Shown here: one piece after another, positions 1-64,000 of the stretch
How positions within the stretch are numbered: position 1 is the stretch's first letter
Layout: each line of letters begins with the position of its first letter
Origin: Diplonema papillatum
Lineage: Eukaryota; Euglenozoa; Diplonemea; Diplonemida; Diplonemidae
Direction of reading: 5' to 3'
NCBI GenBank assembly: GCA_030068145.1
Contig: JAPJBO010000021.1
Span: 124,001 to 188,000 of the forward strand
Length of the DNA stretch: 64,000 nucleotides
The notes under the pieces: model-generated
Seen by the model: the letters and a program-made list of their open reading frames with translations, nothing else
What the model was told of the DNA's origin: nothing
Database searches by the model: none
Position numbers and translations under genes: made by a program

Positions 1-200
1 GGACCCGCCAAAGAATCTAGAAACTTGGTGGTCGCGTTTCCGGCGAACACACAAGATAACAACAAGGAGGATTGGCTCATATGCCACTCTCCAGCTCTCA
101 GGAACAGACTCGGTTATTTCGCTTGCCCGCCAAGCGATCCATGCGGTCGTTTATTCGAAGAGATTCGAAGTGATACACGCAATGGAAGATTTGTCTCCCG

Positions 201-945
201 TTGGCGAAGTCCACGGTGTGCTCAGTAAAGAGTGTGGAGCCCCGGGTCAGAGCATGCACCGCTGGAAACGAGAAGCGGAACATGACAGCTATCCTGAGCT
301 GGGGGGTGCACACCCAAAGAAACATCTCTGTGTCGGAAAAGGTGAGGATGGACCCACTTGTTGTTTGGCAGGGGCCAAAAACTATCACGGAAGGACGGGG
401 CCGCCCCACGTTTTACCAGAACAGGCACAAGCACGACATCAACGTGCACTTCACGTGCCAAAAAGAAGGTGTGCGACTACGAAGTAATGCTCGAGTACAG
501 CTGTACATTACCCAGCTTCCCCTCAGGGAAGTATGGGCTTCTCGTTATGGTGGATGGGTACAAGTCGCACTACAGCATTCCTGTCGTGAAGGAGGCGAGA
601 TCGCGGGGCTGGCTGGTGTTCATTGTACCTCCGAACACGTCAGGTCACTTGAATGTTGGCGACCAGAGCGCCTGCAATCTGAAGGTGCGACGACTTCTTC
701 GTTCCAAGTGGATAGACTGGTCCTCGCAACAGCTTGTTGCAGAAAACAGTGCGAAGCTTCCTGCACCAATCCGTTGGCAATCACATGCAGACATAGATTC
801 TGCCTTCAAAAGTGCTCTGTGGGCAGGCTCGTCTTTGCACCCTGACTTTCACAAAAGAAAGCCCAAACAAACGGAAGCAACGTTTACTCCTCTGGGAAAC
901 ACCCCAAAAACAGCCTCAAAAGGGCCCCACTTGCCGTCCGGCTGA
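201..945 (+). pseudogene. Decayed DDE transposase (pogo/Tc1-like DDE_1 family)
   Basis: The frame from 201 to about 470 resembles the N-terminal half of the DDE_1 catalytic core (GNEKRNMTAILSWG, then PLVVWQGP). The frame from about 470 to 945 gives the next block, LLVMVDGYKSHYSIPVV followed by IVPPNTSGHLNVGDQ, which matches the family pattern D-x-H-x-SH ... PP-x-TS-x-x-x-P-x-D. The two halves are in different frames, so a frameshift lies near 460-480. No N-terminal DNA-binding domain is visible and the window starts close upstream, so the copy is truncated or incomplete as well as broken. Family knowledge: these enzymes cut and paste DNA transposons with terminal inverted repeats. I see no terminal repeats here. 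Confidence 0.6.
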
Positions 946-984
946 CAACGATGCCGAGTTTAGGGGCCTTAGCATCAGCACTGG

Positions 985-1150
985 GGGGTGGGGGGATTGC
1001 AAGAACGTGCTTGGAATGGGTATGTGCTCAACACTGCACTGGTCCCGTCTGCGCCGTGTTTCGGTCCTCTAAGCCACGGACACATAAGGCGGACCATCAT
1101 CAGCGCGGAACCTGAGTGTCTGCAGACAGGACAGCGGTGTAGTCTGGTTT
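985..1150 (+). mobile_element. Interspersed repeat family R165, copy 1
   Basis: The segment begins after a G-run with TTGCAAGAACGTGCTTGG and ends near CTGCAGACAGGACAGCGGTG. The same sequence recurs at 25530-25665 (+), 51308-51388 (-), 53384-53462 (-, partial) and 53775-53962 (-), with a more diverged relative near 35826-35885. It has no coding capacity. The start is always next to a run of G (or C on the other strand). Confidence 0.75.
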
Positions 1151-1199
1151 GGATGGAGGGGTGGGGGGGGGTTCAAGGCCCCGCGCAGCGGAAAAAAAT

Positions 1200-1320
1200 T
1201 TTTTGGGGCGTTTTTGTCCCCCCCCGTGTTTAAGATCGTCCCCCCCCGTGTATAAGATCGGTTTTTTTGGGGGGCGATCTTAAACACGGAAAAACGCGAT
1301 CTTAAACACGGGGGGGGTAG
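1200..1320. repeat. Palindromic mini-array of C-tract units (word C)
   Basis: Two units of C7-8 followed by GTGTTTAAGATCG or GTGTATAAGATCG are followed by units in the opposite orientation (CGATCTTAAACACGG then a G-run). The segment can therefore fold on itself. It has the same build as the larger arrays at 46-52 kb: a run of five or more C plus an A/T-rich word, repeated every 21-22 bp. Confidence 0.7.
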
Positions 1321-1489
1321 GTACCTCTATATTTCCCCCCTTTCATTCGGAGTCGAAGCAGCTACGTCGAGTATTTTTCCGCTAAAAATCCCACCCTTCC
1401 CGCCCGGTCGCGTTGCGAGAACTTCCTGCGTCAGCACAGGAAGCGTACAGGCACACCAGCCCGCTGATGCTGGTAATGGCAAACGAAAT

Positions 1490-1680
1490 CCTCGGCCCGC
1501 TGTGCCGGGAAGACAGCCCGCTGTGCTGTAAAACCTCAGCCCGCTGAGCTGAGAAGGCAGCCCGCCGCAGTGCTGCAGACCGTACCCGCAGCCCGCCCGC
1601 AGTGCTGCAGAACGGACCCGCAGCCCGCAGTGCTGCAGACCGAGCCCGCAGCCCGCTGTGCTGCAAGACCGCAAAGGGAA
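1490..1680. repeat. Degenerate tandem repeat (CAGCCCGCnGTGCTGnA)
   Basis: About ten imperfect copies of a 15-22 bp unit around CAGCCCGCAGTGCTGCAGA occur in direct orientation. The array is open in several frames, but composition and lack of any domain argue against coding. Confidence 0.65.
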
Positions 1681-1924
1681 GGGGGGTGGTCCCGTGCACA
1701 TCACAGAACCGACCTACTCGACAAAATCGTTATGCCTTCCTTCTTGGTTTAGCAATGCTTCTGGTGTTCCCTTCTTTGACTGGATTACATGGTTTGAACA
1801 TCTAGTGCGGAAATAAATGGCGAAAGAAAATAAAATTTTAAGGCAGCAGGACGGCCCCGCAGAGAACAAGAGCACGAAAAAGAAGAAGTTGACGCATATC
1901 GAAGACACGACAAGCGATTAAGAG

Positions 1925-2450
1925 TCAGAAGCAGCGCCGTCGAAACCAGTTAAAATTCGGGAAACAGTACAGGTCGGGCGAAGCTAAGTTCTGGTGAAGC
2001 AACATTCGGGCGATGCTAAGTTCGGGTTCTGTGATGCTGAGTTCGGCGTGTGGTAGTAAGTTTGGCCTGTGATGGCAAGTTCGGCGCCAGTACCCGGGGG
2101 GGAGACCCCCCCCGACTCCGTTTTGCCAGACTGACCAAAATTCTCCACCCGGGGTGCCCCCAATACCAAAGACCGCAAGTTTCGGGCGCCTCAGACCCCG
2201 AAACCCAACAAACCTCAGAAACAATCTTCGACCGGAAAAGTGTCACGGGCAGGGTTCAAACCCGGGCGTACCGGCCTGAAGGCCAACGCTCAGTCACTCT
2301 GCCACCCGTATACCTCTTGGAGGGGGAAAAAAAGCTAGCTCTGCACAATCCAAAAGCAGTACACTTTTTTTCATGAAGAAAAGTCGGGCTGGCTCGAATA
2401 GAAGCTATACACTACATTGCATGTTCATAGGACCTCCAGTCTCGAATAAT
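1925..2450 (-). mobile_element. tRNA-headed SINE-like repeat, copy 1
   Basis: Read on the minus strand, the block near 2310-2240 has a tRNA-like head: box A-like GGTGGCAGAGTGACTG and box B-like GGGTTTGAACCC. It is followed by a body that ends in many GAACTTAGCATCGCCC-type words (about 2090-1930). The 5' extension (2450-2330) also matches the second copy at 32305-33660. The extension overlaps the first possible codons of the cyclase frame, so that gene's start region is repeat-derived. Confidence 0.65.
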
Positions 2451-4607
2451 ATGAATATGAATGCGATGAATTCGTTGCAGCGTTTCTTAGGTCTGTTCGA
2501 CCCTGAAGACTCGCCAAGCGCCACTGTTCGCAAAACATCTGTACTGGGCACGAGTAGTGTGATTCTGGTGTGCTGTGCGGTCTCATGCTTGCACGAGAGT
2601 GCATCAAAGATGCGGTACATGTACCTCATTCCGGTTGGCGTCGGACTCGTCTTCTTGGTGACGTTGCTGGTGACGCGCCGAGCGTCATCAGCATTCATGA
2701 GCTGTTACTTGATTTCACTCGCGCTGTCTGCCATTGTTTTTGACTGGGCCTTCGCTGCTCTCGCTGAGCACAGGATTTGGCCTTGCATTATGCTTTTGCT
2801 CGACATGAATTTACTGGCATCCGGGCCGGAGTGGGTGTCATTGGTCATGTTAGGGATGACCTTGGTGTGGATTCTGATATCGAGTATTGAAGACGCCTAC
2901 GGATTGGGAATGTATGATCCTTTCAGTGACTTTGGCTGGGGCGCCACTGTCAGGATTTGCGACTGCGACGATCCACCTTGTCCGAAAGGAGGTCTTGTAG
3001 ACCTTTTCAGCACGTTCGGAACTTTAGGATCGGTTGTCGTAATGGACTTCCTCCTCACGCGGCACTTCGCAACCTCTCTGAACGCCGCCAGCGCCCGCAT
3101 GGAATTATCAATTGACATCGCTCAGAAGGTAGCTCATGCCCTCTCAGAGTTCGACCTGGATGCCGCATCTTCGCAGCTTGATTCCGAGACACACCTCCCG
3201 GATGGCCTCAGGGACGCTTTGGAGCAGATTTTGAAAAACCTCACATGCTACAGACCGTACATCCCCGAAGCGATCTTGAGCTCTGGTCCTAGCCACTCGG
3301 AGACCAATGTTGTGGATGCACCGGGACTGTACACTGGTGCTGCGGCCTTAGTCTTCACTGACATCAAGTCGTCGACTGCAACGTGGGATGCGGAGCCGGC
3401 GGCGATGAAGCAGGCACTGCGCATCCACAACAAAGTTTTGCGTGCCACGATCGCTCAGTTCGATGGGTACGAGGTGAAGACAGTAGGCGATTCCTTCATG
3501 GTTGCTTTTGAAAGCTTTGACGCAGCTGTGAGATTTGGTCTTGCAGCGCAGGTCTCGCTGTACGAGCAGGAGTGGCCCGCCGAGTTGATGAAGTTGCCGC
3601 AGTGTGCCAGCGTAGCAGGTGTATGGAACGGATTGCGGATCAGAGTTGGTGTACACTGTGGAGAAGTCGAAGTCGAGAAGAATGCAGTGAACGACCGGTT
3701 TGACTACCACGGCACGACGGTAAACAAGGCGGCGCGACTTGAAGGAGTGTGTCCACCAGGAGGGGTCGCTATTGATAGCAAAGCTGCAGAAGGTGGTACT
3801 TACCAGTTCGTCAAAGAGGCAGTGATGGCAAGCAGAGACGTGATCAAATTGCGTGGTTTGGGCGAAACGGCCATGCAGATACTCTTCCCTCGGCCGCTTT
3901 TTGGACGTCAACCCAACAATGTCGCGGAATTTGGCTCCGCTTCAAAGCGTTCTTCAAAGTCAATGCCGCGCCATAATTCGCGGATTTTGGACGGAACGCT
4001 CCCCACGAGCCACTGGAATGAAACCAAACGGTTTGCGATGTCGACATCAGGAGTTGCTGCACTGCACGATTCTGAAGAGGGAGACAGCGTCGTTGGGGCT
4101 GTGACGCAATTGCACGACAGTCTGGCTTGGATCCAGAATTGCCTCGATCGGTCTGATGGGAGCATGGTTACAGTCACAGGCTCGTTCGCAGTTTTCGCGT
4201 GGAACGTTGTGCAGGCGTGCGCGTCGCATGCTGAGAATGCATGTCGATTTGCAAGCCTTCTCGAGCAAGACAACAGAGCTTTAGTGTGCGGTCTTTGTTG
4301 CAGCAAGCACGCGCTGGTAGTCTTGGCTGGTCGGCAAAAGTACGTGACATTGATCGGGTACGGCTCCAAGGTTGCAGAACGAGTCTGTCGAAGAGCAATT
4401 AAAGTCAAATGCCCAGCACTGTACGCCTTACCTCTCACGGACAATGCATTACCAAGCAGCCTCACGTCGATGCTTGTACAGCTCGAAACGTGGGAATTGC
4501 GGAACAGTCTGGAGTCGGTGTTATCGTTTGTTGTGTACATGCTCGAAGTCGACGTCGCGGAAAAGTCCGCGAGTGTTGTCCTGCCGCTCACGGATGCATA
4601 CTCGTAG
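2451..4607 (+). CDS. Class III adenylate cyclase, six-TM, with degenerate second cyclase domain
   Basis: Makes cAMP from ATP at a membrane. The frame is open from 2373, but 2373-2450 belongs to a SINE, so I start at the ATG cluster at 2451. About six hydrophobic segments lie between residues 37 and 197, followed by a helical linker ending in YRPYIPEAIL. The cyclase domain is at about 294-480. Metal-binding Asp are D304 (FTDIKSST) and D347 (VGDSF); K343 and D418 are the pair that selects adenine; N425 and R429 are the transition-state residues. The match to kinetoplastid receptor cyclases is good (VWNGLRIRVGVHCGEV). Residues about 549-690 look like a second cyclase fold that lacks the Lys and Asp (TVTGSFAVFA, TLIGYGSKVAERV), so it is probably inactive or regulatory. 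No signal peptide or intron is visible. Confidence 0.88.
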   Translation: MNMNAMNSLQRFLGLFDPEDSPSATVRKTSVLGTSSVILVCCAVSCLHESASKMRYMYLIPVGVGLVFLVTLLVTRRASSAFMSCYLISLALSAIVFDWAFAALAEHRIWPCIMLLLDMNLLASGPEWVSLVMLGMTLVWILISSIEDAYGLGMYDPFSDFGWGATVRICDCDDPPCPKGGLVDLFSTFGTLGSVVVMDFLLTRHFATSLNAASARMELSIDIAQKVAHALSEFDLDAASSQLDSETHLPDGLRDALEQILKNLTCYRPYIPEAILSSGPSHSETNVVDAPGLYTGAAALVFTDIKSSTATWDAEPAAMKQALRIHNKVLRATIAQFDGYEVKTVGDSFMVAFESFDAAVRFGLAAQVSLYEQEWPAELMKLPQCASVAGVWNGLRIRVGVHCGEVEVEKNAVNDRFDYHGTTVNKAARLEGVCPPGGVAIDSKAAEGGTYQFVKEAVMASRDVIKLRGLGETAMQILFPRPLFGRQPNNVAEFGSASKRSSKSMPRHNSRILDGTLPTSHWNETKRFAMSTSGVAALHDSEEGDSVVGAVTQLHDSLAWIQNCLDRSDGSMVTVTGSFAVFAWNVVQACASHAENACRFASLLEQDNRALVCGLCCSKHALVVLAGRQKYVTLIGYGSKVAERVCRRAIKVKCPALYALPLTDNALPSSLTSMLVQLETWELRNSLESVLSFVVYMLEVDVAEKSASVVLPLTDAYS

Positions 4608-5330
4608 TGTTGTTTTGAAATCAAGCCACCAACCGGCACCAGTAGTTTGTCAAAGTTAACATTGTCAAAGGTTACCCAGCCCAGTCTACCCAATCTGGGG
4701 GTTTTACAATCAACCGCTTTGTAGGAGCGTGCGTCAGCTCGTCGGCGTACTGGTGCACGTGCTTCCCCTCGTTCGTCGTCGCATCGACCATGTCTCGGAC
4801 GAGTCGTCAGATCCTCTGCTCGGAGAGCGGGTCTCTTGCGAGCTGCTGTCGCTCGTCGCGCTTCCCTTCCGGCAGTCGTGACCTTCAGCCAGCCGCCCCT
4901 TCTTTTCCTGTTCATTCAGCCTCGTCTCAGCGCTCTTCGGGGTTCCTTCCGGCGGCACCGTTGTCCACGCGCCGACTTGCCGCCCTGCTTGCGCGTCCCA
5001 ATTCCGGTACGTCTTTCCCGGTTCGGCTTTCTTGCTCGTTTGGCCTCACGCCGCTTCCTTCCTCGGCACCTTTTCTACCCGTTCGGTTGGATGTTTCCGT
5101 CCCATTCTCTCTGCCAAGATAAGTAGGATCTTGAGTGATTCTTGACAATCCCACAGTGCAGTACTGCGCTTCGTCTGCAGCCGTCTCCGCGAAAAGGTGT
5201 GCCTTCGAGAGATACTGCCGTATCTCCTCCATATCGCTACATCGGCCCGACTTTTCTGACACGTTTCCTTTCTCCGTGTCTGGTTCTCTTCTCTCCGTGC
5301 CGTTCTTTATTTTTGAAAGTATGCAGTGCA
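4608..5330. other. Intergenic, no confident gene
   Basis: A pyrimidine-rich stretch with short open frames on both strands. A minus-strand frame near 5262-5130 reads MEEIRQYLSKAHLF and looks protein-like, but I cannot tie it to a family or to splice sites. Everything else looks like chance frames. Confidence 0.4.
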
Positions 5331-5460
5331 GGAATAGTTGACTAGACCTCTTGAGTTTGTGCTAACCACGAATTGGGGGGGAGTCGGGAGAACCTACAAA
5401 GCCAAAAGCCCCCGTTCGTGAGAAAAAGCGAAGAATAATAAGCATTTATTCGGCAAGATA
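5330..5460. repeat. Interspersed repeat (GGAATAGTTGACTAGACCTC family), copy 1
   Basis: Begins GGAATAGTTGACTAGACCTC and continues through GGGAGTCGGGAGAACCTAC and CGTTCGTGAGAAAAAGCGAA. It is found again almost intact at 39170-39300, and its first 23 bases at 34680-34702. It abuts the 3' end of the minus-strand retroelement. Confidence 0.7.
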
Positions 5461-5468
5461 ATTTCCGT

Positions 5469-7361
5469 TTATTTTGCCGAGGTGTCGGTTTTAGTCCCGA
5501 GGGAGGCCCGAGGGGGGGTTTGCAACCCCGAGCCACGAGCGGACTCGGTCTTCGACTTCCAGTTCTTCAGGCAGTTGACGGCGGGCAAGTTGTCGACAAA
5601 TATTCTGATTGGAGACCGCGAAGCCGCATACGCAACCGCAAACTTGGCCGCCGTAAGCTCGGCGAAGAAGATGTGCTGCGGTGCATCCCTCCATGGGCCC
5701 CACATCGCCATGGAACCCACTAGCCAAGCCCATCCCTGCATGCTCGCGTCGGACCACGCCTCCACGAGGGTGTCCCGCTGCTTCGAGTCGAAAACGACCC
5801 ATCGATTGCCCGACAGGCGCCGCCTCACCCCCGCCAGGAACGGAAGAACGTCGTCGCTCACGCGGACCAGCGACTCCCAGCCCAGGGAACCGGTCAGGAC
5901 TTGGTGCGCCAGGGTCCCCATCCAGGCAAGCACCGGGCTCACTCTGCAGAGTGGCGTGCCCCACACCGTCCATGCCCAAATGGCGGTTCCGACGACCTTC
6001 CAAACGCCACGCAAAGTCATCTGCATCGAACCGACCGAGCAAAAGAGGAGGTGCGCCTTCCTCGCCCACTCCTGCTTCAGTCGGTACCTCTTCGCCGCGA
6101 GGTCAAACTCGACCCCCAAGACAACCGGCGTCGAGCTGGGCTCGAGGACGGACTTCTCGTCGTTGACCGTCATGCGCACCTGGCGGGCGCGTCGCAGGAC
6201 TCGGTCGCGCACTGCGCGAAGCGCGTCCGGACAGTCACCGACGAGGGCCCAGTCGTCGTACCAGACGACCCTGTCGTCCTTCGCAGGCTCCGTGACGACG
6301 AGTGCGGAGTCCTGCGCAATCACCGGCGAGTACGACCAGCCCATCGTCAGACGGCGCCACCGATACAGGGCCACGCCCCCGTCCGGCCTCTTCGTTCGAA
6401 GCCCGAAGAATGCCGACGTCGACCGTCCTACTGGGAATTGGAAAAAGTAGGACTTCAGGTCAACTACGACTGCGTGTGACTTCGACATCATCTTCTTGAT
6501 GACCTCGTCGACACGCAAGAGGCTGAACTTCGGCGGGGGCTCCATCAGCTCGTTCAGCGGGCGGCCGTCGACGATGGCGCGCGAGTGCTGCTCGCCCTTC
6601 TCGACGGCGAATGCCGGCAGGACGCACTTCAGCGGCTGCGACCGAGGAACCCGCTCCACAAACCCGACACCTTCCAGCGTCACCGCATGCCGGGCAAATG
6701 CGTCGCTCTTCCGACCCGGCAGGACAGGCACTTCCAACAACTTCCGACGGAAGGAGTGTCCGTCCGTCAGGAGGTCGAGCAGGCCGTGCAAGCGGGCCCC
6801 GGGGCCAGCTAGGCTCCGGAGGCCGCGGAGATCGATCGGCGGCACAGCCGTGACGTCGAGCGGCCTCGTCGATCTCGGGGCACCGATTCCCGGAGTGAGG
6901 CCCCTCGTCTCCGGTGGCAGGTAGCCGAGGGGAACTGCGGTCGGGGGGTCGTAGAAGTGGGGGTGGAGCCGCAGGAAAAGCTGCCTCCCCCTGAGCAGTC
7001 TCGACCTTCGCGACTTCAACCCCCTGACCTGCCGAGGCAAAAAGCCGGCGTCGGGCAAGGGTTTCTGTCGCGTTGGGAAACGACTGTCGCAGAAGGAGGG
7101 GCGAGCTGGGTGGTGCCCGGGAGAATTGGTCGGTGCGCTTCCCGGGTCTTCCTGCTTTCCGCCATCGTCAGCAGGCGACGAGAGCAGAGCAGTCGTCATG
7201 CTCCCGCCAGGTCCTTCAAGTTCGGAGTCGGCTGGGGGTGACCAGCCCCCAGGCGACCGTTCCAAGCCGGTCCTCAGCAGCGACCGGTCCTTCCTTCCTT
7301 TCCCGCAAGAGGAGGGGCGTGCATCGTCTCCCCGGGCTCGCACGGGTTCCACATGCGCCAC
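5469..7361 (-). CDS. Retroelement reverse transcriptase-RNase H polyprotein (RT1)
   Basis: The 630-residue frame has a basic, proline-rich N-terminal third with no recognised domain. A reverse transcriptase follows: fingers block with HSRAIVDGRPLNEL, motif A VVVDLKSYFFQF, the B region LTMGWSYSPVIAQD, and the catalytic motif VVWYDDWALVG at about residues 366-373. RNase H follows (EAWSDASMQGWAW, FFAELTAAKF, IFVDNLPAVN). The C-terminus is at the plus-strand base 5469. The layout fits DIRS/Ngaro-type or other elements without a recognisable integrase; no tyrosine recombinase or Gag is seen next to it, so the copy is partial or from a different lineage than the next element. A short frame starting at 7473 reads into the same region and suggests a frameshift near 7360. 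The start is uncertain. Confidence 0.8.
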   Translation of the reverse strand: MAHVEPVRARGDDARPSSCGKGRKDRSLLRTGLERSPGGWSPPADSELEGPGGSMTTALLSSPADDGGKQEDPGSAPTNSPGHHPARPSFCDSRFPTRQKPLPDAGFLPRQVRGLKSRRSRLLRGRQLFLRLHPHFYDPPTAVPLGYLPPETRGLTPGIGAPRSTRPLDVTAVPPIDLRGLRSLAGPGARLHGLLDLLTDGHSFRRKLLEVPVLPGRKSDAFARHAVTLEGVGFVERVPRSQPLKCVLPAFAVEKGEQHSRAIVDGRPLNELMEPPPKFSLLRVDEVIKKMMSKSHAVVVDLKSYFFQFPVGRSTSAFFGLRTKRPDGGVALYRWRRLTMGWSYSPVIAQDSALVVTEPAKDDRVVWYDDWALVGDCPDALRAVRDRVLRRARQVRMTVNDEKSVLEPSSTPVVLGVEFDLAAKRYRLKQEWARKAHLLFCSVGSMQMTLRGVWKVVGTAIWAWTVWGTPLCRVSPVLAWMGTLAHQVLTGSLGWESLVRVSDDVLPFLAGVRRRLSGNRWVVFDSKQRDTLVEAWSDASMQGWAWLVGSMAMWGPWRDAPQHIFFAELTAAKFAVAYAASRSPIRIFVDNLPAVNCLKNWKSKTESARGSGLQTPPRASLGTKTDTSAK

Positions 7362-7539
7362 TCCCGCGTGGCCCCGTCCGCCGCTTCCTCAGCAGCCGCC
7401 CAGTCAGGATCCATCACCCGTAGACGCTTCAGCGCGGCCCGGCGCGTGCGGCTATCCTTGCGGATCGGCATTAATACTTGGGGAGAATGGAAATAAAATG
7501 AAAGCGAGAATGTGGGGTAAGCCCTGATTATTAAATTCA

Positions 7540-7600
7540 CGGTTAAACGAAGCTAGCGCACAAGGTTTGCCTGATCTCGCACCTACATAGATACTCTATT

Positions 7601-7637
<37 letters not shown>

Positions 7638-7650
7638 CTTCTTACCTCGG
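7540..7650 (-). mobile_element. 5' leader of RT1 with GA microsatellite
   Basis: On the minus strand a (GA)n run (plus strand CT repeat, about 7597-7632) is followed by GATCAGGCAAACCTTGTGCG and TTCGTTTAACC. The same order (GA run, GAGCACCTATT, GATCAGGCAAACCTTGTGCG) occurs twice on the plus strand at 52415-52520 and 52735-52830. This marks the 5' end of a repeat family to which RT1 belongs. Confidence 0.6.
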
Positions 7651-7902
7651 GCTTATTTCGGACCGGCCGCGTTGCTGCCCTCAAACCTCGCACTCGTGTG
7701 CTTGCTAACAAGAAAGATAAACGGCAAACCAAGCTAGACCACTAAACTGCACTACTTGTGCCACGAAAGATACCAATCCCGATACCATGCCGCATAAAGA
7801 ACATGAGTCTGCAAAATAAAACCGCCCGAACAGTACAGTTTTTCGGGAGGGGAGTTGCACCCGGGGCCCCCTTGGGGGTGCCGTTGGCAACACTCGTAAC
7901 GG

Positions 7903-9501
7903 TCACGAAAAGATTCTGCTCGGAGCGTCAGCTAGGTTGGTGTCGGTTGGCACCCACTCAACCGACCAGTCCACACCCCGCAGCTCGGACACAATCGCTG
8001 CTATGGCCTGCGAGAACACGTACCCTGTCGCCTTCGTCGTCGTCAGCGCATAATACACCAAAGCGTTATCCGTCTTGAGCAGAACACCGGCGCTTCCTTC
8101 CCTTGTCGCCATCCACCTGCGGACGGACCTTAGCGTGGCCCACGCTTCCAGCACGTGTATCGGTTGCCGTTGCTGCTCCGGCGTCCACTTCCATCCCTTC
8201 ACTTCGCCCGTCTCTTGCAACACGTAACCCCCTCCGGTCTTCGATGCGTCCGCCCACACCGTGTCGATCCAGTCGCTCGGTGGTCGAAGAACCGACACCG
8301 GCTCATTCGCCAAAACGTGCTGCACCAGTTTCACGACATCCAACCACGCCCGTCTCCACCACACTGTCCGGTGCGTCCATCCCCTCTTCTGAGCGGCGAG
8401 CTCTCTCGCCCTGCGTGACACGAACTGCTTCAGCGACGGGTAGTCGTACTGCGGCACGTTCAACACCCTCATCGCCCAGAACAACGCTCCGAGCAGCTTC
8501 CAGGTCGTCTTCAACGTCTGCGTTGCCGGGTCCGCCTTGTACACCCGCCAGAACACTGCCAATTTTCCGATGAACCCTCTCACCAGACACACTGTCTTCG
8601 CCGCTAAATCGACACGCATGCCCAACACGTCCGTTTGCTCCGCAGGTTGGTGATCTTCCTCCTTAAAGACCGCCCTGCATTCCCCTGCCTTCCGCTTCAG
8701 TACCGCAACGGCATTCGTCACCGTCCGCGCATCCGCCCCGAAAATCAGGAAATTGTCGATGTAAACCATTCCTGACGCTTGCCCAACAAAGGCCTTCATC
8801 GCCTGTGTCATGATGACACTCGCTGTCGTTTGCGCCACATACACGCTCCACGCCCACCCCATTGCTAGAACGACGAGCTGGAACACTCCCACCACCGTCC
8901 TGATGACGAAGTAGTCTTGCAGCTGAGGCGCTGCAATCTGGAAAAACCAACTGCGGCCGTCCAACTGCGCAACGTACGCGTTCTTGGCAACTGCCTCTTT
9001 CACGTCCTTGACCGCCGGCAGCTTCACCTGCGGCGGCTCCTGCATCGCTTCGCCATACACCGACGCATCGACGATCAGGCGGTTCTTGCCGTTTGGCTTC
9101 GGCACTGTAAATGCCTTGCATACGTGCCTGACCGCGTTCTCCGTTCGCCGCCTCGCCCTGATGACCCCCATTTCCTCGAGCTGCCGGACCTGTTCTGCTG
9201 TCAGCGTCGACTTCGGGCCCGGCAACCTCCTCAACCTTCGTTCGTCCGTCAACATCTCTTCGAAACCCTCTCTGCCCAAAACCCTTCGCACGTCTGACAC
9301 CTCCGTCCCCGCCTGCCAGCTCTCCACCTTCGCCATGTCCACCGTCGCGGCCACAATCTCGTCCATGGGACCATCTGATCCACCGCCCCCCACCTCTCCA
9401 GGGTAGGGTGCCAAATCCGTATACGGGTACCCAGAATCTGCCACGATCCTGAGCACCATCCTCCACTTCGACCTTCGACCCCGCCTCCTGGCGCTGCGCA
9501 T
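7903..9501 (-). CDS. Reverse transcriptase-RNase H of the YR retrotransposon (RT2)
   Basis: The upstream frame stays open to 10860, but that part is the recombinase gene read in another frame; the first Met after the recombinase stop is at 9501, giving 532 residues. RT blocks: NGKNRLIVDAS, motif A YVAQLDGRSWFFQI, LAMGWAWSVYVAQ, and the catalytic motif as GMVYIDNFLIFG at about residues 244-252. The second catalytic Asp is Asn (YIDN, not YxDD), which would normally impair polymerisation. RNase H follows: TVWADASKTGGGY, EAWATLRSV, LLKTDNALVYYAL and the final EWVPTDTNLADAPSR. It is otherwise intact to its stop, so the YIDN may be a lineage variant or an inactivating change. Confidence 0.82.
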   Translation of the reverse strand: MRSARRRGRRSKWRMVLRIVADSGYPYTDLAPYPGEVGGGGSDGPMDEIVAATVDMAKVESWQAGTEVSDVRRVLGREGFEEMLTDERRLRRLPGPKSTLTAEQVRQLEEMGVIRARRRTENAVRHVCKAFTVPKPNGKNRLIVDASVYGEAMQEPPQVKLPAVKDVKEAVAKNAYVAQLDGRSWFFQIAAPQLQDYFVIRTVVGVFQLVVLAMGWAWSVYVAQTTASVIMTQAMKAFVGQASGMVYIDNFLIFGADARTVTNAVAVLKRKAGECRAVFKEEDHQPAEQTDVLGMRVDLAAKTVCLVRGFIGKLAVFWRVYKADPATQTLKTTWKLLGALFWAMRVLNVPQYDYPSLKQFVSRRARELAAQKRGWTHRTVWWRRAWLDVVKLVQHVLANEPVSVLRPPSDWIDTVWADASKTGGGYVLQETGEVKGWKWTPEQQRQPIHVLEAWATLRSVRRWMATREGSAGVLLKTDNALVYYALTTTKATGYVFSQAIAAIVSELRGVDWSVEWVPTDTNLADAPSRIFS

Positions 9502-9563
9502 ACCCGTACCGCTTCTAGACTTTCTAGGCGATCCCGGGCGCCCGCGCGCCTTGGCGTCATCCC

Positions 9564-10706
9564 CTATTGCACATCCTGCAGCCGCCGTACGACGTCCTCC
9601 ACGCCTGCCCCTCTTTCTCGTCGCTCTGCTGCTCGTTCCAGCCCGAGGTACGTCTCGACGTTCTTGAACTGTCGATGTCCCGTGAGCCGCTGCAGCCTCG
9701 CATCGTCCACTCCCATGTCGTCGATCGCATGGGCGTACCCCCGCTTGAACGCGTGGGTTGTCACACCCACTTGCTTCAGCCGCGCGAGCAGGGGCTTGTA
9801 CGCGACGTTGAACACCGGCCCGTCGATGCTCGACCTTCCGGCGACAAACCTTTCCACGTCCTGCCGAAACACGCCCCTCAAGCACACGTTTCGTCTTGTG
9901 GGCCGGTTCTCCGTCTTCGACTCCCTCTGCACCAACGTCAGCTTGAGCACGTCCGCTTCTCTCTGCACAACCTTCAGATCTTCCAGCCGCGACACGCCCT
10001 CCCAGCGAAGCCCCAACAAGTGCTGAACGCAGCAAAACGCCATCTGCTCTGGACTCAGCGCCCTCCGCAACAGTTCCCAGTGCTTCGGTTCCACTGGCGC
10101 AGCCTGCCTTGTTGGCACATCGGCTCCCAACGCCGTCAGACCCGCTACGTGCGCCTCCAAGATTCCCAGCCGCACGTGCGGCGCCCATCTCTGGAACACC
10201 GACCGAAGGCACAGGGCGTAGTCCCTCTGCGTCGAGGGCCTCACCCCTGCTGATTCTGCCAGGTACACCCCGACCCAGTCGTGCAATCCCGCCCCAGGAA
10301 ACCTCTTCTTCACCCCGACCAGCTTTTCCAACCGTTGCGCCCACCTGACCATCGTGGTCGCCGCTACTGCGCGCGCCTGCACTGCCTCGAGGTACTCTCG
10401 CTGTTGCCTCGTGACGATGCCGTTCCCCTTTGCCCCCAGGCCAAGCTCCGCCAAAGCCTCCATCAGCCTCCCGTAGGCCCTTTCTCTTGCCTGAATCCCC
10501 GCCAATCCCGAATGGCGCCCGTCTAACCTGAGTCTCTCTGACACCGCCGCGTTCACCCCTGTTGTTTCCCGTACCCCAAAACCCCGCTCGCTGTCCCCTC
10601 GCGACCCCGTACCCCTGTACCCCATTCTCCCTCTTTCCCCGTTGGGAGATCGAACGCCCCCCGCCGCACCTGCCGGTGCCGCCATTGTCCCCAGTACCCT
10701 TTCCAT
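9564..10706 (-). CDS. Tyrosine recombinase (integrase) of the YR retrotransposon
   Basis: Integrates the element's DNA copy. The catalytic domain carries LLGLRWEGVSRLEDL (first Arg), THAFKRGYAHAI (the H-x-x-R box, here H-A-F-K-R, so Lys stands where Arg is usual and an Arg follows), and LTGHRQFKNVETYLG (His and the Tyr nucleophile). An N-terminal SAM-like helical part precedes it (STQRDYALCLRSVFQRW). The frame is open upstream to 10967, overlapping the end of gag; I place the start at the Met at 10706, just after the gag stop at 10769, giving 380 residues. The C-terminus reads DVVRRLQDVQ. The RT frame begins 63 bases downstream. Confidence 0.8.
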   Translation of the reverse strand: MERVLGTMAAPAGAAGGVRSPNGERGRMGYRGTGSRGDSERGFGVRETTGVNAAVSERLRLDGRHSGLAGIQARERAYGRLMEALAELGLGAKGNGIVTRQQREYLEAVQARAVAATTMVRWAQRLEKLVGVKKRFPGAGLHDWVGVYLAESAGVRPSTQRDYALCLRSVFQRWAPHVRLGILEAHVAGLTALGADVPTRQAAPVEPKHWELLRRALSPEQMAFCCVQHLLGLRWEGVSRLEDLKVVQREADVLKLTLVQRESKTENRPTRRNVCLRGVFRQDVERFVAGRSSIDGPVFNVAYKPLLARLKQVGVTTHAFKRGYAHAIDDMGVDDARLQRLTGHRQFKNVETYLGLERAAERRERGAGVEDVVRRLQDVQ

Positions 10707-10768
10707 TTTCCTTATTCCCGCCTGAAAGGCTGCAGTTACCTGCCCCCGTCCCGAGTTCCCCCCAATTG

Positions 10769-11743
10769 TCACTTCTTTCCTTTCCCCGTTCCGCCCTGGC
10801 GAAAACCCCCCGTCTGGAACCCCGTTCCACCCTGACGAAACCCCCCCGTCGGGTACCCAATCTTCCCCCCGGTTACCGGCTGCACGTACGTGCTCCTGTT
10901 CCATTGCCCCGAGCTCTGCGATTTTGTCCCCTTGCTCCTCGCCCGCTGCCTTTCGGCCTCCTTCCACGCCTCCGCCAGCGGCCCGGGCAGGTCCTGTTCT
11001 TCCAATGCCTTCTCGAACATGCCCGCATGCCCTCCTTTTACCCCCGTCTCCTCCCCGAACTGGAGCGCCACCAACCGCGCAATCGCCCTGTCCACCACTG
11101 CGACCATGTGCACATCTCCAAAGGACCCCCCCACCGGCCTCTCCGGGTCCGAAAAATAATCGAACCCCGTCTCGAGGTTCGCCAGCTGCCCTTTCGCCTG
11201 CTCCCGGGCCCCTGGTCTCGCCCCCGTGCAGAGCACCCGCTCGAACCGGGTTTCAAAAACCCTGAGCACTTCCATGCGCGTTGGTCCTGGAAAAATCCCC
11301 GGCCATCTCGCCCCCTCCCCGAGGTCCGCGAACCCCAACGCGCGACTCCTCTGCGGCATCCCGCCTGCCGACAGCCCCGTCACCATACCCATCAAACTGC
11401 TGAGCATCTGCTTCATCTCCGCGTTCCCCGCCTCCATCATCTGCAGCCGCACATCATGCTCTGCGACCTTCTGCGACGCCTGCCCAAAGGTCTGGGCCGT
11501 CTTCTCCTCCAGATCCCTTACCGCCTCCTGCGGCTCGCCTTCCTCCCCGTCTGCCCTTCTCCTCTTCCCTTGCACACTGCCCGGCAGTGCCAGCGGCGAC
11601 TGCACCGGGGTGCCCGCCCTCGAGCTGCTCGCCGAGGCGGTCGCTTGTAGCGCCGCCAGCGCCCTCTGCCCGCAGGCCTTCTTGTGGGTGGCCAACCCTT
11701 TCGGGTCGAACGAGCCCCCACAGTGCGGGCACTCTTCCGCCAT
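10769..11743 (-). CDS. Gag-like protein with N-terminal C2HC zinc finger
   Basis: First gene of the YR retrotransposon. Starting at the Met at 11743 puts a zinc finger at the very N-terminus (CPHCGGSFDPKGLATHKKAC, spacing C-x2-C-x11-H-x3-C). A basic segment with GKRRRADGEEGE, a coiled-coil-like stretch around DVRLQMMEAGNAEMKQML and a Gly-rich C-terminus with repeated GGFRQGGTG follow, a composition usual for nucleic-acid-packaging proteins. The frame is open another 43 codons upstream, to 11872, but the later Met fits the domain better. I identify it as Gag from position and composition, not from sequence similarity to a named family. Confidence 0.65.
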   Translation of the reverse strand: MAEECPHCGGSFDPKGLATHKKACGQRALAALQATASASSSRAGTPVQSPLALPGSVQGKRRRADGEEGEPQEAVRDLEEKTAQTFGQASQKVAEHDVRLQMMEAGNAEMKQMLSSLMGMVTGLSAGGMPQRSRALGFADLGEGARWPGIFPGPTRMEVLRVFETRFERVLCTGARPGAREQAKGQLANLETGFDYFSDPERPVGGSFGDVHMVAVVDRAIARLVALQFGEETGVKGGHAGMFEKALEEQDLPGPLAEAWKEAERQRARSKGTKSQSSGQWNRSTYVQPVTGGKIGYPTGGFRQGGTGFQTGGFRQGGTGKGKK

Positions 11744-11889
11744 GTTTGCGATCGGTCGGGAGGGGAGTTGCTGTGTGCTCCTGCGGTCTTTGTGTTTTTC
11801 GTACTTGACCAACAGGTTCACCCCCCCGCACGCCAAGTCCGCCCTTCGGTATAAGTTCGTCCAGAACTTCACTCACTTCGTTCACGAAG

Positions 11890-12030
11890 TTCTTGATCCC
11901 TCTCTCTGTTTCAGAACATTCAGTGCTTTTCGTTCTTTTGCGCTCGCGCGCGCGACGCTTTTGCGACACTCAGGAGCGAGGGAAGGGGGTCCGGGGGCGG
12001 GCAGCCGCGCACACCACACACACCAGCGGG
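11890..12030 (+). promoter_or_regulatory. 5' region of the primase gene with acceptor-like pyrimidine tract
   Basis: A strong polypyrimidine-AG signal (TCCCTCTCTCTGTTTCAG, ending about 11913) lies 118 bases before the chosen ATG. It could be a cis-splice acceptor for a non-coding first exon or a spliced-leader acceptor. Gag of the retroelement is transcribed away from the other side, so this is a divergent junction. Confidence 0.35.
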
Positions 12031-14610
12031 ATGAAGCGAAAGGAGATAGACGTCGACGCGGGGGAAGCCGACCCGCCAGCCAAGAAGTCCGTTTTCGCCG
12101 ACCCCGCCGTCGACGCCTGGTGGAGCGGCGTGAACGAGTGCTTAGTCAGCGCCGGCGGCTCGGAGGCGGTTGTGAAGGTTGAGGTCAAAGCGGAGCCCGG
12201 CCTGCCGGAGCAACCCGAGAAGGCAGTCGGAGACCAGGTGCTGCGGGTCCTGCGAACATCGGGGGTAGACGTGGGCCGGGACGACTCGCACCCGTGCCTG
12301 CACCAGTTCGGGTGGTGCCCTTTCGCGGCGTGCCGCTGGCGCGGGGCGTCGAAGGACGCGTGCGCCCTGTGGCTCCGCGGGAAGTGTCCTTTCGGGGCGC
12401 AGTGCGCATACTCCCACGCGGACCCCCCCGTCGGTTCCCCCCGGCCGCGCCTGCACCCGCAGCTGGTCTGGTACTCGAAGCGGGCCGACGCCGAGACTGC
12501 GCGGTCTCCGTACGCGGACTGCATGCTTGCCCGCGACCTCGGAACGAGGGGCTCGAAGCAGTTTTCGGCGGTCTCGCGCTTTGTCGTTGCGTCCGTCCTC
12601 GCAGCCGCCGATGCGCCGGCCAGGAATTACTACGCGGTGATCCCGCCAGACTCTCCGGTCGACCTTTACCTCGACGTCGACCACCGCCTCGGCGGAGACG
12701 AAACAGCGAGCGAGATCGCCAGCGCGCGGGACGAGCTGACCCACGGCGTGCTGGACGGCTTGGACGCGTATTTGAAGCGGGCAGCCGCGGCGGGACTGCC
12801 GCAGGAGAGGGGCGGGGGAGCGGCGGGCGCGGAGGGTTTGACGGTGGCGGGCTTTGCGTTGCTCGATGCGACGACCGACGCGAAGGTGTCGCTGCACGTG
12901 CACGTCAAGTTCCGCGGGTTCGCATTCGACTCCGCAGCGTCGCTGCGGGGGTTCGTGGCGGAGGTGTTTCACTCGTCCGGGGACGAGAGCCTGCGGAAGG
13001 CGGTTGACGCGTCGGTGTACGCGCCGAACAGCTGCTTCCGGCTGCCGTACTGCACGAAGAAGGGCCGCGACGCCCCGCTGCTGCCGCTGAGCCTCCGCGG
13101 CTCCGCGGATCCGCGCCTGCGCGCCCTCGCGGCCGAGTGGAACGAGGTGCCCGCACCGGAAGCTCTTGACGCGGCGCCGCACACCCCTGCCGCCGCCGCG
13201 GCGCGGGCACTGGTGGACTTCTGCTGGATGGTCCACGACGGCGGCGCGAAGCGGCTTCTCGGCTGGGCCGGGGCGCCGCCGCAGGGAGGCGGCCGTCCCG
13301 GGTTCCGCGTCGCCGCGACGGCCGACGCGGCGCGGCCCGCGGAAGCCGAAGGAGACGGCGAGGGCGAGCTGGCACCGGCGGACGTCCAGAAGCTGAGGAA
13401 AACCCGGTTCGTCTGGCCGGCGCTGGCGGAAGCCCCCGCGTTCGCCGACGAAGCGGCAGGCCGCGACGAGGCGCTCGAGTGGCAGTCGCAGGAGTGGTGC
13501 AAGCGGGTCGAAGGGGCCTCCGAAGAGAGGAGCCCGTCTCGCAACTTCCTCCTCGCCCGCTTGTCCTCCTGTTCCCCCTCAACCGGCAGCATGACGCAAG
13601 CCGGGACGTCGACAGTACGGGCGGACGGTGAATACGAGTACCTATACGTCCCGTACCAAAGCGTGAGTTCGATCGTGCTGTCGGACCGGGGCCGTTCGTA
13701 CTACGCCGTCGTGAAGCAAAGCTCGCCGCTTGACCTGTTCGTCGAGCTCACGTACCTGCCCGACGCATCGTCCGCCGAGCAAGCCGGCGAATCCTCCGCC
13801 GCCGGCCTCTCGCGGCTGCTGGCGAGCGCTGTCCCGATCCTCGAGCAGCGCTGTGCAGAGGCACTCGGTCTCCGGCTGCGGGAGCTGCTGGCGGTCGCCG
13901 CGACGACCGCTGCGGGCGCGCGGTTAGTGCGGCTGCACGGCAGGCTCGCCGAGGGTGCCGCGTTCTCGTCGGCCGAGAGCCTGCGCGCGTTCGTCGCCGG
14001 CGCGCTGCCGGCGCAGCTGGCCGCGGTGCCGCTGGGCGGCGGCGCCCGCGGCAAGGTGCGGTTCCCGTGGAGCGGCCCAGAGCCGTTCACCCCCGTCGGG
14101 CTCTGGACGTCCTCCTCGCAGCGGGCGAACGCTCTCCCGCCGTCCGCGGGGCGGCCGGTCGTCGACGTGGACCGCGTGTTTTCTCTGTGTTCGATTACGC
14201 GCCCCGACTCGATTCCCCGGTTCGTGATCACGGCGCAGGGCGATCTTCACCGCCTGCCGCAGACGTCGGTAGCCACGAACCCGTTGAGGGACAGTCCGCC
14301 TGAGACGGTTGCGGCTGCGGTTCTGTCGACGGTGCAATCGCTTCACCCGGCTTATGCTTCCCTGTCCTCAGCCGGCCTGTCGTACTCGGTCACGGGCACG
14401 GACCTCAAAGGATACAGCGTCCGCGTGCACAACTCGAAGCATTGCCTCATTCTCGACCGCGCGCACAAGTCGACGAGTCCATGCCTGCTTCTGCGCCCGG
14501 GAGGCATCTACGTCAAGTGCTTCAGCAACGACTGCTTCTCGAGTTCCCTCCGCCTCGACTGGCCCGCCGGCGCAGCGCTCGCGCGCAGCGTGCTGTTCCC
14601 CAACGGCTAG
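12031..14610 (+). CDS. PRIMPOL: PrimPol-like primase-polymerase with CCCH finger and duplicated, degenerate AEP domain
   Basis: Family role: makes primers and bypasses lesions at stalled forks, in nucleus or mitochondrion. The frame is open from 11893; the Met at 12031 opens a plausible protein with basic KRK and KK motifs. A CCCH zinc finger (C111, C-x7-C-x5-C-x3-H) is at about 111-129. The archaeo-eukaryotic primase core starts at YYAVIPPDSPVDLYLDVD: D215 and D217 match the human catalytic DxE, a His follows in SLHVHVKF, and D326 in VDASVYAPNSCFRL is the third acid. A second, related block at 557-700 has YYAVVKQSSPLDLFVELT, where the acids are lost. The UL52/PrimPol zinc motif is complete: C805, H812 (RAHKS), C830, C835, with the same C-H (7) and C-C (5) spacing as human PrimPol. 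Single exon, 859 residues. The CCCH finger and second core are not in human PrimPol. Confidence 0.88.
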   Translation: MKRKEIDVDAGEADPPAKKSVFADPAVDAWWSGVNECLVSAGGSEAVVKVEVKAEPGLPEQPEKAVGDQVLRVLRTSGVDVGRDDSHPCLHQFGWCPFAACRWRGASKDACALWLRGKCPFGAQCAYSHADPPVGSPRPRLHPQLVWYSKRADAETARSPYADCMLARDLGTRGSKQFSAVSRFVVASVLAAADAPARNYYAVIPPDSPVDLYLDVDHRLGGDETASEIASARDELTHGVLDGLDAYLKRAAAAGLPQERGGGAAGAEGLTVAGFALLDATTDAKVSLHVHVKFRGFAFDSAASLRGFVAEVFHSSGDESLRKAVDASVYAPNSCFRLPYCTKKGRDAPLLPLSLRGSADPRLRALAAEWNEVPAPEALDAAPHTPAAAAARALVDFCWMVHDGGAKRLLGWAGAPPQGGGRPGFRVAATADAARPAEAEGDGEGELAPADVQKLRKTRFVWPALAEAPAFADEAAGRDEALEWQSQEWCKRVEGASEERSPSRNFLLARLSSCSPSTGSMTQAGTSTVRADGEYEYLYVPYQSVSSIVLSDRGRSYYAVVKQSSPLDLFVELTYLPDASSAEQAGESSAAGLSRLLASAVPILEQRCAEALGLRLRELLAVAATTAAGARLVRLHGRLAEGAAFSSAESLRAFVAGALPAQLAAVPLGGGARGKVRFPWSGPEPFTPVGLWTSSSQRANALPPSAGRPVVDVDRVFSLCSITRPDSIPRFVITAQGDLHRLPQTSVATNPLRDSPPETVAAAVLSTVQSLHPAYASLSSAGLSYSVTGTDLKGYSVRVHNSKHCLILDRAHKSTSPCLLLRPGGIYVKCFSNDCFSSSLRLDWPAGAALARSVLFPNG

Positions 14611-15234
14611 CGCGGCGGCCCGGAGCCTTTCACCCTGTCGGCCTCTCCGGAGGCACCTACGCCAAGTGCTTCTCGACTCCCGGTCCTCGCTGACTTTTGT
14701 GGGGGAGAGCACGTAACACAACCACAACTCTTCTCTTCTTTGTCTGGCTCGACCATCGAGTCGTCGGGTGCGGGAAGGGTGCTGCGCCCGTATCCACGAC
14801 TTGAATAATCGTCTCGTTTGCGACCACAAGTCAATGACCTTCGGCAAATGCTTCAGCAGCGTTGGGTTTCTGCACTGTTTTTCGAGTATGACGTACTCTT
14901 GTTTCCTTCGTGGGGCGGGCGATCCGTCGGCCTGCTTGAGAACCAGCTTAACATTGCAACACCATTCAATTCAGTAGATACGTCTCTTTCATCCTCTGGT
15001 TCGTCGTACTCGTTCGACGGTACGCGGTACGGACCACAAGGGACCGTCCGTGCACAATACGAAAGCATGCAAAGCAATGACCTAGACCCCGGCCTGCTGA
15101 GGGGGTTTGTGCACCGATTGGATTGGGTGTTCGTCCAATCCAGTAACAACGTCAGGATACAGAAAAGCTTTATTTCACGCGACGACTCGAACACAGTAGA
15201 CACCGATCTCCTTGTAGATTTAGAAGGGAAGTGA
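14611..15234 (+). pseudogene. Fossil fragments of the PrimPol C-terminal region
   Basis: Three pieces echo the gene just upstream. At about 14617-14690 the sequence reads as a mixture of GPEPFTPVGL and GGIYVKCFS (here GGTYAKCFS). At about 14780-14880 a frame reads DHKSMTFGKCFSS, matching the RAHKS...KCFSND zinc region. At about 14990-15075 the nucleotides follow the segment encoding SYSVTGTDLKGYSV. They occur in the same order as in the parent but are frameshifted. Open frames here are remnants. Confidence 0.55.
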
Positions 15235-15625
15235 GTGCGTGGTCCTTTTTTTAAGATGGATTGTGTCTGGCGCTCTCTCTCCCTTTGGGCTGCCGCCCGA
15301 GGGAACCGGCTGTGAGCCGAAACTCGGCGCCGGTCTCTCCGGATTGCACCAGGAGCGAACTTCGCGGCGGATCACAAAGCACCCGCCCTGCACGAGGCAC
15401 GCGTCCAAGACCCGTGCACGGCCACCGTAGCACCCTCCATGTTTGCACCTTCCTCGGATGCTACGGTCGGGAAGGGGCTTCAATGTAGTTGGGAAACATG
15501 TTCCCCTTCACCGCGTTCTGCGTGTGGGATTGCCACCGGGCAACTGCCGCAGCAGCCGCAGATACGTCCTTCACCCTTGGCACTTTCGGGAGGTGTCGCG
15601 ATTTAGAAGGGAAGTGAATGCGTAC
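15216..15625. repeat. Segment bounded by a 23-bp near-perfect direct repeat
   Basis: GATTTAGAAGGGAAGTGAGTG at about 15217 recurs as GATTTAGAAGGGAAGTGAATG at about 15600. The 380-bp interval is GC-rich and has no recognised gene. It could be a tandem duplication or an insertion with long target repeats. Confidence 0.5.
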
Positions 15626-16734
15626 GTGTGTAAGCAAAAGCAACGCCAGAGAGCAATAGGCACCCAACCGACGGAGATCACACCGCGACCTCGCTTGCCC
15701 GCCCCCTATGTTCCCGGGACCCCCAACCAGCCTCAACCGGAGACACAAACACCGGATTCTTTAAACACGGACCGTAAAGAAGCCGAATGCCGATGCCTCA
15801 AACCGCAAACCGCGGGAAAAACGATTCCGGTGGGGGGAGTTGTTCGCTGGCTGCTGTGTGTTCAGTTGCTTTTTATGGCGCGAGCTTGTGGATTTCCACA
15901 TTGCAAAGGCTCTGCTTACCTTCCCCCGAGTCGAACTGTGTTTTGAGTAGATGCTGCGATCCTAGCCTGGCGGCGGCCACCGCCTCTCTTTCTGCCAACT
16001 CGTTTTATTGCCGTTTTTGTTGAGATCGTATCTATCGGGACAGCAAGCTGTAGCATGTTGTGGTGTGGTTATGCATTGTCTTCGTGTGTTGTGTTGTGGA
16101 AGCTTCATCGCTCGACTTTGGGCGGACAAACATGTTCGTGAACTGAAAAAAAGGAAGCACAGCCTATACTACCAGGAGCATTTCTCGATCAAAGTGAGTC
16201 GAAAAACGCGAGGTTCTGAACGAGCTTTGCACATCCCCAGCGGGCGCGGGAGAGGAGGAGTGCGAGGGTGGAAGAAGCTCCGGTGCGCACAGGGGAACAG
16301 TTCCCGCCACAACAAATCCTGCGTCCGCTGCTTCGTCCATGATAAATACCTACATGACCACTACCGTTGGGTTGTGTTGTGCTGTTTTTGTGTGCTGAGT
16401 CCCCTCCTTCCGCCCCGACCTTGGGTAGACAGCCACACCCAAACACCGATGGAAAGCACGGAACGACTTGGAAGTACTTGCTTCAGGGAGAACGTGCGGG
16501 GTTGTGCAAACAGGTGAAGTGAAGGATGTAGAAACTTCTGTGTTGAGCGGATTGTTAAAGTGCGTTTCTCAGCGTCTCAACATGGTAGGTCGCTTCCCGG
16601 TGCAGCGAATGAATGTGGTTTGTTTTCTGCTGCGATGCGCTTGGGGCGTCAAGCTGTACCGACCAGGTACATAGAACGCCGCACCCACAGGGAAACGAAA
16701 GAAGTAAACTCACTTCTGACCCTGGCCGCACTAT
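15626..16734. other. Intergenic, 5' side of the cysteine-rich gene
   Basis: No gene or repeat family recognised. Short open frames lack any domain. The sequence just before the ATG at 16735 has no TATA-like or pyrimidine-AG signal that I would stand on. Confidence 0.4.
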
Positions 16735-19700
16735 ATGAGCTGCGGGGCTTCCCGCGCAACGCTCCGCTTCGTTTTCCTCCTGTTGTTGGCAGCGACATGT
16801 GTACCGGAAGCGCTGGGCTGCCCGGGAGTATACAGCAACACGACGTACTTGGCAGTAACATTTGACTGCGGTGAAGCGCTGGAACCAGGCGATACCTGCG
16901 TAGTGCAGCCACCGAGTACCGCGGTGTGCGACGGTGACGTCATTTGTTCGAACAGCGGCGCGTATCGAAGCACCGTCTTGTGCAGATGTCGTCCTTCGGA
17001 GTTCCCTCTCGGGCACGTAAACGTGTCGTGCCCAGAGATTGAGCACGGGGGTGCGCTGGAGTGCGCCGCGACGCCCGACGCGAACTACGCGTGCGAAGCA
17101 GCCCAAGCCCGCTGCGGCTCGTTTTTGAACGTCTCCGTCGACGTTCCGTGCGTCGCGGTGTGCCCTGCCGCAAAGCCTGTCCGTCTGTACCTGGGGACCG
17201 AGCTGGCTACAGTATATTGCGACGAGACCTTGCTAGCCGGGCAGAATTGTACGGTCGAGTACGACAACGACACCTTACAATGCACGGGATCCGCGGCGTG
17301 CGTCGACAACCAACTCGTGAGCAACTTGCGGTGCCGGTGTGCCGATGCGTGCCCCACCGGGACGTGTCCTGCCACGTCGGAGTGCGCGCCGAGTTACGAA
17401 CACTCTGTGTCTTTCGCTGCGGACGAAGGCTCATGCGCTTCTCGTCCCTGCCACTGCTCCCTGTGCTCCGGCGTGCAGTGCGCGGATTGGGAAACATGTG
17501 TCGAGTTCGATGTCCCGGAGTGCGACCCGCAGAGCACCTGTTGCAAAACAGGTGAGTGCCTGCAGAACTGCAACGGAACGCTGCGATCCGCACGGTACGG
17601 CGATGGTCTCTCTTTCCATTGCGCCAACGTGGCACCCGGCCAAGCTTGCGAGCTGCTGTACGATCCTGGCCTCTGTGATTACACAGGAACAGCATTGTGC
17701 AAGGCTGGCATGAGCATAGACGAGGATGCGGTACAGTGTGAACTTTCGTGTACGTTTGGTGAGCTCACGGTGTTCAACGTCTCCGGAAACCCGTTTGTTC
17801 AGGTCGAATGCAGGGGAAAGATGGCCCTGAACGAGGAATGCGATTTAATTTTCGATGCCGAGTTTGTGTTTTGCAAATCAGCCCCAACCTGTGGACCTTC
17901 CAACAGCTTGCTCGGCCTCGACGATGTGACGTGCTCTTGCACGAACCGTTGTACGCCGTCGTTGTGTGGAGACCCGGCGTACTGTGTTCCTGTACCGAAG
18001 AAACCGGATCTCGCAGCGGACAACGTATCCGCAGCTTGCCCACTTGAATCGATGTTCACTTGCGAGTGCGACCCGTGTTCTAGCAAAAGGTGCCTTTCGC
18101 CTGCTCGATGCTACAACGAACCCACTGCCTCGTGCACTTCCTCAACGGAATGCTGCAAGCAAGCCGTGTGTAAGGCAGGCTGTCCAGCCGGCGGTGGTGC
18201 GTTTAGTTTGTGGGGAAACGGCCTGGTATGGGTCGATTGCAGGGCGGCCACCTCACTGAACGCGTCTTGTGAGCTGTCTTACAACGACTCGCTGATCGAG
18301 TGCACGGGGTCAATGTACTGTGGGAAGACTGGGTTCATCGACGAGCTGCAATGTTTCTGTGCGAGAAAGTGCAGGCCTGACCTGTGCCCACACGGCCGTG
18401 AGTGCGTGGACCGAATCACCATCCCGACTGTAGGAGGGGCCCTCTCGGAAACAGCATGCCCTCCCGAGGAACTTTACAATTGTGCGTGCGATCCCTGCGC
18501 AAATACGACGTGCCCTCCGTCCCAATGCCACGTGCGCATCACGGACTCGTGTCTCCCAGGCCCTACCTGTTGCTTGGAGAGCTTGTGCTATGATGCGGAA
18601 CCGTCGTTCCCGTGCCCAGACCGCTGTGACGAGGAAGACGTGTGCCCGCCAAAAGAAGGGGCGATGCAAACGTGCATTCCTAACACAGATGTGATACGTG
18701 CCTCAGCCGACGCATGTTCGTTGACCGACGTAAGGACATGTGTTCTTCTTCCCGGCAAGGATCTGTGCGGCGACGGTTGCGGTGACGGAGAGTATTGCGT
18801 TGCAAGAGCGGAAGACGGCTGTAACGACACCTCTTGCGCCACGGAGAAGTGCGTTGCCAAGCCTTTAAATTGCACGGGCAGCCACATTGAAATAAGGCAT
18901 GGAGGTACCGTGTACATCGACTGCAAATTGGCTACACGCCCTGGTTCCGCATGCCAAGTTTACCTCAAGAGAGATTCTCCGACATGTTTTGGACAAGTCT
19001 TCTGCAACGGACAGACGGGAAAGTACGAGAATGGCCTAACGTGCACGTGCGAACAGGATTGCCTGGATGTCGAGTGTGAGAGTCGGAAACTGTGCACGCG
19101 TCCTGTGCTGAAGGCGGGCGAAAACTGCGATCGAGAAGCGTACTCGAAATGCGAGTGTGATTTCTGCGCGCAAGTCTCGTGCGGCTACGGAAAGTACTGC
19201 ACTGCGAAATCCAAAGAATCTGTCGCTCCTGGGGCGTGCGAGGAAGGAGAGTGCAGGGACGTGTGCGAGCTGATGACCTGCCATCCAATTGATACAAGGG
19301 GGAAGGAGGTGCTGTGCATAGAGATGAGCTGTTCGAGGGGAATGTGCTACTCCGTCGAAAGGGACGATGGGTCGCTGTGCTCGTCCGTAGACGGAGACGC
19401 CGGGTGGTGCACCCAAGGACAGTGCCAGTTACAAAACTCGACACCGTCCTGCAGCTGTCTCGGCGAAGGCGAACATCCGAAAGCTTTCTGTTCGCCCAAA
19501 ACCTGCGAGACGTCGGTCTGCGAAATAACTCACCGCGACGGCGCTGTGTGTACCACCGACGCGATGGGCACCTGCGATGCAGGCGGCTGCAAGGCTCGCA
19601 GTCCGTTCACCGACGACTGCACCAATTCCGATTGCCCTCAAAGCCAAATCTGCCACGATCCGGACCACAGAGTCAACGGACGGCGCATGTGCCTCTGCAA

Positions 19701-22700
19701 ACGTGGGATGACGAGCACCCCCGATAACACGTGCTACGTGACACACACTCACGCTCCGGATAGTTGGTGGCAAATGGGAGTGAATACCTGTGACAAGCTG
19801 CACAAGGACGTCGCTGTTGTCTGGAACATGATCGTATGCCAGAGCAGAGTATGCAGCTCTTTTCCACAACCACAATGCGAGTATCCAGAAGGATGCGTGG
19901 GGGTCGACGATCCTTCGCCCGCGGCCGACAACTGTCCATACAATCCGTGTGCGTATTCCTGTTCTTCGAATTGCGAGAGTGACGAGACCGAAAAGTGCGT
20001 GGCAGCTTCACGTTCTTCAGGGACGTTGCGGCGATGTAGACGCAACGCTGATGGCGCTCAGGTGTGTGAGAAGCTGCCCTGCCCTCTTCCCAGGTGCCCC
20101 GCGCCTGCACCGGGCTGTGCGAGTGTCCCTGTCGTGGGAAAGTTCAAGAAAATGGAACGACTTGCGCACAACGGCTGCCCCGCGTTCGTTTGCGGACAAG
20201 AGGTGTGCGCTGAAGAATGCTCCCCGGAAATTCAGGCGGTCTGCGCAGCCGAGAAGCCGCGCCAGCGCTGCGTGGTGATTCCGGTAGGTGTCATAAATTA
20301 TGGAAAGTCAGACGGAGACCCTCAAACCCCGCAATTTCTAGCGAACTTTAGCTCTCAAACTTCCACTATACTGTTCCTGTTGAAAGCCGTCTATCAAACC
20401 TGCGTCCCGTATGACTGCCCTGTAGTCGCGTGCACCAACCCCATTCCTGGGTGCCAGTACGACCCCTTCCCGAGTGCTGAGCCGCCGGTCGACATCCACG
20501 GCTGCCTTATCTTTCCGTGTGGCGTCTTGAACTGCACGTCGGAAGCTGGTGGATGCAACGACGAGCAGCAAGCGCATTGCAGCCAGGATTTCCAAGACTG
20601 CATTGTGTCGGCAGGAGGGCTTGGAGCCTGCGTGTCGAAGCCGTGCCGTACTGAAAGACGCGCGTGTTTAGCAAGCCCCGGGTGCTATTACGAGTCGCCG
20701 ACGCCAGTGCAGATGCATGTGATCCCCAGCTGCCCCGCGTCCATGTGTGGTAGAGAGCGGTGCCGCCCCCAACGATTGTGCCAAAGTAAGGTGTGCAAGG
20801 AAGGATGCGTTGTCTTCGCAGCCCGCCCGTACTGCACCGTACAGTGGCTGGACCCGTGTCAAGGCGTTGATTGCACCGACGGTGAGACGTGTGTAAAAAC
20901 GTCGCTAGGCGTGTACTGCAGGAAAGTCGACGCTTGCGATGGTGTGCACTGTCACAGTGGGTTAACTTGCCTCTCAATCCACGAGAAGCCGGTGTGTGTG
21001 GAAGAAGAGGACGTCCCTTGCAATAACGAGTGCACAGAAGATGAGAAATGCGTGTATCACGCGGACACGATGGTGTACACGTGCGATCCGATAGTCGACA
21101 CGCCGTGCCGAGACGCGTGCGCGTGCCTTGGGCAACCTTGCGGGCCGGGCGACGCCTGCGTGGCGAACGCCAGCCTGAGCATGTGCTTTCCGTCTCGCTC
21201 CCTCCCGGGCCTGTCCGCTTCGAACGCCGATCCTTGCGCGCGGGTCGTGTGTCCATCGCCGCAGATGTGCGCGGTTAACAACGGCCGCCCGGAGTGCGTC
21301 CAAATGCGTACTACGTGCGTCTGCCGACCGTCCGAAGTATGCGACGACGACGGCGGGTGCCTGACGAGGAGCGATGCTTGCATATTGGCATGCGGCACCG
21401 TCAACGGATGCGTCTACTCGAAGGGCAGCTTCCTCTGCGTGCGGGAGCCGGACGTGGTCCGCAGCACACATACGTGCGGTGATTTTGTGTGGCCGCCGAA
21501 GATCGGCGTGTGCAGAACCCACGACGACTGCGGACTGGGCGAGGTCTGCCCGGCGCTGGGCGCCGCCGCCGGCGGCGTTTCGGCGTGGTGCTCGTGCGAC
21601 GAGGGCACAGGGCGGCCTGGGTTGTGCAGCGCAGCGCTGATAGCCGGCGTCAAGTACTGCGTGCCGCGGCGGTGGACCTGTGACGAGCCCATCGCCGTTC
21701 CTGCCCGCGACGCCTGGTGCTGCGAAGTGCTCCAAACCAACTGCAAGAGTCCGACTTCCGACCGGCACGCGTACCCCTGCGCCGACGACGCGAGCCACGG
21801 CCCGGCAACGTGGTCGCCCGCGCGGCTGGAGTACTGCAGCGACCTGGGGCGGCCGAACGCGGACCAAATCCTCACCGGGGAAGAGGCGTTCGACTGTTTT
21901 TCGGCCGAGCGGCCCTGGCCGCCGGCGAAGGCGGCGTACTGCTGCGACGCGCACAACGTCAGCTGCCCGGATCTGCCGGGCTGCGACCAGCCGCTGGCCG
22001 ACCCGCCAGACCAAGGCCGCGTAGCGTATTGCTGCGCCCGGTTCGGGTTGCTGTGCCCGCTGCTGGCGAATCCCCCGTGGAGTTGCGCGGATGTGGAAAG
22101 GTGGACGGACCAGTCGCGGCGCCACTGCTGCGCGAGCTTCGGCGTCGGCTGCCCGGGGGGCGACGACGCGGACTTGGTGTCCTCGTGCAACGACGAATCG
22201 GCGGACGTGTTGGAAGCGTGGTCGAGATCGAAGCGGTGGCATTGCTGCGCGACGGCCTCCGCCGGATGCCTGAGGGACGGTGACACCAACCCCGAGGGGC
22301 CCTACGACTGTGGCGGGGTGTTCGCGATCCAGGACGCGACCAGCATGCGACGCGCCTGGTGCTGCCTCCACCGCGGCGTCGGCTGCCTGCGTGACGTCGT
22401 CCTCCGTTGCGAACCGCGTGACCTTGACGACCACCCTAACCCGGCGGTCTGCTGCGCGCGCACGGGGCGCCTGTGCGCCTACGACTGCGGGTACGACGCG
22501 GAATTCATGGACTCCGAGCAGAAGGACTTCTGCTGCAGCGTGAAAGGATGCGACGACTTAAGTTGGTCGCCGCTCTACCCGCCCGCGCAGACACACGATA
22601 AGTTCATGCTCTCTCTCCTCTACCCGTGGAGCCGCGTGCTGGAGAACCGGAAGGATTTCACGCTGACTTTCGTAGCCACGGTGGTAGCTGCACTCGAGCT

Positions 22701-23406
22701 TGGAGGGGCAAGTGGCTTCAATGTATCTGTGGTCAAAATCAGCCCCTTGGACCTCTCGCTCAACGAGGTATCAATGCGGGATCGCATGGTCCCGACAACT
22801 GCTTGGTACAGTGAACTCGAACCCCGCTTCGAACAAGCAACGGTTGCTGCCACCATTTTGAATCCTGACATTGTCGTAGACAGACGCCGTGTCGCCCGAT
22901 CCACCGTGTCGTGGGCTCGAGCTCTTTATCGACCCGACCTTGGACCGCAACATCATCAATCAGCGTTGCCCATGGAGGGTGTCGAGGTCATCTTTATTGT
23001 TGAGTGCGAGACAGACCTGTGCATTGACATCTTGAGCAAAGCTACTGACGATGCGATCCAGGGCACCGGCGTCTGGTCACAGAACCTCGAAGGTTTCACG
23101 ATGGCAGTTGTACCCATCAAGAAGTTAGTTCACGATACAAGGTGGCCGCCGCCCGAGGATCCCCCGGAGGAACCCATCGAATCCATTCCGCCGTGGATCT
23201 TCGCTTTGCTCTCCTGTGGGGGGCTGGTCGTAGGGCTAATCCCGCTGTGTCTCTTTGTCCGCATCTTCAAACGCCGGCCAAGGCAACACCCTGTACTGAA
23301 TGACGATGGTGATGGCGATGGTACCCATTCTTGCACCAGTTCCTACTTCTACCCGCTCTCACGCGTAAGTTTGGACTCCAAGGCGGGAGACTTCGTAGTC
23401 ACGTGA
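16735..23406 (+). CDS. Giant cysteine-rich type I membrane protein (2223 aa)
   Basis: Begins with a clear signal peptide (LRFVFLLLLAATCVPEALG) and ends with one membrane span at about 2153-2176 (ALLSCGGLVVGLIPLCLFV) followed by a basic 47-residue tail, so most of the protein is outside the cell. Residues 30 to about 870 hold five or six degenerate repeats of about 130-150 residues with a core like CELSYNDSLIECTGSMYC followed by a C-x-C-x-x-C-rich half. Residues about 880-1640 hold follistatin/EGF-like C-x-G-V-x-C modules (CQGVDCTDGETC). Residues about 1659-1940 contain eight or nine repeats of the form W/Y-C-C-x6-C (RVAYCCARFGLLC). A Cys-poor, SEA-like domain lies at about 1955-2105. One exon of 6.7 kb. 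I do not recognise a named orthologue; surface adhesin, receptor or cell-covering protein are all possible. Confidence 0.88.
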   Translation: MSCGASRATLRFVFLLLLAATCVPEALGCPGVYSNTTYLAVTFDCGEALEPGDTCVVQPPSTAVCDGDVICSNSGAYRSTVLCRCRPSEFPLGHVNVSCPEIEHGGALECAATPDANYACEAAQARCGSFLNVSVDVPCVAVCPAAKPVRLYLGTELATVYCDETLLAGQNCTVEYDNDTLQCTGSAACVDNQLVSNLRCRCADACPTGTCPATSECAPSYEHSVSFAADEGSCASRPCHCSLCSGVQCADWETCVEFDVPECDPQSTCCKTGECLQNCNGTLRSARYGDGLSFHCANVAPGQACELLYDPGLCDYTGTALCKAGMSIDEDAVQCELSCTFGELTVFNVSGNPFVQVECRGKMALNEECDLIFDAEFVFCKSAPTCGPSNSLLGLDDVTCSCTNRCTPSLCGDPAYCVPVPKKPDLAADNVSAACPLESMFTCECDPCSSKRCLSPARCYNEPTASCTSSTECCKQAVCKAGCPAGGGAFSLWGNGLVWVDCRAATSLNASCELSYNDSLIECTGSMYCGKTGFIDELQCFCARKCRPDLCPHGRECVDRITIPTVGGALSETACPPEELYNCACDPCANTTCPPSQCHVRITDSCLPGPTCCLESLCYDAEPSFPCPDRCDEEDVCPPKEGAMQTCIPNTDVIRASADACSLTDVRTCVLLPGKDLCGDGCGDGEYCVARAEDGCNDTSCATEKCVAKPLNCTGSHIEIRHGGTVYIDCKLATRPGSACQVYLKRDSPTCFGQVFCNGQTGKYENGLTCTCEQDCLDVECESRKLCTRPVLKAGENCDREAYSKCECDFCAQVSCGYGKYCTAKSKESVAPGACEEGECRDVCELMTCHPIDTRGKEVLCIEMSCSRGMCYSVERDDGSLCSSVDGDAGWCTQGQCQLQNSTPSCSCLGEGEHPKAFCSPKTCETSVCEITHRDGAVCTTDAMGTCDAGGCKARSPFTDDCTNSDCPQSQICHDPDHRVNGRRMCLCKRGMTSTPDNTCYVTHTHAPDSWWQMGVNTCDKLHKDVAVVWNMIVCQSRVCSSFPQPQCEYPEGCVGVDDPSPAADNCPYNPCAYSCSSNCESDETEKCVAASRSSGTLRRCRRNADGAQVCEKLPCPLPRCPAPAPGCASVPVVGKFKKMERLAHNGCPAFVCGQEVCAEECSPEIQAVCAAEKPRQRCVVIPVGVINYGKSDGDPQTPQFLANFSSQTSTILFLLKAVYQTCVPYDCPVVACTNPIPGCQYDPFPSAEPPVDIHGCLIFPCGVLNCTSEAGGCNDEQQAHCSQDFQDCIVSAGGLGACVSKPCRTERRACLASPGCYYESPTPVQMHVIPSCPASMCGRERCRPQRLCQSKVCKEGCVVFAARPYCTVQWLDPCQGVDCTDGETCVKTSLGVYCRKVDACDGVHCHSGLTCLSIHEKPVCVEEEDVPCNNECTEDEKCVYHADTMVYTCDPIVDTPCRDACACLGQPCGPGDACVANASLSMCFPSRSLPGLSASNADPCARVVCPSPQMCAVNNGRPECVQMRTTCVCRPSEVCDDDGGCLTRSDACILACGTVNGCVYSKGSFLCVREPDVVRSTHTCGDFVWPPKIGVCRTHDDCGLGEVCPALGAAAGGVSAWCSCDEGTGRPGLCSAALIAGVKYCVPRRWTCDEPIAVPARDAWCCEVLQTNCKSPTSDRHAYPCADDASHGPATWSPARLEYCSDLGRPNADQILTGEEAFDCFSAERPWPPAKAAYCCDAHNVSCPDLPGCDQPLADPPDQGRVAYCCARFGLLCPLLANPPWSCADVERWTDQSRRHCCASFGVGCPGGDDADLVSSCNDESADVLEAWSRSKRWHCCATASAGCLRDGDTNPEGPYDCGGVFAIQDATSMRRAWCCLHRGVGCLRDVVLRCEPRDLDDHPNPAVCCARTGRLCAYDCGYDAEFMDSEQKDFCCSVKGCDDLSWSPLYPPAQTHDKFMLSLLYPWSRVLENRKDFTLTFVATVVAALELGGASGFNVSVVKISPLDLSLNEVSMRDRMVPTTAWYSELEPRFEQATVAATILNPDIVVDRRRVARSTVSWARALYRPDLGPQHHQSALPMEGVEVIFIVECETDLCIDILSKATDDAIQGTGVWSQNLEGFTMAVVPIKKLVHDTRWPPPEDPPEEPIESIPPWIFALLSCGGLVVGLIPLCLFVRIFKRRPRQHPVLNDDGDGDGTHSCTSSYFYPLSRVSLDSKAGDFVVT

Positions 23407-23467
23407 ACACGGCGCTTTCGACTCGGGCGGGCGAGGCACCGGCGACAAACACTTCGAGGTTTCGGGT

Positions 23468-23737
23468 GTGCTAGTACTGAAGCTACCATCCGAATGCTGG
23501 ACGCTCATGCGAGCAAGTGCGAGGCGGTACGGGTCGATCATGCCACCAGGATCTATGGTCAGTCTGATGCTCCGACTACACCGCCCGGTGGCCCTTCCCG
23601 ACCGGAGGTGACGGTTGCCACGCGTCGCTGTCGGGAATGTGCTCAACAACGGCGAGCCAACGTTCGAGCCAGTCGTCGTTAAAGGCAACCACACTGTAGT
23701 TGTGTCAATCGAACCAGCCCACCTCGTTGTGTCGTAG
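23468..23737 (+). pseudogene. Possible decayed coding remnant
   Basis: One frame reads VLVLKLPSECWTLMR through an in-frame TGA near 23609 and continues with NGEPTFEPVVVKGNHTVVVS to a TAG. The second half looks protein-like. There is no family match and no start; chance is a real alternative. Confidence 0.2.
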
Positions 23738-25529
23738 TCAGTACCAAAACTCGTTTTTCTCTCGAGCACGGTGCGAGGCACGCATCTTCCCTGTTGCATG
23801 TCATCTATCTAGCCCGATTCTTCAAACGTCACAAACAGGCAGTCTGGGTCGGCAGAGTGCTAACCGTTAGCTCTTCTGTCGACAAGCCCTCCCGGTTCCA
23901 CGGAAGACCACAAGCTGCTCACCTGCCAACCTTCACCCAAGACACAATTTTCCTGTTTTCACATTTCTGGCTGCACCATCTGCGCACTTAACCATGGTTA
24001 AGAAGACGAACCAAAACATAGACTCAAATATAGCTCAAAGCATCTGCAGAATAACACGAAAAACCTCCAAGCAAAACCCCGTTTTCACATTTTTTTCGCT
24101 GCTGAGAACACGAATTTCAAAATGAGAGCATCAATCAGAGTGACAGAATCACGATCCCGTGGATGAGTGGTCGGCTTCTACCAGCACATAATGCCACGTC
24201 TTGCGCTGTTGCTCCTGGGCCCCCAAACCTGTGGGAAAGTGGTGTTCACAAAAGAAACACTTCGAAGCCCCCGATCAAGTTATGAGCTAGTTCAGGCTGC
24301 CAGAGCGAGACGCCGTCGTCTTGGACACAAAATCGCACCCGCTTAATTTTCCGCTGCTCGCTGTGGGGGCTGGCGCCAGCCCGGAGAGTGAGGTTTAAAA
24401 ATAGGAACTCCTGAACAGCCATCCTGGGCTCACCTTACAAACAAGAGCGGCAGCCCACAGAACCGCGAGTCCCGCAATCGATCGGCGAATTCGTATCCAA
24501 TTTAACCAGCGGGCTGCAATGTGTGGCAGTCTGAGAGATTCAATTTTCAAGCTGTGCTCAACTGCTGGCGGGCATCCCCCGGTGAACCCAGCCCGCTAAT
24601 GCGTTCGACGACCTGATGAGTCTCATGCTTCTGCAGTTCCATTGACTACCGCGTCTGGCCGCGGTCTTCATCGTACCCGGAGCCAAGACATCCACCGATA
24701 ATGTGCAATTGATGTCACCCTCGAATCAACCGTAGTTGAGCCGAGAGGAACAGTTGTGTTGCCTTTCCGATTGCTCGGCATTTTTCGATTCCCTTCATAA
24801 AGTTGTGGCTAAGGAAAGCTGGCCTACCGAATTTGTTTTGCGGAAAAATCAGGCACTGTGGCCCGTTTGTAGAAATTGTACCTTGTCGTTAGCGACCCGT
24901 GTAAAGCTACGATGATCCGAACACTCTAACCCCACAAGGGAGCAGCTGCCGTTTTCCCATCATTGGAAAAGTAAAGCGATATAGCGACAACAAGGTAGTG
25001 GTATTTGAGCCCCCCCACCTATTCTACAATTCTCGTGTCACCTCTTCGCTCGCTGAGGCGAGGATATCCCCACGAGCCAGTCGGGCTTCGTCTGTGACAT
25101 CTTTCTTAGCCTTTGGCATCCCCCACCCCTGTGAGTAGCTCCCTCGGACGCAATGTCAGGTGTTGCGGCAGCAAAGCAATCCTCTTACCCGGAGAAGTCG
25201 TTTTCTTGCACTCGGTTTTCCAGATTGCCACTTGAGCCCTACGGGCTTTCGTGGTAACCTGGAAGACCCCGGAAGCAAGGTAACGAACGATCAGCGCCAG
25301 ATGATGCACGCCCCTGACACATCACCCGACATCTTCCGGGGTGGATAGCGGCGAACTTGGCCCTTCTTTGCCACCCATCGGCAAACCTCTCGCATCTCTA
25401 GAATTGAAGTCGGACACCTGGTGGACCACTTGCCAGACTCCGCAATCGAGCCAAAATGTCGCGGCTGTTTCTGCACTGGAAACTCGAAACGGGGAGCCAG
25501 TCGTTGGGGGATTGGAAGAGGATATCTGC
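23738..25529. other. Intergenic, nothing recognised
   Basis: No open frame longer than about 70 codons, no tandem array and no member of the repeat families listed here was recognised in this 1.8-kb stretch. Confidence 0.45.
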
Positions 25530-25665
25530 TAAACACCGCACCAGTCCCGTCTGCGCCGTGTTTCGGTCCTTTAAGCCAGGACACATGAGGCGGACCATCA
25601 TCAGCGCGGAACCTGAGTGTCTGCAGACAGGACAGCAGTGTGAGTCTGTTGTCAGGCGGCTGTTC
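25530..25665 (+). mobile_element. Repeat family R165, copy 2
   Basis: Matches from CACCAGTCCCGTCTGCGCC through CTGCAGACAGGACAGCAG, then extends to GTTGTCAGGCGGCTGTTCGG. The extension also appears in the copy at 53775-53962, so the family's far end lies at that GC-rich word. Confidence 0.7.
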
Positions 25666-26512
25666 GGCAAGAAAACGACTTTTCTCTCGGTGAATACGTA
25701 GCTATTTCTCCTTTTTAGACCATTTCCGCACGTTCCGCGTGTTGGCACCATCTTTTGGCCGTTGCTGAAGCCATTTCTGGCTTTCAAAAAGGTTGACGGC
25801 TGGTTGCAGTCACGCAGCCTACCGGCCGCTTAAAATTACGGCGACATTACTATCATTGATCTGTCGTTTTTAAGCCTTTCCGACGACGAGCCCCCATTCA
25901 GGCTTGCCGTCGAAAACCCGGTCAAGGTTGTGGTCAGCTATGTAGGAGGAACTGGACGTACCAAACGGGCGAGTCTAGCTTTTTGGGCGGCTGAGCTCTG
26001 TCAGAGTGCCTATGCTCACGAACGCGAACCGAAAACAATGAACAGTCAATTTTGTGAATCGAAACGCGCCCACGCCTCGAACATTCCTTCGGAAACGAAG
26101 AAGCACACATACGGTCAACCCAAACAACTTCGTAGGTTTCCTCTGCCAAATGGAAACAACCGCCTCCCGGGGTGCTCTGTCAGGAGGAATGGACGCGTGT
26201 GTTCATGCAGAGGAGGAGTGGCCGAAAACAGCGCGTGAAGAAAACGCCGCACTGCTGTGGTAGGCTCCTGCACCGCATTGCCTGCCGCTGCGTTTCACGG
26301 TGTTTCATCACGGTCCATCCAGGAGGGATGGACGCCACCAGTATGCTGGTCGCTATGTTCAGTGCGACAAAGCGGACTGAGAACTGCAAACCCGCCTTCG
26401 CCACATTGTACCGCACCGTTTGCCGAGGGAGCATCGCCCTTCTTCCAGTTCGAGGGATCCAGGTGGTCGCAGAAACCCCGAAACCTCGGAGCCGGGGGGA
26501 AGAATTGGATAC

Positions 26513-26603
26513 TTGAGCCGGTCCATCCCCTCTTGATAGACCGTGATAGACCGAAGCACCGGGCAATTCGATGCAGCTCAAGAGATAGGGACGGACCGGC
26601 TCA
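26513..26603. mobile_element. Hairpin MITE family H, copy 1 (91 bp)
   Basis: Terminal inverted repeats TGAGCCGGTCCATCCC and its near-complement GGGACGGACCGGCTCA (15 of 16) flank an interior that is also partly self-complementary (GGCAATTCGATGCAGCTC). A 99-bp relative is at 35258-35356. Confidence 0.65.
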
Positions 26604-27155
26604 ATACTGGAAGAAAATTGGAAAAGGAAATTGAAGAGAAATGTAAGCTAACACCCACTGGTGAAAGAAATTCAAAACAAAAAAAACGAAGAAGAAAAAA
26701 ACCCGACTTCTCAACCCAAGAAACAGCTCAAGAAGAGAATACAGAAAACCTTTGACGATAGAATGAATCGTGGGTGCGTGGTAGAACAGCGTCCAAACAA
26801 AAGACAAGTCGCTGAAGTGTGTGGGCCTTTAAACCGTGGGTGATGCCTCTCACGCTGCTCCTTTCGAGGTTCCTGGCTCATGCCAAAGCGCCGCCGCCCG
26901 GGTTGGGGGGTTCCGGCGCGGACCAGTGCCAGGGAAGCTGTTCGAAGGGGTCACCAAGACAAGTCGCTGCAGTGTGCTGCCATCGTCGTTTGAGTTCGTC
27001 CCGGGCACCAGAAGATGGTGTTAGTTCTCTCTCCAACGAGGTCTTCGTGGGTGGCTCCAATAAGGACCTCGTTTGGGATAATACCGCCCATCATGGTGTT
27101 ACGGGTGCGATATTCTCGATTTCTTTCTTTAGCCATACTTCAACCTTCTTTTGTA

Positions 27156-27365
27156 TACGCACCTGCTTTGTAGGAAATACTTGAGGAGGCTGCCAGCTGC
27201 AAAAGATCGAAGGAGGTAAATGTGCTGTAGCCCACACGAAACACAGGTGAGTCTGGGTTCAGTGGCGGGCGTTAGCGTTCAGCAAAAAAGGCCCACTTTG
27301 TAGTTTTTTTCTCCCCCTCAAGCCTCCTTCGAAGTGAGCAGAAGCCAGCCCCTCGAGTATTTTTT
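27156..27365 (+). mobile_element. Interspersed repeat family R200, copy 1
   Basis: Begins GCACCTGCTTTGTAGGAAAT, passes through GGAGGTAAATGTGCTGTAGC and GGCGTTAGCGTTCAGC, and ends with CCCCTCGAGTATTTT. Other copies are at 34965-35165, 39309-39510 and 40213-40445, with fragments at 33955-34010, 39600-39660 and 58373-58393. It is non-coding. Confidence 0.75.
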
Positions 27366-27710
27366 AGTCGTACGCTGGTACCAGGGGTACTAGCTCTGAC
27401 CTAGCTCCGCGAGACAAAAACCGGTGACCTGGTCTGCCAAATCCAATCTACCGGTAAATTCAGAGCGATTTTCTTCTTGGTGTCGGTCGCAACACTTACA
27501 AACTTGGCTAGCCGTAGTTAACTACTTAAAGTGTATACTCATACTACCCGCCTCACAGCCTCAATGGTCAACCGCAGTTTACCGGTATACGTTTCATTGT
27601 GAAGATGCAAAGCCTGCTGGCAAAAATCTTCGACTTTGCCAGCGGCTTGGAGTTGACTAGACGGGTGCAGTGCGTTGCTCAGTGTAGTCGAAGGCCTGAC
27701 AAGCACACTA

Positions 27711-27957
27711 AGGGAACGTGTCAGTTAGACTTTGGCGACAATGTTCGGCATGGGGAATGGGGGGTCTCGGGCCTTATTTCTTATGGTTTGCCGTGCCGCC
27801 ATATGTCCGCCACCGGGAGAAAAAATGGGGAGGGGGGCGTCGGGCCTCAGTAGCCTATAGGACAAAGCCATGGTTTGCCATGCCGTTATCTGTGGAGGGG
27901 GGCGGGTTCTCCGCTATGCCGGCAACTGTCCGCCAAAGTCTAACTGACACGTTCCCT
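27711..27957. mobile_element. MITE with about 40-bp terminal inverted repeats
   Basis: The left end AGGGAACGTGTCAGTTAGAC is the reverse complement of the right end GTCTAACTGACACGTTCCCT, and the match continues inward for about 40 bp with a few changes. The interior of about 165 bp is G-rich and non-coding. One end of a related element, GGGAACGTGTCAGTCAGAC, is at 35766-35810. No clear target-site duplication was identified. Confidence 0.75.
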
Positions 27958-29335
27958 AATGCAACAAATTTACGACAGGTAGCACATCGGGTGCTCGTCC
28001 GGATCTCGGCGGTTCGTGGTAGAAGGCGTACATCCCTATTTTACCTGTGTTTTTGGGGACGTTTCCTATTATTAAAGTAAGTCGCAAGAAATCATTCCTT
28101 TAATGACAACGACGTGGTGTGCGCACAGTACGGGAAGGGGGTGGGGCGGTTAGGTCAACGGGCAGGAACTGAATCTCCAGAACGCAGAACAAGAAGACAG
28201 AACGCAGTGTTTCCGTTTTTACCCAGTGTCCTCTTTTGTCCTCCATTCAAGCCAAAACCGCGTGTTATTCCTTTCCCCCCGCGTTTTTTTGTGTCTAACA
28301 AATGCAATTTGTCAAGAACAAAAACAGATCGATGGCAGCGTACTATCCTCACTCCCGTTAGATGAACAAAACAGGTTTGAAGGAAGTGCGCACAACAAAG
28401 GAAGCGCCAGATCCGTTTTTTTGTACGAACAACGCTTTGTAAACACGAAAGAGAACGCTGGCAGCGTGTTCGGGAGAAAATTAGAATATTCACTCCCTAT
28501 CAATCACTAGCAGACCGTTTGCAAACTACCGCGTTGCGCGGAGTTTGACGACGGGGAGTTTCCGCTCTATCACGGGTCAGGGGGTGCTTTCATTGGCACC
28601 ACCCGAAAAATCTCCATGCAGGCGGAGAACGGTGCCGAACCGCACATTAACAGACTACAGCGCGAAGATGGCTTGGCAGGAGAACTGAAGACTCCGCTAC
28701 GGCGAGTCTTCAGTTCAGCATCGGTCGTTTTTGGCAGAGGTCACCGGTGATTTCAGTCTGGCAATCTGGATTTTGGATCCAGATTGGGGTGTTTTCGACA
28801 AGATCAGGACCACAGGTGCTGCACAGGGAGCTTGTGACCCGCCGAGCGACCGAGGCCTAAGAGCTGCTGAGATAGGCCTGCGGAGCATGGTGCTTCAGCT
28901 GCCGTCTTCATTTTTGATGAAGTGGTCCGCTGTCAAGACTGTGGTCGTAGCTTAGCGCTCAGGTAGACATATCTCGAGCACCACACCAGTATTTGCCAAT
29001 CGCCGGAGGTATGGGAGAGCTATCAGCAACCTTTGCTGTTCGCTGGCAGCCCTCCGGAAACTCCCAGCCAGGCGGAAGTGCGAGCCTATGCGAGCGGGTC
29101 TGCCACTAAGAGCCCGGCGGAAAGGCAGCGGAGTGAGCATCCTGGCTCAAGCAGGAGTTAAAGCCTCCAATGCAGTAAAGCTTTCAATCCCAGCCCCCAG
29201 CCCACTAGCCACATGCAGCAAGCTGAACCACAAACAAACGTCGAAAGACTGACCCATCTGCGCGTCCCACGAGATCGTCAGAAACACAAAAAAGACAGCC
29301 CGCCAACGATGGCGAAGTGTTGCTCCCCGAACCGC
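27958..29335. other. Intergenic with one strong hairpin
   Basis: No gene seen. At 28682-28716 a 13-bp perfect stem (GAACTGAAGACTC / GAGTCTTCAGTTC) closes a 9-base loop. The rest shows no repeat or domain that I recognise. Confidence 0.45.
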
Positions 29336-30180
29336 CTCACCTTGTTATCAGAGAACGAGCCTGAGAGAAGGTATTCACCGCAACCCGCTTTCGAAGTCTA
29401 GAGGTTTGGTACATTTGAAAGTGTGTCCGAGTCTAAGGTAAGGTTTGGTCAGTTCGACGAACTCAAATTTAGCTCTATAGCGAGCTAACCCCGCTTTTCT
29501 GGGGAAGGCCAAAGGGCCGTTTTTCACAACATAAGTCGAAAAAGCTCATGGTGTCTTGTCTTTTCGCGTGTAGCAGGCTTTCCCTGGTACCTAATAACAA
29601 GCTGCTTGCGAAAAAAAGGGAAACACCCAAAAAAGAGAACGCCCCGCAAATATTTGGACAAAAGGGGGGGGGGGGGAGAAGGCATCGGTTCCATCGGTAA
29701 GTTGCGGCGAACGAGACGACGTTCACCGGGGTAGCGTACAGGCGGGTCTAGCTCTCATCATCGGGTGGGCTCACCTTGTTATCAGAGAACTATCCTGAGA
29801 TCAGGTATTCACCGCAACCGCTTTCCAAGTCTAGAGGTTTGGTACATTTAAAGTGTGTCCGAGTCTAAAGGTTTGGTCAATTTGACGAACTCAAATTTAG
29901 CTCTCCAGCGAGCTAACCCCGCTTTTCTGGGGAAGGCCAAAGGGCCGTTTTTCACAACATAACCCATGCTGTCTTGTCTTTTTGCGTGTAGCAAGCTTTC
30001 CCTGGTACCTAATAAATAAGCTGCGTGCAAAACAGAAGCTTAAAGAGAACGCCTTGCAAATCTCAGGACAAAAGGGGGGGAGCGGGAGAAGGCATCGGTT
30101 CCATCGGTAAGTTGCGGCGAACGAAACGACGTTCACCGGGGTAGCGTACAGGCGGGTCTAGCTCTCATCATCGGGTGGGC
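29336..30180. repeat. Tandem duplication of the SEC63 5' flank
   Basis: Copy 1 (29336-29769) and copy 2 (29770-30180) are the same sequence, from CACCTTGTTATCAGAGAAC to CTCATCATCGGGTGGGC, with small indels. Copy 2 ends three bases before the SEC63 ATG. Part of the unit (GTAGCAGGCTTTCCCTGGTA) also occurs at 49183-49202. The gene therefore has two copies of its presumed promoter/leader region. Confidence 0.85.
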
Positions 30181-30182
30181 AA

Positions 30183-31043
30183 ATGGCGGCGTTCGTCGAG
30201 GGAAACGATGACACGTTTGCGGTGATGATGTTCGGGTTCTTCGCCTTCATATGCTGCATGCTTATCGTCGAGCCGCTAGTCCGGCGAAAGGCGTACGTGA
30301 GCGAAGTGATGAACACGCTGAATTGGTGGAAGTCGGTGGTGAAGTTGCTGACGACCGAGCCGAATAAAGCCCATGTCGGCGTCTCGATGATGCGAGAGAA
30401 CACGGAGTACTTCAAGACGTTCGTCCTGCCGTACTGGAAAGTGGTCTTCGGGAAGTGGCGCTGGGCGTGCTGGTTCTTGATGATCTTCCTCTTCACGATC
30501 GTCGCGTACCAAAAGCTGACGTTCGACCCGTATGCGATCCTGCAGATTCGGCAGAACGCGGAAACGAGCGAGATCAAGAAGGCGTTCCGTCAGCTCTCCA
30601 TGCGCCTGCATCCCGACAAGAACAAGACCGAAGCCGCGCGCATCGAGTACGCCGCGGTCAAGAAGGCGCACCACTTCCTCACCAAGCCCGAGGACCGGGA
30701 GTCCCTCTTGGAGGACACTACAGACCAACAGGTCGGCATGGCGATGCCGCGCTGGATGACCAACCCGAACAACGCCCCCATGGCCATGACGGTGCTCCTC
30801 CTGCTCCTGTTCTCGGTGCCGCTGACGATGCTGTTCTGGCTCAACAACAAGGGGAACAAGAACAACTTCATACCGTTCATGATACGCCTCGCCAAGTACA
30901 TTGACATGGCGGAGCCGTTCCTCGAAAGAATGGGACAGCCGGTCGCGCCGGAGGTCCTCTTCGAGCGGGCGGAGCGGCCAAAGCTTGTCGAGCTCTTGAA
31001 GAAGCTCGAAGCTGAAAGCATCTTCGAAACGTCCGCAGAGGAG
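30183..31043 (+). CDS. SEC63: SEC63, exon 1 (ER translocon J-protein)
   Basis: Sec63 sits in the ER membrane and recruits BiP to the Sec61 translocon through its luminal J domain. This exon encodes residues 1-287. Hydrophobic spans are at about 12-32 and 98-115, the J domain at about 118-180 with FDPYAILQI, KKAFRQLSMRLHPDKN and the HPD at residues 143-145, and a third span at about 205-223 after AMPRWMTNPNNAP, in the order expected for Sec63. The start of the Brl domain follows (LVELLKKLEAESIF). The exon ends in phase 0 at GAG, followed by GTATGG. An apparent extension of the frame into a T-run is intronic. Confidence 0.9.
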
Positions 31044-31424
31044 GTATGGGGGAGGTTCTTTACCTTCGAAGTGCAAGTCTTTTTTTTTTTTTTTGATGAG
31101 CACCTCAGGGGCTATGCTAATCCCCAAAATACGGGAAAATCATGGTTAAAAAGTCTGTAGCATGGCCGGAAAGTTTTTTTTCCGCGTTGAGCGAGGTTTT
31201 TTTGATGACCTGGAAGCCTGGCATGCGACCTTCGTGGGCGTGTTGCTGCTTCGCCACCTTGTTGTAGACCCCACTTGTGGGTCTTGCGGGTCCTGTAGCC
31301 TCCTTGCCTCTGACCTTGCAAGCACAAAAAAGTTTTCACCAGAAACTCCTGTGGTTAAAAAACCTTTTTTAACCGGCCTGTTTGAGAATACCGTTTTTTT
31401 TTTGGTGAAGAATAACTATTTATT

Positions 31425-31553
31425 ACCGGTAAAAATAATCACTTTTTGTCCCGCGGGAAGGGGTTTTTGCCCGAGGCGAGTCCCGAGGCGAAGCCGAGGG
31501 CGAGCCGAGGGCAGAAACCCCTTCCCAAGGGGCAAAAAGTGATTATTTACCGG
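31425..31553. repeat. Long imperfect palindrome in the SEC63 intron
   Basis: ACCGGTAAAAATAATCACTT at the left is complementary to AAGTGATTATTTACCGGC at the right, and the pairing continues through GGGAAGGGGTTT for about 45 bp, with a GC-rich loop of CGAGGC-type words. It can form a stable cruciform or hairpin and is probably a small MITE. Confidence 0.7.
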
Positions 31554-32302
31554 CAATACGTCATTTTATTACCGAACCTGTCCATTCTTCCGGTCAATGA
31601 AGCTGTGTTATGCTCGCCTGTTTGCAGCAGAAAGGTGAGCAATGTGAAAATAAGATACTGAGATAAGGAATGATGACAAAAGAGAACTTAAAGAAGAAAG
31701 CTTTGTGTATCCTACTGTCGGATGTTCACATTGATGTGCCACACGCTGGGTGGGGCTCACTTGAGTCACTGTGCTCAGTGTGTGTGTGTGACCTTGTGTG
31801 CTTATTGGTACTTCTTGATGGCCTGTTCCTTGTTGTGCTCCGGTCATGAAAATTCGCCATCACTTGGTTTTGGGCGAGCGAGTTGTCCACATACCGTTGT
31901 GGAGTTCCCTCGGTGCGCAACCAAAGTGCCTCCGCAACTGGAAAGTCGAGGCACCACCGTCAGCCGCAGCAAGAGCTGCGCTGCGGCGCAAACTATGACC
32001 TGAGTACCCAGCGACGGGTAACTTCAGTGTTTTGGCAATGTGCACAGGAAGTTTGTAATGAAAGTTTCTGCGGATGGTGAATCCTCGGTTGAAGAGAGCG
32101 CCCTCTTTCTTCCAGGCATATTTTCAGGTGATTTCCCCCCTCAGATGATCCTGTTTTGTGGGGATTCTAGTGAGTTTTCGCCAAAGGAATTTTCGGCAAA
32201 AAGTTTTTTTTGTCCCGCCCGGTGAAAAAAGTTTACTTTTAAATACCGCGCCCCACGTATTTGACCGGTAAAAATGGACAGGTTCGGTAATAAATATTTT
32301 TC
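31554..32302 (-). mobile_element. Crypton-like element with inverted ends
   Basis: The left end holds TTATTACCGAACCTGTCCAT and the right end ATGGACAGGTTCGGTAATAA, so the element has inverted repeats of about 35-40 bp around a minus-strand recombinase remnant. Left and right ends differ by small substitutions. Cryptons are DNA transposons that use a tyrosine recombinase; inverted ends are not typical of them, so the recombinase may instead have been carried in. Confidence 0.5.
31815..32045 (-). pseudogene. Tyrosine recombinase C-terminal remnant (Crypton-like), frameshifted
   Basis: One frame reads YSGHSLRRSAALAAADGG then LRRHFGC: the H-x-L-R box and the following helix of tyrosine recombinases. 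A second frame, entered after a shift near 31905, reads RYVDNSLAQNQVMANF, which fits the segment holding the Tyr nucleophile. The Arg-I half of the catalytic domain is missing. The remnant is therefore truncated and broken. Confidence 0.6.
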
Positions 32303-32304
32303 GA

Positions 32305-33660
32305 GACTGGAGGTCCTATGAACATGCAATGTGAATAGCCTCTATTCGAGCCAACCCGGCTTTTCTTCATGAAAAAAGTGTATTGAATTTGGAAAGAGCC
32401 GGGCAAGCTTTTTTTTTTCCTCGCAGAAGGTATGCGGGTGGCAGAGTGACCGGGCGCCGGCGTTCAGGCCGGTGAGTCCGGGTTCGAACCCCGCCCATGA
32501 CATTTTTCCGGTCGAAGATTGTTTTCGAGGTTTGTTGCGTTTCGGGGTCAAATGTGCCCGAAAATTGCGTTTTTGGCGGAGTTTCTCAGTATCTCGCGGT
32601 ATTTGGCCGAAGCACTCGGCGGACGTCAAGTACCGGAAGAGGGTGGCGGGGGTCAGGCACGGCTGCCCAGCGAGCAGGTCGCGGTACGCGCCAGCAAGCT
32701 CGGTTTGGTCGCTCGGCAGCACCGCCGGCGCCGCAACGCTGACGGGTTGCCAGCACCCGCGGAGATACCGCATACGGTCGTGCACGCTGGCGACCATCTT
32801 GTTGCAGAGGTGCCGCCGGGGCCCGCCGCAGAGGATCCCGTCTTTGAACGGGCCCGGCCGCCTTTCCGAGCCCCGCGAAACTTCGCCGTCGTCGGCGGCG
32901 CGCGCGCCGCCTCGCGCCAGCTGCGCCAGGCGCTCGCCTGCGCCGCGAGCGGCTCCGTCGGGTTCGTCGGCGAGCGGAAAGCGGCCGTCGCCAGGGACCC
33001 GCTGTGCGGGACGGCGTGCAGGGCGTACAACGGCTGCCGCGCGCGGTGGATGCGGTAGGTGCCCAGCTCCGAGACCCGGAATCGGACGCTCGGCGCCCGC
33101 CACGCGGCTTCTTTGGACAGCAGGATACTCTGGTTGACCGTCTGGGACGTGGCCAAGTGGAGGATCGAGACGCAGAACTCAGCTTCGTGCGAACTTTGCT
33201 TCGTCCGAACTCAGCTGCGCCCGTACCAGAATTTAGCATCGCCCGAACTTTGCTTCACCAGAACTTAGCTCCGCCCGAACTTAGGATCACTCGAACTCAT
33301 TATCGTCCGAACTGAGCTTCACCAGAACTTAGCTCCGCCCGAACTTTTGCTTCGCCGGGGGGCGGCGGGGGGGGGGCGCCCACCCGGGTACCAGCGCCAA
33401 ACTTTTCCCGCACTCGGTGGGTCGGGGGGGGTCCGGGGGGGGTGTCCCCCCGGGTACGAGCACCGACCTTGGCTTCACCCGGACTTTACACCCTGGCCGA
33501 ACTTCGCTTCGTGCCCGAACTGTTTTTTAGTACCAGCGCAGCCTGAGCGCTTAGCAACGCCCGAACTAAGCATCACTCGAACTTAGCTTCACCAGCATTG
33601 CCCGAACTTAGCTTCGCCCGAACTTTACTGTTCCCCGAACTTTAACTGCTGCCTCCAGTC
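32305..33660 (+). mobile_element. tRNA-headed SINE-like repeat, copy 2, with internal insert
   Basis: Starts TTCGAGACTGGAGGTCCTAT, has the tRNA-like head at about 32440-32505 (GGTGGCAGAGTGACCGG; GGGTTCGAACCCC), then TTCCGGTCGAAGATTGTTTT. A foreign 580-bp block (32590-33168) interrupts it before the tail of GAACTTAGCTTCGCCC-type words (33170-33660). Apart from the insert it matches the inverted copy at 1925-2450. Confidence 0.65.
32590..33168 (-). pseudogene. Captured GC-rich coding fragment inside the SINE
   Basis: On the minus strand one frame reads SKEAAWRAPSVRFRVSELGT and, after a shift near 32890, another reads GILCGGPRRHLCNKMVASVH and LFRYLTSAECFGQIPRDT. Both look like real protein and the GC content jumps relative to the flanks. 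No family recognised. Likely a captured, frameshifted piece of a host gene that lies outside this window. Confidence 0.4.
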
Positions 33661-33719
33661 TCGCCACGCGCCGGCCTTAGCCGAGCGCACGTACTTTTAA
33701 CCATGCAGGATACTCCCTG

Positions 33720-34060
33720 GAGCACCTTGCTTTTGCGTTAAATACTTACAGGCTGCCAGTTGCAGTATCTCAAAGGACTTCCCACCATTGCAACAAGAGT
33801 GGGGCAGCATCGTGATTTGCCGTCGTCCCTGCTGGGGGAGGGCTTTTGCGTGAACGATGCATTGTTTGGTACCATAAATTAGTAGTTGGCAGCGTACTAC
33901 ATGAAACTTGCGTTCCGCTAGTGCGCACAAACAAAAGTGCAGATCTTTTTTGGGATAAGTGCCTGCTTTTGGATTAAAAACATGAGGAGGCTGCCAGTTG
34001 CTAAATCTCAAAGGACTGCAGCACCGTGATTTGACGGCGTCCCTGCTGGGCCACGACAGG
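33720..34060. repeat. Two diverged R200-related units in tandem
   Basis: GGCTGCCAGTTGCAGTATCTCAAAGG (about 33751) and GGCTGCCAGTTGCTAAATCTCAAAGG (about 33989) are each followed by a GTGATTTGmCG-CGTCCCTGCTGGG block. Between them lies a word, GTAGTTGGCAGCGTACTACA, that recurs near 46036. No gene. Confidence 0.55.
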
Positions 34061-34344
34061 TGAGCGGCGTCACCTCCCCATAAGCGAGCAAGGCGAGACG
34101 CGACGGGAGACACTATCCACCGTTTGGCCAACGGGGGGAAGCCTTTGCGCTGCTGAAGGAGCTGGGTAGCGGATTGTAGAGTTTTGTGACCCGGCGAAAC
34201 TCAGGTCTTCCCGTCGACGCCGAGGGGCAGCAGTCGAAAGGTGCCTCCCCAAGCCAGTTACGCGGAAGGACGAGATGTGGCTGCTTCGGCAGTGACCCTG
34301 GTCGAGGAAACCCACGCACACGCTGGGGGGGGGGAAATCTTAGT

Positions 34345-34425
34345 TTAATGTTCAGGCAGGACACCGCCTCTCGTGCATGTTTGATGCTAGCATTAAGTCT
34401 TCGTCGAAGAAAGTGTAAAATGGAA
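34345..34425 (-). repeat. Short repeat family (TTGATGCTAGCAT), copy 1
   Basis: The word TTGATGCTAGCAT with flanking GTGCATGA and GAAGAC is shared with 39690-39810, 45870-45955 and 49970-50055. The copy at 45870 supplies the last codons of the TPR/FHA frame. Confidence 0.55.
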
Positions 34426-34964
34426 AAGGGGAAAAGGAACTCCGCAGGTAGGGCATGAAACCTTGAAGGAGGGAACGTGGGTTCCTATTTACGTAAGAGC
34501 CCCTCCGACTGTAGTGGTTGAGGAAGGTGTCAACACGGAGACTGCTACAGTAGTCCTGCACGAGACTTGGGCACATGCCTCGTGCGGGGCAGGTGAGAAC
34601 TCTGGAGTCCGGGGGATACGTGTCGGCTTCCTGCTCACACCTGAAAAGTAGGCCAAACCGCCATCGCAACAAAACTGCAGGAATAGTTGACTAGACCTCT
34701 CTACGCACAAAACCGGGTTTTCGCATTCGTACAGGAGTCGGCGGAAAGCCACTCCCAGCCCTCCTTCCGCCCTCGACAGAAACGAAGTGTAAACTCGAAA
34801 GAGAACGCCGACAGCGTGTTAAGGGGGAGATGCCCAACGAACGTGTTCGTTCACGAACAGGCTGGTCCAAGACTTCTTCCTCTTCTAGGGCTCGTGCTTG
34901 GATGAAAATGCGACACATACGATTGTTGACAGTTGGCTCGTTTCTACTGATATCTTCTTGTATA

Positions 34965-35165
34965 AGCACCTGCTTTGTACAGCTGCGAAAGATCAAAGGA
35001 GGTAAATATGCTGTATCCCACACGAAACACAGGTAAATCTTGGTTTAGTGGCGGGCGTAAGCGTTCAACAAAAAACTTTAACTCTAAAAAAGACCCACTT
35101 TGTCGTCGTATCGTTTTCTGCCCTCTAGCCTCCTTCGAAATGAGCAAGGCAGTCCCTCGAGTATT
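34965..35165 (+). mobile_element. Repeat family R200, copy 2
   Basis: Same boundaries as copy 1: GCACCTGCTTTGTA to CAGTCCCTCGAGTATTT. It lies inside the SEC63 intron. Confidence 0.7.
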
Positions 35166-35257
35166 TCCGCCGCGGCACTGTGACCGGAGCCTTTCTCATT
35201 CAGCACAAGCGCACATTATCTGCAGAAAATACTTCGACGAAGGTCGCCCGGAGGCTA

Positions 35258-35356
35258 TTAAGCCGATCCATCCTTATCTCCTGGAACTGCATCGAATTGC
35301 CTGGAGCTGCAGTCTTCTGTCTATCACAGTCTACCAGGAGGGGATGGACCGGCTTA
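35258..35356. mobile_element. Hairpin MITE family H, copy 2 (99 bp)
   Basis: Ends TTAAGCCGATCCATCCT and GGGATGGACCGGCTTA are inverted repeats; the interior TGGAACTGCATCGAATTGCC is partly complementary to itself. It is related to 26513-26603. Confidence 0.65.
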
Positions 35357-36187
35357 GCTATGAACAGTTTTCGGATTCTGAAATGAATTTTACTTGCTCT
35401 AGGAATCCCGCGCACACGGAAGCACCAACACAGATTCCGATTAAACCGTCGGAAGTTGCAGCACACTTCCACCCGGAGATCACCAGCAGCACCGAGCTGC
35501 GTACGCTCCTTCGAGACGCAGTCTCAGAAAGCAAGACGGTATGTCAAGTCTCTTGTCGCATATTGGACTTTAACCCTATTCCGACACCGGACGTATATAT
35601 CGGCTTTGTCGGTCTTATTTAAACGAATAAAACAAAACTACGCATTTCTTCTGGTGCTTAGGTTGCGCCAGTGGCACCAAGAAATTCCAAGTGGAACGAA
35701 TTGTGACGGATCTTTCCATTGCCGCTCTCGGAGGCCAAGAAATCGTTACCCATGCCCGGGCCATGGGAACGTGTCAGTCAGACTTTGGCGGACAATTTCC
35801 GGCATGGAGTGGGGGGGGGGGGGGAACCCATGGCTCAAAGGACCGAAACACGATGCATATAGGACACAACCAGTGCGCTGTTGTGCACATAAATCTCCTG
35901 CGGGCTCGACCCCTACACTATGCCTACCAAGTCCAAGTTCGCAACGAGTAGCTAAATTCAAACTGCGGCGCAACGGAAGCTTGGACGATCCGAATAGGTC
36001 CAGGCGTCTCAACCATATCCCCCAGTGAAGGAGCAATGATTAAGATTTGAACGCATCTCCAACTCTTACCACTCATCGGTTTCAGGGACTTTTAACCCTC
36101 TTTTCAAAGTTCTTTGCATCTTTCCATCACTGTACTTGTTCGCTATCGGCCTCCGGGGGAGATATTTAGCCTTAACAGAGGGATACC

Positions 36188-36226
36188 TGCCGATTAGCTC
36201 AGCATTCCCAAACTGAGCTACCGCCG
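36188..36226. other. tRNA-like half palindrome (box A-like)
   Basis: GCCGATTAGCTCAG is followed within 10 bases by CTGAGCTACCGCCGG, so two box A-like words face each other. The same word (GATTAGCTCAGCATTCCCAA) is at 61609-61628. There is no T-arm or acceptor stem, so it is not a functional tRNA; probably a SINE head fragment. Confidence 0.4.
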
Positions 36227-36262
36227 GAACACCACACGCGAGGCAAAATTAATTCTTTGCAG

Positions 36263-36736
36263 GCCAGCTTGAGTGGGATCCGTCTGCAGAAGGAACTCGG
36301 AGCCTTCGTCAACAAGTACTACCAGCACCGGGTGGAAGATCTGGTGAGCGAGCCGACAGAGGAGGAGATGAAGGCGCTCGAAGACTACCAGCAGTGCATC
36401 AAAGTTCGCCAGAGCGCGAAGGCACGCGACGATATAGAGTACAAACGGCCCACGGACGATGAGTGGCAGGTGGCCGTGTATTTCCTCAACTCGCTCCTCT
36501 TCGACGTCATCAACATGGCCTTCCAGCTGCTCCCCAAGTCCGAACCGAAATCGCCCGATTTCGCCCTGAAGCTCAGGAATCTGTACACTTCCCGCATCTC
36601 GCACCTTGAACTCCTCCGTAAACACGCCGACGAGCGTGGCGACTCTCCTCCCACCAAGGTGCACCGCGAGCAGATGGCCCGGGCCTGCGAGCTGGCTGCC
36701 AGCAGCGAAAAGGCGTCGAATGACATCCTCGCCGAG
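36263..36736 (+). CDS. SEC63: SEC63, exon 2
   Basis: The acceptor is TTCTTTGCAG, followed by an in-phase frame of 158 codons (residues 288-445) ending at GAG before GTATTTTCAC. Its sequence, with LQKELGAFVNKYYQHRVEDLV and AVYFLNSLLFDVINMAFQLL, is helical and follows the exon 1 C-terminus in the way the Sec63 Brl domain follows the third span. Phase 0 at both sites supports the join. The intron between exons is 5219 bp. The rest of the Brl/Sec63 domain and the acidic tail are not found with confidence in this window. Confidence 0.7.
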
Positions 36737-36954
36737 GTATTTTCACATTTCCTTTTTTGTTGTTGCATAAGTACGGGCAGCAGTCAGTTGTGAGACTGAC
36801 AACTGAGCAGCGCCACCTCCCTAGCGAGCTCTCGGCTCAAGCTACGTCTCATGTGGCTATTGTACGGAATTTCCTACATACACTCCAGCTGCGCGCGCCT
36901 GCATTGCGAAGGTTGCTGCTGCGGCCGCTGGCAGCTGTGTCAGGTCAAGTGGCG

Positions 36955-37190
36955 AGATCTGTGCACACCTAAGCAGGGCTGCATCCTCGTGTTGTAGCCG
37001 TGTTGTGTATAAGGCTTCGTGGGGGCCTGGTTAACCACCTCATCACTATAGGGCACAAACCTTTCGCGACCGTGATTGGACAGTCGGGATTGCCGGGGGC
37101 GGGTCTCCATGAAGAAGAGAAACGTAAAGCATGAACTGCCCCCTGCGCCTGCTGTCTCCGACTGCTTCGGCAGACGACACATACTACAAC
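36955..37190 (+). mobile_element. Interspersed repeat (GGCTGCATCCTCGTGTTGTA family), copy 1
   Basis: Shares GTGCACACCTAAGC, GGGCTGCATCCTCGTGTTGTA and the end GACTGCTTCGGCAG with 48934-49290. It lies just downstream of SEC63 exon 2, in what is probably the next intron. Confidence 0.55.
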
Positions 37191-37419
37191 ACTACTGATC
37201 TACTACACTACTGATGTATAGGTACCTGTGTTATCCTACTCATCAACATGCCACGACGGTTCTTTCGTTTGCTAGTTTATGATGGATTCATACAGTCCAC
37301 TACATCGTCACTCCAAAACACGCACTACAATCTGCAATTTACATACTCTGCAGTCTTCACGGACAGGAAAGACGCTGTGGATGCATAAAACAGCTAAATA
37401 TTCATTCCATCACCCGCAG

Positions 37420-37616
37420 ATGCGCTCTCGCTGCCGCGCCAGTCAACGAAAGTGGAGACAGGACTACGAGAAATCAATGAAAGCGGCCGGGAAGAAGAGC
37501 AAGAAGAACTGATCAAAAAATACCGACCCACCGTCTTCGACCTGGTGTTCAGTGCAAAGCGATTGCCTGCGACGCCATCTCGAAGTCTCGACTCTCGCTT
37601 TGTCAAAAAAAGCTAA
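37420..37616 (+). other. Possible terminal exon, weak
   Basis: After an acceptor-like CATCACCCGCAG, one frame stays open for 64 codons (LPRQSTKVETGLREINESGR ... SLDSRFVKKS) to a TAA. Composition is protein-like and acidic in the middle. It could be a last exon of SEC63 or unrelated; I see no diagnostic motif. Confidence 0.2.
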
Positions 37617-38565
37617 AAAGCAGCACACCGAACGAGTGCACTGGACTGCACGAGTTTAGTAAGGGTTTTGCATTAGTACTATCGTCCCTCGGGACTACTG
37701 ACAGGCCTTCAACTACCCTGAGCAGCGCACTGTGCACGTGTTGCCAGTAGCCGTGCTTGCGCACGTCGACGGGGACCACCGCGAGGAGATTGGCAACTCC
37801 GGTTTAGATCCCCACTGGACTGCACGAGTTGTTGCTGCGAAGTGCCCGTTAGTTTGCGAGCTACGACAGGTTCCTCAAACCACAGGTACCCCTAGGTTTA
37901 GAGGCAGGGGGGCAGTGCAAGCTCAAGGAAAAGACCACTTTGGAGTTGTGCTGCTTCTCCCTCCCCTCTCTGTCTGGGTTCTCTTTCTCTCTTGCTAGCC
38001 CACGTCGAAATGAGCACCGGATGGCAACTTCGAGTGTTCTTTTCTATCAATACGGAGTACAAGAGTCTTGAGACAAGAGTCTTACAGCATTATTCGCCTG
38101 CCATTTTCCTTTTGATCATGTTGTTGGCAGTTGCCCGTTGCTTTGCTGTCAGCAGCCGTAGGCCTTGATCCGGATGCTGCGCGGTGTAAGTAAAGCAGAG
38201 TGTAATCCAGCGTGGTTGCCGCCTGCATAACGGCACTGTGAGCCAGTCCACCCTATTTCGAAGTGCATCGAACTGCCTGTCACAGTCAGCAGTCTTTAGA
38301 GTTAAAGTTCGCTTGAAATTTTGGGGTTTTAGGGTCTCCGTGTGACCGTTCATGAATGGGTTCTCTTAGAGCAAGAAAGGGCTATATGGTTACGGGTTGT
38401 ATATTTCGTGCATGCTTTCGTTATGGGTTATGGCTGGCCATGTCCGGGACTGTTTGTGACCGACACCAAGTACATTCCTTCGTGGAGTGTAGTCTTGGAC
38501 CCGCCACGTTCTTACTAAAGTTGGTTGAAGGGGGTTTTCGCAGATTAGCACAGGCTATCGTAGGA

Positions 38566-38750
38566 TCGAAGAGGTAGTCATCCTGTGGCTAATGCAGGCC
38601 AATCGCTACAGATATTCTGCATTCTAACTTCAAGTATCGTGGTGGATCACTGTCTGCACCCCACGGTACGATCGAAGAGGTAGTCATCCAGTGGCTAATG
38701 CAGGCCAATCGCTACAGATATTCTAACCTCAAACTATCATAGGCTATCAC
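38566..38750. repeat. Direct duplication of about 80 bp
   Basis: GATCGAAGAGGTAGTCATCC ... GCTACAGATATTCT occurs at 38566-38620 and 38670-38724 with one or two changes. Non-coding. Confidence 0.7.
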
Positions 38751-39169
38751 AGCAATTGTATTCCTACACAGTCAATCAGCCGGGGGTGGCCCGGCTCACG
38801 GTACTGTCCGTTATCAGTCTCGAAGCGCCGATGCAACCCGCATTGACGCCGCCCCGCGCCCGATTCTCGCCCCATCTCTCACCAAAAAGAAAATAACAGC
38901 GCCTTTTGTGTTCTTGGCTTTTTCGTAGTAACGATGAATCTAGGGACACCGCTGGCAGCTGTTCGGGGGCGGAAATTGGCCTCTAGGCGATTGCTATTCA
39001 CTCACAAACAGACCAGTCCACCCCGAACGCCGGCGCGTCCGAACAAACATTGCGCCTATTCTTTTTGTTTCCTGCTTCTTTCTTCGTGTTTCTTCTTCTT
39101 CGTTTTTTTTCTCTTTTAGTCCCGCGACTCAGTGCTCCCGCTAAATTCTTCTTGAAAGTATGCTAATAC

Positions 39170-39300
39170 TGCAGGGAATAGTTGACTAGACCTCTTGATA
39201 TTGTGCTAACCACGATTTGGGGAGTCGGGAGAACCTACGAAGCCAAAAGCAGGACCGACCCCCCCGTTCGTGAGAAAAAGCGAACAATAAAAGCACCTTT
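39170..39300. repeat. GGAATAGTTGACTAGACCTC family, copy 2
   Basis: Near-intact second copy of the element at 5330-5460, here followed directly by an R200 copy. Confidence 0.7.
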
Positions 39301-39308
39301 ATTTGTTT

Positions 39309-39510
39309 AAGCACCTGCTTTGTAGGAAATGCTTGACTGCCAGTTGCGAAAGATCAAAGGAGGTAAATGTGCTGTAGCCCGCACGAGGTAAATCTGGGTT
39401 TAGTGGCGGGCGTAAGCGTTCAACAAAAAAGACCCACTTTGTAGTTGTAGTGTTGTCTCCCCTCTAGCCTCCTTCGAAATGAGCACAAGGCAGTCCCTCG
39501 AGTACTTTCC
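39309..39510 (+). mobile_element. Repeat family R200, copy 3
   Basis: Runs from GCACCTGCTTTGTAGGAAATGC to CAGTCCCTCGAGTACTTTC, followed at 39600 by a partial fourth start (GCACCTGCCTTGTAGGATAT). Confidence 0.7.
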
Positions 39511-40212
39511 ATCTGTCTTTGTCAAGAGCTGCGACTCAACTACTCTGACATAACCGAGGAAACCTAGGTGTCGGTCAACATGGGGGAGGTTTATTTTGTC
39601 TGAGCACCTGCCTTGTAGGATATACTTGACAAGGCTGCCAGTTACGAAAGCTCAAAGAGGAGACCCCTTCCCTCCACATGCCTGAGCACTAAACTAAGAT
39701 TTCGCCCCCCAAAGAAAAATCAAAACTCTGCATTCGCGCGAAGAAAGACTTGATGCTAGCCATCAAGCATACGCGAGAGGCAAGATTCTGCCTAGCACAC
39801 TAAAGTGAGACTTCCCACTCGGCAAGCCGCAAGCGACCAGCCCCCCGGCCCACCTGCAGTCTCACCTGCGTCCGCGCGGTGGGCGAGCGCTGCGGCGGAG
39901 GCGTACTACTCCTCGTCTGGTACCAAGCGTAAAAAGAGGTGGAACCCACAGTTCCCTTCGGGCATTCTCCTTCGCGGGAGCACACCGCCGTGACCCTTTT
40001 CTTCGCTCCCCAAGTACAGTTGGCAAAGTCTCGTTTCTTCCCATTGTGTTGCACCCCCTCCCCCCTTTTCTTTTGGAAGGCCACGTAACGGGGGAAAGGT
40101 TGTTGGCAGACAGGGTTTCATGGCTGTCACGACTTTGTCGGCAACCATCACCGTCGAAGACACGGTGGCACATTTTGACGACAGGCTCTTTTTAGCGACT
40201 TGAGAACTTCGT

Positions 40213-40445
40213 CGTTGTATAAGCACCTGCTTTGTAGGAAATGCTTGAGGAGACTGCCAGTTGCGAAAGATCAAGGGAGGTAAATGTGCTGTAGCCCTCA
40301 CGAAACACAGGTAGATTTTGATTTAGTGGCGGGCGTAAGCGTTCAACAAAAAAGACCCACTTTGTAGTTGTATTGTTTTCTCCCCCTCTAGTCTCCTTCG
40401 CAATGAGCACAAGGCAGTCCCTCGAGTATTTTCGGCGGGGGTAGC
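40213..40445 (+). mobile_element. Repeat family R200, copy 4
   Basis: Runs from TATAAGCACCTGCTTTGTAGG to CAGTCCCTCGAGTATTTTCG. From here to 41190 the sequence is pyrimidine-rich and then rich in TACGTA-type words; no gene is recognised. Confidence 0.7.
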
Positions 40446-41194
40446 GTTTGTATCAGAGCTCAGCTTGACACACGCACGCACGCGCATTACTTGGCAACGT
40501 ACTTTGCATTTGCATACGGGGTTGAATTCAGTTCCCGGCATTGGCTTTCGGCCTTTTTCCTCTTCGCGTGAGCTTTTCTTCTTTTTTGCGGTTCCGCTAT
40601 CTCCGTGTCTTCTTTTTCTTTTCCTTTTCGCAGATACTGCCAGAAGAATCACGGGAAGCCTGCCACCGCTACGCGGGGGCCAGTCGGCGGAGGGCCGAGC
40701 TCTTTGCTTCTTCTGTCGTTGCGTCGTTTAACACCGAACAGGCCACCGAGCCGGGGTTGTTTTCTTTTTGTTCCCGGCTGTTCTCTCAGGTGGTGTTCCC
40801 TCATCGTCAAAGGTTCGTTGCGTTTGCGTTTTGTCCCGACTCCATACGAGCAGAGGAGAACTGTACAGACGAAAAGCTTGCTTACACGGGACCACCGGTC
40901 CCGACGGGTCTTGGCGCTTTGTCCTGCGGACATCGCTGGACTGGTATGTATATACCGTACCTACGTACTGTGTAGCTGCGTAGCATATACTCCGAGGTGC
41001 CATGCATACCTACGAGGTGTGTATACACAACCACGAGGAAGCAGCAGCAGCTGTGTGCACATACCATACGCAGTAGCATGCTATGCATCTACGTACGTAG
41101 GTGTATGTATATCATACGTAGTAAACGGAGGCGAGGGCACGTAAGTGCAACTCCAGGCAGTGATGCAGGGAGGGTCCAACGGGCTCGCCAATGC

Positions 41195-41255
41195 AGCTGC
41201 GCGTCGACAGCGACGTATCGCGCACCAGGTGCTCGCGTCGCTGTCCACCGCCACC
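41195..41255 (+). pseudogene. Fossil fragment of the TPR/FHA gene
   Basis: CGCGCACCAGGTGCTCGCGT and the bases around it repeat the coding sequence at about 42310-42390 of the gene that starts 420 bp downstream (there CGCGCACCAGGTCCTCGCGT, encoding IAHQVLASLS). Both flanks are TE-like. Degenerate, same strand. Confidence 0.65.
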
Positions 41256-41670
41256 TGATGTAAATTTGTTGCATTAGTGTGATTGTCAGGCCTTCGACTA
41301 CCCTGAGCAACGCACTATAACTATAAGCCACCTGATCACGCACACTGTTTGTCTCCGGTGCGCGCTTCACGTCCGATGTGCAGTTGACGACGAGCTCGAG
41401 GAATCACCAGAACAAGTCCGGGGGGTAGTAGTATAGGAGTGGGCCACACAGCCTTTCCCCACAAGGTAGCAGGGAAAGAACCATCCGCAGATTTTGGCCG
41501 ATCCTCAACAAAGTCCCTGCTAGGTAGCCCCCCCTCCCTACCAAAACGTGTAAATTAGGAGCCGCAAAGCAACCTTTTCGGCCTTTTGAAGAACACCGTT
41601 GCGCGCAACCGTGTCGCGTAGTCGTTTTGGTGCCGGCGAGGGGGTGGGTACTGCGTGGGCCACCCGGGCG

Positions 41671-44600
41671 ATGGCGGACGTTCCAACGGGTCGCCTGGGC
41701 GACGACCTGCAGCGGATCCACGAGCTGAAAGAGGACCTCCTGCAGAGCAAGAAGCTCTCGACCGCGGAGCAGAACTTGCTGGCGAAGGAGTATGCCGAAG
41801 CCCTCAACGCCACCGCGGCCGCGCTGATGCGGAGGAGGGAAGATCTCGACCACGTCGCTCGCCTACTCAACGAGGCCGAGTTCATCACGCGAGAGAACGA
41901 GGGCTATTTCGGAACCTCGGCCTACGCGCAGAAGCTGCGAGAAGAGCAGCGGGCGTCGACGTACTCCTCCCTCGCTTTTCTGTCGAGGCTCAACGGGATG
42001 GAGGATGACGCGGTGCTCTACCTGCTGGAAACCGCGTCCCTTGAAGGCGAGCCGACGCCGGCCACGAACATCAGCCTCTCGCTGCTCCTCCTGGAGCTCG
42101 ACCGGCACGACGCGGCCGTAGGTCCGGCGCAGCAGGCTATTGATGCGTCGGCTGAAAAGTGCAAGCAGGCGTCGGCCCGCGGCGGGAGCGTCGCGGAGCA
42201 CGATTTGAACGTCCTCGCGTGCGGCTACCACCTGCTGTCCATTGCGCAGGCGGGCTCGATCCTGCCCGACCGGCGGTGCCAGGCGCCGTCGAACTTCGAG
42301 AAGGCGATGGCCTACGCGCAGCAGCTCGGCGCGGACAGCGATATCGCGCACCAGGTCCTCGCGTCGCTGTCCGAGTCCCGCCACCTGTCAAGCAGAGGCA
42401 GCGGCGGCGGGAGCGCGGAGTGGGCAGCGCCGGGGACCCCGATAGAGGGGCCCGACGACCAGGAGGAGGACACGCAGGAGGAGCAGCAGCCGGAGACGAA
42501 GAAGAAGAAGAAGAAGGGTAAAAAAGTCGACGCGTTCGCGTCGCCGTCGAGCACGCTCGACGGAGCGTGGGGCGGCGAGCACGACCCCGAGCCGCGGGGC
42601 GCGCCGCCAGAGCGGCTGTTCACGCACCGGAACGTGGTCCCCGCGCACCACCCGCACGCGGCGCAAGCCGCCGCCGACAACGGGCGCAGCTTCGCCAGCA
42701 CGCACCACGCGCCGCGCGCGAGCTGGGCGGCCGCGCCGGCGCCCGCGTCCTTCGCGGACACCCTGCCGCCGCCCGTGTCCCTGCCGCCGGTAGACTGCCG
42801 TGGGGGCGCTTCGCGCCCCCACGAGTTCACCCCGTCGCCGCCGCCCCCGGCTCCCGGCGGCGGCAGGTGCAGCGGCGCGGGTTCGGTGGCGGCGCGCGCG
42901 ATGCAGGCGGAAGACCCGGGCGGCGCTGAACAAGCGCCCGCGGGTCCCCCCCTCCGGCGGATCGCAAGGCGGAGGTACGGTCCGTTCGCCGGCGTCGACT
43001 TCGGCGGTGCCGACGGCACCGGCGTCGACCCCGGCTGCGCCTCCGCCGACTACTCGTACGAGGCGGCGGCGGTGCTCACGAACCAGAGGAACCCGGCGAG
43101 CACGTTCCGGCTGCGCCTCGGCGTCACCACCATCGGCAGCACGCAGCTGCTCCACTCGCACGCGGGCGACACCCGCAATTACGTGGTCTGGCCCGAGTTC
43201 GCGGCGCTGAAGCCGGTGCACTGCCTCGTCGCGTGCGACGTTACCGGCAGCCTCTTCGTCGCCGCCGCCGGCCGCCTCTGCGCCGTCCGCCGCAACGGGC
43301 TCCGGGTCAGCGCCACCGCCGAGCGCATCTTCCCAGGAGACCGGCTGGTCCTCGGCGAAAACGCGGTCGCCTGCTTGGTCACGGAGCCTGCGCCCAGCAG
43401 CTCCGATGCTGGCGCCGTTGAAATGGTCAACGGCGGCGCGCCGTGCGCGCCGCGGCCGCCGTCGGGCCGGAGGCCCGGCCCACGCGGCCGCGGCAGCCCG
43501 GAGAGCGAGCTGTGGCGGGACCTGCGGCCGACGAACATCCGCGCGTACATCGAGCACCTGAAGCGGCAGGTCGACGAGGAGGAGGCGAAGCTGCGGGTGC
43601 CGACGAGGCCGAGGTCGTACACTCCGTTGTCTTCGATGGCGACCACCGACGACGACAAAGCAGAGGACCCGTGCCAGGAGGCCGCCCCGGGTTCCCCCGT
43701 GTCGGCGTCTGCCGCGTCCGGATCGGACGGGGGCCCTCCCGACCCCGGGCCGGCGCCGGTCCTGGCGCATCTCGCGCTGTGCGAGGACCTGCTGCGGCAG
43801 GCGGACGGGTTCGACCCGGCAACGTCGCTGTTCAGCGCGTTCCTGCGGTGGGGCGAGTCGTGGGCCGCGCCGCGCGTCGGCGCGCCTGCGCCGCGCCCGG
43901 CGCCGGAGCTCGCCGGGGGCGAGGCGCTGGCCACCGCCGCGTCGACGCCCGCCCCCGGTGCCCTCGCAGCCCTGGATGCCTTGCTGGCTGCGCTCGCCGA
44001 ACCACCGCCGCCCGCCGCCAGCGGCGACGGCGGCCGCCCGCCCGTCGCTGGGCTTCAAAGCCGCGGCGAAGGCGAGTCAGCGGACCCGGGGGAACCCGCA
44101 GGGGCCACCCAACACCCATCGAACGCCTGCCACGCCGCCTCGCACGGCGGGGAAACAGTCGAGGCGGGGGAGTGTGTGCGGATGCTGTTTGACATGAGCC
44201 CGGAGATGGTCGGCTTGCGGGTGTTGGTCCGGTCGATGTCTGATGGAGGCGTTGAAGACGGCGGAGCGCGGACGTCTGCGAGCCCCAACGGAGTCGCGGG
44301 AAGAAGAGCCGCTGCCAGCTGCTTGCAGCGGGGCCATGCGCTGGCTCTGTGCACGGATCCCTCCGGCGGCATGACGCCGGCGCTGCTGTGCGTGAGAGAC
44401 GCCCTCTGCCCGCCAGACGCCCGGCTGCCGCCGGATGCAAAACACACGCCCGCCCGAAGGCGGCTGAGCAGCCTCCGCGGGCCGCCGCCAGCCAATGCGG
44501 GGCCCAGCCGCGCCGCGCCGCAGGGCAGCACCGGCCTGGCCCTCCTCCTCGCCGACTCAGCGCCCGCCGAGGTCCCGACGCTGCTGTTCCTGACCGGCCT

Positions 44601-45930
44601 CATGGGGCCGGAGCCGCCGCCGTCGGCGGCGCCGCGGCACGCCGCCCCGGCGCTCGCGGCGGGCGAAGCCCTTGCGTGCGTCGTGGCCGCGCAGGACCCC
44701 GCGGCGCTGCCCGCGCTGGGCGCCGTGCGCGGCGCTTTTTCCGAGCCGGGCGGCCCTGCGAAGCGGGATCTGACCCAGCAGAAGGCATCGAATGGCGACT
44801 TGACTCAACAGAAGGCATCGAATGGCGACTTGACTCAACAGAAGGCATCGAATGGCGACTTGACTCAACAGAAGGCATCGAATGGCGACTTGACTCAACA
44901 GAAGGCATCGAATGGCGACTTGACTCAACAGAAGGCATCGAATGGCGACTTGACTCAACAGAAGGCATCGAATGGCGACTTGACTCAACAGAAGGCATCG
45001 AATGGCGACTTGACTCAACAGAAGGCATCGAATGGCGACTTGACTCAACAGAAGGCATCGAATGGCGACTTGACTCAACAGAAGGCATCGAATGGCGACT
45101 TGACTCAACAGAAGGCATCGAATGGCGACTTGACTCAACAGAAGGCATCGAATGGCGACTTGACTCAACAGAAGGCATCGAATGGCGACTTGACTCAACA
45201 GAAGGCATCGAATGGCGACTTGACTCAACAGAAGGCATCGAATGGCGACTTGACTCAATCGAATGGCGACTTGACTCAACAGAAGGCATCGAATGGCGAC
45301 TTGACTCAACAGAAGGCATCGAATGGCGACTTGACTCAATCGAATGGCGACTTGACTCAACAGAAGGCATCGAATGGCGACTTGACTCAACAGAAGGCAT
45401 CGAATGGCGACTTGACTCAATCGAATGGCGACTTGACTCAGCAGAAGGCATCCAACGGCGAATTGATGCAACAGAAGGTATTCAACAGCGAACTGATCCA
45501 ACAGAAGGCATCGCACGGCGAGCTGGCGCAGCGAAAGGCATCGAACGGCGAGCTGATCCAGCTCATCGTCGACGGCAACACGCAGCGGCAGTTTCCGGAG
45601 CTGTACTTCCTGAACCGCGTCGCGAGCGACCGGACGTTCCCGCTGCCCGGCGGCGACGCGCGGAGGCAGGCCGCCGCCGGCTCGATCCAGGCTGGGTGGC
45701 GCTCGTCGCGGGCGCGCGCGAAAACCGGCGCGCGCCGTGGCGTCCGGGCCGACGCCGACAAAGCCTCGGACCGTCACGAAGCCGCCGCCGTCGTCCAGTA
45801 CCAGTACCGGTGCTACCGGCACAGGAAGCTGTGCAAGCGAGAGGTGTGCCCGTGCCCCCTCCCCCATCAAGTCGAAGACTTGATGCTAACATCAAACATG
45901 CATGCGAGACAGTGTTCTGCCTATTATTAA
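41671..45930 (+). CDS. TPR / FHA-like / IQ-motif protein with decapeptide repeats
   Basis: I start at the ATG at 41671 (MADVPTGRLGDDLQRIHELK); the open frame upstream has no Met. Residues about 1-260 are helical and TPR-like (TNISLLLLELDRHDAAVGPAQQ). A lysine run with KKKKKKGKK is at about 276-285. Residues about 479-575 look like an FHA domain: RLGVTTIGST, then ALKPVHCLVAC and RNGLRVSATAERIFPGDRLVLGE, though the conserved R-S-H is not clear. A Pro/Ala-rich linker follows, then about 25 copies of SNGDLTQQKA (about 1034-1300) and two IQ-like motifs (SIQAGWRSSRARA, VVQYQYRCYRHRK) that may bind calmodulin. The last ~25 codons come from a repeat family, so the true C-terminus may be spliced elsewhere (a possible donor follows CAAGCGAGAG near 45842). 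Function unknown; scaffold or cytoskeletal role is conceivable. Confidence 0.7.
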   Translation: MADVPTGRLGDDLQRIHELKEDLLQSKKLSTAEQNLLAKEYAEALNATAAALMRRREDLDHVARLLNEAEFITRENEGYFGTSAYAQKLREEQRASTYSSLAFLSRLNGMEDDAVLYLLETASLEGEPTPATNISLSLLLLELDRHDAAVGPAQQAIDASAEKCKQASARGGSVAEHDLNVLACGYHLLSIAQAGSILPDRRCQAPSNFEKAMAYAQQLGADSDIAHQVLASLSESRHLSSRGSGGGSAEWAAPGTPIEGPDDQEEDTQEEQQPETKKKKKKGKKVDAFASPSSTLDGAWGGEHDPEPRGAPPERLFTHRNVVPAHHPHAAQAAADNGRSFASTHHAPRASWAAAPAPASFADTLPPPVSLPPVDCRGGASRPHEFTPSPPPPAPGGGRCSGAGSVAARAMQAEDPGGAEQAPAGPPLRRIARRRYGPFAGVDFGGADGTGVDPGCASADYSYEAAAVLTNQRNPASTFRLRLGVTTIGSTQLLHSHAGDTRNYVVWPEFAALKPVHCLVACDVTGSLFVAAAGRLCAVRRNGLRVSATAERIFPGDRLVLGENAVACLVTEPAPSSSDAGAVEMVNGGAPCAPRPPSGRRPGPRGRGSPESELWRDLRPTNIRAYIEHLKRQVDEEEAKLRVPTRPRSYTPLSSMATTDDDKAEDPCQEAAPGSPVSASAASGSDGGPPDPGPAPVLAHLALCEDLLRQADGFDPATSLFSAFLRWGESWAAPRVGAPAPRPAPELAGGEALATAASTPAPGALAALDALLAALAEPPPPAASGDGGRPPVAGLQSRGEGESADPGEPAGATQHPSNACHAASHGGETVEAGECVRMLFDMSPEMVGLRVLVRSMSDGGVEDGGARTSASPNGVAGRRAAASCLQRGHALALCTDPSGGMTPALLCVRDALCPPDARLPPDAKHTPARRRLSSLRGPPPANAGPSRAAPQGSTGLALLLADSAPAEVPTLLFLTGLMGPEPPPSAAPRHAAPALAAGEALACVVAAQDPAALPALGAVRGAFSEPGGPAKRDLTQQKASNGDLTQQKASNGDLTQQKASNGDLTQQKASNGDLTQQKASNGDLTQQKASNGDLTQQKASNGDLTQQKASNGDLTQQKASNGDLTQQKASNGDLTQQKASNGDLTQQKASNGDLTQQKASNGDLTQQKASNGDLTQQKASNGDLTQQKASNGDLTQSNGDLTQQKASNGDLTQQKASNGDLTQSNGDLTQQKASNGDLTQQKASNGDLTQSNGDLTQQKASNGELMQQKVFNSELIQQKASHGELAQRKASNGELIQLIVDGNTQRQFPELYFLNRVASDRTFPLPGGDARRQAAAGSIQAGWRSSRARAKTGARRGVRADADKASDRHEAAAVVQYQYRCYRHRKLCKREVCPCPLPHQVEDLMLTSNMHARQCSAYY
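44770..45460. repeat. Coding minisatellite, 30-bp unit
   Basis: About 16 identical 30-bp units (ATCGAATGGCGACTTGACTC plus AACAGAAGGC) are followed by three 81-bp blocks of 21+30+30, in which 9 bp (CAGAAGGCA) are missing from one unit. Degenerate units follow to about 45560. Identity at synonymous positions points to recent unequal exchange. Confidence 0.9.
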
Positions 45931-46175
45931 CATTAAACTAAGTTTTCCCCCAGCTTTTTCTTGTGACCAACGCACTGTTGGTACTAAGAATTGGTAATTG
46001 GCGGGATACTGCATGAAGCTTGCAGTGTTCCTAAAACTAGTAGTTGGTTGCGCACTACATGAAACTACCAAAGCAGGTGAGTTCCGGTAGTGCAGACAAA
46101 CAAGGTTAGATGCGCCGTCAGGGTAGCAGCTGCGGCGGGTTACTGGGGGGGGGTGATGTACTCAACACCCCCGAC

Positions 46176-46615
46176 ACGTACTTTCCACCCCCCGAAAGTA
46201 CTTTCCACCCCCCGAAAAGTACTTTCCACCCCCCGAAAAGTACTTTCCACCCCCCGAAAAGTACTTTCCACCCCCCGAAAAGTACTTTCCACCCCCCGAC
46301 AAAAAATTTCCACCCCCCGAAAAGTACTTTCCACCCCCCGACGAAAAATTTCCACCCCCCGAAAAGTACTTTCCACCCCCCGAAAAGTACTTTCCACCCC
46401 CCGACGAAAAATTTCCACCCCCCGAAAAGTACTTTCCACCCCCCGAAAAACACTATCCACCCCCGGACAAAAAATTTCCACCCCCCAAAATGTACTTTCC
46501 ACCCCCCGATGGAAATTTTCCACCCCCCAAAAAGTACTTTCCACCCCCGGACAAAAAAATTTCCACCCCCAGAAAAGTACTTTCCACCCCTCGAAAACTA
46601 CTTTCCACCCCCCGA
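46176..46615. repeat. C-tract array, word A (21 bp)
   Basis: About 20 copies of GAAAAGTACTTTCCACCCCCC, with variants in which the word is GACAAAAAATTTCC or GACGAAAAATTTCC. The word AAAGTACTTT is itself palindromic. The unit length, a multiple of three, leaves long open frames that I do not regard as genes. Confidence 0.9.
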
Positions 46616-47038
46616 CCAGATACGCAAACTCTTTCGAACGCTGCACACGGGTATCCTTCAAGTGACCTCTAACTATCTGTTGCATACGCGTATCCGGATC
46701 TGAAAGCCGAAGACTTTGTAACACTTTACCGCAACCGAAGTCGCGAACCGGGTTCGGCTTGCACTGCAAAAGCAGCATAATTGTGTCTTGCGCCCGAGCG
46801 CGGAAATCCGCCACCCGCCATTCGGCTAGAGTGCAAGAACACAATTGCGAAGCGTACTACAAACGGATAGTGTTACAAAGGCGAACGAATCATGCGAGAA
46901 CCTATGGAGGGGCCCCTCGACAGCTTTCAGAACACGGCATAGTAAGTCAAGAGTCGGATAAGCGTGTACACGTTTTACTCCCGTTTGATCTGCATTTTCC
47001 ACCTTTCCCCCCTTTCTTTGATTTGCTGTGTGTATTTG
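46616..47038. repeat. Shared core, copy 1 (about 425 bp)
   Basis: Starts CCAGATACGCAAACTCTTTC and ends CTGTGTGTATTTG. It is roughly 97% identical to 51390-51814. Both copies keep a plus-strand frame of about 70 codons (MHCKSSIIVSCARARKSA) and a minus-strand frame of about 75 codons (MCSCTLAEWRVADFRARA); with so few differences this does not prove coding. Confidence 0.85.
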
Positions 47039-47068
47039 CAAAAACAGTTCCAGCCACAATCTGCAGGT

Positions 47069-47458
47069 CTGCGGGCTTGCGGGTTTGCGGGTATGCGGGG
47101 TTTGCGATTTCGGGTTTGCGGGAACGGGTATGCGGGTTCGGGTATGCGGGTTTGGGTATGCGGGTTTGGGTACGCGGGTATGCGGGTTTGCGAGAACGGG
47201 TATGCGGGTTCGGGTACGCGGGTTTGCGGGTTTGGGTACGCGGGTATGCGGGTTTGGGTATGCGGGTTTGGGTTTGCGGGTTTGCAGGTTCGGGTATGCG
47301 GGTTTGCGGGAACGGGCATGCGGGTTTGCGAGAACGGGTATGCGGGTTCGGGTATGCGGGTATGCGGGTTTGGGTTTGCGGGTTTGCAGGTTCGGGTATG
47401 CGGGTATGCGGGAACGGGTATGCGGGAACGGGTATGCGGGTTTGCGATTTCGGGTTTG
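47069..47458. repeat. G-rich degenerate telomere-like tract 1
   Basis: Irregular 6-8 bp units of GCGGGTTT, GCGGGTAT, TCGGGTAT and GGAACGGGTAT run without interruption. G-runs of three to four recur every 6-8 bases, as in telomeric repeats, but TTAGGG itself is absent here. Confidence 0.8.
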
Positions 47459-47930
47459 CCCGAAAATCCCGAAAAGTACTTTCCACCCCCCGAAAGTACT
47501 TTCCACCCCCCGAAAAGTACTTTCCACCCCCCGACCAAAAATTTCCACCCCCGAAAAGTACTTTCCACCCCCCGAAAAGTACTTTCCACCCCCCGACGAA
47601 AGTTTCCACCCCCCGATAAGTACTTTCCACCCCCCGAAAAACACTTTCCGCCCCCCGACAAAAAATTCCACCCCCCGAAAAATACTTTCCACCCCCCGAC
47701 AAAAATTTCCACCCCCCGAAAAGTACTTTCCACCCCCGAAAAGTACTTTCCACCCCCCGACGAAACGTTTCCACCCCCCGATAAGTACTTTCCACCCCCC
47801 GATAAACACTTTCCGCCCCCCGACAAAAAAATTCCACCCCCCGAAAAATACTTTCCACCCCCCGACAAAAATTTCCACCCCCCGAAAAGTACTTTCCACC
47901 CCCCGACAAGAGTTTCCACCCCCCGACATC
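47459..47930. repeat. C-tract array, word A, second block
   Basis: The same words as the block at 46176-46615, in the same orientation, on the far side of the core and G-rich tract. It contains a larger internal duplication (about 47550-47720 versus 47730-47900). Confidence 0.85.
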
Positions 47931-48222
47931 GATTTATACCCCCCGATTTATATATTCTATACCCCCGGATTTATACTCTATACCCCCCGATTTATACTCT
48001 ATACCCCCGGATTTATACTCTATACCCCCGGATTTATACTCTATACCCCCCGATTTATACTCTATACCCCCGGATTTATACTCTATACCCCCCGATTTAT
48101 ACTCTATACCCCCCGATTTATACTCTATACCCCCGGATTTATACTCTATACCCCCCGATTTATACTCTATACCCCCCGATTTATACTCTATACCCCCGGA
48201 TTTATACTCTTTACCCCCCGTT
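47931..48222. repeat. C-tract array, word D (21 bp)
   Basis: About 13 copies of GATTTATACTCTATACCCCCG or with CCCCCC. Two subtypes (ending CCCCCGG or CCCCCCG) alternate. It joins the word A array without a spacer. Confidence 0.9.
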
Positions 48223-48271
48223 TTTCGGGGGGTGGAAAGTACGTGTCGGGGGTAAAAAGTAATTCACGGGG

Positions 48272-48905
48272 GGGGGGGTCAAATACAATAGGTATAATAT
48301 TGTATTTGCTGGGGGAGGCTAAAAACCGGCTTTTCAAAAGTCTGGGAGCCGAAAGTCTGGGTACAGGCACTTGGGGGTCAACAATGGAGGAAATTTGGCA
48401 AAGACTTTGCGGGACGGAAAGAGCTATCCCTGGCATGTATCGGCACCTTTTCTACACTCGATATAGCCTAAAATCTGGCCCCCAGATGGCACTTCAGGCG
48501 TTGGAAAAACCACTCCGCCAGGAATCGACCAGCACCCTCAGCACCACATGTGGGTGTGGGAACCGCTGGACCACGTGCTAAAAAAAAGCGGGCCATTTCT
48601 TTTTGGGTTCGGGTGGTTCTCAGAAGTTATTGAACCCGAATCCGAGGAAAATGCCATCGTCAGCGAAAATCAAGCAGTAAGATTGGACTCCCGGCTTCAG
48701 GAGTGTTCTACATTGAACTTCTCTCGAAAAAGAGACAGCGGCTCTCGAGTGGGGAAGCCCGAGGAAACCCCTGCAAACCCCCACCGAGGACAAATATTAT
48801 TGTATTCCAAAACTATGCTCACCGAAACCCCCTTTTCAGCGTACCTATTGTATTTGCCAATATTATTGTATTTGACTACCTACAGTATTTGACCCCCCCC
48901 AGTAA
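48272..48905. mobile_element. Sub-element with inverted GGGGTCAAATAC ends
   Basis: The left end GGGGGTCAAATACAATAGGT faces the right end CTACAGTATTTGACCCCCCC, about 630 bp apart, with further TATTGTATTTG words inside both ends. The interior has weak open frames (MEEIWQRLCGTERAIPGMYR) of unknown origin. Confidence 0.5.
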
Positions 48906-48933
48906 GTAGCGGGATCTACGGGGACCACGGCTG

Positions 48934-49290
48934 AGTGCACACCTAAGCGGGGCTGCATCCTCGTGTTGTACAAAGCTTGAGTCGGAGGCAGCACAGTGCC
49001 ACAACCCCGTCCGCTCTGCCCTGTGGCTGACCGTCTCGACGAGCTTGTGTTCAGCGCGAGCGCCAAGCCCCAAGGTGCGCCACACCTTGATGCCTTAGTT
49101 TGGGAAATCGGTCGATAGCCACTTGACCCGTAGGCCCGTGGCTCTGCAGTACCGCCGAACACGTTAAACTTGGCTCCCGTGTAGCAGGCTTTCCCTGGTA
49201 CCTAGGAACGACAGAGAAGAAAAGGAAACGCAAACACCTGCCCTTGCTGTCCCGGATTGCTTCGGCAGTTCTACAATTATTCACGCACAA
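48934..49290 (+). mobile_element. GGCTGCATCCTCGTGTTGTA family, copy 2
   Basis: Shares its start and its GATTGCTTCGGCAG end with 36955-37190, plus GTAGCAGGCTTTCCCTGGTA with the SEC63 flank duplication. From 49291 to 50278 no gene is recognised apart from a TTGATGCTAGCAT repeat near 49978. Confidence 0.55.
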
Positions 49291-50278
49291 CTAATGGGGC
49301 TTCCCGTTCCACCAGCAAACCGCAGGCGAAGGGGGCGGGGTTGCGGCATGGTGCTGTCTTCGACTACTCCTGGAGTTGACCGACCCGTGGATTCCCCCCT
49401 CTCCTTTCAGACATAGACTCTCGGGCTTGTGAGCTCATCATTATCCATTTTCCCGACCTAAAAGTGACACCCCCCACACCGCAGCTGGAAACCCGACGGC
49501 AGTGCACGAGCGCATACATCGCGCGATTGGCGAATGACGAGCTCTGATCCCGTTGACGTATCGAGGCAGCGTGCGAGCAGTTGGCGGCGTGCAACCACGC
49601 GAGAAAAAAAAAGAAACGAAACGATAGAAAGTGCTAGGTACAGGAAACCTCTTCAGAGGTTCCTTCCCAGGAGTCACGAAGGTCACGACTAATTCATCTT
49701 CTCACTCACCATTGATCCCGATCGCCCGTCCGCTTGTTTACCCTACACTCACACCGGAAGGAACTGCTGTTAACAATATCGCTACCGTCGCCACCGGCTT
49801 TCAATACGAATCAGGTCTTTAGCCCTGAGACGCCCTGCATTATCGTCGACGGACCGAGAGTCCCTCGCGGGTCGGATCACTCCCCTTTTCCTCTGTTTTT
49901 TTCCACAAGTTGTCGACAACTAACAAGTAAAAGAATACAACAAAACCACGCATTCCCCCTCAATTAAGACAGGCGTGTTTGATGCTAGCATCTAACGTGC
50001 ATGAGTGGCAGGGGTTTGCCTAAGTGACACAATAACACAATAAGACGTTGCCCCCTAAACTTGTATGAGGTCATGCCTCGTGGTCACCTTCCGGCTGGGA
50101 AAGCTTGCAGATCTTTCGACCAGGCATGCTTTCGCAGCAGGAAGGAGGCGCAATCCGTCTTGTTCCCCTTTTTTTTTGTTCTCCGCTGTGGTACGAAAAG
50201 GCAGGACTTCCGTTCCCTTGCCGAAATCTTACCCTCTCGTGTCTGATAATTTGTGCGAAGTCGATCACTTGATGCGTT

Positions 50279-50518
50279 TCACGCTCTTTTCCTTCCGCAA
50301 TGCCATGGAGCCTCGGGCCATACGACGAGGGTGTGTTTCGTGTCGAACGCGATCCACCGGGCCCCCGACAGGCGCGTGCCGGCGCAGAGCGTCATCCGCT
50401 TGCTCCACTCGACGTAGACGCTTCCCAGCTTCCCGTCGAAGAGCTCGTCTTTGTACCGCACGAACAGCGCGTGCACGTCCGGGCACGGGTCGAGCAGCTC
50501 GAGGTCGACGCCTGCCAT
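50279..50518 (-). pseudogene. SPRTN (Spartan) protease N-terminal exon or fragment
   Basis: From the ATG at 50518 the frame reads VDLELLDPCPDVHALFVRYK and VYVEWSKRMTLCAGT. This matches the start of the SprT domain of SPRTN/DVC1, the DNA-dependent metalloprotease that removes DNA-protein crosslinks (family pattern: LDP-x-PD-x-x-x-LF ... V-x-W-S-x-RMTLCAG-x-C). After CAGT the match fades and the HEXXH zinc site is absent. Either this is a first exon whose next exon I cannot find on the minus side, or a truncated copy. The flanks are repeats, and other gene fragments in this window are fossils, so I lean to a fragment. Confidence 0.55.
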
Positions 50519-50844
50519 CCGCGCCGCGAGAGCGAAGCCTTCCCTTTCCGGGCGTCACCAGAAGTCCAAAATTCGAAACCTACCGCTCAGGTGCCCGTAA
50601 AATGCTCCGAAAGGGCGGGAAAAGTGGTCAGACGCTCGTTTAGGCTGAAATAACGGCTGCAGGATGCGAAAACAAGGCCAAATCACCCTCACAAGCCAGT
50701 TCCTAGGCAATTCCTTAAGGAAAAACATCAAAACTCAACCAGCAGCCACAAAAAACAGCCCGACTAGGACACAACCGCAAAGGGATCCCAAAAACAATCG
50801 GAAACCTTGGGAAGGGGTTCCAAGTACATGCTGTTAAGTCTGTC

Positions 50845-51290
50845 GGTGAAATTTGTTCCGGAACTGTGAATTTGTTCCGGGAAGTGAAAATTTGTTCCGG
50901 GGTGAGTTTTTTTTTTCTGGGAGGCTCACTGATCGTGTCAGCCATTTTTAGCCAAATGAAAAAAAAATCTCACCCAGGAACAAATTAGTCAGAAAAAAAG
51001 CCCACCCCGGAACAAATTTTCAGTTCCCGGAACAAATTCGGTGAGAAAAAACACGCAGTCTTTTTTCGCTTGGTCTTATTCTCCCAACAATATAGGTGAA
51101 CACCCAAACACACACCTTCTCCCTTTCCGATTTTTTGCGCCACTGACCCGCAGGTCAGAAAAAATTTCAACACCCCGGAACAAATTTTCACTTTCGGAAC
51201 AAATTTTCACCTCCCGGAACAAATTTTCACCTCCCGGAATAAAAAAGTCGGAAGAAAGTCGGAAGAAAAGCCACCCCGGAATAAATTAGC
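50845..51290. repeat. C-tract array, word B (20 bp), first block
   Basis: Units around CCCGGAACAAATTTTCACTT, first as the reverse complement (AATTTGTTCCGG, 50855-50905), then forward with spacers of GTCGGAAGAAA and CACCC. It is sparser than the word A arrays. Confidence 0.75.
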
Positions 51291-51389
51291 CCCACACCCC
51301 CCCCCCCCCACTCACACCGCAGTCCTGTCTGCAGACACTCAGGTTCCACGCTGATGATGGTCCGCCTTATGTGTCCGTGGCTTAAGACT

Positions 51390-51814
51390 CCAGATACGCA
51401 AACTCTTTCGAACGCTGCACACGGGTATCCTTCAAGTGACCTCTAACTATCTGTTGCATACGCGTATCCGGATCTGAAAGCCGAAGACAATGTAACACTT
51501 TACCGCAACCGAAGTCGCGAACCGGGTTCGGCTTGCACTGCAAAAGCAGCATAATCGTGTCTTGCGCTCGAGCGCGGAAATCCGCCACCCGCCATTCGGC
51601 TAGAGTGCAAGAACACAATTGCGAAGCGTACTACAAACGGATAGTGTTACAAAGGCGAACGAATCATGCGAGAACCTATGGAGGGGCCCCTCGACAGCTT
51701 TCAGAACACGGCATAGTAAGTCAAGAGTCGGATAAGCGAGTGTGCACATTCTACTCCCGTTTGATCTGCATTTTCCACCTTTCCCCCCTTTCTTTGTTCT
51801 GCTGTGTGTATTTG
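51390..51814. repeat. Shared core, copy 2
   Basis: Second copy of the 425-bp core of element I. Differences are single bases and one small block near the end (GAGTGTGCACATTC for GTGTACACGTTTT). Confidence 0.85.
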
Positions 51815-51827
51815 AAAAACGTTATCG

Positions 51828-52132
51828 CATGCGGGTAAGCGGGGTTTGCGGGTTAGGGTATGCGGGTTTGCGGGTTAGGGTATGCGGGTTTGCGGGTTAG
51901 GGTATGCGGGTTTGCGGGTTGCGGGTTGCGGGTTTGCGGGTTAGGGTATGCGGGTTTGCGGGTTCGGGTATGCGGGTTTGCGAGTTAGGGTATGCGGGTT
52001 CGGGTATGCGGGTTTGCGGGGTTTGCGGGTTAGGGTTTGCGGGGTTAGGGTACGCGGGTTGCGGGTTCGGGTTTGCGGGTTTGGGTATGCGGGTTTGCGG
52101 GTTCGGGTATGCGGGGGGGGGTTCGGGTATGC
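51828..52132. repeat. Interstitial telomere-like tract with TTAGGG units
   Basis: GGGTTAGGGTATGCGGGTTT and close variants repeat about 10 times. GGGTTAGGG occurs several times, interleaved with GCGGGTTT. Sits directly after the core, as in element I. Confidence 0.85.
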
Positions 52133-52202
52133 GTACCTCACACAAAAATTGTAAAAAGCACACACAAATGGTGAAAATCTGGAAAATTTGGCAAACCCCA
52201 AG

Positions 52203-52345
52203 TTTTCAGTTTCCGGAACAAATTTTCACTTCCCGGAATAAATTTTCACTTCCCGGAACAAATTTTCACTTCCCGGAATAAATTTTCACTTCCCGGAACA
52301 AATTCGTCGGAAAAAAAGCCTGAAAAAAAGCTCACCCAGGAATAA
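52203..52345. repeat. C-tract array, word B, second block
   Basis: Five clean units of CGGAACAAATTTTCACTTCC with AATAAA variants, ending CCCAGGAATAAATTAGC. Confidence 0.8.
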
Positions 52346-52414
52346 ATTAGCTCGACCCGGGGGGGGGGCGCAAGGGGCTCTGTTGGTGTTCTGCCTAGGT
52401 CCTTCAACAACAGA

Positions 52415-52860
52415 CAGGCAGAGAGAGAGTTAAAGAAGAGCACCTATTCGGTGTCGGAAAGTTGTTGGAATGAGATCAGGCAAACCTTGTGCGTTGGTTT
52501 TGTTTAGCCGATCTAACTCACGCCACATCTTCGCTTTCACTTCATTACCCCTGTGACAAGCCCGTACCTCTCCGCCGCGAGGTCGAACTTTACCCTGGCG
52601 CCGCCGGCCGCGAGCAGGCAGAGCCCCGCCGCGCAAAGGATGGGCGCGGCGCGTGGCGTCGCCCCCTGCTCCGTCCTTCGGTGTGCCCATTGCTTGTTTT
52701 CCTGGGCGGGTTTTGTTCGTTTTCTGCCCAGGCAGAAAGAGAGAGAGAGAGTTAAAATAGAGCACCTATTTGGTATCGGAAAGTAGATCAGGCAAACCTT
52801 GTGCGTTAGCTTCGTTCAACCGATCATACACATCTTCACTTTCACTTCACTTCATTACTG
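52415..52860 (+). mobile_element. Twin retroelement leaders flanking a chimeric fragment
   Basis: Two direct copies of the RT1-type leader (GA run, GAGCACCTATT, GATCAGGCAAACCTTGTGCG, TTCACTTCATTAC) at 52415-52560 and 52735-52860 flank a minus-strand coding chimera. The right copy ends at TTACTGGGGGGGGGT, the terminus word of element I, and a 28-bp perfect palindrome centred on GGTACC (52870-52897). Confidence 0.6.
52563..52715 (-). pseudogene. Chimeric fragment: channel-gene leader joined to RT1 sequence
   Basis: Minus strand 52715-52610 repeats the 5' end of the gene at 54388-54505 (GATGGGCACACCG, GGACGGAGCAGGGGGCGAC, then the codons for APILCAAGLCLLAAG), but lacks the main ATG. It runs straight into TTCGACCTCGCGGCGGAGAG, which resembles the RT1 coding sequence for EFDLAAKRY. 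Two unrelated sources are joined within about 150 bp. Confidence 0.55.
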
Positions 52861-53383
52861 GGGGGGGGTCGAATACAAGAGGTACCTCTTGTATTCGGCG
52901 TGCCGATCCTGCAATTTTCCCGCAAAAGAAATGGAAAAAAGTACCGCAAACCCGGAAACCGCGGGAACTCCCTTCTTCTTGAAAGACACACGTAATTTGT
53001 GGTCCCCGGGTCTATTTTCCACGGTTCTCTTCATCGGAGCTGAACGTGAGCACAAATTCGCCGAAAAAGGTCTGCAACATGGGCCAGCAAAGAAATATCA
53101 CCAACCAGTGCGTCGATTCCCGTCCTTCCCGATGAAAACCTGTGGTTTCCATGCCTGCTGATCAGCCCGTGAAGGTCGCACTCTTGCGCCGCGCTTTTAG
53201 AGTCCGGGTCCCGGCAGTTTGGCGACACATTCTGCGGGCGTTTTAGGAGCCCACACCGGTGTGGATCAAACTCTCCTGACGACAATTACACTGGACGAAC
53301 GCAGGTAATGACGAATATCCTCGAGGCTGTCGTAATTTCTCTTCTCCAAAAATATTAAAATACATAGAGTCAAAAGGGCACCC

Positions 53384-53462
53384 CCCCGAAAACACGGCGC
53401 AGATGGGACCAGTGCGGTGTTGAGCACATACCCATTCCAAGCACGTTCTTGCAATCCCCCCA
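53384..53462 (-). mobile_element. Repeat family R165, copy 4 (partial)
   Basis: Runs from GAAAACACGGCGCAGATGGG to CCAAGCACGTTCTTGCAATC. A short protein-like minus-strand frame (MVEVPKGKECEEVILRAEG, about 53550-53465) abuts it; no family recognised. Confidence 0.65.
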
Positions 53463-53774
53463 TTCCAGTAGGGTACTTCGCGTAACGCGACTTGCTGCCC
53501 TCAGCACGCAGAATTACTTCCTCGCACTCTTTTCCTTTTGGTACTTCAACCATTGGTGCTGCACATGGCAACCCCATGTTCACTGTGCTCTGCGGAGTTT
53601 ACTTCGCAGATTGCCACCGTAAAAAGAAGACAAGTCAGTGCTGCCTAGCGAGTCGCAGTCACAATCAGGGCGAGTGCCCTGAGTTTTTTAACTGATTGCT
53701 CAGACACGGTTGTAGGGGCCTTCTCCCCGTGACGGATTCGCCTGTGCTCTAGTAGCACGGGTGGTCCTGGCTGT

Positions 53775-53962
53775 GACGAGCTACGAACAGCCGCCTGACA
53801 AACCAGACTCAAACCGCAGTCCTGTCTGCAGACACTCAGGTTCCACGCTGATGATGGTCCGCCTTATATGTCCGTGGCTTAGAGGACCGAAACACGGCGC
53901 AGACGGGACCAGTGCGGTGTTGAGCACATACCCATTCCAAGCACGTTCTTGCAACCCCCCCC
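53775..53962 (-). mobile_element. Repeat family R165, copy 5 (longest)
   Basis: Complete from GAACAGCCGCCTGACAA to GTTCTTGCAACCCCCC. Copy 3 of the same family is at 51308-51388 (-). Confidence 0.7.
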
Positions 53963-54119
53963 CCCAGGAAATCCGCTTTCCCAAAGGGAACACCTGTGGA
54001 AGTAGCAATGAGGACTTGGACCGGTACGGGCTACATGGCAACTCCTGCTCAACATGTAGAACGTGGGGAGCCCTTGGTCACATTCATTACGGGTGTGGTC
54101 GTGGTGACGGTCGCAATAG

Positions 54120-54387
54120 TCGCTCTGCTAGCCATACAGAGAGATAGAGAGAAAAAGAGCGCCAGAGAGAAAAGAAAAGATAACGTTATGGAAAAGAAGG
54201 GTTACGCGAACCCCCGAAAAAAAAATAATAAACCCCCAAAAAGGGTTTTTTTTAAAAATAAAAATTTTATTTTTTAAAAAAAAAAAAAAAACACAAACCG
54301 ACGGAGGCCCCAAAACCTTTTCCAACCTTTCCAATTCCCTCCAAGCTAGACCATTATACAACGACCCCCCCCCCCAGGAAAAAAGCG
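54120..54387. other. Low-complexity A-rich stretch and C-run before the channel-like gene
   Basis: GAGA-type repeats, then long A-runs (54220-54295) and a run of 13 or more C at 54366. No gene; this is the immediate 5' flank of the next gene. Confidence 0.6.
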
Positions 54388-54402
54388 ATGGGCACACCGT
54401 GA
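54388..54402 (+). promoter_or_regulatory. Four-codon upstream ORF
   Basis: ATG GGC ACA CCG TGA lies 28 bases before the main ATG at 54430. If transcribed in this form it could lower translation of the main frame. The ATG is kept in the fossil copy on the minus strand near 52690, though there the stop is lost. Confidence 0.4.
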
Positions 54403-54429
54403 GGGACGGAGCAGGGGGCGACGGGCGGC

Positions 54430-55982
54430 ATGCCGCCGCTGCTGCGCGCCGCGCCCATTCTTTGCGCGGCGGGGCTCTGCCTGCTCGCGGCCGGCGCGCC
54501 GCTTGCGGACCCGCGGTCGGACGGAGACCCGGCGGCGGCGATGCACTTCTGGGACGCTCGGTGCAACCCCTTGGCCTACCGCGACTGGGCGTACTTGAAC
54601 CAGGGCAAGGGCGAGCTCCAGGACGTCCCGTTCGAGGACCTGACCGGCGCCGCGTACCGCGCCCCTCCCCAGCCCAGGGCCGACGCGCTGAACTCCATCA
54701 TGACCCGGGTGCTCGCCGCCGCGCCGTTTGGCGCCGCGTGGCTCGCGAACGACGGCGACCTGTGGGTCACGACCTTCGAAGACTTCCACCACCTCTTCTG
54801 GGACGCGAACATCCTTCGCGGAGAGTATGGCGACGCTTGGTACAAGTTCGCGACGTTCGAAGAGTGGAGTTTTTACAAGCGCACCAGAATCGAGTACACG
54901 GTGCCATACCGGCACAACCTGGTCGAAGCTGCCGACTTGTCGGCGGGTGAGAACATGTTGGTGTATACGCACAGGCTGGGCGCCAACGGGACCTCTGAGT
55001 GCGTTGCTCGGACGCTGGAAGTGTTCGACATCGAGAACAAAGCGAAGGTTCACTTGGACCTGACGCCGTCGCAGGGGTCGTGCGCCGGCGGCGCGGCGGA
55101 GCCGTCGGTGTACTTCCTCGCGCCGCACGTCAGCGGCGACTGGCTGCTCGCGACCGAGTGGGACGCGGCCGCACGGCGGGGGCGCCTGCATCTGTTCGAC
55201 CTGCGGACCGGTGCGAAGCAGCTCGTGGCTCACGCCAGCCAGGTCGCCGTGCATGCCCGCGTCTGGAACACGACGGACTCGGCGTTCGTCAAGCACGACG
55301 ACGGCGGCGACGACGGCGGCGACGCCGCCGACGCCATTGTCGCGTTCCTGCGCTACGACGACCCACGCTTCGCGGGCGACCAACCAGCCGACCCCGATCT
55401 AATCCCCACCCTGGCTTCGGTTGGGGACAGCTTCGACCTGGTCCTAAGCGACGCCGCAGTGCGGCTCGCGTCGATCGTGTTCGTGTACCTCCCGAGCCGG
55501 CGGGAGGTCGCGGTGCCTCCGGAGGAATGGCGGGCGAAGATCCGCCCGTTCGAGACGATCACCGGGCTCGCCGGCGGCGGGCTGTGGCTCTTCGTCGGCG
55601 TGCGCGGCGCCGGCGGCTCGTCCTTCGCGGTCGTCGCGATCAAGGCCACCGACCCGGCCGAGTTCTTCGTCATCCCGGAGTCGATCTCTCCCTCCCCCAT
55701 CCACCTCGTCTCGGCGTTCTCACAGGGCTGCATCGTCACCGTCGCATCCGGCTCCCTCCCGCCGGTCTACTGGATCATCCGGGTATACACCGACCACCGC
55801 GGCGTCTCCCGGACGCTGGTCTGCAAGGCGTTCAGCTCGAGCATCGATGACCTTATCGGAAGCGTCGCCTTCCTCTACGACGTGTGCGTGTACCAAAAGA
55901 AGCAGAGCGGAGCCGACCCCGTCGGAATGTTCTTCGCAGACTTCGACAAGGACAACGACCGCTACTGGGACAAGGTCGACAG
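54430..55982 (+). CDS. Channel-like gene, exon 1: secreted ectodomain and start of TSP3-type calcium repeats
   Basis: The ATG at 54430 opens a signal peptide (LRAAPILCAAGLCLLAAGAP). The following ~470 residues are extracellular, rich in short beta-like strands (DLWVTTFEDF, DWLLATEWD, GRLHLFDLRTG, GLWLFVGVRG), which suggests but does not prove a beta-propeller. An acidic loop has DDGGDDGGDAAD near residue 295. From D504 the chain reads DFDKDNDRYWDKVD, a thrombospondin type 3-like calcium-binding repeat that continues in exon 2. The donor is AG|GTATGC at 55983; reading on into the intron soon gives proline runs and a stop. A degenerate copy of the 5' end lies inverted at 52563-52715. Confidence 0.75.
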
Positions 55983-56209
55983 GTATGCGCCTTTGCCTCC
56001 CCAGCGAGGGGTGGGGATTGAGCGGTTCTCTTTTCCGGGGCGCCCGGTACCCCCCCCCCCCCGAAAACCAGCAGAATACTCAAAAAATAGCGGGCCGGAA
56101 AACCTCTTCCACCGCTGTTTTTCCACGACCCAATCCTCCTGGCCTGTTTCTGGGAGGATTTCTGTGAAGTCTTTGGGCTGAAAAACTTCGAGAATACCCC
56201 CGGATTCTA

Positions 56210-56563
56210 CTTGTCACGTTTTTTTTTCACCTGCCGTGGTGCCCCCCTACCCACGGTTCACTTGTCTCCCCGGGTAGGGGGGTCCTCCCCTCCTGGAAGC
56301 TCTAGAGCTCCAGGAGGACGGAAGGATCACCTCTCCTGTTGGTAATATGATGGTCAACCACGCATGAAATGAAAATCAAAGACTGGCAAATGAAAGAGAC
56401 TGGTATTCATGAGGCAAGAACGCTAATCACTAGAGTGAGTCAATCACACACATTCTGAATCGGAGCAGCACTCCGCTCTAGTGACATAGCTATCTAATCT
56501 GGCATGACCTCGCCTCGATAATCGCAAATGGCGGTACCACGGCAGGTGAAAAAACGTGACAAG
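56210..56563. mobile_element. 354-bp MITE with about 30-bp terminal inverted repeats
   Basis: CTTGTCACGTTTTTTTTTCA at the left faces TGAAAAAACGTGACAAG at the right; both continue with CCTGCCGTGGT / ACCACGGCAGG. The interior has a palindrome around GGAGCTCTAGAGCTTCC (plus strand AAGCTCTAGAGCTCC) and no gene. It lies in the intron between exons 1 and 2. Confidence 0.8.
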
Positions 56564-57753
56564 TGAACCGTGGGTCCTTGAAAGTGTGCTTGGGCTGGCA
56601 GGACTTGACTAGTGCGTCGGCCAGCCGCCGGGGAGCAGCCCCCGGGGCAGATGGTTCGTTTTCCGTACTATGTACAAAAGAAGACGGCGAACCTCAGGCG
56701 TTGCAAATCAAGAGCCCTACTTTGGCGAATTCACACACCCCATCCTTGATTCCTCTGCTATACACGTATGCACTGCGTAGTGGAACACACAGCAATTGTT
56801 TATTCCTTTGTCACTAACTGCGGCCTGCTGATGGTTTGTTATCAAGCAAGTAGAACAATTCGCTGTGCCAATTCCCTCAGTAAACTGCAATAGCACTACA
56901 CAGCAGGGATGGATATGCTGTTGATGCTCTGCAGAGCGGTGTGTGGTATCTACCACCTCCTCTGCTAGTGCTCTACACAGCAGTACCACCTAGCAGTACT
57001 GCATGTAGGTACGTACGTCGTACTCCTATGCCTACGTACTGTGTATGCCCATGGTACACGCTACGTCCTTGGTCGTGCGGTTGCGCTGAAATCACCCTGA
57101 AGAAGGCCGCAGGCAGCTCTTCAGTCAGGAGCTGCCAGAAGGCCCAAGTCCAGCTCTTCGAGTCACATTGTACCGAGCAAAGGCGGCGTCGGGAACAAGT
57201 CGACAAAACCCGACTATGAAAAAGGCAGCCCCCTCCGCAAAAAAGAGAAACAGTCTGGAAGGAACCGCAGAAGAAAAAGAAAGAAAGAAAGAAGAAGAAA
57301 AACCGGACATCTCCGAAACTCGGAGGATCCAACAGATCTTATGCAAAGAAAGAACCCTGCTCAGAATACCGAAAACGAACCTTAGAGTACGATGTCCCAT
57401 CACCTTCTCAGGGGTAGACGTGCAGCCCCTGACAAGAATCATCGAGTCGGCCAGTAGCGCCTGGCAGAAAACAAACAGTGTCGTCGAACCTCTTCGCCAT
57501 GGTATCGCACTCGTTGCCGAGATTTTTAGTACTAACAATCTTGCGGGTTGCCCTTCAATGTATAGTGCAGGCCAAAAAGACGTAGGCAGCGTGTTTGGTG
57601 GTTGATCAGAATTCCTTACCTGAATATACACAGGGTAAATACAAGTGGGAAAACGATCACCCGGCCCACACAAACAAAACGAAGCGCCTGTCTTTTTTTG
57701 CCTCTTCTCACTTGCCCTTATTGTGCCCCGCATTGAGCTGCCCTACGCTGCAG
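56564..57753. other. Rest of intron 1 of the channel-like gene
   Basis: Contains TACGTA-rich sequence near 57010-57040 also found near 40955, an A/G-rich tract at 57270-57300, and a 145-codon frame at 57168-57605 with no recognised domain. The acceptor is CCTACGCTGCAG at 57753. Confidence 0.5.
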
Positions 57754-58350
57754 GTTCCCGCTGCGGAGCAACTTCGTCAACGACACCGACAACGACGGCA
57801 TAGGAGACGCAGCGGACATTGTGCCGGCCCACGGCTCGTGCACCGAAAAGCTGGAGTTTCACCCGAACACCTGCACGAACGACTTGGTGGTGCTCTACTC
57901 CGTGTGGGGCGGGTTTACCGCGGTGCTCTTTATCAGCGTGATGCTGTTCGGCAGGTACTGGAAGCGGAACAGGGAAAGACTCTACACGAAGAAGAAGGCG
58001 ACGTCCGACGAGTGGGTCAACCGGCAGTGGCGCGAAACGACACGGCACGACCTCACGGAGGAGGAGCTGTTCGAGTTGATGGCGGAGCTGGACGACCGGA
58101 TACAGAAGGCGCGTGGCCTGGGGGCGGAGATGGTTGCGCAGAGCATCCTGTTCGCGCTGACGATCCTCTCGGTCGGGCTCTGGGTGGCGAGCATGTGGAG
58201 CCGCCGCGGCCTCTCGCAGAGGGTCGAGCAGATCGTCGCCTGGATCGACCTCTTCACGACGACCACGTTCTTCCTGGACCTTCTCTATCGCTGGGTCTAC
58301 AGAGACGACGGAGAGTACACGGGCTTCCGCGACTACTGCTTGAAAAACTG
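57754..58350 (+). CDS. Channel-like gene, exon 2: TSP3 repeat and Slo-like S0-S1-S2 membrane region
   Basis: Joined to exon 1 through a split Arg codon, the chain reads FPLRSNFVNDTDNDGIGDAA, the standard continuation of a TSP3-type repeat, which supports the intron. A Cys-containing loop leads to a first span at about 562-587 (VLYSVWGGFTAVLFISVMLF), a charged ~60-residue cytosolic linker (WRETTRHDLTEEELFELMAE), a second span at 649-668 (ILFALTILSVGLWVASMW), and a third at 678-702 (WIDLFTTTTFFLDLLYRWVY) followed by CLKNW. An outside N-terminus, lone first span, long linker, then two close spans with F-F-L-x-x-L-x-x-R is the layout of Slo (BK) channels from S0 to S2. The pore and RCK domains would lie in later exons outside the window. 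The donor is either 58351 (GTGTGT) or 58375 (GTAAGC, repeat-derived). Confidence 0.65.
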
Positions 58351-58392
58351 GTGTGTCTTCTTTTTCATTTGCTGCGTAAGCGTTCAACAAAA

Positions 58393-58476
58393 AATAGGTG
58401 TTTAATTCAGCTAATCCCGAGCAAAGCCCCGGCAGGAGCGCGGATCTCCACCAAACCGGATCAGTCATTTGTTTCT
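58393..58476. repeat. 84-bp direct repeat, left copy
   Basis: AATAGGTGTTTAATTCAGCT ... CAGTCATTTGTTTCT, identical to 63699-63782. The two copies flank 5.2 kb containing a satellite and a decayed retroelement, so they may be its terminal or split direct repeats. The left copy follows an R200 fragment. Confidence 0.8.
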
Positions 58477-58689
58477 GGTCTACTGTTTGGCTGGAGAGCG
58501 CCCTGCCACTGCTCGCCGGGACTGAATACCGAGTAGCAGAGCATGCGTGGGGGCATGCCAGGCTGATGCCTGAGGTACGAGCCGCGGTCCACCTGAGGGG
58601 GGCCGTCGCGCGCCGAGAGACGGTCGATCGGCTGGATCCAGCTGAGATTCATCCCGCCTAGTACTCGAAGTGCCATGCGGAGATCTGTC

Positions 58690-61600
58690 TGGCGCCTGAC
58701 GAGCGCCAGGCCGAAGACGGCCAGGCTCGCTTCGGTTGAGATCCGCCGTGCCGCGTGCATGGCGTGAAGCTCGCCTGGTTGAGATCCGTCTACCCTGATC
58801 ACCGACGTGTAGGCTCGCTTTGGTTGAGATCCGCCGTGCAGCGTGCACGGCGTGAAGCTCGCCTGGTTGAGATCCGTCTACCCTGATCACCGACGTGTAG
58901 GCTCGCTTTGGTTGAGATCCGCCGTGCCGCGTGCACGGCGTGAAGCTCGCCTGGTTGAGATCCGTCCGGCCTGGTCACTGACGTGTAGGCTCCCTGTGGT
59001 TGAGATCCGCCGTGCCGCGTGCACGGCGTGAAGCTCGCCTGGTTGAGATCCGTCTACCCTGATCACCGACGTGTAGGCTCGCTTTGGTTGAGATCCGCCG
59101 TGCAGCGTGCACGGCGTGAAGCTCGCCTGGTTGAGATCCGTCCGGCCTGGTCACTGACGTGTAGGCTCCCTGTGGTTGAGATCCGCCGTGCCGCGTGCAC
59201 GGCGTGAAGCTCGCCTGGTTGAGATCCGTCTACCCTGATCACCGACGTGTAGGCTCGCTTTGGTTGAGATCCGCCGTGCAGCGTGCACGGCGTGAAGCTC
59301 GCCTGGTTGAGATCCGTTCCTGGTCACTGACGTGCAGGCTCCCTGTGGTTGAGATCCGCCGTGCCGCGTGCACGGCGTGAAGCTCGCCTGGTTGAGATCC
59401 GTCTACCCTGATCACCGACGTGTAGGCTCGCTTTGGTTGAGATCCGCCGTGCAGCGTGCACGGCGTGAAGCTCGCCTGGTTGAGATCCGTCTACCCTGAT
59501 CACCGACGTGTAGGCTCGCTGTGGTTGAGATCCGCCGTGCCGCGTGCACGGCGTGAAGCTCGCCTGGTTGAGATCCGTCCGGCCTGGTCACTGACGTGTA
59601 GGCTCCCTGTGGTTGAGATCCGCCGTGCCGCGTGCACGGCGTGAAGCTCGCCTGGTTGAGATCCGTCTACCCTGATCACCGACGTGTAGGCTCGCTTTGG
59701 TTGAGATCCGCCGGGCAGCGTGCACGGCGTGAAGCTCGCCTGGTTGAGATCCGTCCGGCCTGGTCACTGACGTGTAGGCTCCCTGTGGTTGAGATCCGCC
59801 GTGCCGCGTGCACGGCGTGAAGCTCGCCTGGTTGAGATCCGTCTACCCTGATCACCGACGTGTAGGCTCGCTTTGGTTGAGATCCGCCGTGCAGCGTGCA
59901 CGGCGTGAAGCTCGCCTGGTTGAGATCCGTTCCTGGTCACTGACGTGCAGGCTCCCTGTGGTTGAGATCCGCCGTGCCGCGTGCACGGCGTGAAGCTCGC
60001 CTGGTTGAGATCCGTCTACCCTGATCACCGACGTGTAGGCTCGCTTTGGTTGAGATCCGCCGTGCAGCGTGCACGGCGTGAAGCTCGCCTGGTTGAGATC
60101 CGTTCCTGGTCACTGACGTGCAGGCTCCCTGTGGTTGAGATCCGCCGTGCCGCGTGCACGGCGTGAAGCTCGCCTGGTTGAGATCCGTCTACCCTGATCA
60201 CCGACGTGTAGGCTCGCTTTGGTTGAGATCCGCCGTGCAGCGTGCACGGCGTGAAGCTCGCCTGGTTGAGATCCGTTCCTGGTCACTGACGTGCAGGCTC
60301 CCTGTGGTTGAGATCCGCCGTGCCGCGTGCACGGCGTGAAGCTCGCCTGGTTGAGATCCGTCTACCCTGATCACCGACGTGTAGGCTCGCTTTGGTTGAG
60401 ATCCGCCGTGCAGCGTGCACGGCGTGAAGCTCGCCTGGTTGAGATCCGTTCCTGGTCACTGACGTGCAGGCTCCCTGTGGTTGAGATCCGCCGTGCCGCG
60501 TGCACGGCGTGAAGCTCGCCTCGTCTACCCTGATCACCGACGTGTAGGCTACCTGTGGTTGAGATCCGCGATGCCCGTAGACGGCGTGAAGCGCCTGGCT
60601 GAGATCCGTCTAGCCTGATCACCGACGTCTAGACACGCTTCTGCTGAGAGCCACCGTGCCGCGTGCGCGGCGAAGCTCGCCTTGCTGAAATCTGTCTGGC
60701 CTGAGTGAGCACTGGCGTGTATGCTCGCTTCTGCCGCGGTCTGCCGTGCCACGCGCACAGCGTGCATGCTCGCTTTGCTGGGATCCGTCAGGCGCCTGTC
60801 GAGCGCATGGTCGTTGACGTGTAGGGTCGCTGCGGCTAAGATCCGCCGTGCCCCGTGCACGGCGTGAAACTCGCCTGGTTGAGATCCATCTGGCCTGGTC
60901 ACTGACGTGTAGACTCGCGGCTAAGATCCGCCGTGCCCTGTGCACGGCGTGAAACTCGCCTGGTTGAGATCCATCTGGCCTGGTCACTGACGTGCAGGCT
61001 CGCTTTGGCTGAGATCCGCGATGCCCGTGCACGGCGTGAAGCGCCTGGTTAAGATCCGTCTAGCCTGATCCCTGACGTCTAGACACGTTTCTGCTGAGAT
61101 CCGCCGTGCCGCGTGCACGGCATGAAGCTCGCCTTGCTGAAATCTGCCTGGCCTGAGCACTGACGTGTAGGCTCGCTTCTGCTGCGGTCAACAGCGTGCA
61201 TGCTCGCTTGGCTGGGATCCGTCATGTGCCTGTCGAGCGCATGGTCGTTGACGTGTAGGCTCGCTGTGCCTCGTGCACGGCGTGAAGTTTGCCTGGTTGA
61301 GATCCATCTGGTCTGGTCACTGACGTGCAGGCTCCTTGGCTGAGATCCGCCGTGTCGCGTGCACGGCATGAAGCTCTCCTGGCTGAGATGAGTTGGCCTG
61401 ACGGCTGACGTGTAGGCTCGCTTCTGCTGCGGTCTGCCGTGCCACGCGCGCAGCGTGCATGCTCGCCGTACCGGGGGTCCGTCGGGCGCCTGTCGAGCGC
61501 ATGGTCGTTGACGTGTAGGCTCGCTGCGGTTGAAGATCCGCCATGCCGCGTGCATGGCGTGAAGCTCGCCTGGATGAGTCCATCTGGCCTGGTAACTGAC

Positions 61601-61990
61601 GTGCAGATTAGCTCAGCATTCCCAAACTGAGCGACTCGTGCTAGCAAGGAGTTACATGGCTCGCCGAGGAAATACGGGACTCTAATCCTCTGTGGATGTC
61701 GCTTCGGCCGAGATCCGCCGTGCCGCGTGCACGGCACGAAGCTCTCCTGGCTGCGATCAGTCTGGCCTGACAGCTGACGTGTAGGCGCGCTTTTGGCTGA
61801 GATCCGCCGTGCCGCGTGCACGGCGAAGCTCGCCTGGCTGAAATCCGTCTGGCCTGAGCACTGACGCGTAGACTCACTGCTGCTGCGGTCTGTGCTTGCT
61901 TTGCCGAGATCCGTCAGGCGCCTGTCGAGCGCATGGTCGTTGACGTGTAGACCCGTGCCACGCACACAGTGCAAGCTCGCCTGGTTGAGG
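58690..61990. repeat. Dimeric satellite, 88-bp monomers in 176/173-bp units
   Basis: From about 58735 to 60555 the array is a regular alternation of two 88-bp monomers, one with GCTTTGGTTGAGATCCGCCG and GTGCAGCGTG, the other with CCTGTGGTTGAGATCCGCCG and GTGCCGCGTG. Later dimers carry a 3-bp deletion (173 bp). From 60555 to 61600 and 61690 to 61990 units are diverged, interrupted by an insert with GATTAGCTCAGCATTCCC. Each unit contains GTTGAGATCCG twice and GTGCACGGCGTG. Repeated 61-62 codon frames are by-products. Confidence 0.9.
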
Positions 61991-62079
61991 TCCGTCTGGA
62001 CCGCTGGATGCCTGCCATGTGGCCGGCGAAATTCCTGGGAGCTGGGCATCGCCGAGGCCTGACAACCTCTTGGCGAATC

Positions 62080-63110
62080 TCTGAAAGGGTTGCCCGACGC
62101 CGGGACCCGGACGTGTCAGTCGAGGAGCTGATTCGGGGCCAGCCCGACGTGCTCGCGAGGGCCAAGAGGGCCGTCAGGGGCGAACCGGTCGCCAACAAGG
62201 AGGCCATCTGGGCGTCGGTGCAGAAAGAGGTGGACAGAGGCTTCGTGGTCGAAGTGGGGCTGCCTATGAGCGAGTTTTTCTGCGGCGCTTTATGGTCGCC
62301 GATCGCCCGGCTGACGCCGGACCAGGAGATATGGCGGACGAGCCTCCATGCGTTCGTGCAGTCAATATGGCGGTCGACATGGCGGCGAGGGTCAAGCTGG
62401 GCATCGTCGACGTCTTCGTGGAGGTGGTGCGGCAGCTGGCCAATGATGGCCTCTGAAAGATTTGCTGCAGACGGATGAAGGCGCAGGACGATGTCATCTG
62501 CAGGAGCTCTGGGCGGCGACGGGACGACCCCACGGGACACCAGCTTTCGGCACCTGGACTTGATTGTCTTGACCGCCGGGCGCGGAAGGGTACGTTGGTG
62601 TTCGTTCTGGAGGGCGTTCTCCCTCACGACTCTGGCACCGGGCGAGGCCGCGTCGCTAGCAGGGAAGTTGGGGGTCGCCTCGTCCTCCCTGTTTGGCAAG
62701 GTGGTAGGGTGCCTCTCCAGCTTTTATCCAGGCGCGCCGAAGCGCAGAAAATTCAAGCTGGGTCGCGAGCCTCGTGTATCGCTCCAGTGGTGGGTTGTCT
62801 AGGGTCTTTGAGAAGTCGGTTCCCCTCAACTCGCTTAGTCCGGACATGGGAAGCTGTTTACGGATGCCTGCTCGAAGGGGTTGGGTGCAACCCTGTCGTT
62901 CTTACAGACGGCGTGGTGTCGTCTACTACTGCGCTTCCTGTCCGGGCGTCCGGGCCGCTGATTCACGCACTGAAGCTCGCGTCCGTGTCGGTGGCCGGTC
63001 TGTGGCATACGGAGATGACGGGTGTGCAAGTTTCGTTGGGACAACGTCGTTCTGGCGAGCCTTGTCCAGGGCCAGTCTAGCTAGAATGCTGCTTGCCCCG
63101 GTTCACGGGC
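62080..63110 (+). pseudogene. Decayed retroelement RT-RNase H
   Basis: Frames shift several times. Near 62140-62320: VANKEAIWASVQKEVDRGF, like the N-terminal RT block. Near 62640-62800: EAASLAGKLGVASSSLFGKV and FKLGREPRVSLQWW, the RT-to-RNase H connection. Near 62850-62940, in another frame: LFTDACSKGLGATLSF, the first RNase H acidic motif. Near 63030-63080: WDNVVLASLVQGQSS, the N-A-L-V block, followed by a stop. The order is complete but the reading frame is not, so it is dead. Confidence 0.65.
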
Positions 63111-63698
63111 TGTAGAAAGGCATCGTCAGGGCGAAGGCGAGATGAACGTAGCGGACCTTCCGAGTCGCCCTGTCCACTCCTATGCCGTGTCCGTTCCTCG
63201 GCGGTGCCCGGTTAGGCGGATGCCGGGCTTCCACACGAACGATGGGGCGACGGCAGACCTCTTGGTCCCGGGCACCTCCAGCTTGTGCCGTAGGCTGCTG
63301 GTTCTTGCGCATTGATCTTTGGCTTCTCTTCTCTTTTGCGTCGGTCCATTGGGATAGAGCCATTGGGATAATCCCAGAGTCCCGCGAGGCGAATGCGAGC
63401 AGCCAGGCATCGTGAGCCGGCCCGCCGCAGCCAGTTGTGTTAGATTGAAGCCAACTCAGGCCTTCGCCAGTTGAGCTGTGACTGATGCGGTAGCCAGGAG
63501 GACCGATCTCCCCAACTGAGGCAGCCGCCGGGCAGCCAACTTCGCCGGTCAGCTCGTTCCCAAGGTACCAGCAAGCCAGCTAAGGAGAGCTAACCGTGAA
63601 TGATCCTTTGGTAGGTATGACATGAATTAAACGGATGTTAAATTGGCGGATGGAGAAGGAACAACGGCTCCGAGTGACTCTCTCCAAGGAGGCAATTT
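63111..63698. other. Tail of the decayed element, no gene
   Basis: No domain recognised. A word at about 63507-63540 (GATCTCCCCAACTGAG, then GCCGCCGGG) resembles the box A-like palindrome at 36188. Confidence 0.45.
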
Positions 63699-63782
63699 AA
63701 TAGGTGTTTAATTCAGCTAATCCCGAGCAAAGCCCCGGCAGGAGCGCGGATCTCCACCAAACCGGATCAGTCATTTGTTTCT
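63699..63782. repeat. 84-bp direct repeat, right copy
   Basis: Identical to 58393-58476. The last 218 bases of the window beyond it show a frame (SLAGLPEVVPLTSFRV) that might be an exon, but nothing firm. Confidence 0.8.
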
Positions 63783-64000
63783 CCCGCCCGCCCACCCGAA
63801 GAAAATAATGACATGAGACGTTGCACGGTTAGACGGCATGAGAGGGGGGTCGAGTGGAAAGCTCTGGTTCGCTCACTCGCGGGGTTGCCCGAGGTCGTGC
63901 CCCTGACCTCCTTCCGTGTAATGCCGTGCAGGGTGCTTCCTGAATCTCTCTCATCAGGAAGCCGCGGCCGGCCGAGGAAGACTACAAGCGTTTTCGCAGC

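Follow-up and report, generated by a model that had tools for sequence, protein, structure and literature searches.

A 425-bp core common to array-armed DNA transposons with different ends in Diplonema papillatum

The Mutator/Foldback element Tm1 of root-knot nematodes is described as having inverted arms whose ~14-bp tandem units vary in number, together with asymmetric outer motifs, a Mutator-like transposase in some copies, and non-autonomous groups with other interiors (PMC3169594). The SaTar elements of guayule and rice are reported to be non-autonomous, Mutator-like elements which lie at simple repeats, form multimers of unrelated elements and have autonomous partners (PMC5907723). For Diplonema papillatum, more than 60 open reading frames resembling DNA-transposon proteins, including MULE, are mentioned, and the rigorous identification of elements was left by the authors for later (PMC10161547).

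The DNA analyzed here is a window of 64,000 nucleotides (the whole stretch examined) from D. papillatum, a marine flagellate. The window contains two elements, I and II, which we read, with a probability of about two thirds, as non-autonomous members of a network of provisionally Mutator-like families that carry family-specific subterminal arrays and exchange an internal cassette by recombination or conversion. The DNA-transposon nature of the core-bearing elements is solid, while their membership in the Mutator superfamily is provisional. They would provide full-length DNA transposons for a diplonemid, i.e. for a very abundant and little-studied marine group; among the titles and starts of abstracts listed in a literature search, with most subscription journals outside its range, none describes such an element.

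As an earlier note on this DNA had observed, both elements share a 425-bp core (46616-47040 and 51390-51814; all features are on the plus strand unless stated otherwise), and the alignment of 425 columns with nine mismatches and one gap opening gives an identity of 97.4%. Each core is followed by a G-rich tract, located at 47062-47459 in element I (GGGTTTGCGGGTATGCGGG-like) and at 51833-52133 in element II, and is flanked by arrays of 20-21 bp units, the words of which differ between the two elements.

The limits 46139 and 48905 that had been given for element I are the ends of another transposon (TTACTGGGGG...CCCCCAGTAA). Element I proper comprises 46154-48267 and is a 2114-bp insert within the left G-run of this host transposon, whose left end (TTACT + G9, 46140-46153) precedes it and whose remainder (G11 and TCAAATACAATAGG...GTATTTGACCCCCCCCAGTAA, 48268-48905) follows it. 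The left terminal inverted repeat and the left array with the 21-bp unit CCCCCCGAAAAGTACTTTCCA extend over 46154-46615 (57 matches of the left-end pattern in the assembly). Behind the core and the G-rich tract there are a right array with the same word (47468-47926), a second right array with the unit TATACCCCCCGATTTATACTC (47935-48224), which is also present in several other type I copies, and the right terminal inverted repeat (48226-48267; 55 matches of the right-end pattern). The outermost units, which had been described as inverted array units, are indeed inverted but constitute the terminal inverted repeat (46153-46197 versus 48223-48267, 45 nt, 87% complementary).

Element II, in contrast to what had been assumed, is not an intact unit but rearranged, with an inverted left arm. 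This arm (50845-51296, minus strand) is a standard type II left end turned round, with the terminal repeat at 51296, the array GGAACAAATTTTCACTTCCC and an insert at about 51052-51157; the type II left-end pattern was found here on the minus strand, and positions 153-357 of copy L033 match 51051-50845 with 93% identity. Matches to Rfam miRNA models below the threshold at 50870-51037 fall on this palindromic arm. At its outer end lies a C13 run (51297-51309, no strand assigned), followed by a segment (51310-51383) with a second copy at 53807-53881 (97%). No match to this segment was found in other type II copies, the alignments of 39 further matches starting at 51384-51386. Downstream of the core and the G-rich tract, the type II right array with the unit CCCGGAACAAATTTTCACTT (52199-52304) and the right terminal repeat (52305-52358; 140 matches of its 28-mer end in the assembly) are followed by a G10 run (52359-52368). 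A detached piece of the type II module which normally lies just upstream of the core was located at 53278-53392 (96.5% identity to L029 676-790).

The 271-Mb assembly was searched with a 36-mer of the core, allowing up to three mismatches. In total, 674 matches were found and none with the reversed control pattern, so the shared core is not a product of chance. In the viral and prokaryotic collections (viral_contigs and genome_contigs), there were no exact matches of the 36-mer. Among 40 scored genome matches to the core, 25, including the element I copy, reached the top, mismatch-free score. All 40 further copies with the upstream side read carry a recognisable element arm beside the core, namely the left module (32), a type III array (five), a type IV array (one), a type II array (one) and, in L045, a type II arm carrying an insertion. 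The array words adjoining a core are those of types I to V, and VI in L012; since the core occurs together with six or more array words and with several different ends, the elements do not belong to one strict transposon family. Type I elements without the core are also present (L036, L037).

The plan of core, G-rich tract and array described for elements I and II does not hold throughout. In L078 (type III), L080 and L014 (type V), L084 (the autonomous type II copy) and at the older of the two L012 cores, no G-rich tract was found in the roughly 700 bp that follow the core, and the arrays of types III and V are not C-tract arrays. Because cores of types III and V lack both features, the counter-evidence named in the earlier note, i.e. 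other cores lacking C-tract arrays and a G-rich tract, exists in part.

A pyrimidine tract is located at the 3′ end of the core and might conceivably act as a trans-splice acceptor. The core was checked as a structural RNA (up to E 1, no Rfam model matched within it; positions 44000-54000 scanned), as a tRNA (none found in the core) and as a coding sequence, which was rejected due to indels of 1, 2, 7 and 9 columns between copies. For 120 predicted pairs of the core, no double changes were found, and the folding z values are -2.13 and -1.06, which together give little support for an RNA role.

Transposition of the parts as one unit is supported for type I, which has 57 left and 55 right ends in the assembly and mostly different flanks; one large segmental duplication does not account for the copies. 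It is highly improbable that the elements are ordinary satellites, segmental duplications or assembly collapse without any transposition. Tandem forms do occur, such as L087 with three whole and one cut unit of array, core and G-rich tract, and C509, where three type II ends are spaced at exactly 2240 bp, and some copies lie near contig ends, but dispersed copies with fixed ends, five open transposase copies and 30 type V inverted end pairs within 12 kb already contradict this explanation.

The families differ in their ends. Types II and III have a G-run/TGTGGGG upstream end and a GACCC/G-run downstream end, with outer motifs and arrays at both ends. In the two type V copies read (L080, L014), the order of the ends relative to the core is reversed, the outer motifs on which this orientation rests being only 7-8 bp long. 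Long terminal inverted repeats, the MULE feature looked for, were found as inverted ends with long arrays behind them in types I and V. Regarding foldback structure, the type I arrays on both sides run in the same direction and only the outer repeat is inverted, and the left arm of types II and III holds units of both orientations. The idea that the core is conserved while the satellite is exchanged holds insofar as one core is combined with different arrays; a satellite freely swapped on a fixed frame was not found. Every array word is tied to particular ends and, in types II and III, also to a transposase of its own, and the part moving between families appears to be the inner cassette rather than the satellite.

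Most of the ends are located at G-runs. At least 8 G adjoin 18 of 19 type I left ends, at least 6 G adjoin 15 of 16 type I right ends, and at least 7 G adjoin 10 of 11 type II right ends. End-to-end junctions through G-runs were found for II/I, V/I, II/II and V/III; insertion at simple repeats and end-to-end multimers, as in SaTar, are therefore both present. The flanks of element I (G9 + G11) exceed the median native run of 8, computed from the match length at 65 uninterrupted host ends, by about 12 G. This gain is compatible with an 8-11 bp target-site duplication and is no proof of it; the runs of other copies are longer, and a duplication is unreadable inside a homopolymer. The only one of the 16 two-ended type I copies outside a long G-run, L037 (G4/G2), shows no clear duplication by eye, and a search for the empty site of the L027 insertion found none.

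Two paralogous open transposase genes are associated with different array words. The type III element of about 7.1 kb contains a 1289-aa open frame between type III arms and is represented by five near-identical open copies. The type II element on C441, of which the left module, the core, a part of the gene, the type II right array and the right end were read, encodes an open paralogue with 56% identity to the type III transposase (residues 2-997). The Pfam model PF10551 (MULE) matches the transposase with model positions 1-97 of 99 at residues 413-510, with an E-value of 0.037 and 14.9 bits, below the cut-off of 27.6. Candidate D...D, CxxH and E motifs of the DDE-type MULE signature were noted by eye. 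No named family exceeded the cut-off, nothing convincing was found in PDB or NCBIfam, and no homologue was present among the scored candidates (the best 7991 of a larger number in one search, 4347 in another). For types I, IV, V and VI no transposase was found. A 5.7-kb type I element on C464 was considered as autonomous partner; the 4.8 kb read are a tandem of core units. A putative chimaeric transposase on C662, where three type III left ends lie about 4 kb apart, was rejected, as L086 reads as a junction between two type III copies, one contributing its left end and the other its right end, and a third paralogue (C441, 82865-85669) was rejected as source of a third array word due to its type II-like 5′ side.

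The comparison of the core with its neighbors bears on the question of exchange. Between type II (C441) and type III, the core is 97.8% identical and the neighbors (233 bp upstream and 1000 bp downstream compared) are unalignable; between types I and III, it is 98.3% identical and the downstream side is unalignable. As identity falls at the edges of the core, and as the type V core has the opposite orientation relative to the end motifs, we infer an exchange of the core between transposon families. The main alternative, considered unlikely, is an ancestral cis-acting or RNA-coding core which purifying selection maintained at 97-98%, without any exchange, as the ends, arrays and transposases around it diverged. 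It agrees with the comparison of type II (C441) and type V, where the core (97.4%) is accompanied by alignable sequence upstream (80.7%, 197 columns) and downstream (73.8%, 286 columns). An old type II copy also has a better conserved core (93.8%) than arm (82.5% in the longest aligned piece). For the non-autonomous type II, the left module is 90.1% identical to that of type V over 554 columns, so the core is not the sole conserved block. The C-run/A-run/GAC junction upstream of the core, detected by script in 39 of 40 further copies (the exception, L049, has a T within the run), also fits vertical descent under strong constraint, and the changes in the core are unevenly spread, although only somewhat clustered (chi-square p 0.014; the longest stretch without changes is of ordinary length, P 0.35). 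Constraint without exchange is opposed by the C441-type III comparison, which aligns in the core only, by the reversed type V core, by the weak case for an RNA role and by the coreless type I elements. Furthermore, core variants cross the families: those of the mid-region are common to an old type II copy (L082), the older L012 core (type VI) and the type I copy L087, whose core is a mosaic with the type I signature at its 3′ end. All four combinations were observed in 83 of 666 two-state column pairs of the core, a count that includes gap columns and of which homoplasy could explain part.

An independent insertion of the core into each family, as a small mobile element with a preferred C-run/A-run site, is more doubtful still. 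The shared sequence has a sharp right edge in the families compared, type I occurs with and without the core, and L012 contains two cores within about 1 kb. None of the 40 copies sampled from the 674 places is solo, however; inverted ends, a target duplication or a tail of its own were not noticed, and in most families the shared sequence reaches about 35 bp further upstream.

Under the preferred reading of exchanged cassettes, each family possesses short outer motifs with a long subterminal array of its own word behind them, and this word would be the binding site of the family's own transposase. Copies integrate in or beside G-runs, several of which are the ends of other elements, so that unrelated elements stack end to end. 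The 425-bp core is an internal cassette, present in at least six array types and presumably passed between families via recombination or gene conversion, e.g. when the template is switched in the course of gap repair; the transfer was perhaps helped by the C-run on the left side of the core and, in types I, II and IV, by the G-rich tract. A benefit of the core may be supposed at most. A bolder version, put forward tentatively and with the odds against it, treats the core as a non-coding cassette, selfish or beneficial, that spreads horizontally among the transposon families of one genome, which repeatedly replace their interior with the current 425-bp version and keep their own transposase and binding-site satellite. 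If so, an internal non-coding module would be far more uniform than the enzymes moving it.

Non-autonomous elements are usually recognized by shared ends and variable insides. Here, part of the inside is common to elements with different ends, so that grouping by ends yields other families than grouping by interiors. Given an exchange of the cassette, the genome would hold a natural record of how transposon families recombined, and the paired transposases and array words would make the coevolution of enzyme and binding site testable.

The initial statement that the arrangement is not known from any described transposon class was too strong; Mutator/Foldback elements with array arms have been described, as have multimers of Mutator-like elements targeted to microsatellites, and the new part is the one core common to families with different ends. 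Tm1 resembles the Diplonema elements in its tandem-unit arms, asymmetric outer motifs, Mutator-like transposase in some copies and non-autonomous groups, but is described with shared ends and differing interiors, the reverse of the Diplonema elements with their common interior core and differing ends; the 9-bp target duplications reported for Tm1 have no readable counterpart in Diplonema (PMC3169594). SaTar elements are similar regarding simple-repeat sites, end-to-end stacks of unrelated elements and autonomous partners, but their joins are microsatellites instead of G-runs, and a core common to several families is not mentioned in the consulted parts of the report. SaTars reportedly never interrupt each other, whereas element I interrupts a different transposon inside its G-run end (PMC5907723). 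MuTAnT of Medicago, likewise a Mutator-like family, is specific for one simple repeat and includes an autonomous copy; its target is TA, and the abstract mentions neither subterminal arrays nor an inter-family core (PMC4486113). The foldback elements Tetris and DAIBAM of Drosophila virilis are described as modular, with tandem repeats within inverted repeats that can grow into satellite arrays, and share terminal portions, whereas the Diplonema elements share an internal part and differ in their ends (PMC4079207). For D. papillatum itself, the consulted parts of the paper that mentions the transposon-like reading frames describe no element, end, array or core (PMC10161547).

The core shared by the transposons element I and element II was searched against the source assembly (eukaryotic, 271 Mb), of which the window covers contig C21, positions 124001-188000, as the earlier note had proposed. 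A core 36-mer gave 674 matches with up to three mismatches and its reversed-pattern control gave 0, which identifies the core as a repeat found genome-wide. In a separate scored search, 25 of the 40 hits scored out of 1014 candidates had the top score, that of the element I core itself. The two 425-bp cores, described before as about 97% identical, were measured at 97.4% identity, and the G-rich, telomere-like tract after each core and the flanking arrays of 20-21-bp units were likewise seen.

The core-bearing families (types I to VI) are named by their subterminal array word. Read adjoining the core, these words are CCCCCCGAAAAGTACTTTCCA (type I), CCCGGAACAAATTTTCACTT (type II), GAAACGAACCTTCCAAAACTA (type III), CCCCCGGAAAATCTCTTTCCA (type IV), a unit of CCGAACCCAAAACCGA type (type V) and CCCAAAAAGTCTTTATTCGCG (type VI, locus L012, where an older and a newer core lie ~0.9 kb apart). 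For the upstream arms, 40 additional core copies were drawn from the first 61 listed 36-mer match places, the other 21 having been extracted before or left out. The arm was the left module, as described below for type II, in 32 copies, which were classed by this module with the outer array read in a minority. A type III array was present in five, a type IV arm and a type II array in one each, and in L045 a type II arm broken by an insertion. Two type I elements (L036, L037) have no core and consist of array, G-rich tract and array. An array of unit ACCAGAACTTAGCACCGCCCGAACTTAGCTTC is located in the window at 33225-33346, and a similar word adjoins left module and core in L075 (contig C114); it may be the array of a further core-bearing family.

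Standard non-autonomous type II copies were found at seven loci (L029-L035), of which L033 is complete with 2253 bp. They consist of a G-run, TGTGGGGCTAATTTATTCC, an array with a hairpin, the left module (~500 bp), C-run/A-run/GACT, the core, the G-rich tract, an array, ...CTCGACCC and a G-run. Element II, previously delimited as an ordered unit at 50845-52345, follows this order in its right half (51384-52358), but alignment to standard type II revealed that its left arm (50845-51296) is inverted and contains an insert, and that 115 bp of the left module are displaced to 53278-53392. A 72-bp repeat (97%; 53390-53461 and 53890-53961) adjoins detached type II pieces, which points to rearrangement in the neighbourhood of element II. 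A further G-run-headed element end, TTACTGGGGGGGGGTCGAATACAAGAGG, lies at 52855-52920; similar G-run-headed DNA was found beside the type IV copy in L079.

The outer limits assigned to element I, 46139 and 48905, had to be corrected, as the outer TTACTGGGG...CCCCAGTAA are the ends of a different transposon. By end-pattern matches, element I itself extends from 46154 to a right end at 48226-48267. It is inserted in the left G-run of this host transposon and flanked there by G9 and G11; the uninterrupted left end of the host has 65 copies in the assembly, with a median G-run of 8 (exactly 8 in 35 of 65). The gain of ~12 G fits a Mutator-sized target duplication without proving one. In the assembly, the end patterns matched 57 times (type I, left), 55 times (type I, right), 140 times (type II, right), 79 times (type III, left) and 97 times (one type V end). 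Among the extracted loci, L001-L008 excluded, 19 type I left ends were located, of which 16 were paired with a right end, these copies measuring 790 to 2691 bp. At least eight G precede 18 of the 19 left ends and at least six G follow 15 of the 16 right ends. Beyond the G-runs the DNA is mostly unlike between copies; L009 and L027 have a common right flank and L011 and L012 a common left flank, so type I has in some cases landed in repeated DNA.

L078 and L083 (contig C47) together make up a complete type III element of ~7.1 kb. Its single open frame, a transposase gene, encodes 1289 aa from the minus strand, and the core lies between the gene's 3′ end and the left array. The assembly contains five nearly identical copies, their open frames measuring 1212-1289 aa. 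Among the 50 listed matches, 22 cover residues 1-145 or 1-146 only, as internal-deletion derivatives would. A paralogue on contig C441 (gene partly read) has an open stretch of 1104 aa and is 56% identical over residues 2-997. On one side it borders on the left module and core of type II; on the other, where the array word was read, there are an inner array of another kind and the array and right end of type II. Thus the two diverged transposases are paired with different array words, and both occur with the same core. The transposase matches Pfam MULE over nearly the full length of the model, below the cut-off, and no homologues were found among the scored protein candidates or via PDB or NCBIfam. 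Provisionally, protein and elements are classified as Mutator-like. The C-terminal region of the type III protein, with its FDSH motif and second CxC cluster, has no Pfam or NCBIfam match.

Single copies of different types were compared by pairwise BLAST. Type II (C441) and type III are 97.8% identical in the core, with no match in the 233 bp of the C441 copy compared upstream or in the 1000 bp downstream. Type II (C441) and type V reach 80.7% upstream, 97.4% in the core and 73.8% downstream, and for non-autonomous type II and type V the values are 90.1% (554 columns), 98.3% and no match. Types I and III have cores of 98.3% identity, nothing downstream and just short array-like matches upstream. 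The type IV core is 96.2-96.4% identical to those of types II and I, and an old type II copy (L082) differs more from type II (core 93.8%, longest arm piece 82.5%). Likeness between families is therefore greater in the core than in the remaining DNA, which can be explained either by exchange or conversion of the core between families or by purifying selection.

Selection alone, keeping the core uniform without exchange, would agree with the constant upstream junction: a scripted check found C-run, A-run and GAC in 39 of the 40 additional copies, the exception (L049) carrying a T in the run. Changes are also unevenly distributed, as 12 of the 33 changed sites fall within the final 55 bp out of 385 (p 0.014), but the longest run without change is of ordinary length (P 0.35). 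Folding scores and covariation of predicted pairs gave no support for RNA structure in the core. Against selection alone, the old cores of L082 (type II), L012 (type VI) and L087 (type I) have mid-core variants in common that are absent from newer type I-V cores. Unless the changes recurred, a state crossed array types, whichever of the two is ancestral. In the L087 core these variants are combined with a 3′ end of type I signature, and 83 of 666 pairs of two-state core columns show all four combinations (gap columns counted). Relative to the core, types II and III have TGTGGGG upstream and GACCC downstream, whereas these 7-8-bp motifs are reversed in both type V copies read (L080, L014), as though type V had taken up the cassette the other way round. 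Taken together, exchange is favoured over constraint alone by about three to one, and both may act together.

From their position and family specificity, the array words are likely to serve as transposase-binding sites. For Mutator, long inverted repeats are described as containing such sites (PMC3310237). Integration is favoured at G-runs, several being ends of other elements, so that elements nest and stack; junctions through G-runs were found for II/I, V/I, II/II and V/III. Transposons can acquire sequence through repair, and repair after excision would exchange the interiors if it switched template at short GC-rich tracts. The left edge of the core coincides exactly with a C-run in type I elements, where the A-run is lost. 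Whole core-bearing units are also amplified in tandem, at L087 (contig C464; array, core and G-rich tract in three whole and one cut unit of ~1150 bp) and on C509 (158000-162507), where three type II ends are spaced exactly 2240 bp.

The window further contains an adenylate-cyclase ORF (2373-4607) with paralogues elsewhere in D. papillatum, a 1443-aa open frame (41599-45930) ending in ~27 units of a 30-bp repeat, and a ~3-kb tandem array of 88/173-bp units (58723-61875). Two reverse-transcriptase ORFs on the minus strand (5469-7361 and 7903-10860) match Pfam RVT_1, the second below the cut-off; nearby DNA (7664-7857, 11394-11907) recurs within the C441 type II element.

Over 60 D. papillatum ORFs were reported to resemble proteins of DNA transposons, with rigorous identification deferred by the authors (PMC10161547). 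A core common to transposon families with different ends was not described in the titles and abstract openings searched, which were partly best-ranked matches and included few subscription journals; the neighbouring literature includes an Ectocarpus transposon survey (PMC12477816) and a diplonemid intron paper (PMC12621601). The transposon network is real, large and well-defined. As far as their accounts go, the nearest designs are Tm1 (PMC3169594), SaTar (PMC5907723), MuTAnT (PMC4486113) and Tetris (PMC4079207); the kind of transposon is already known, and the arrangement is new.
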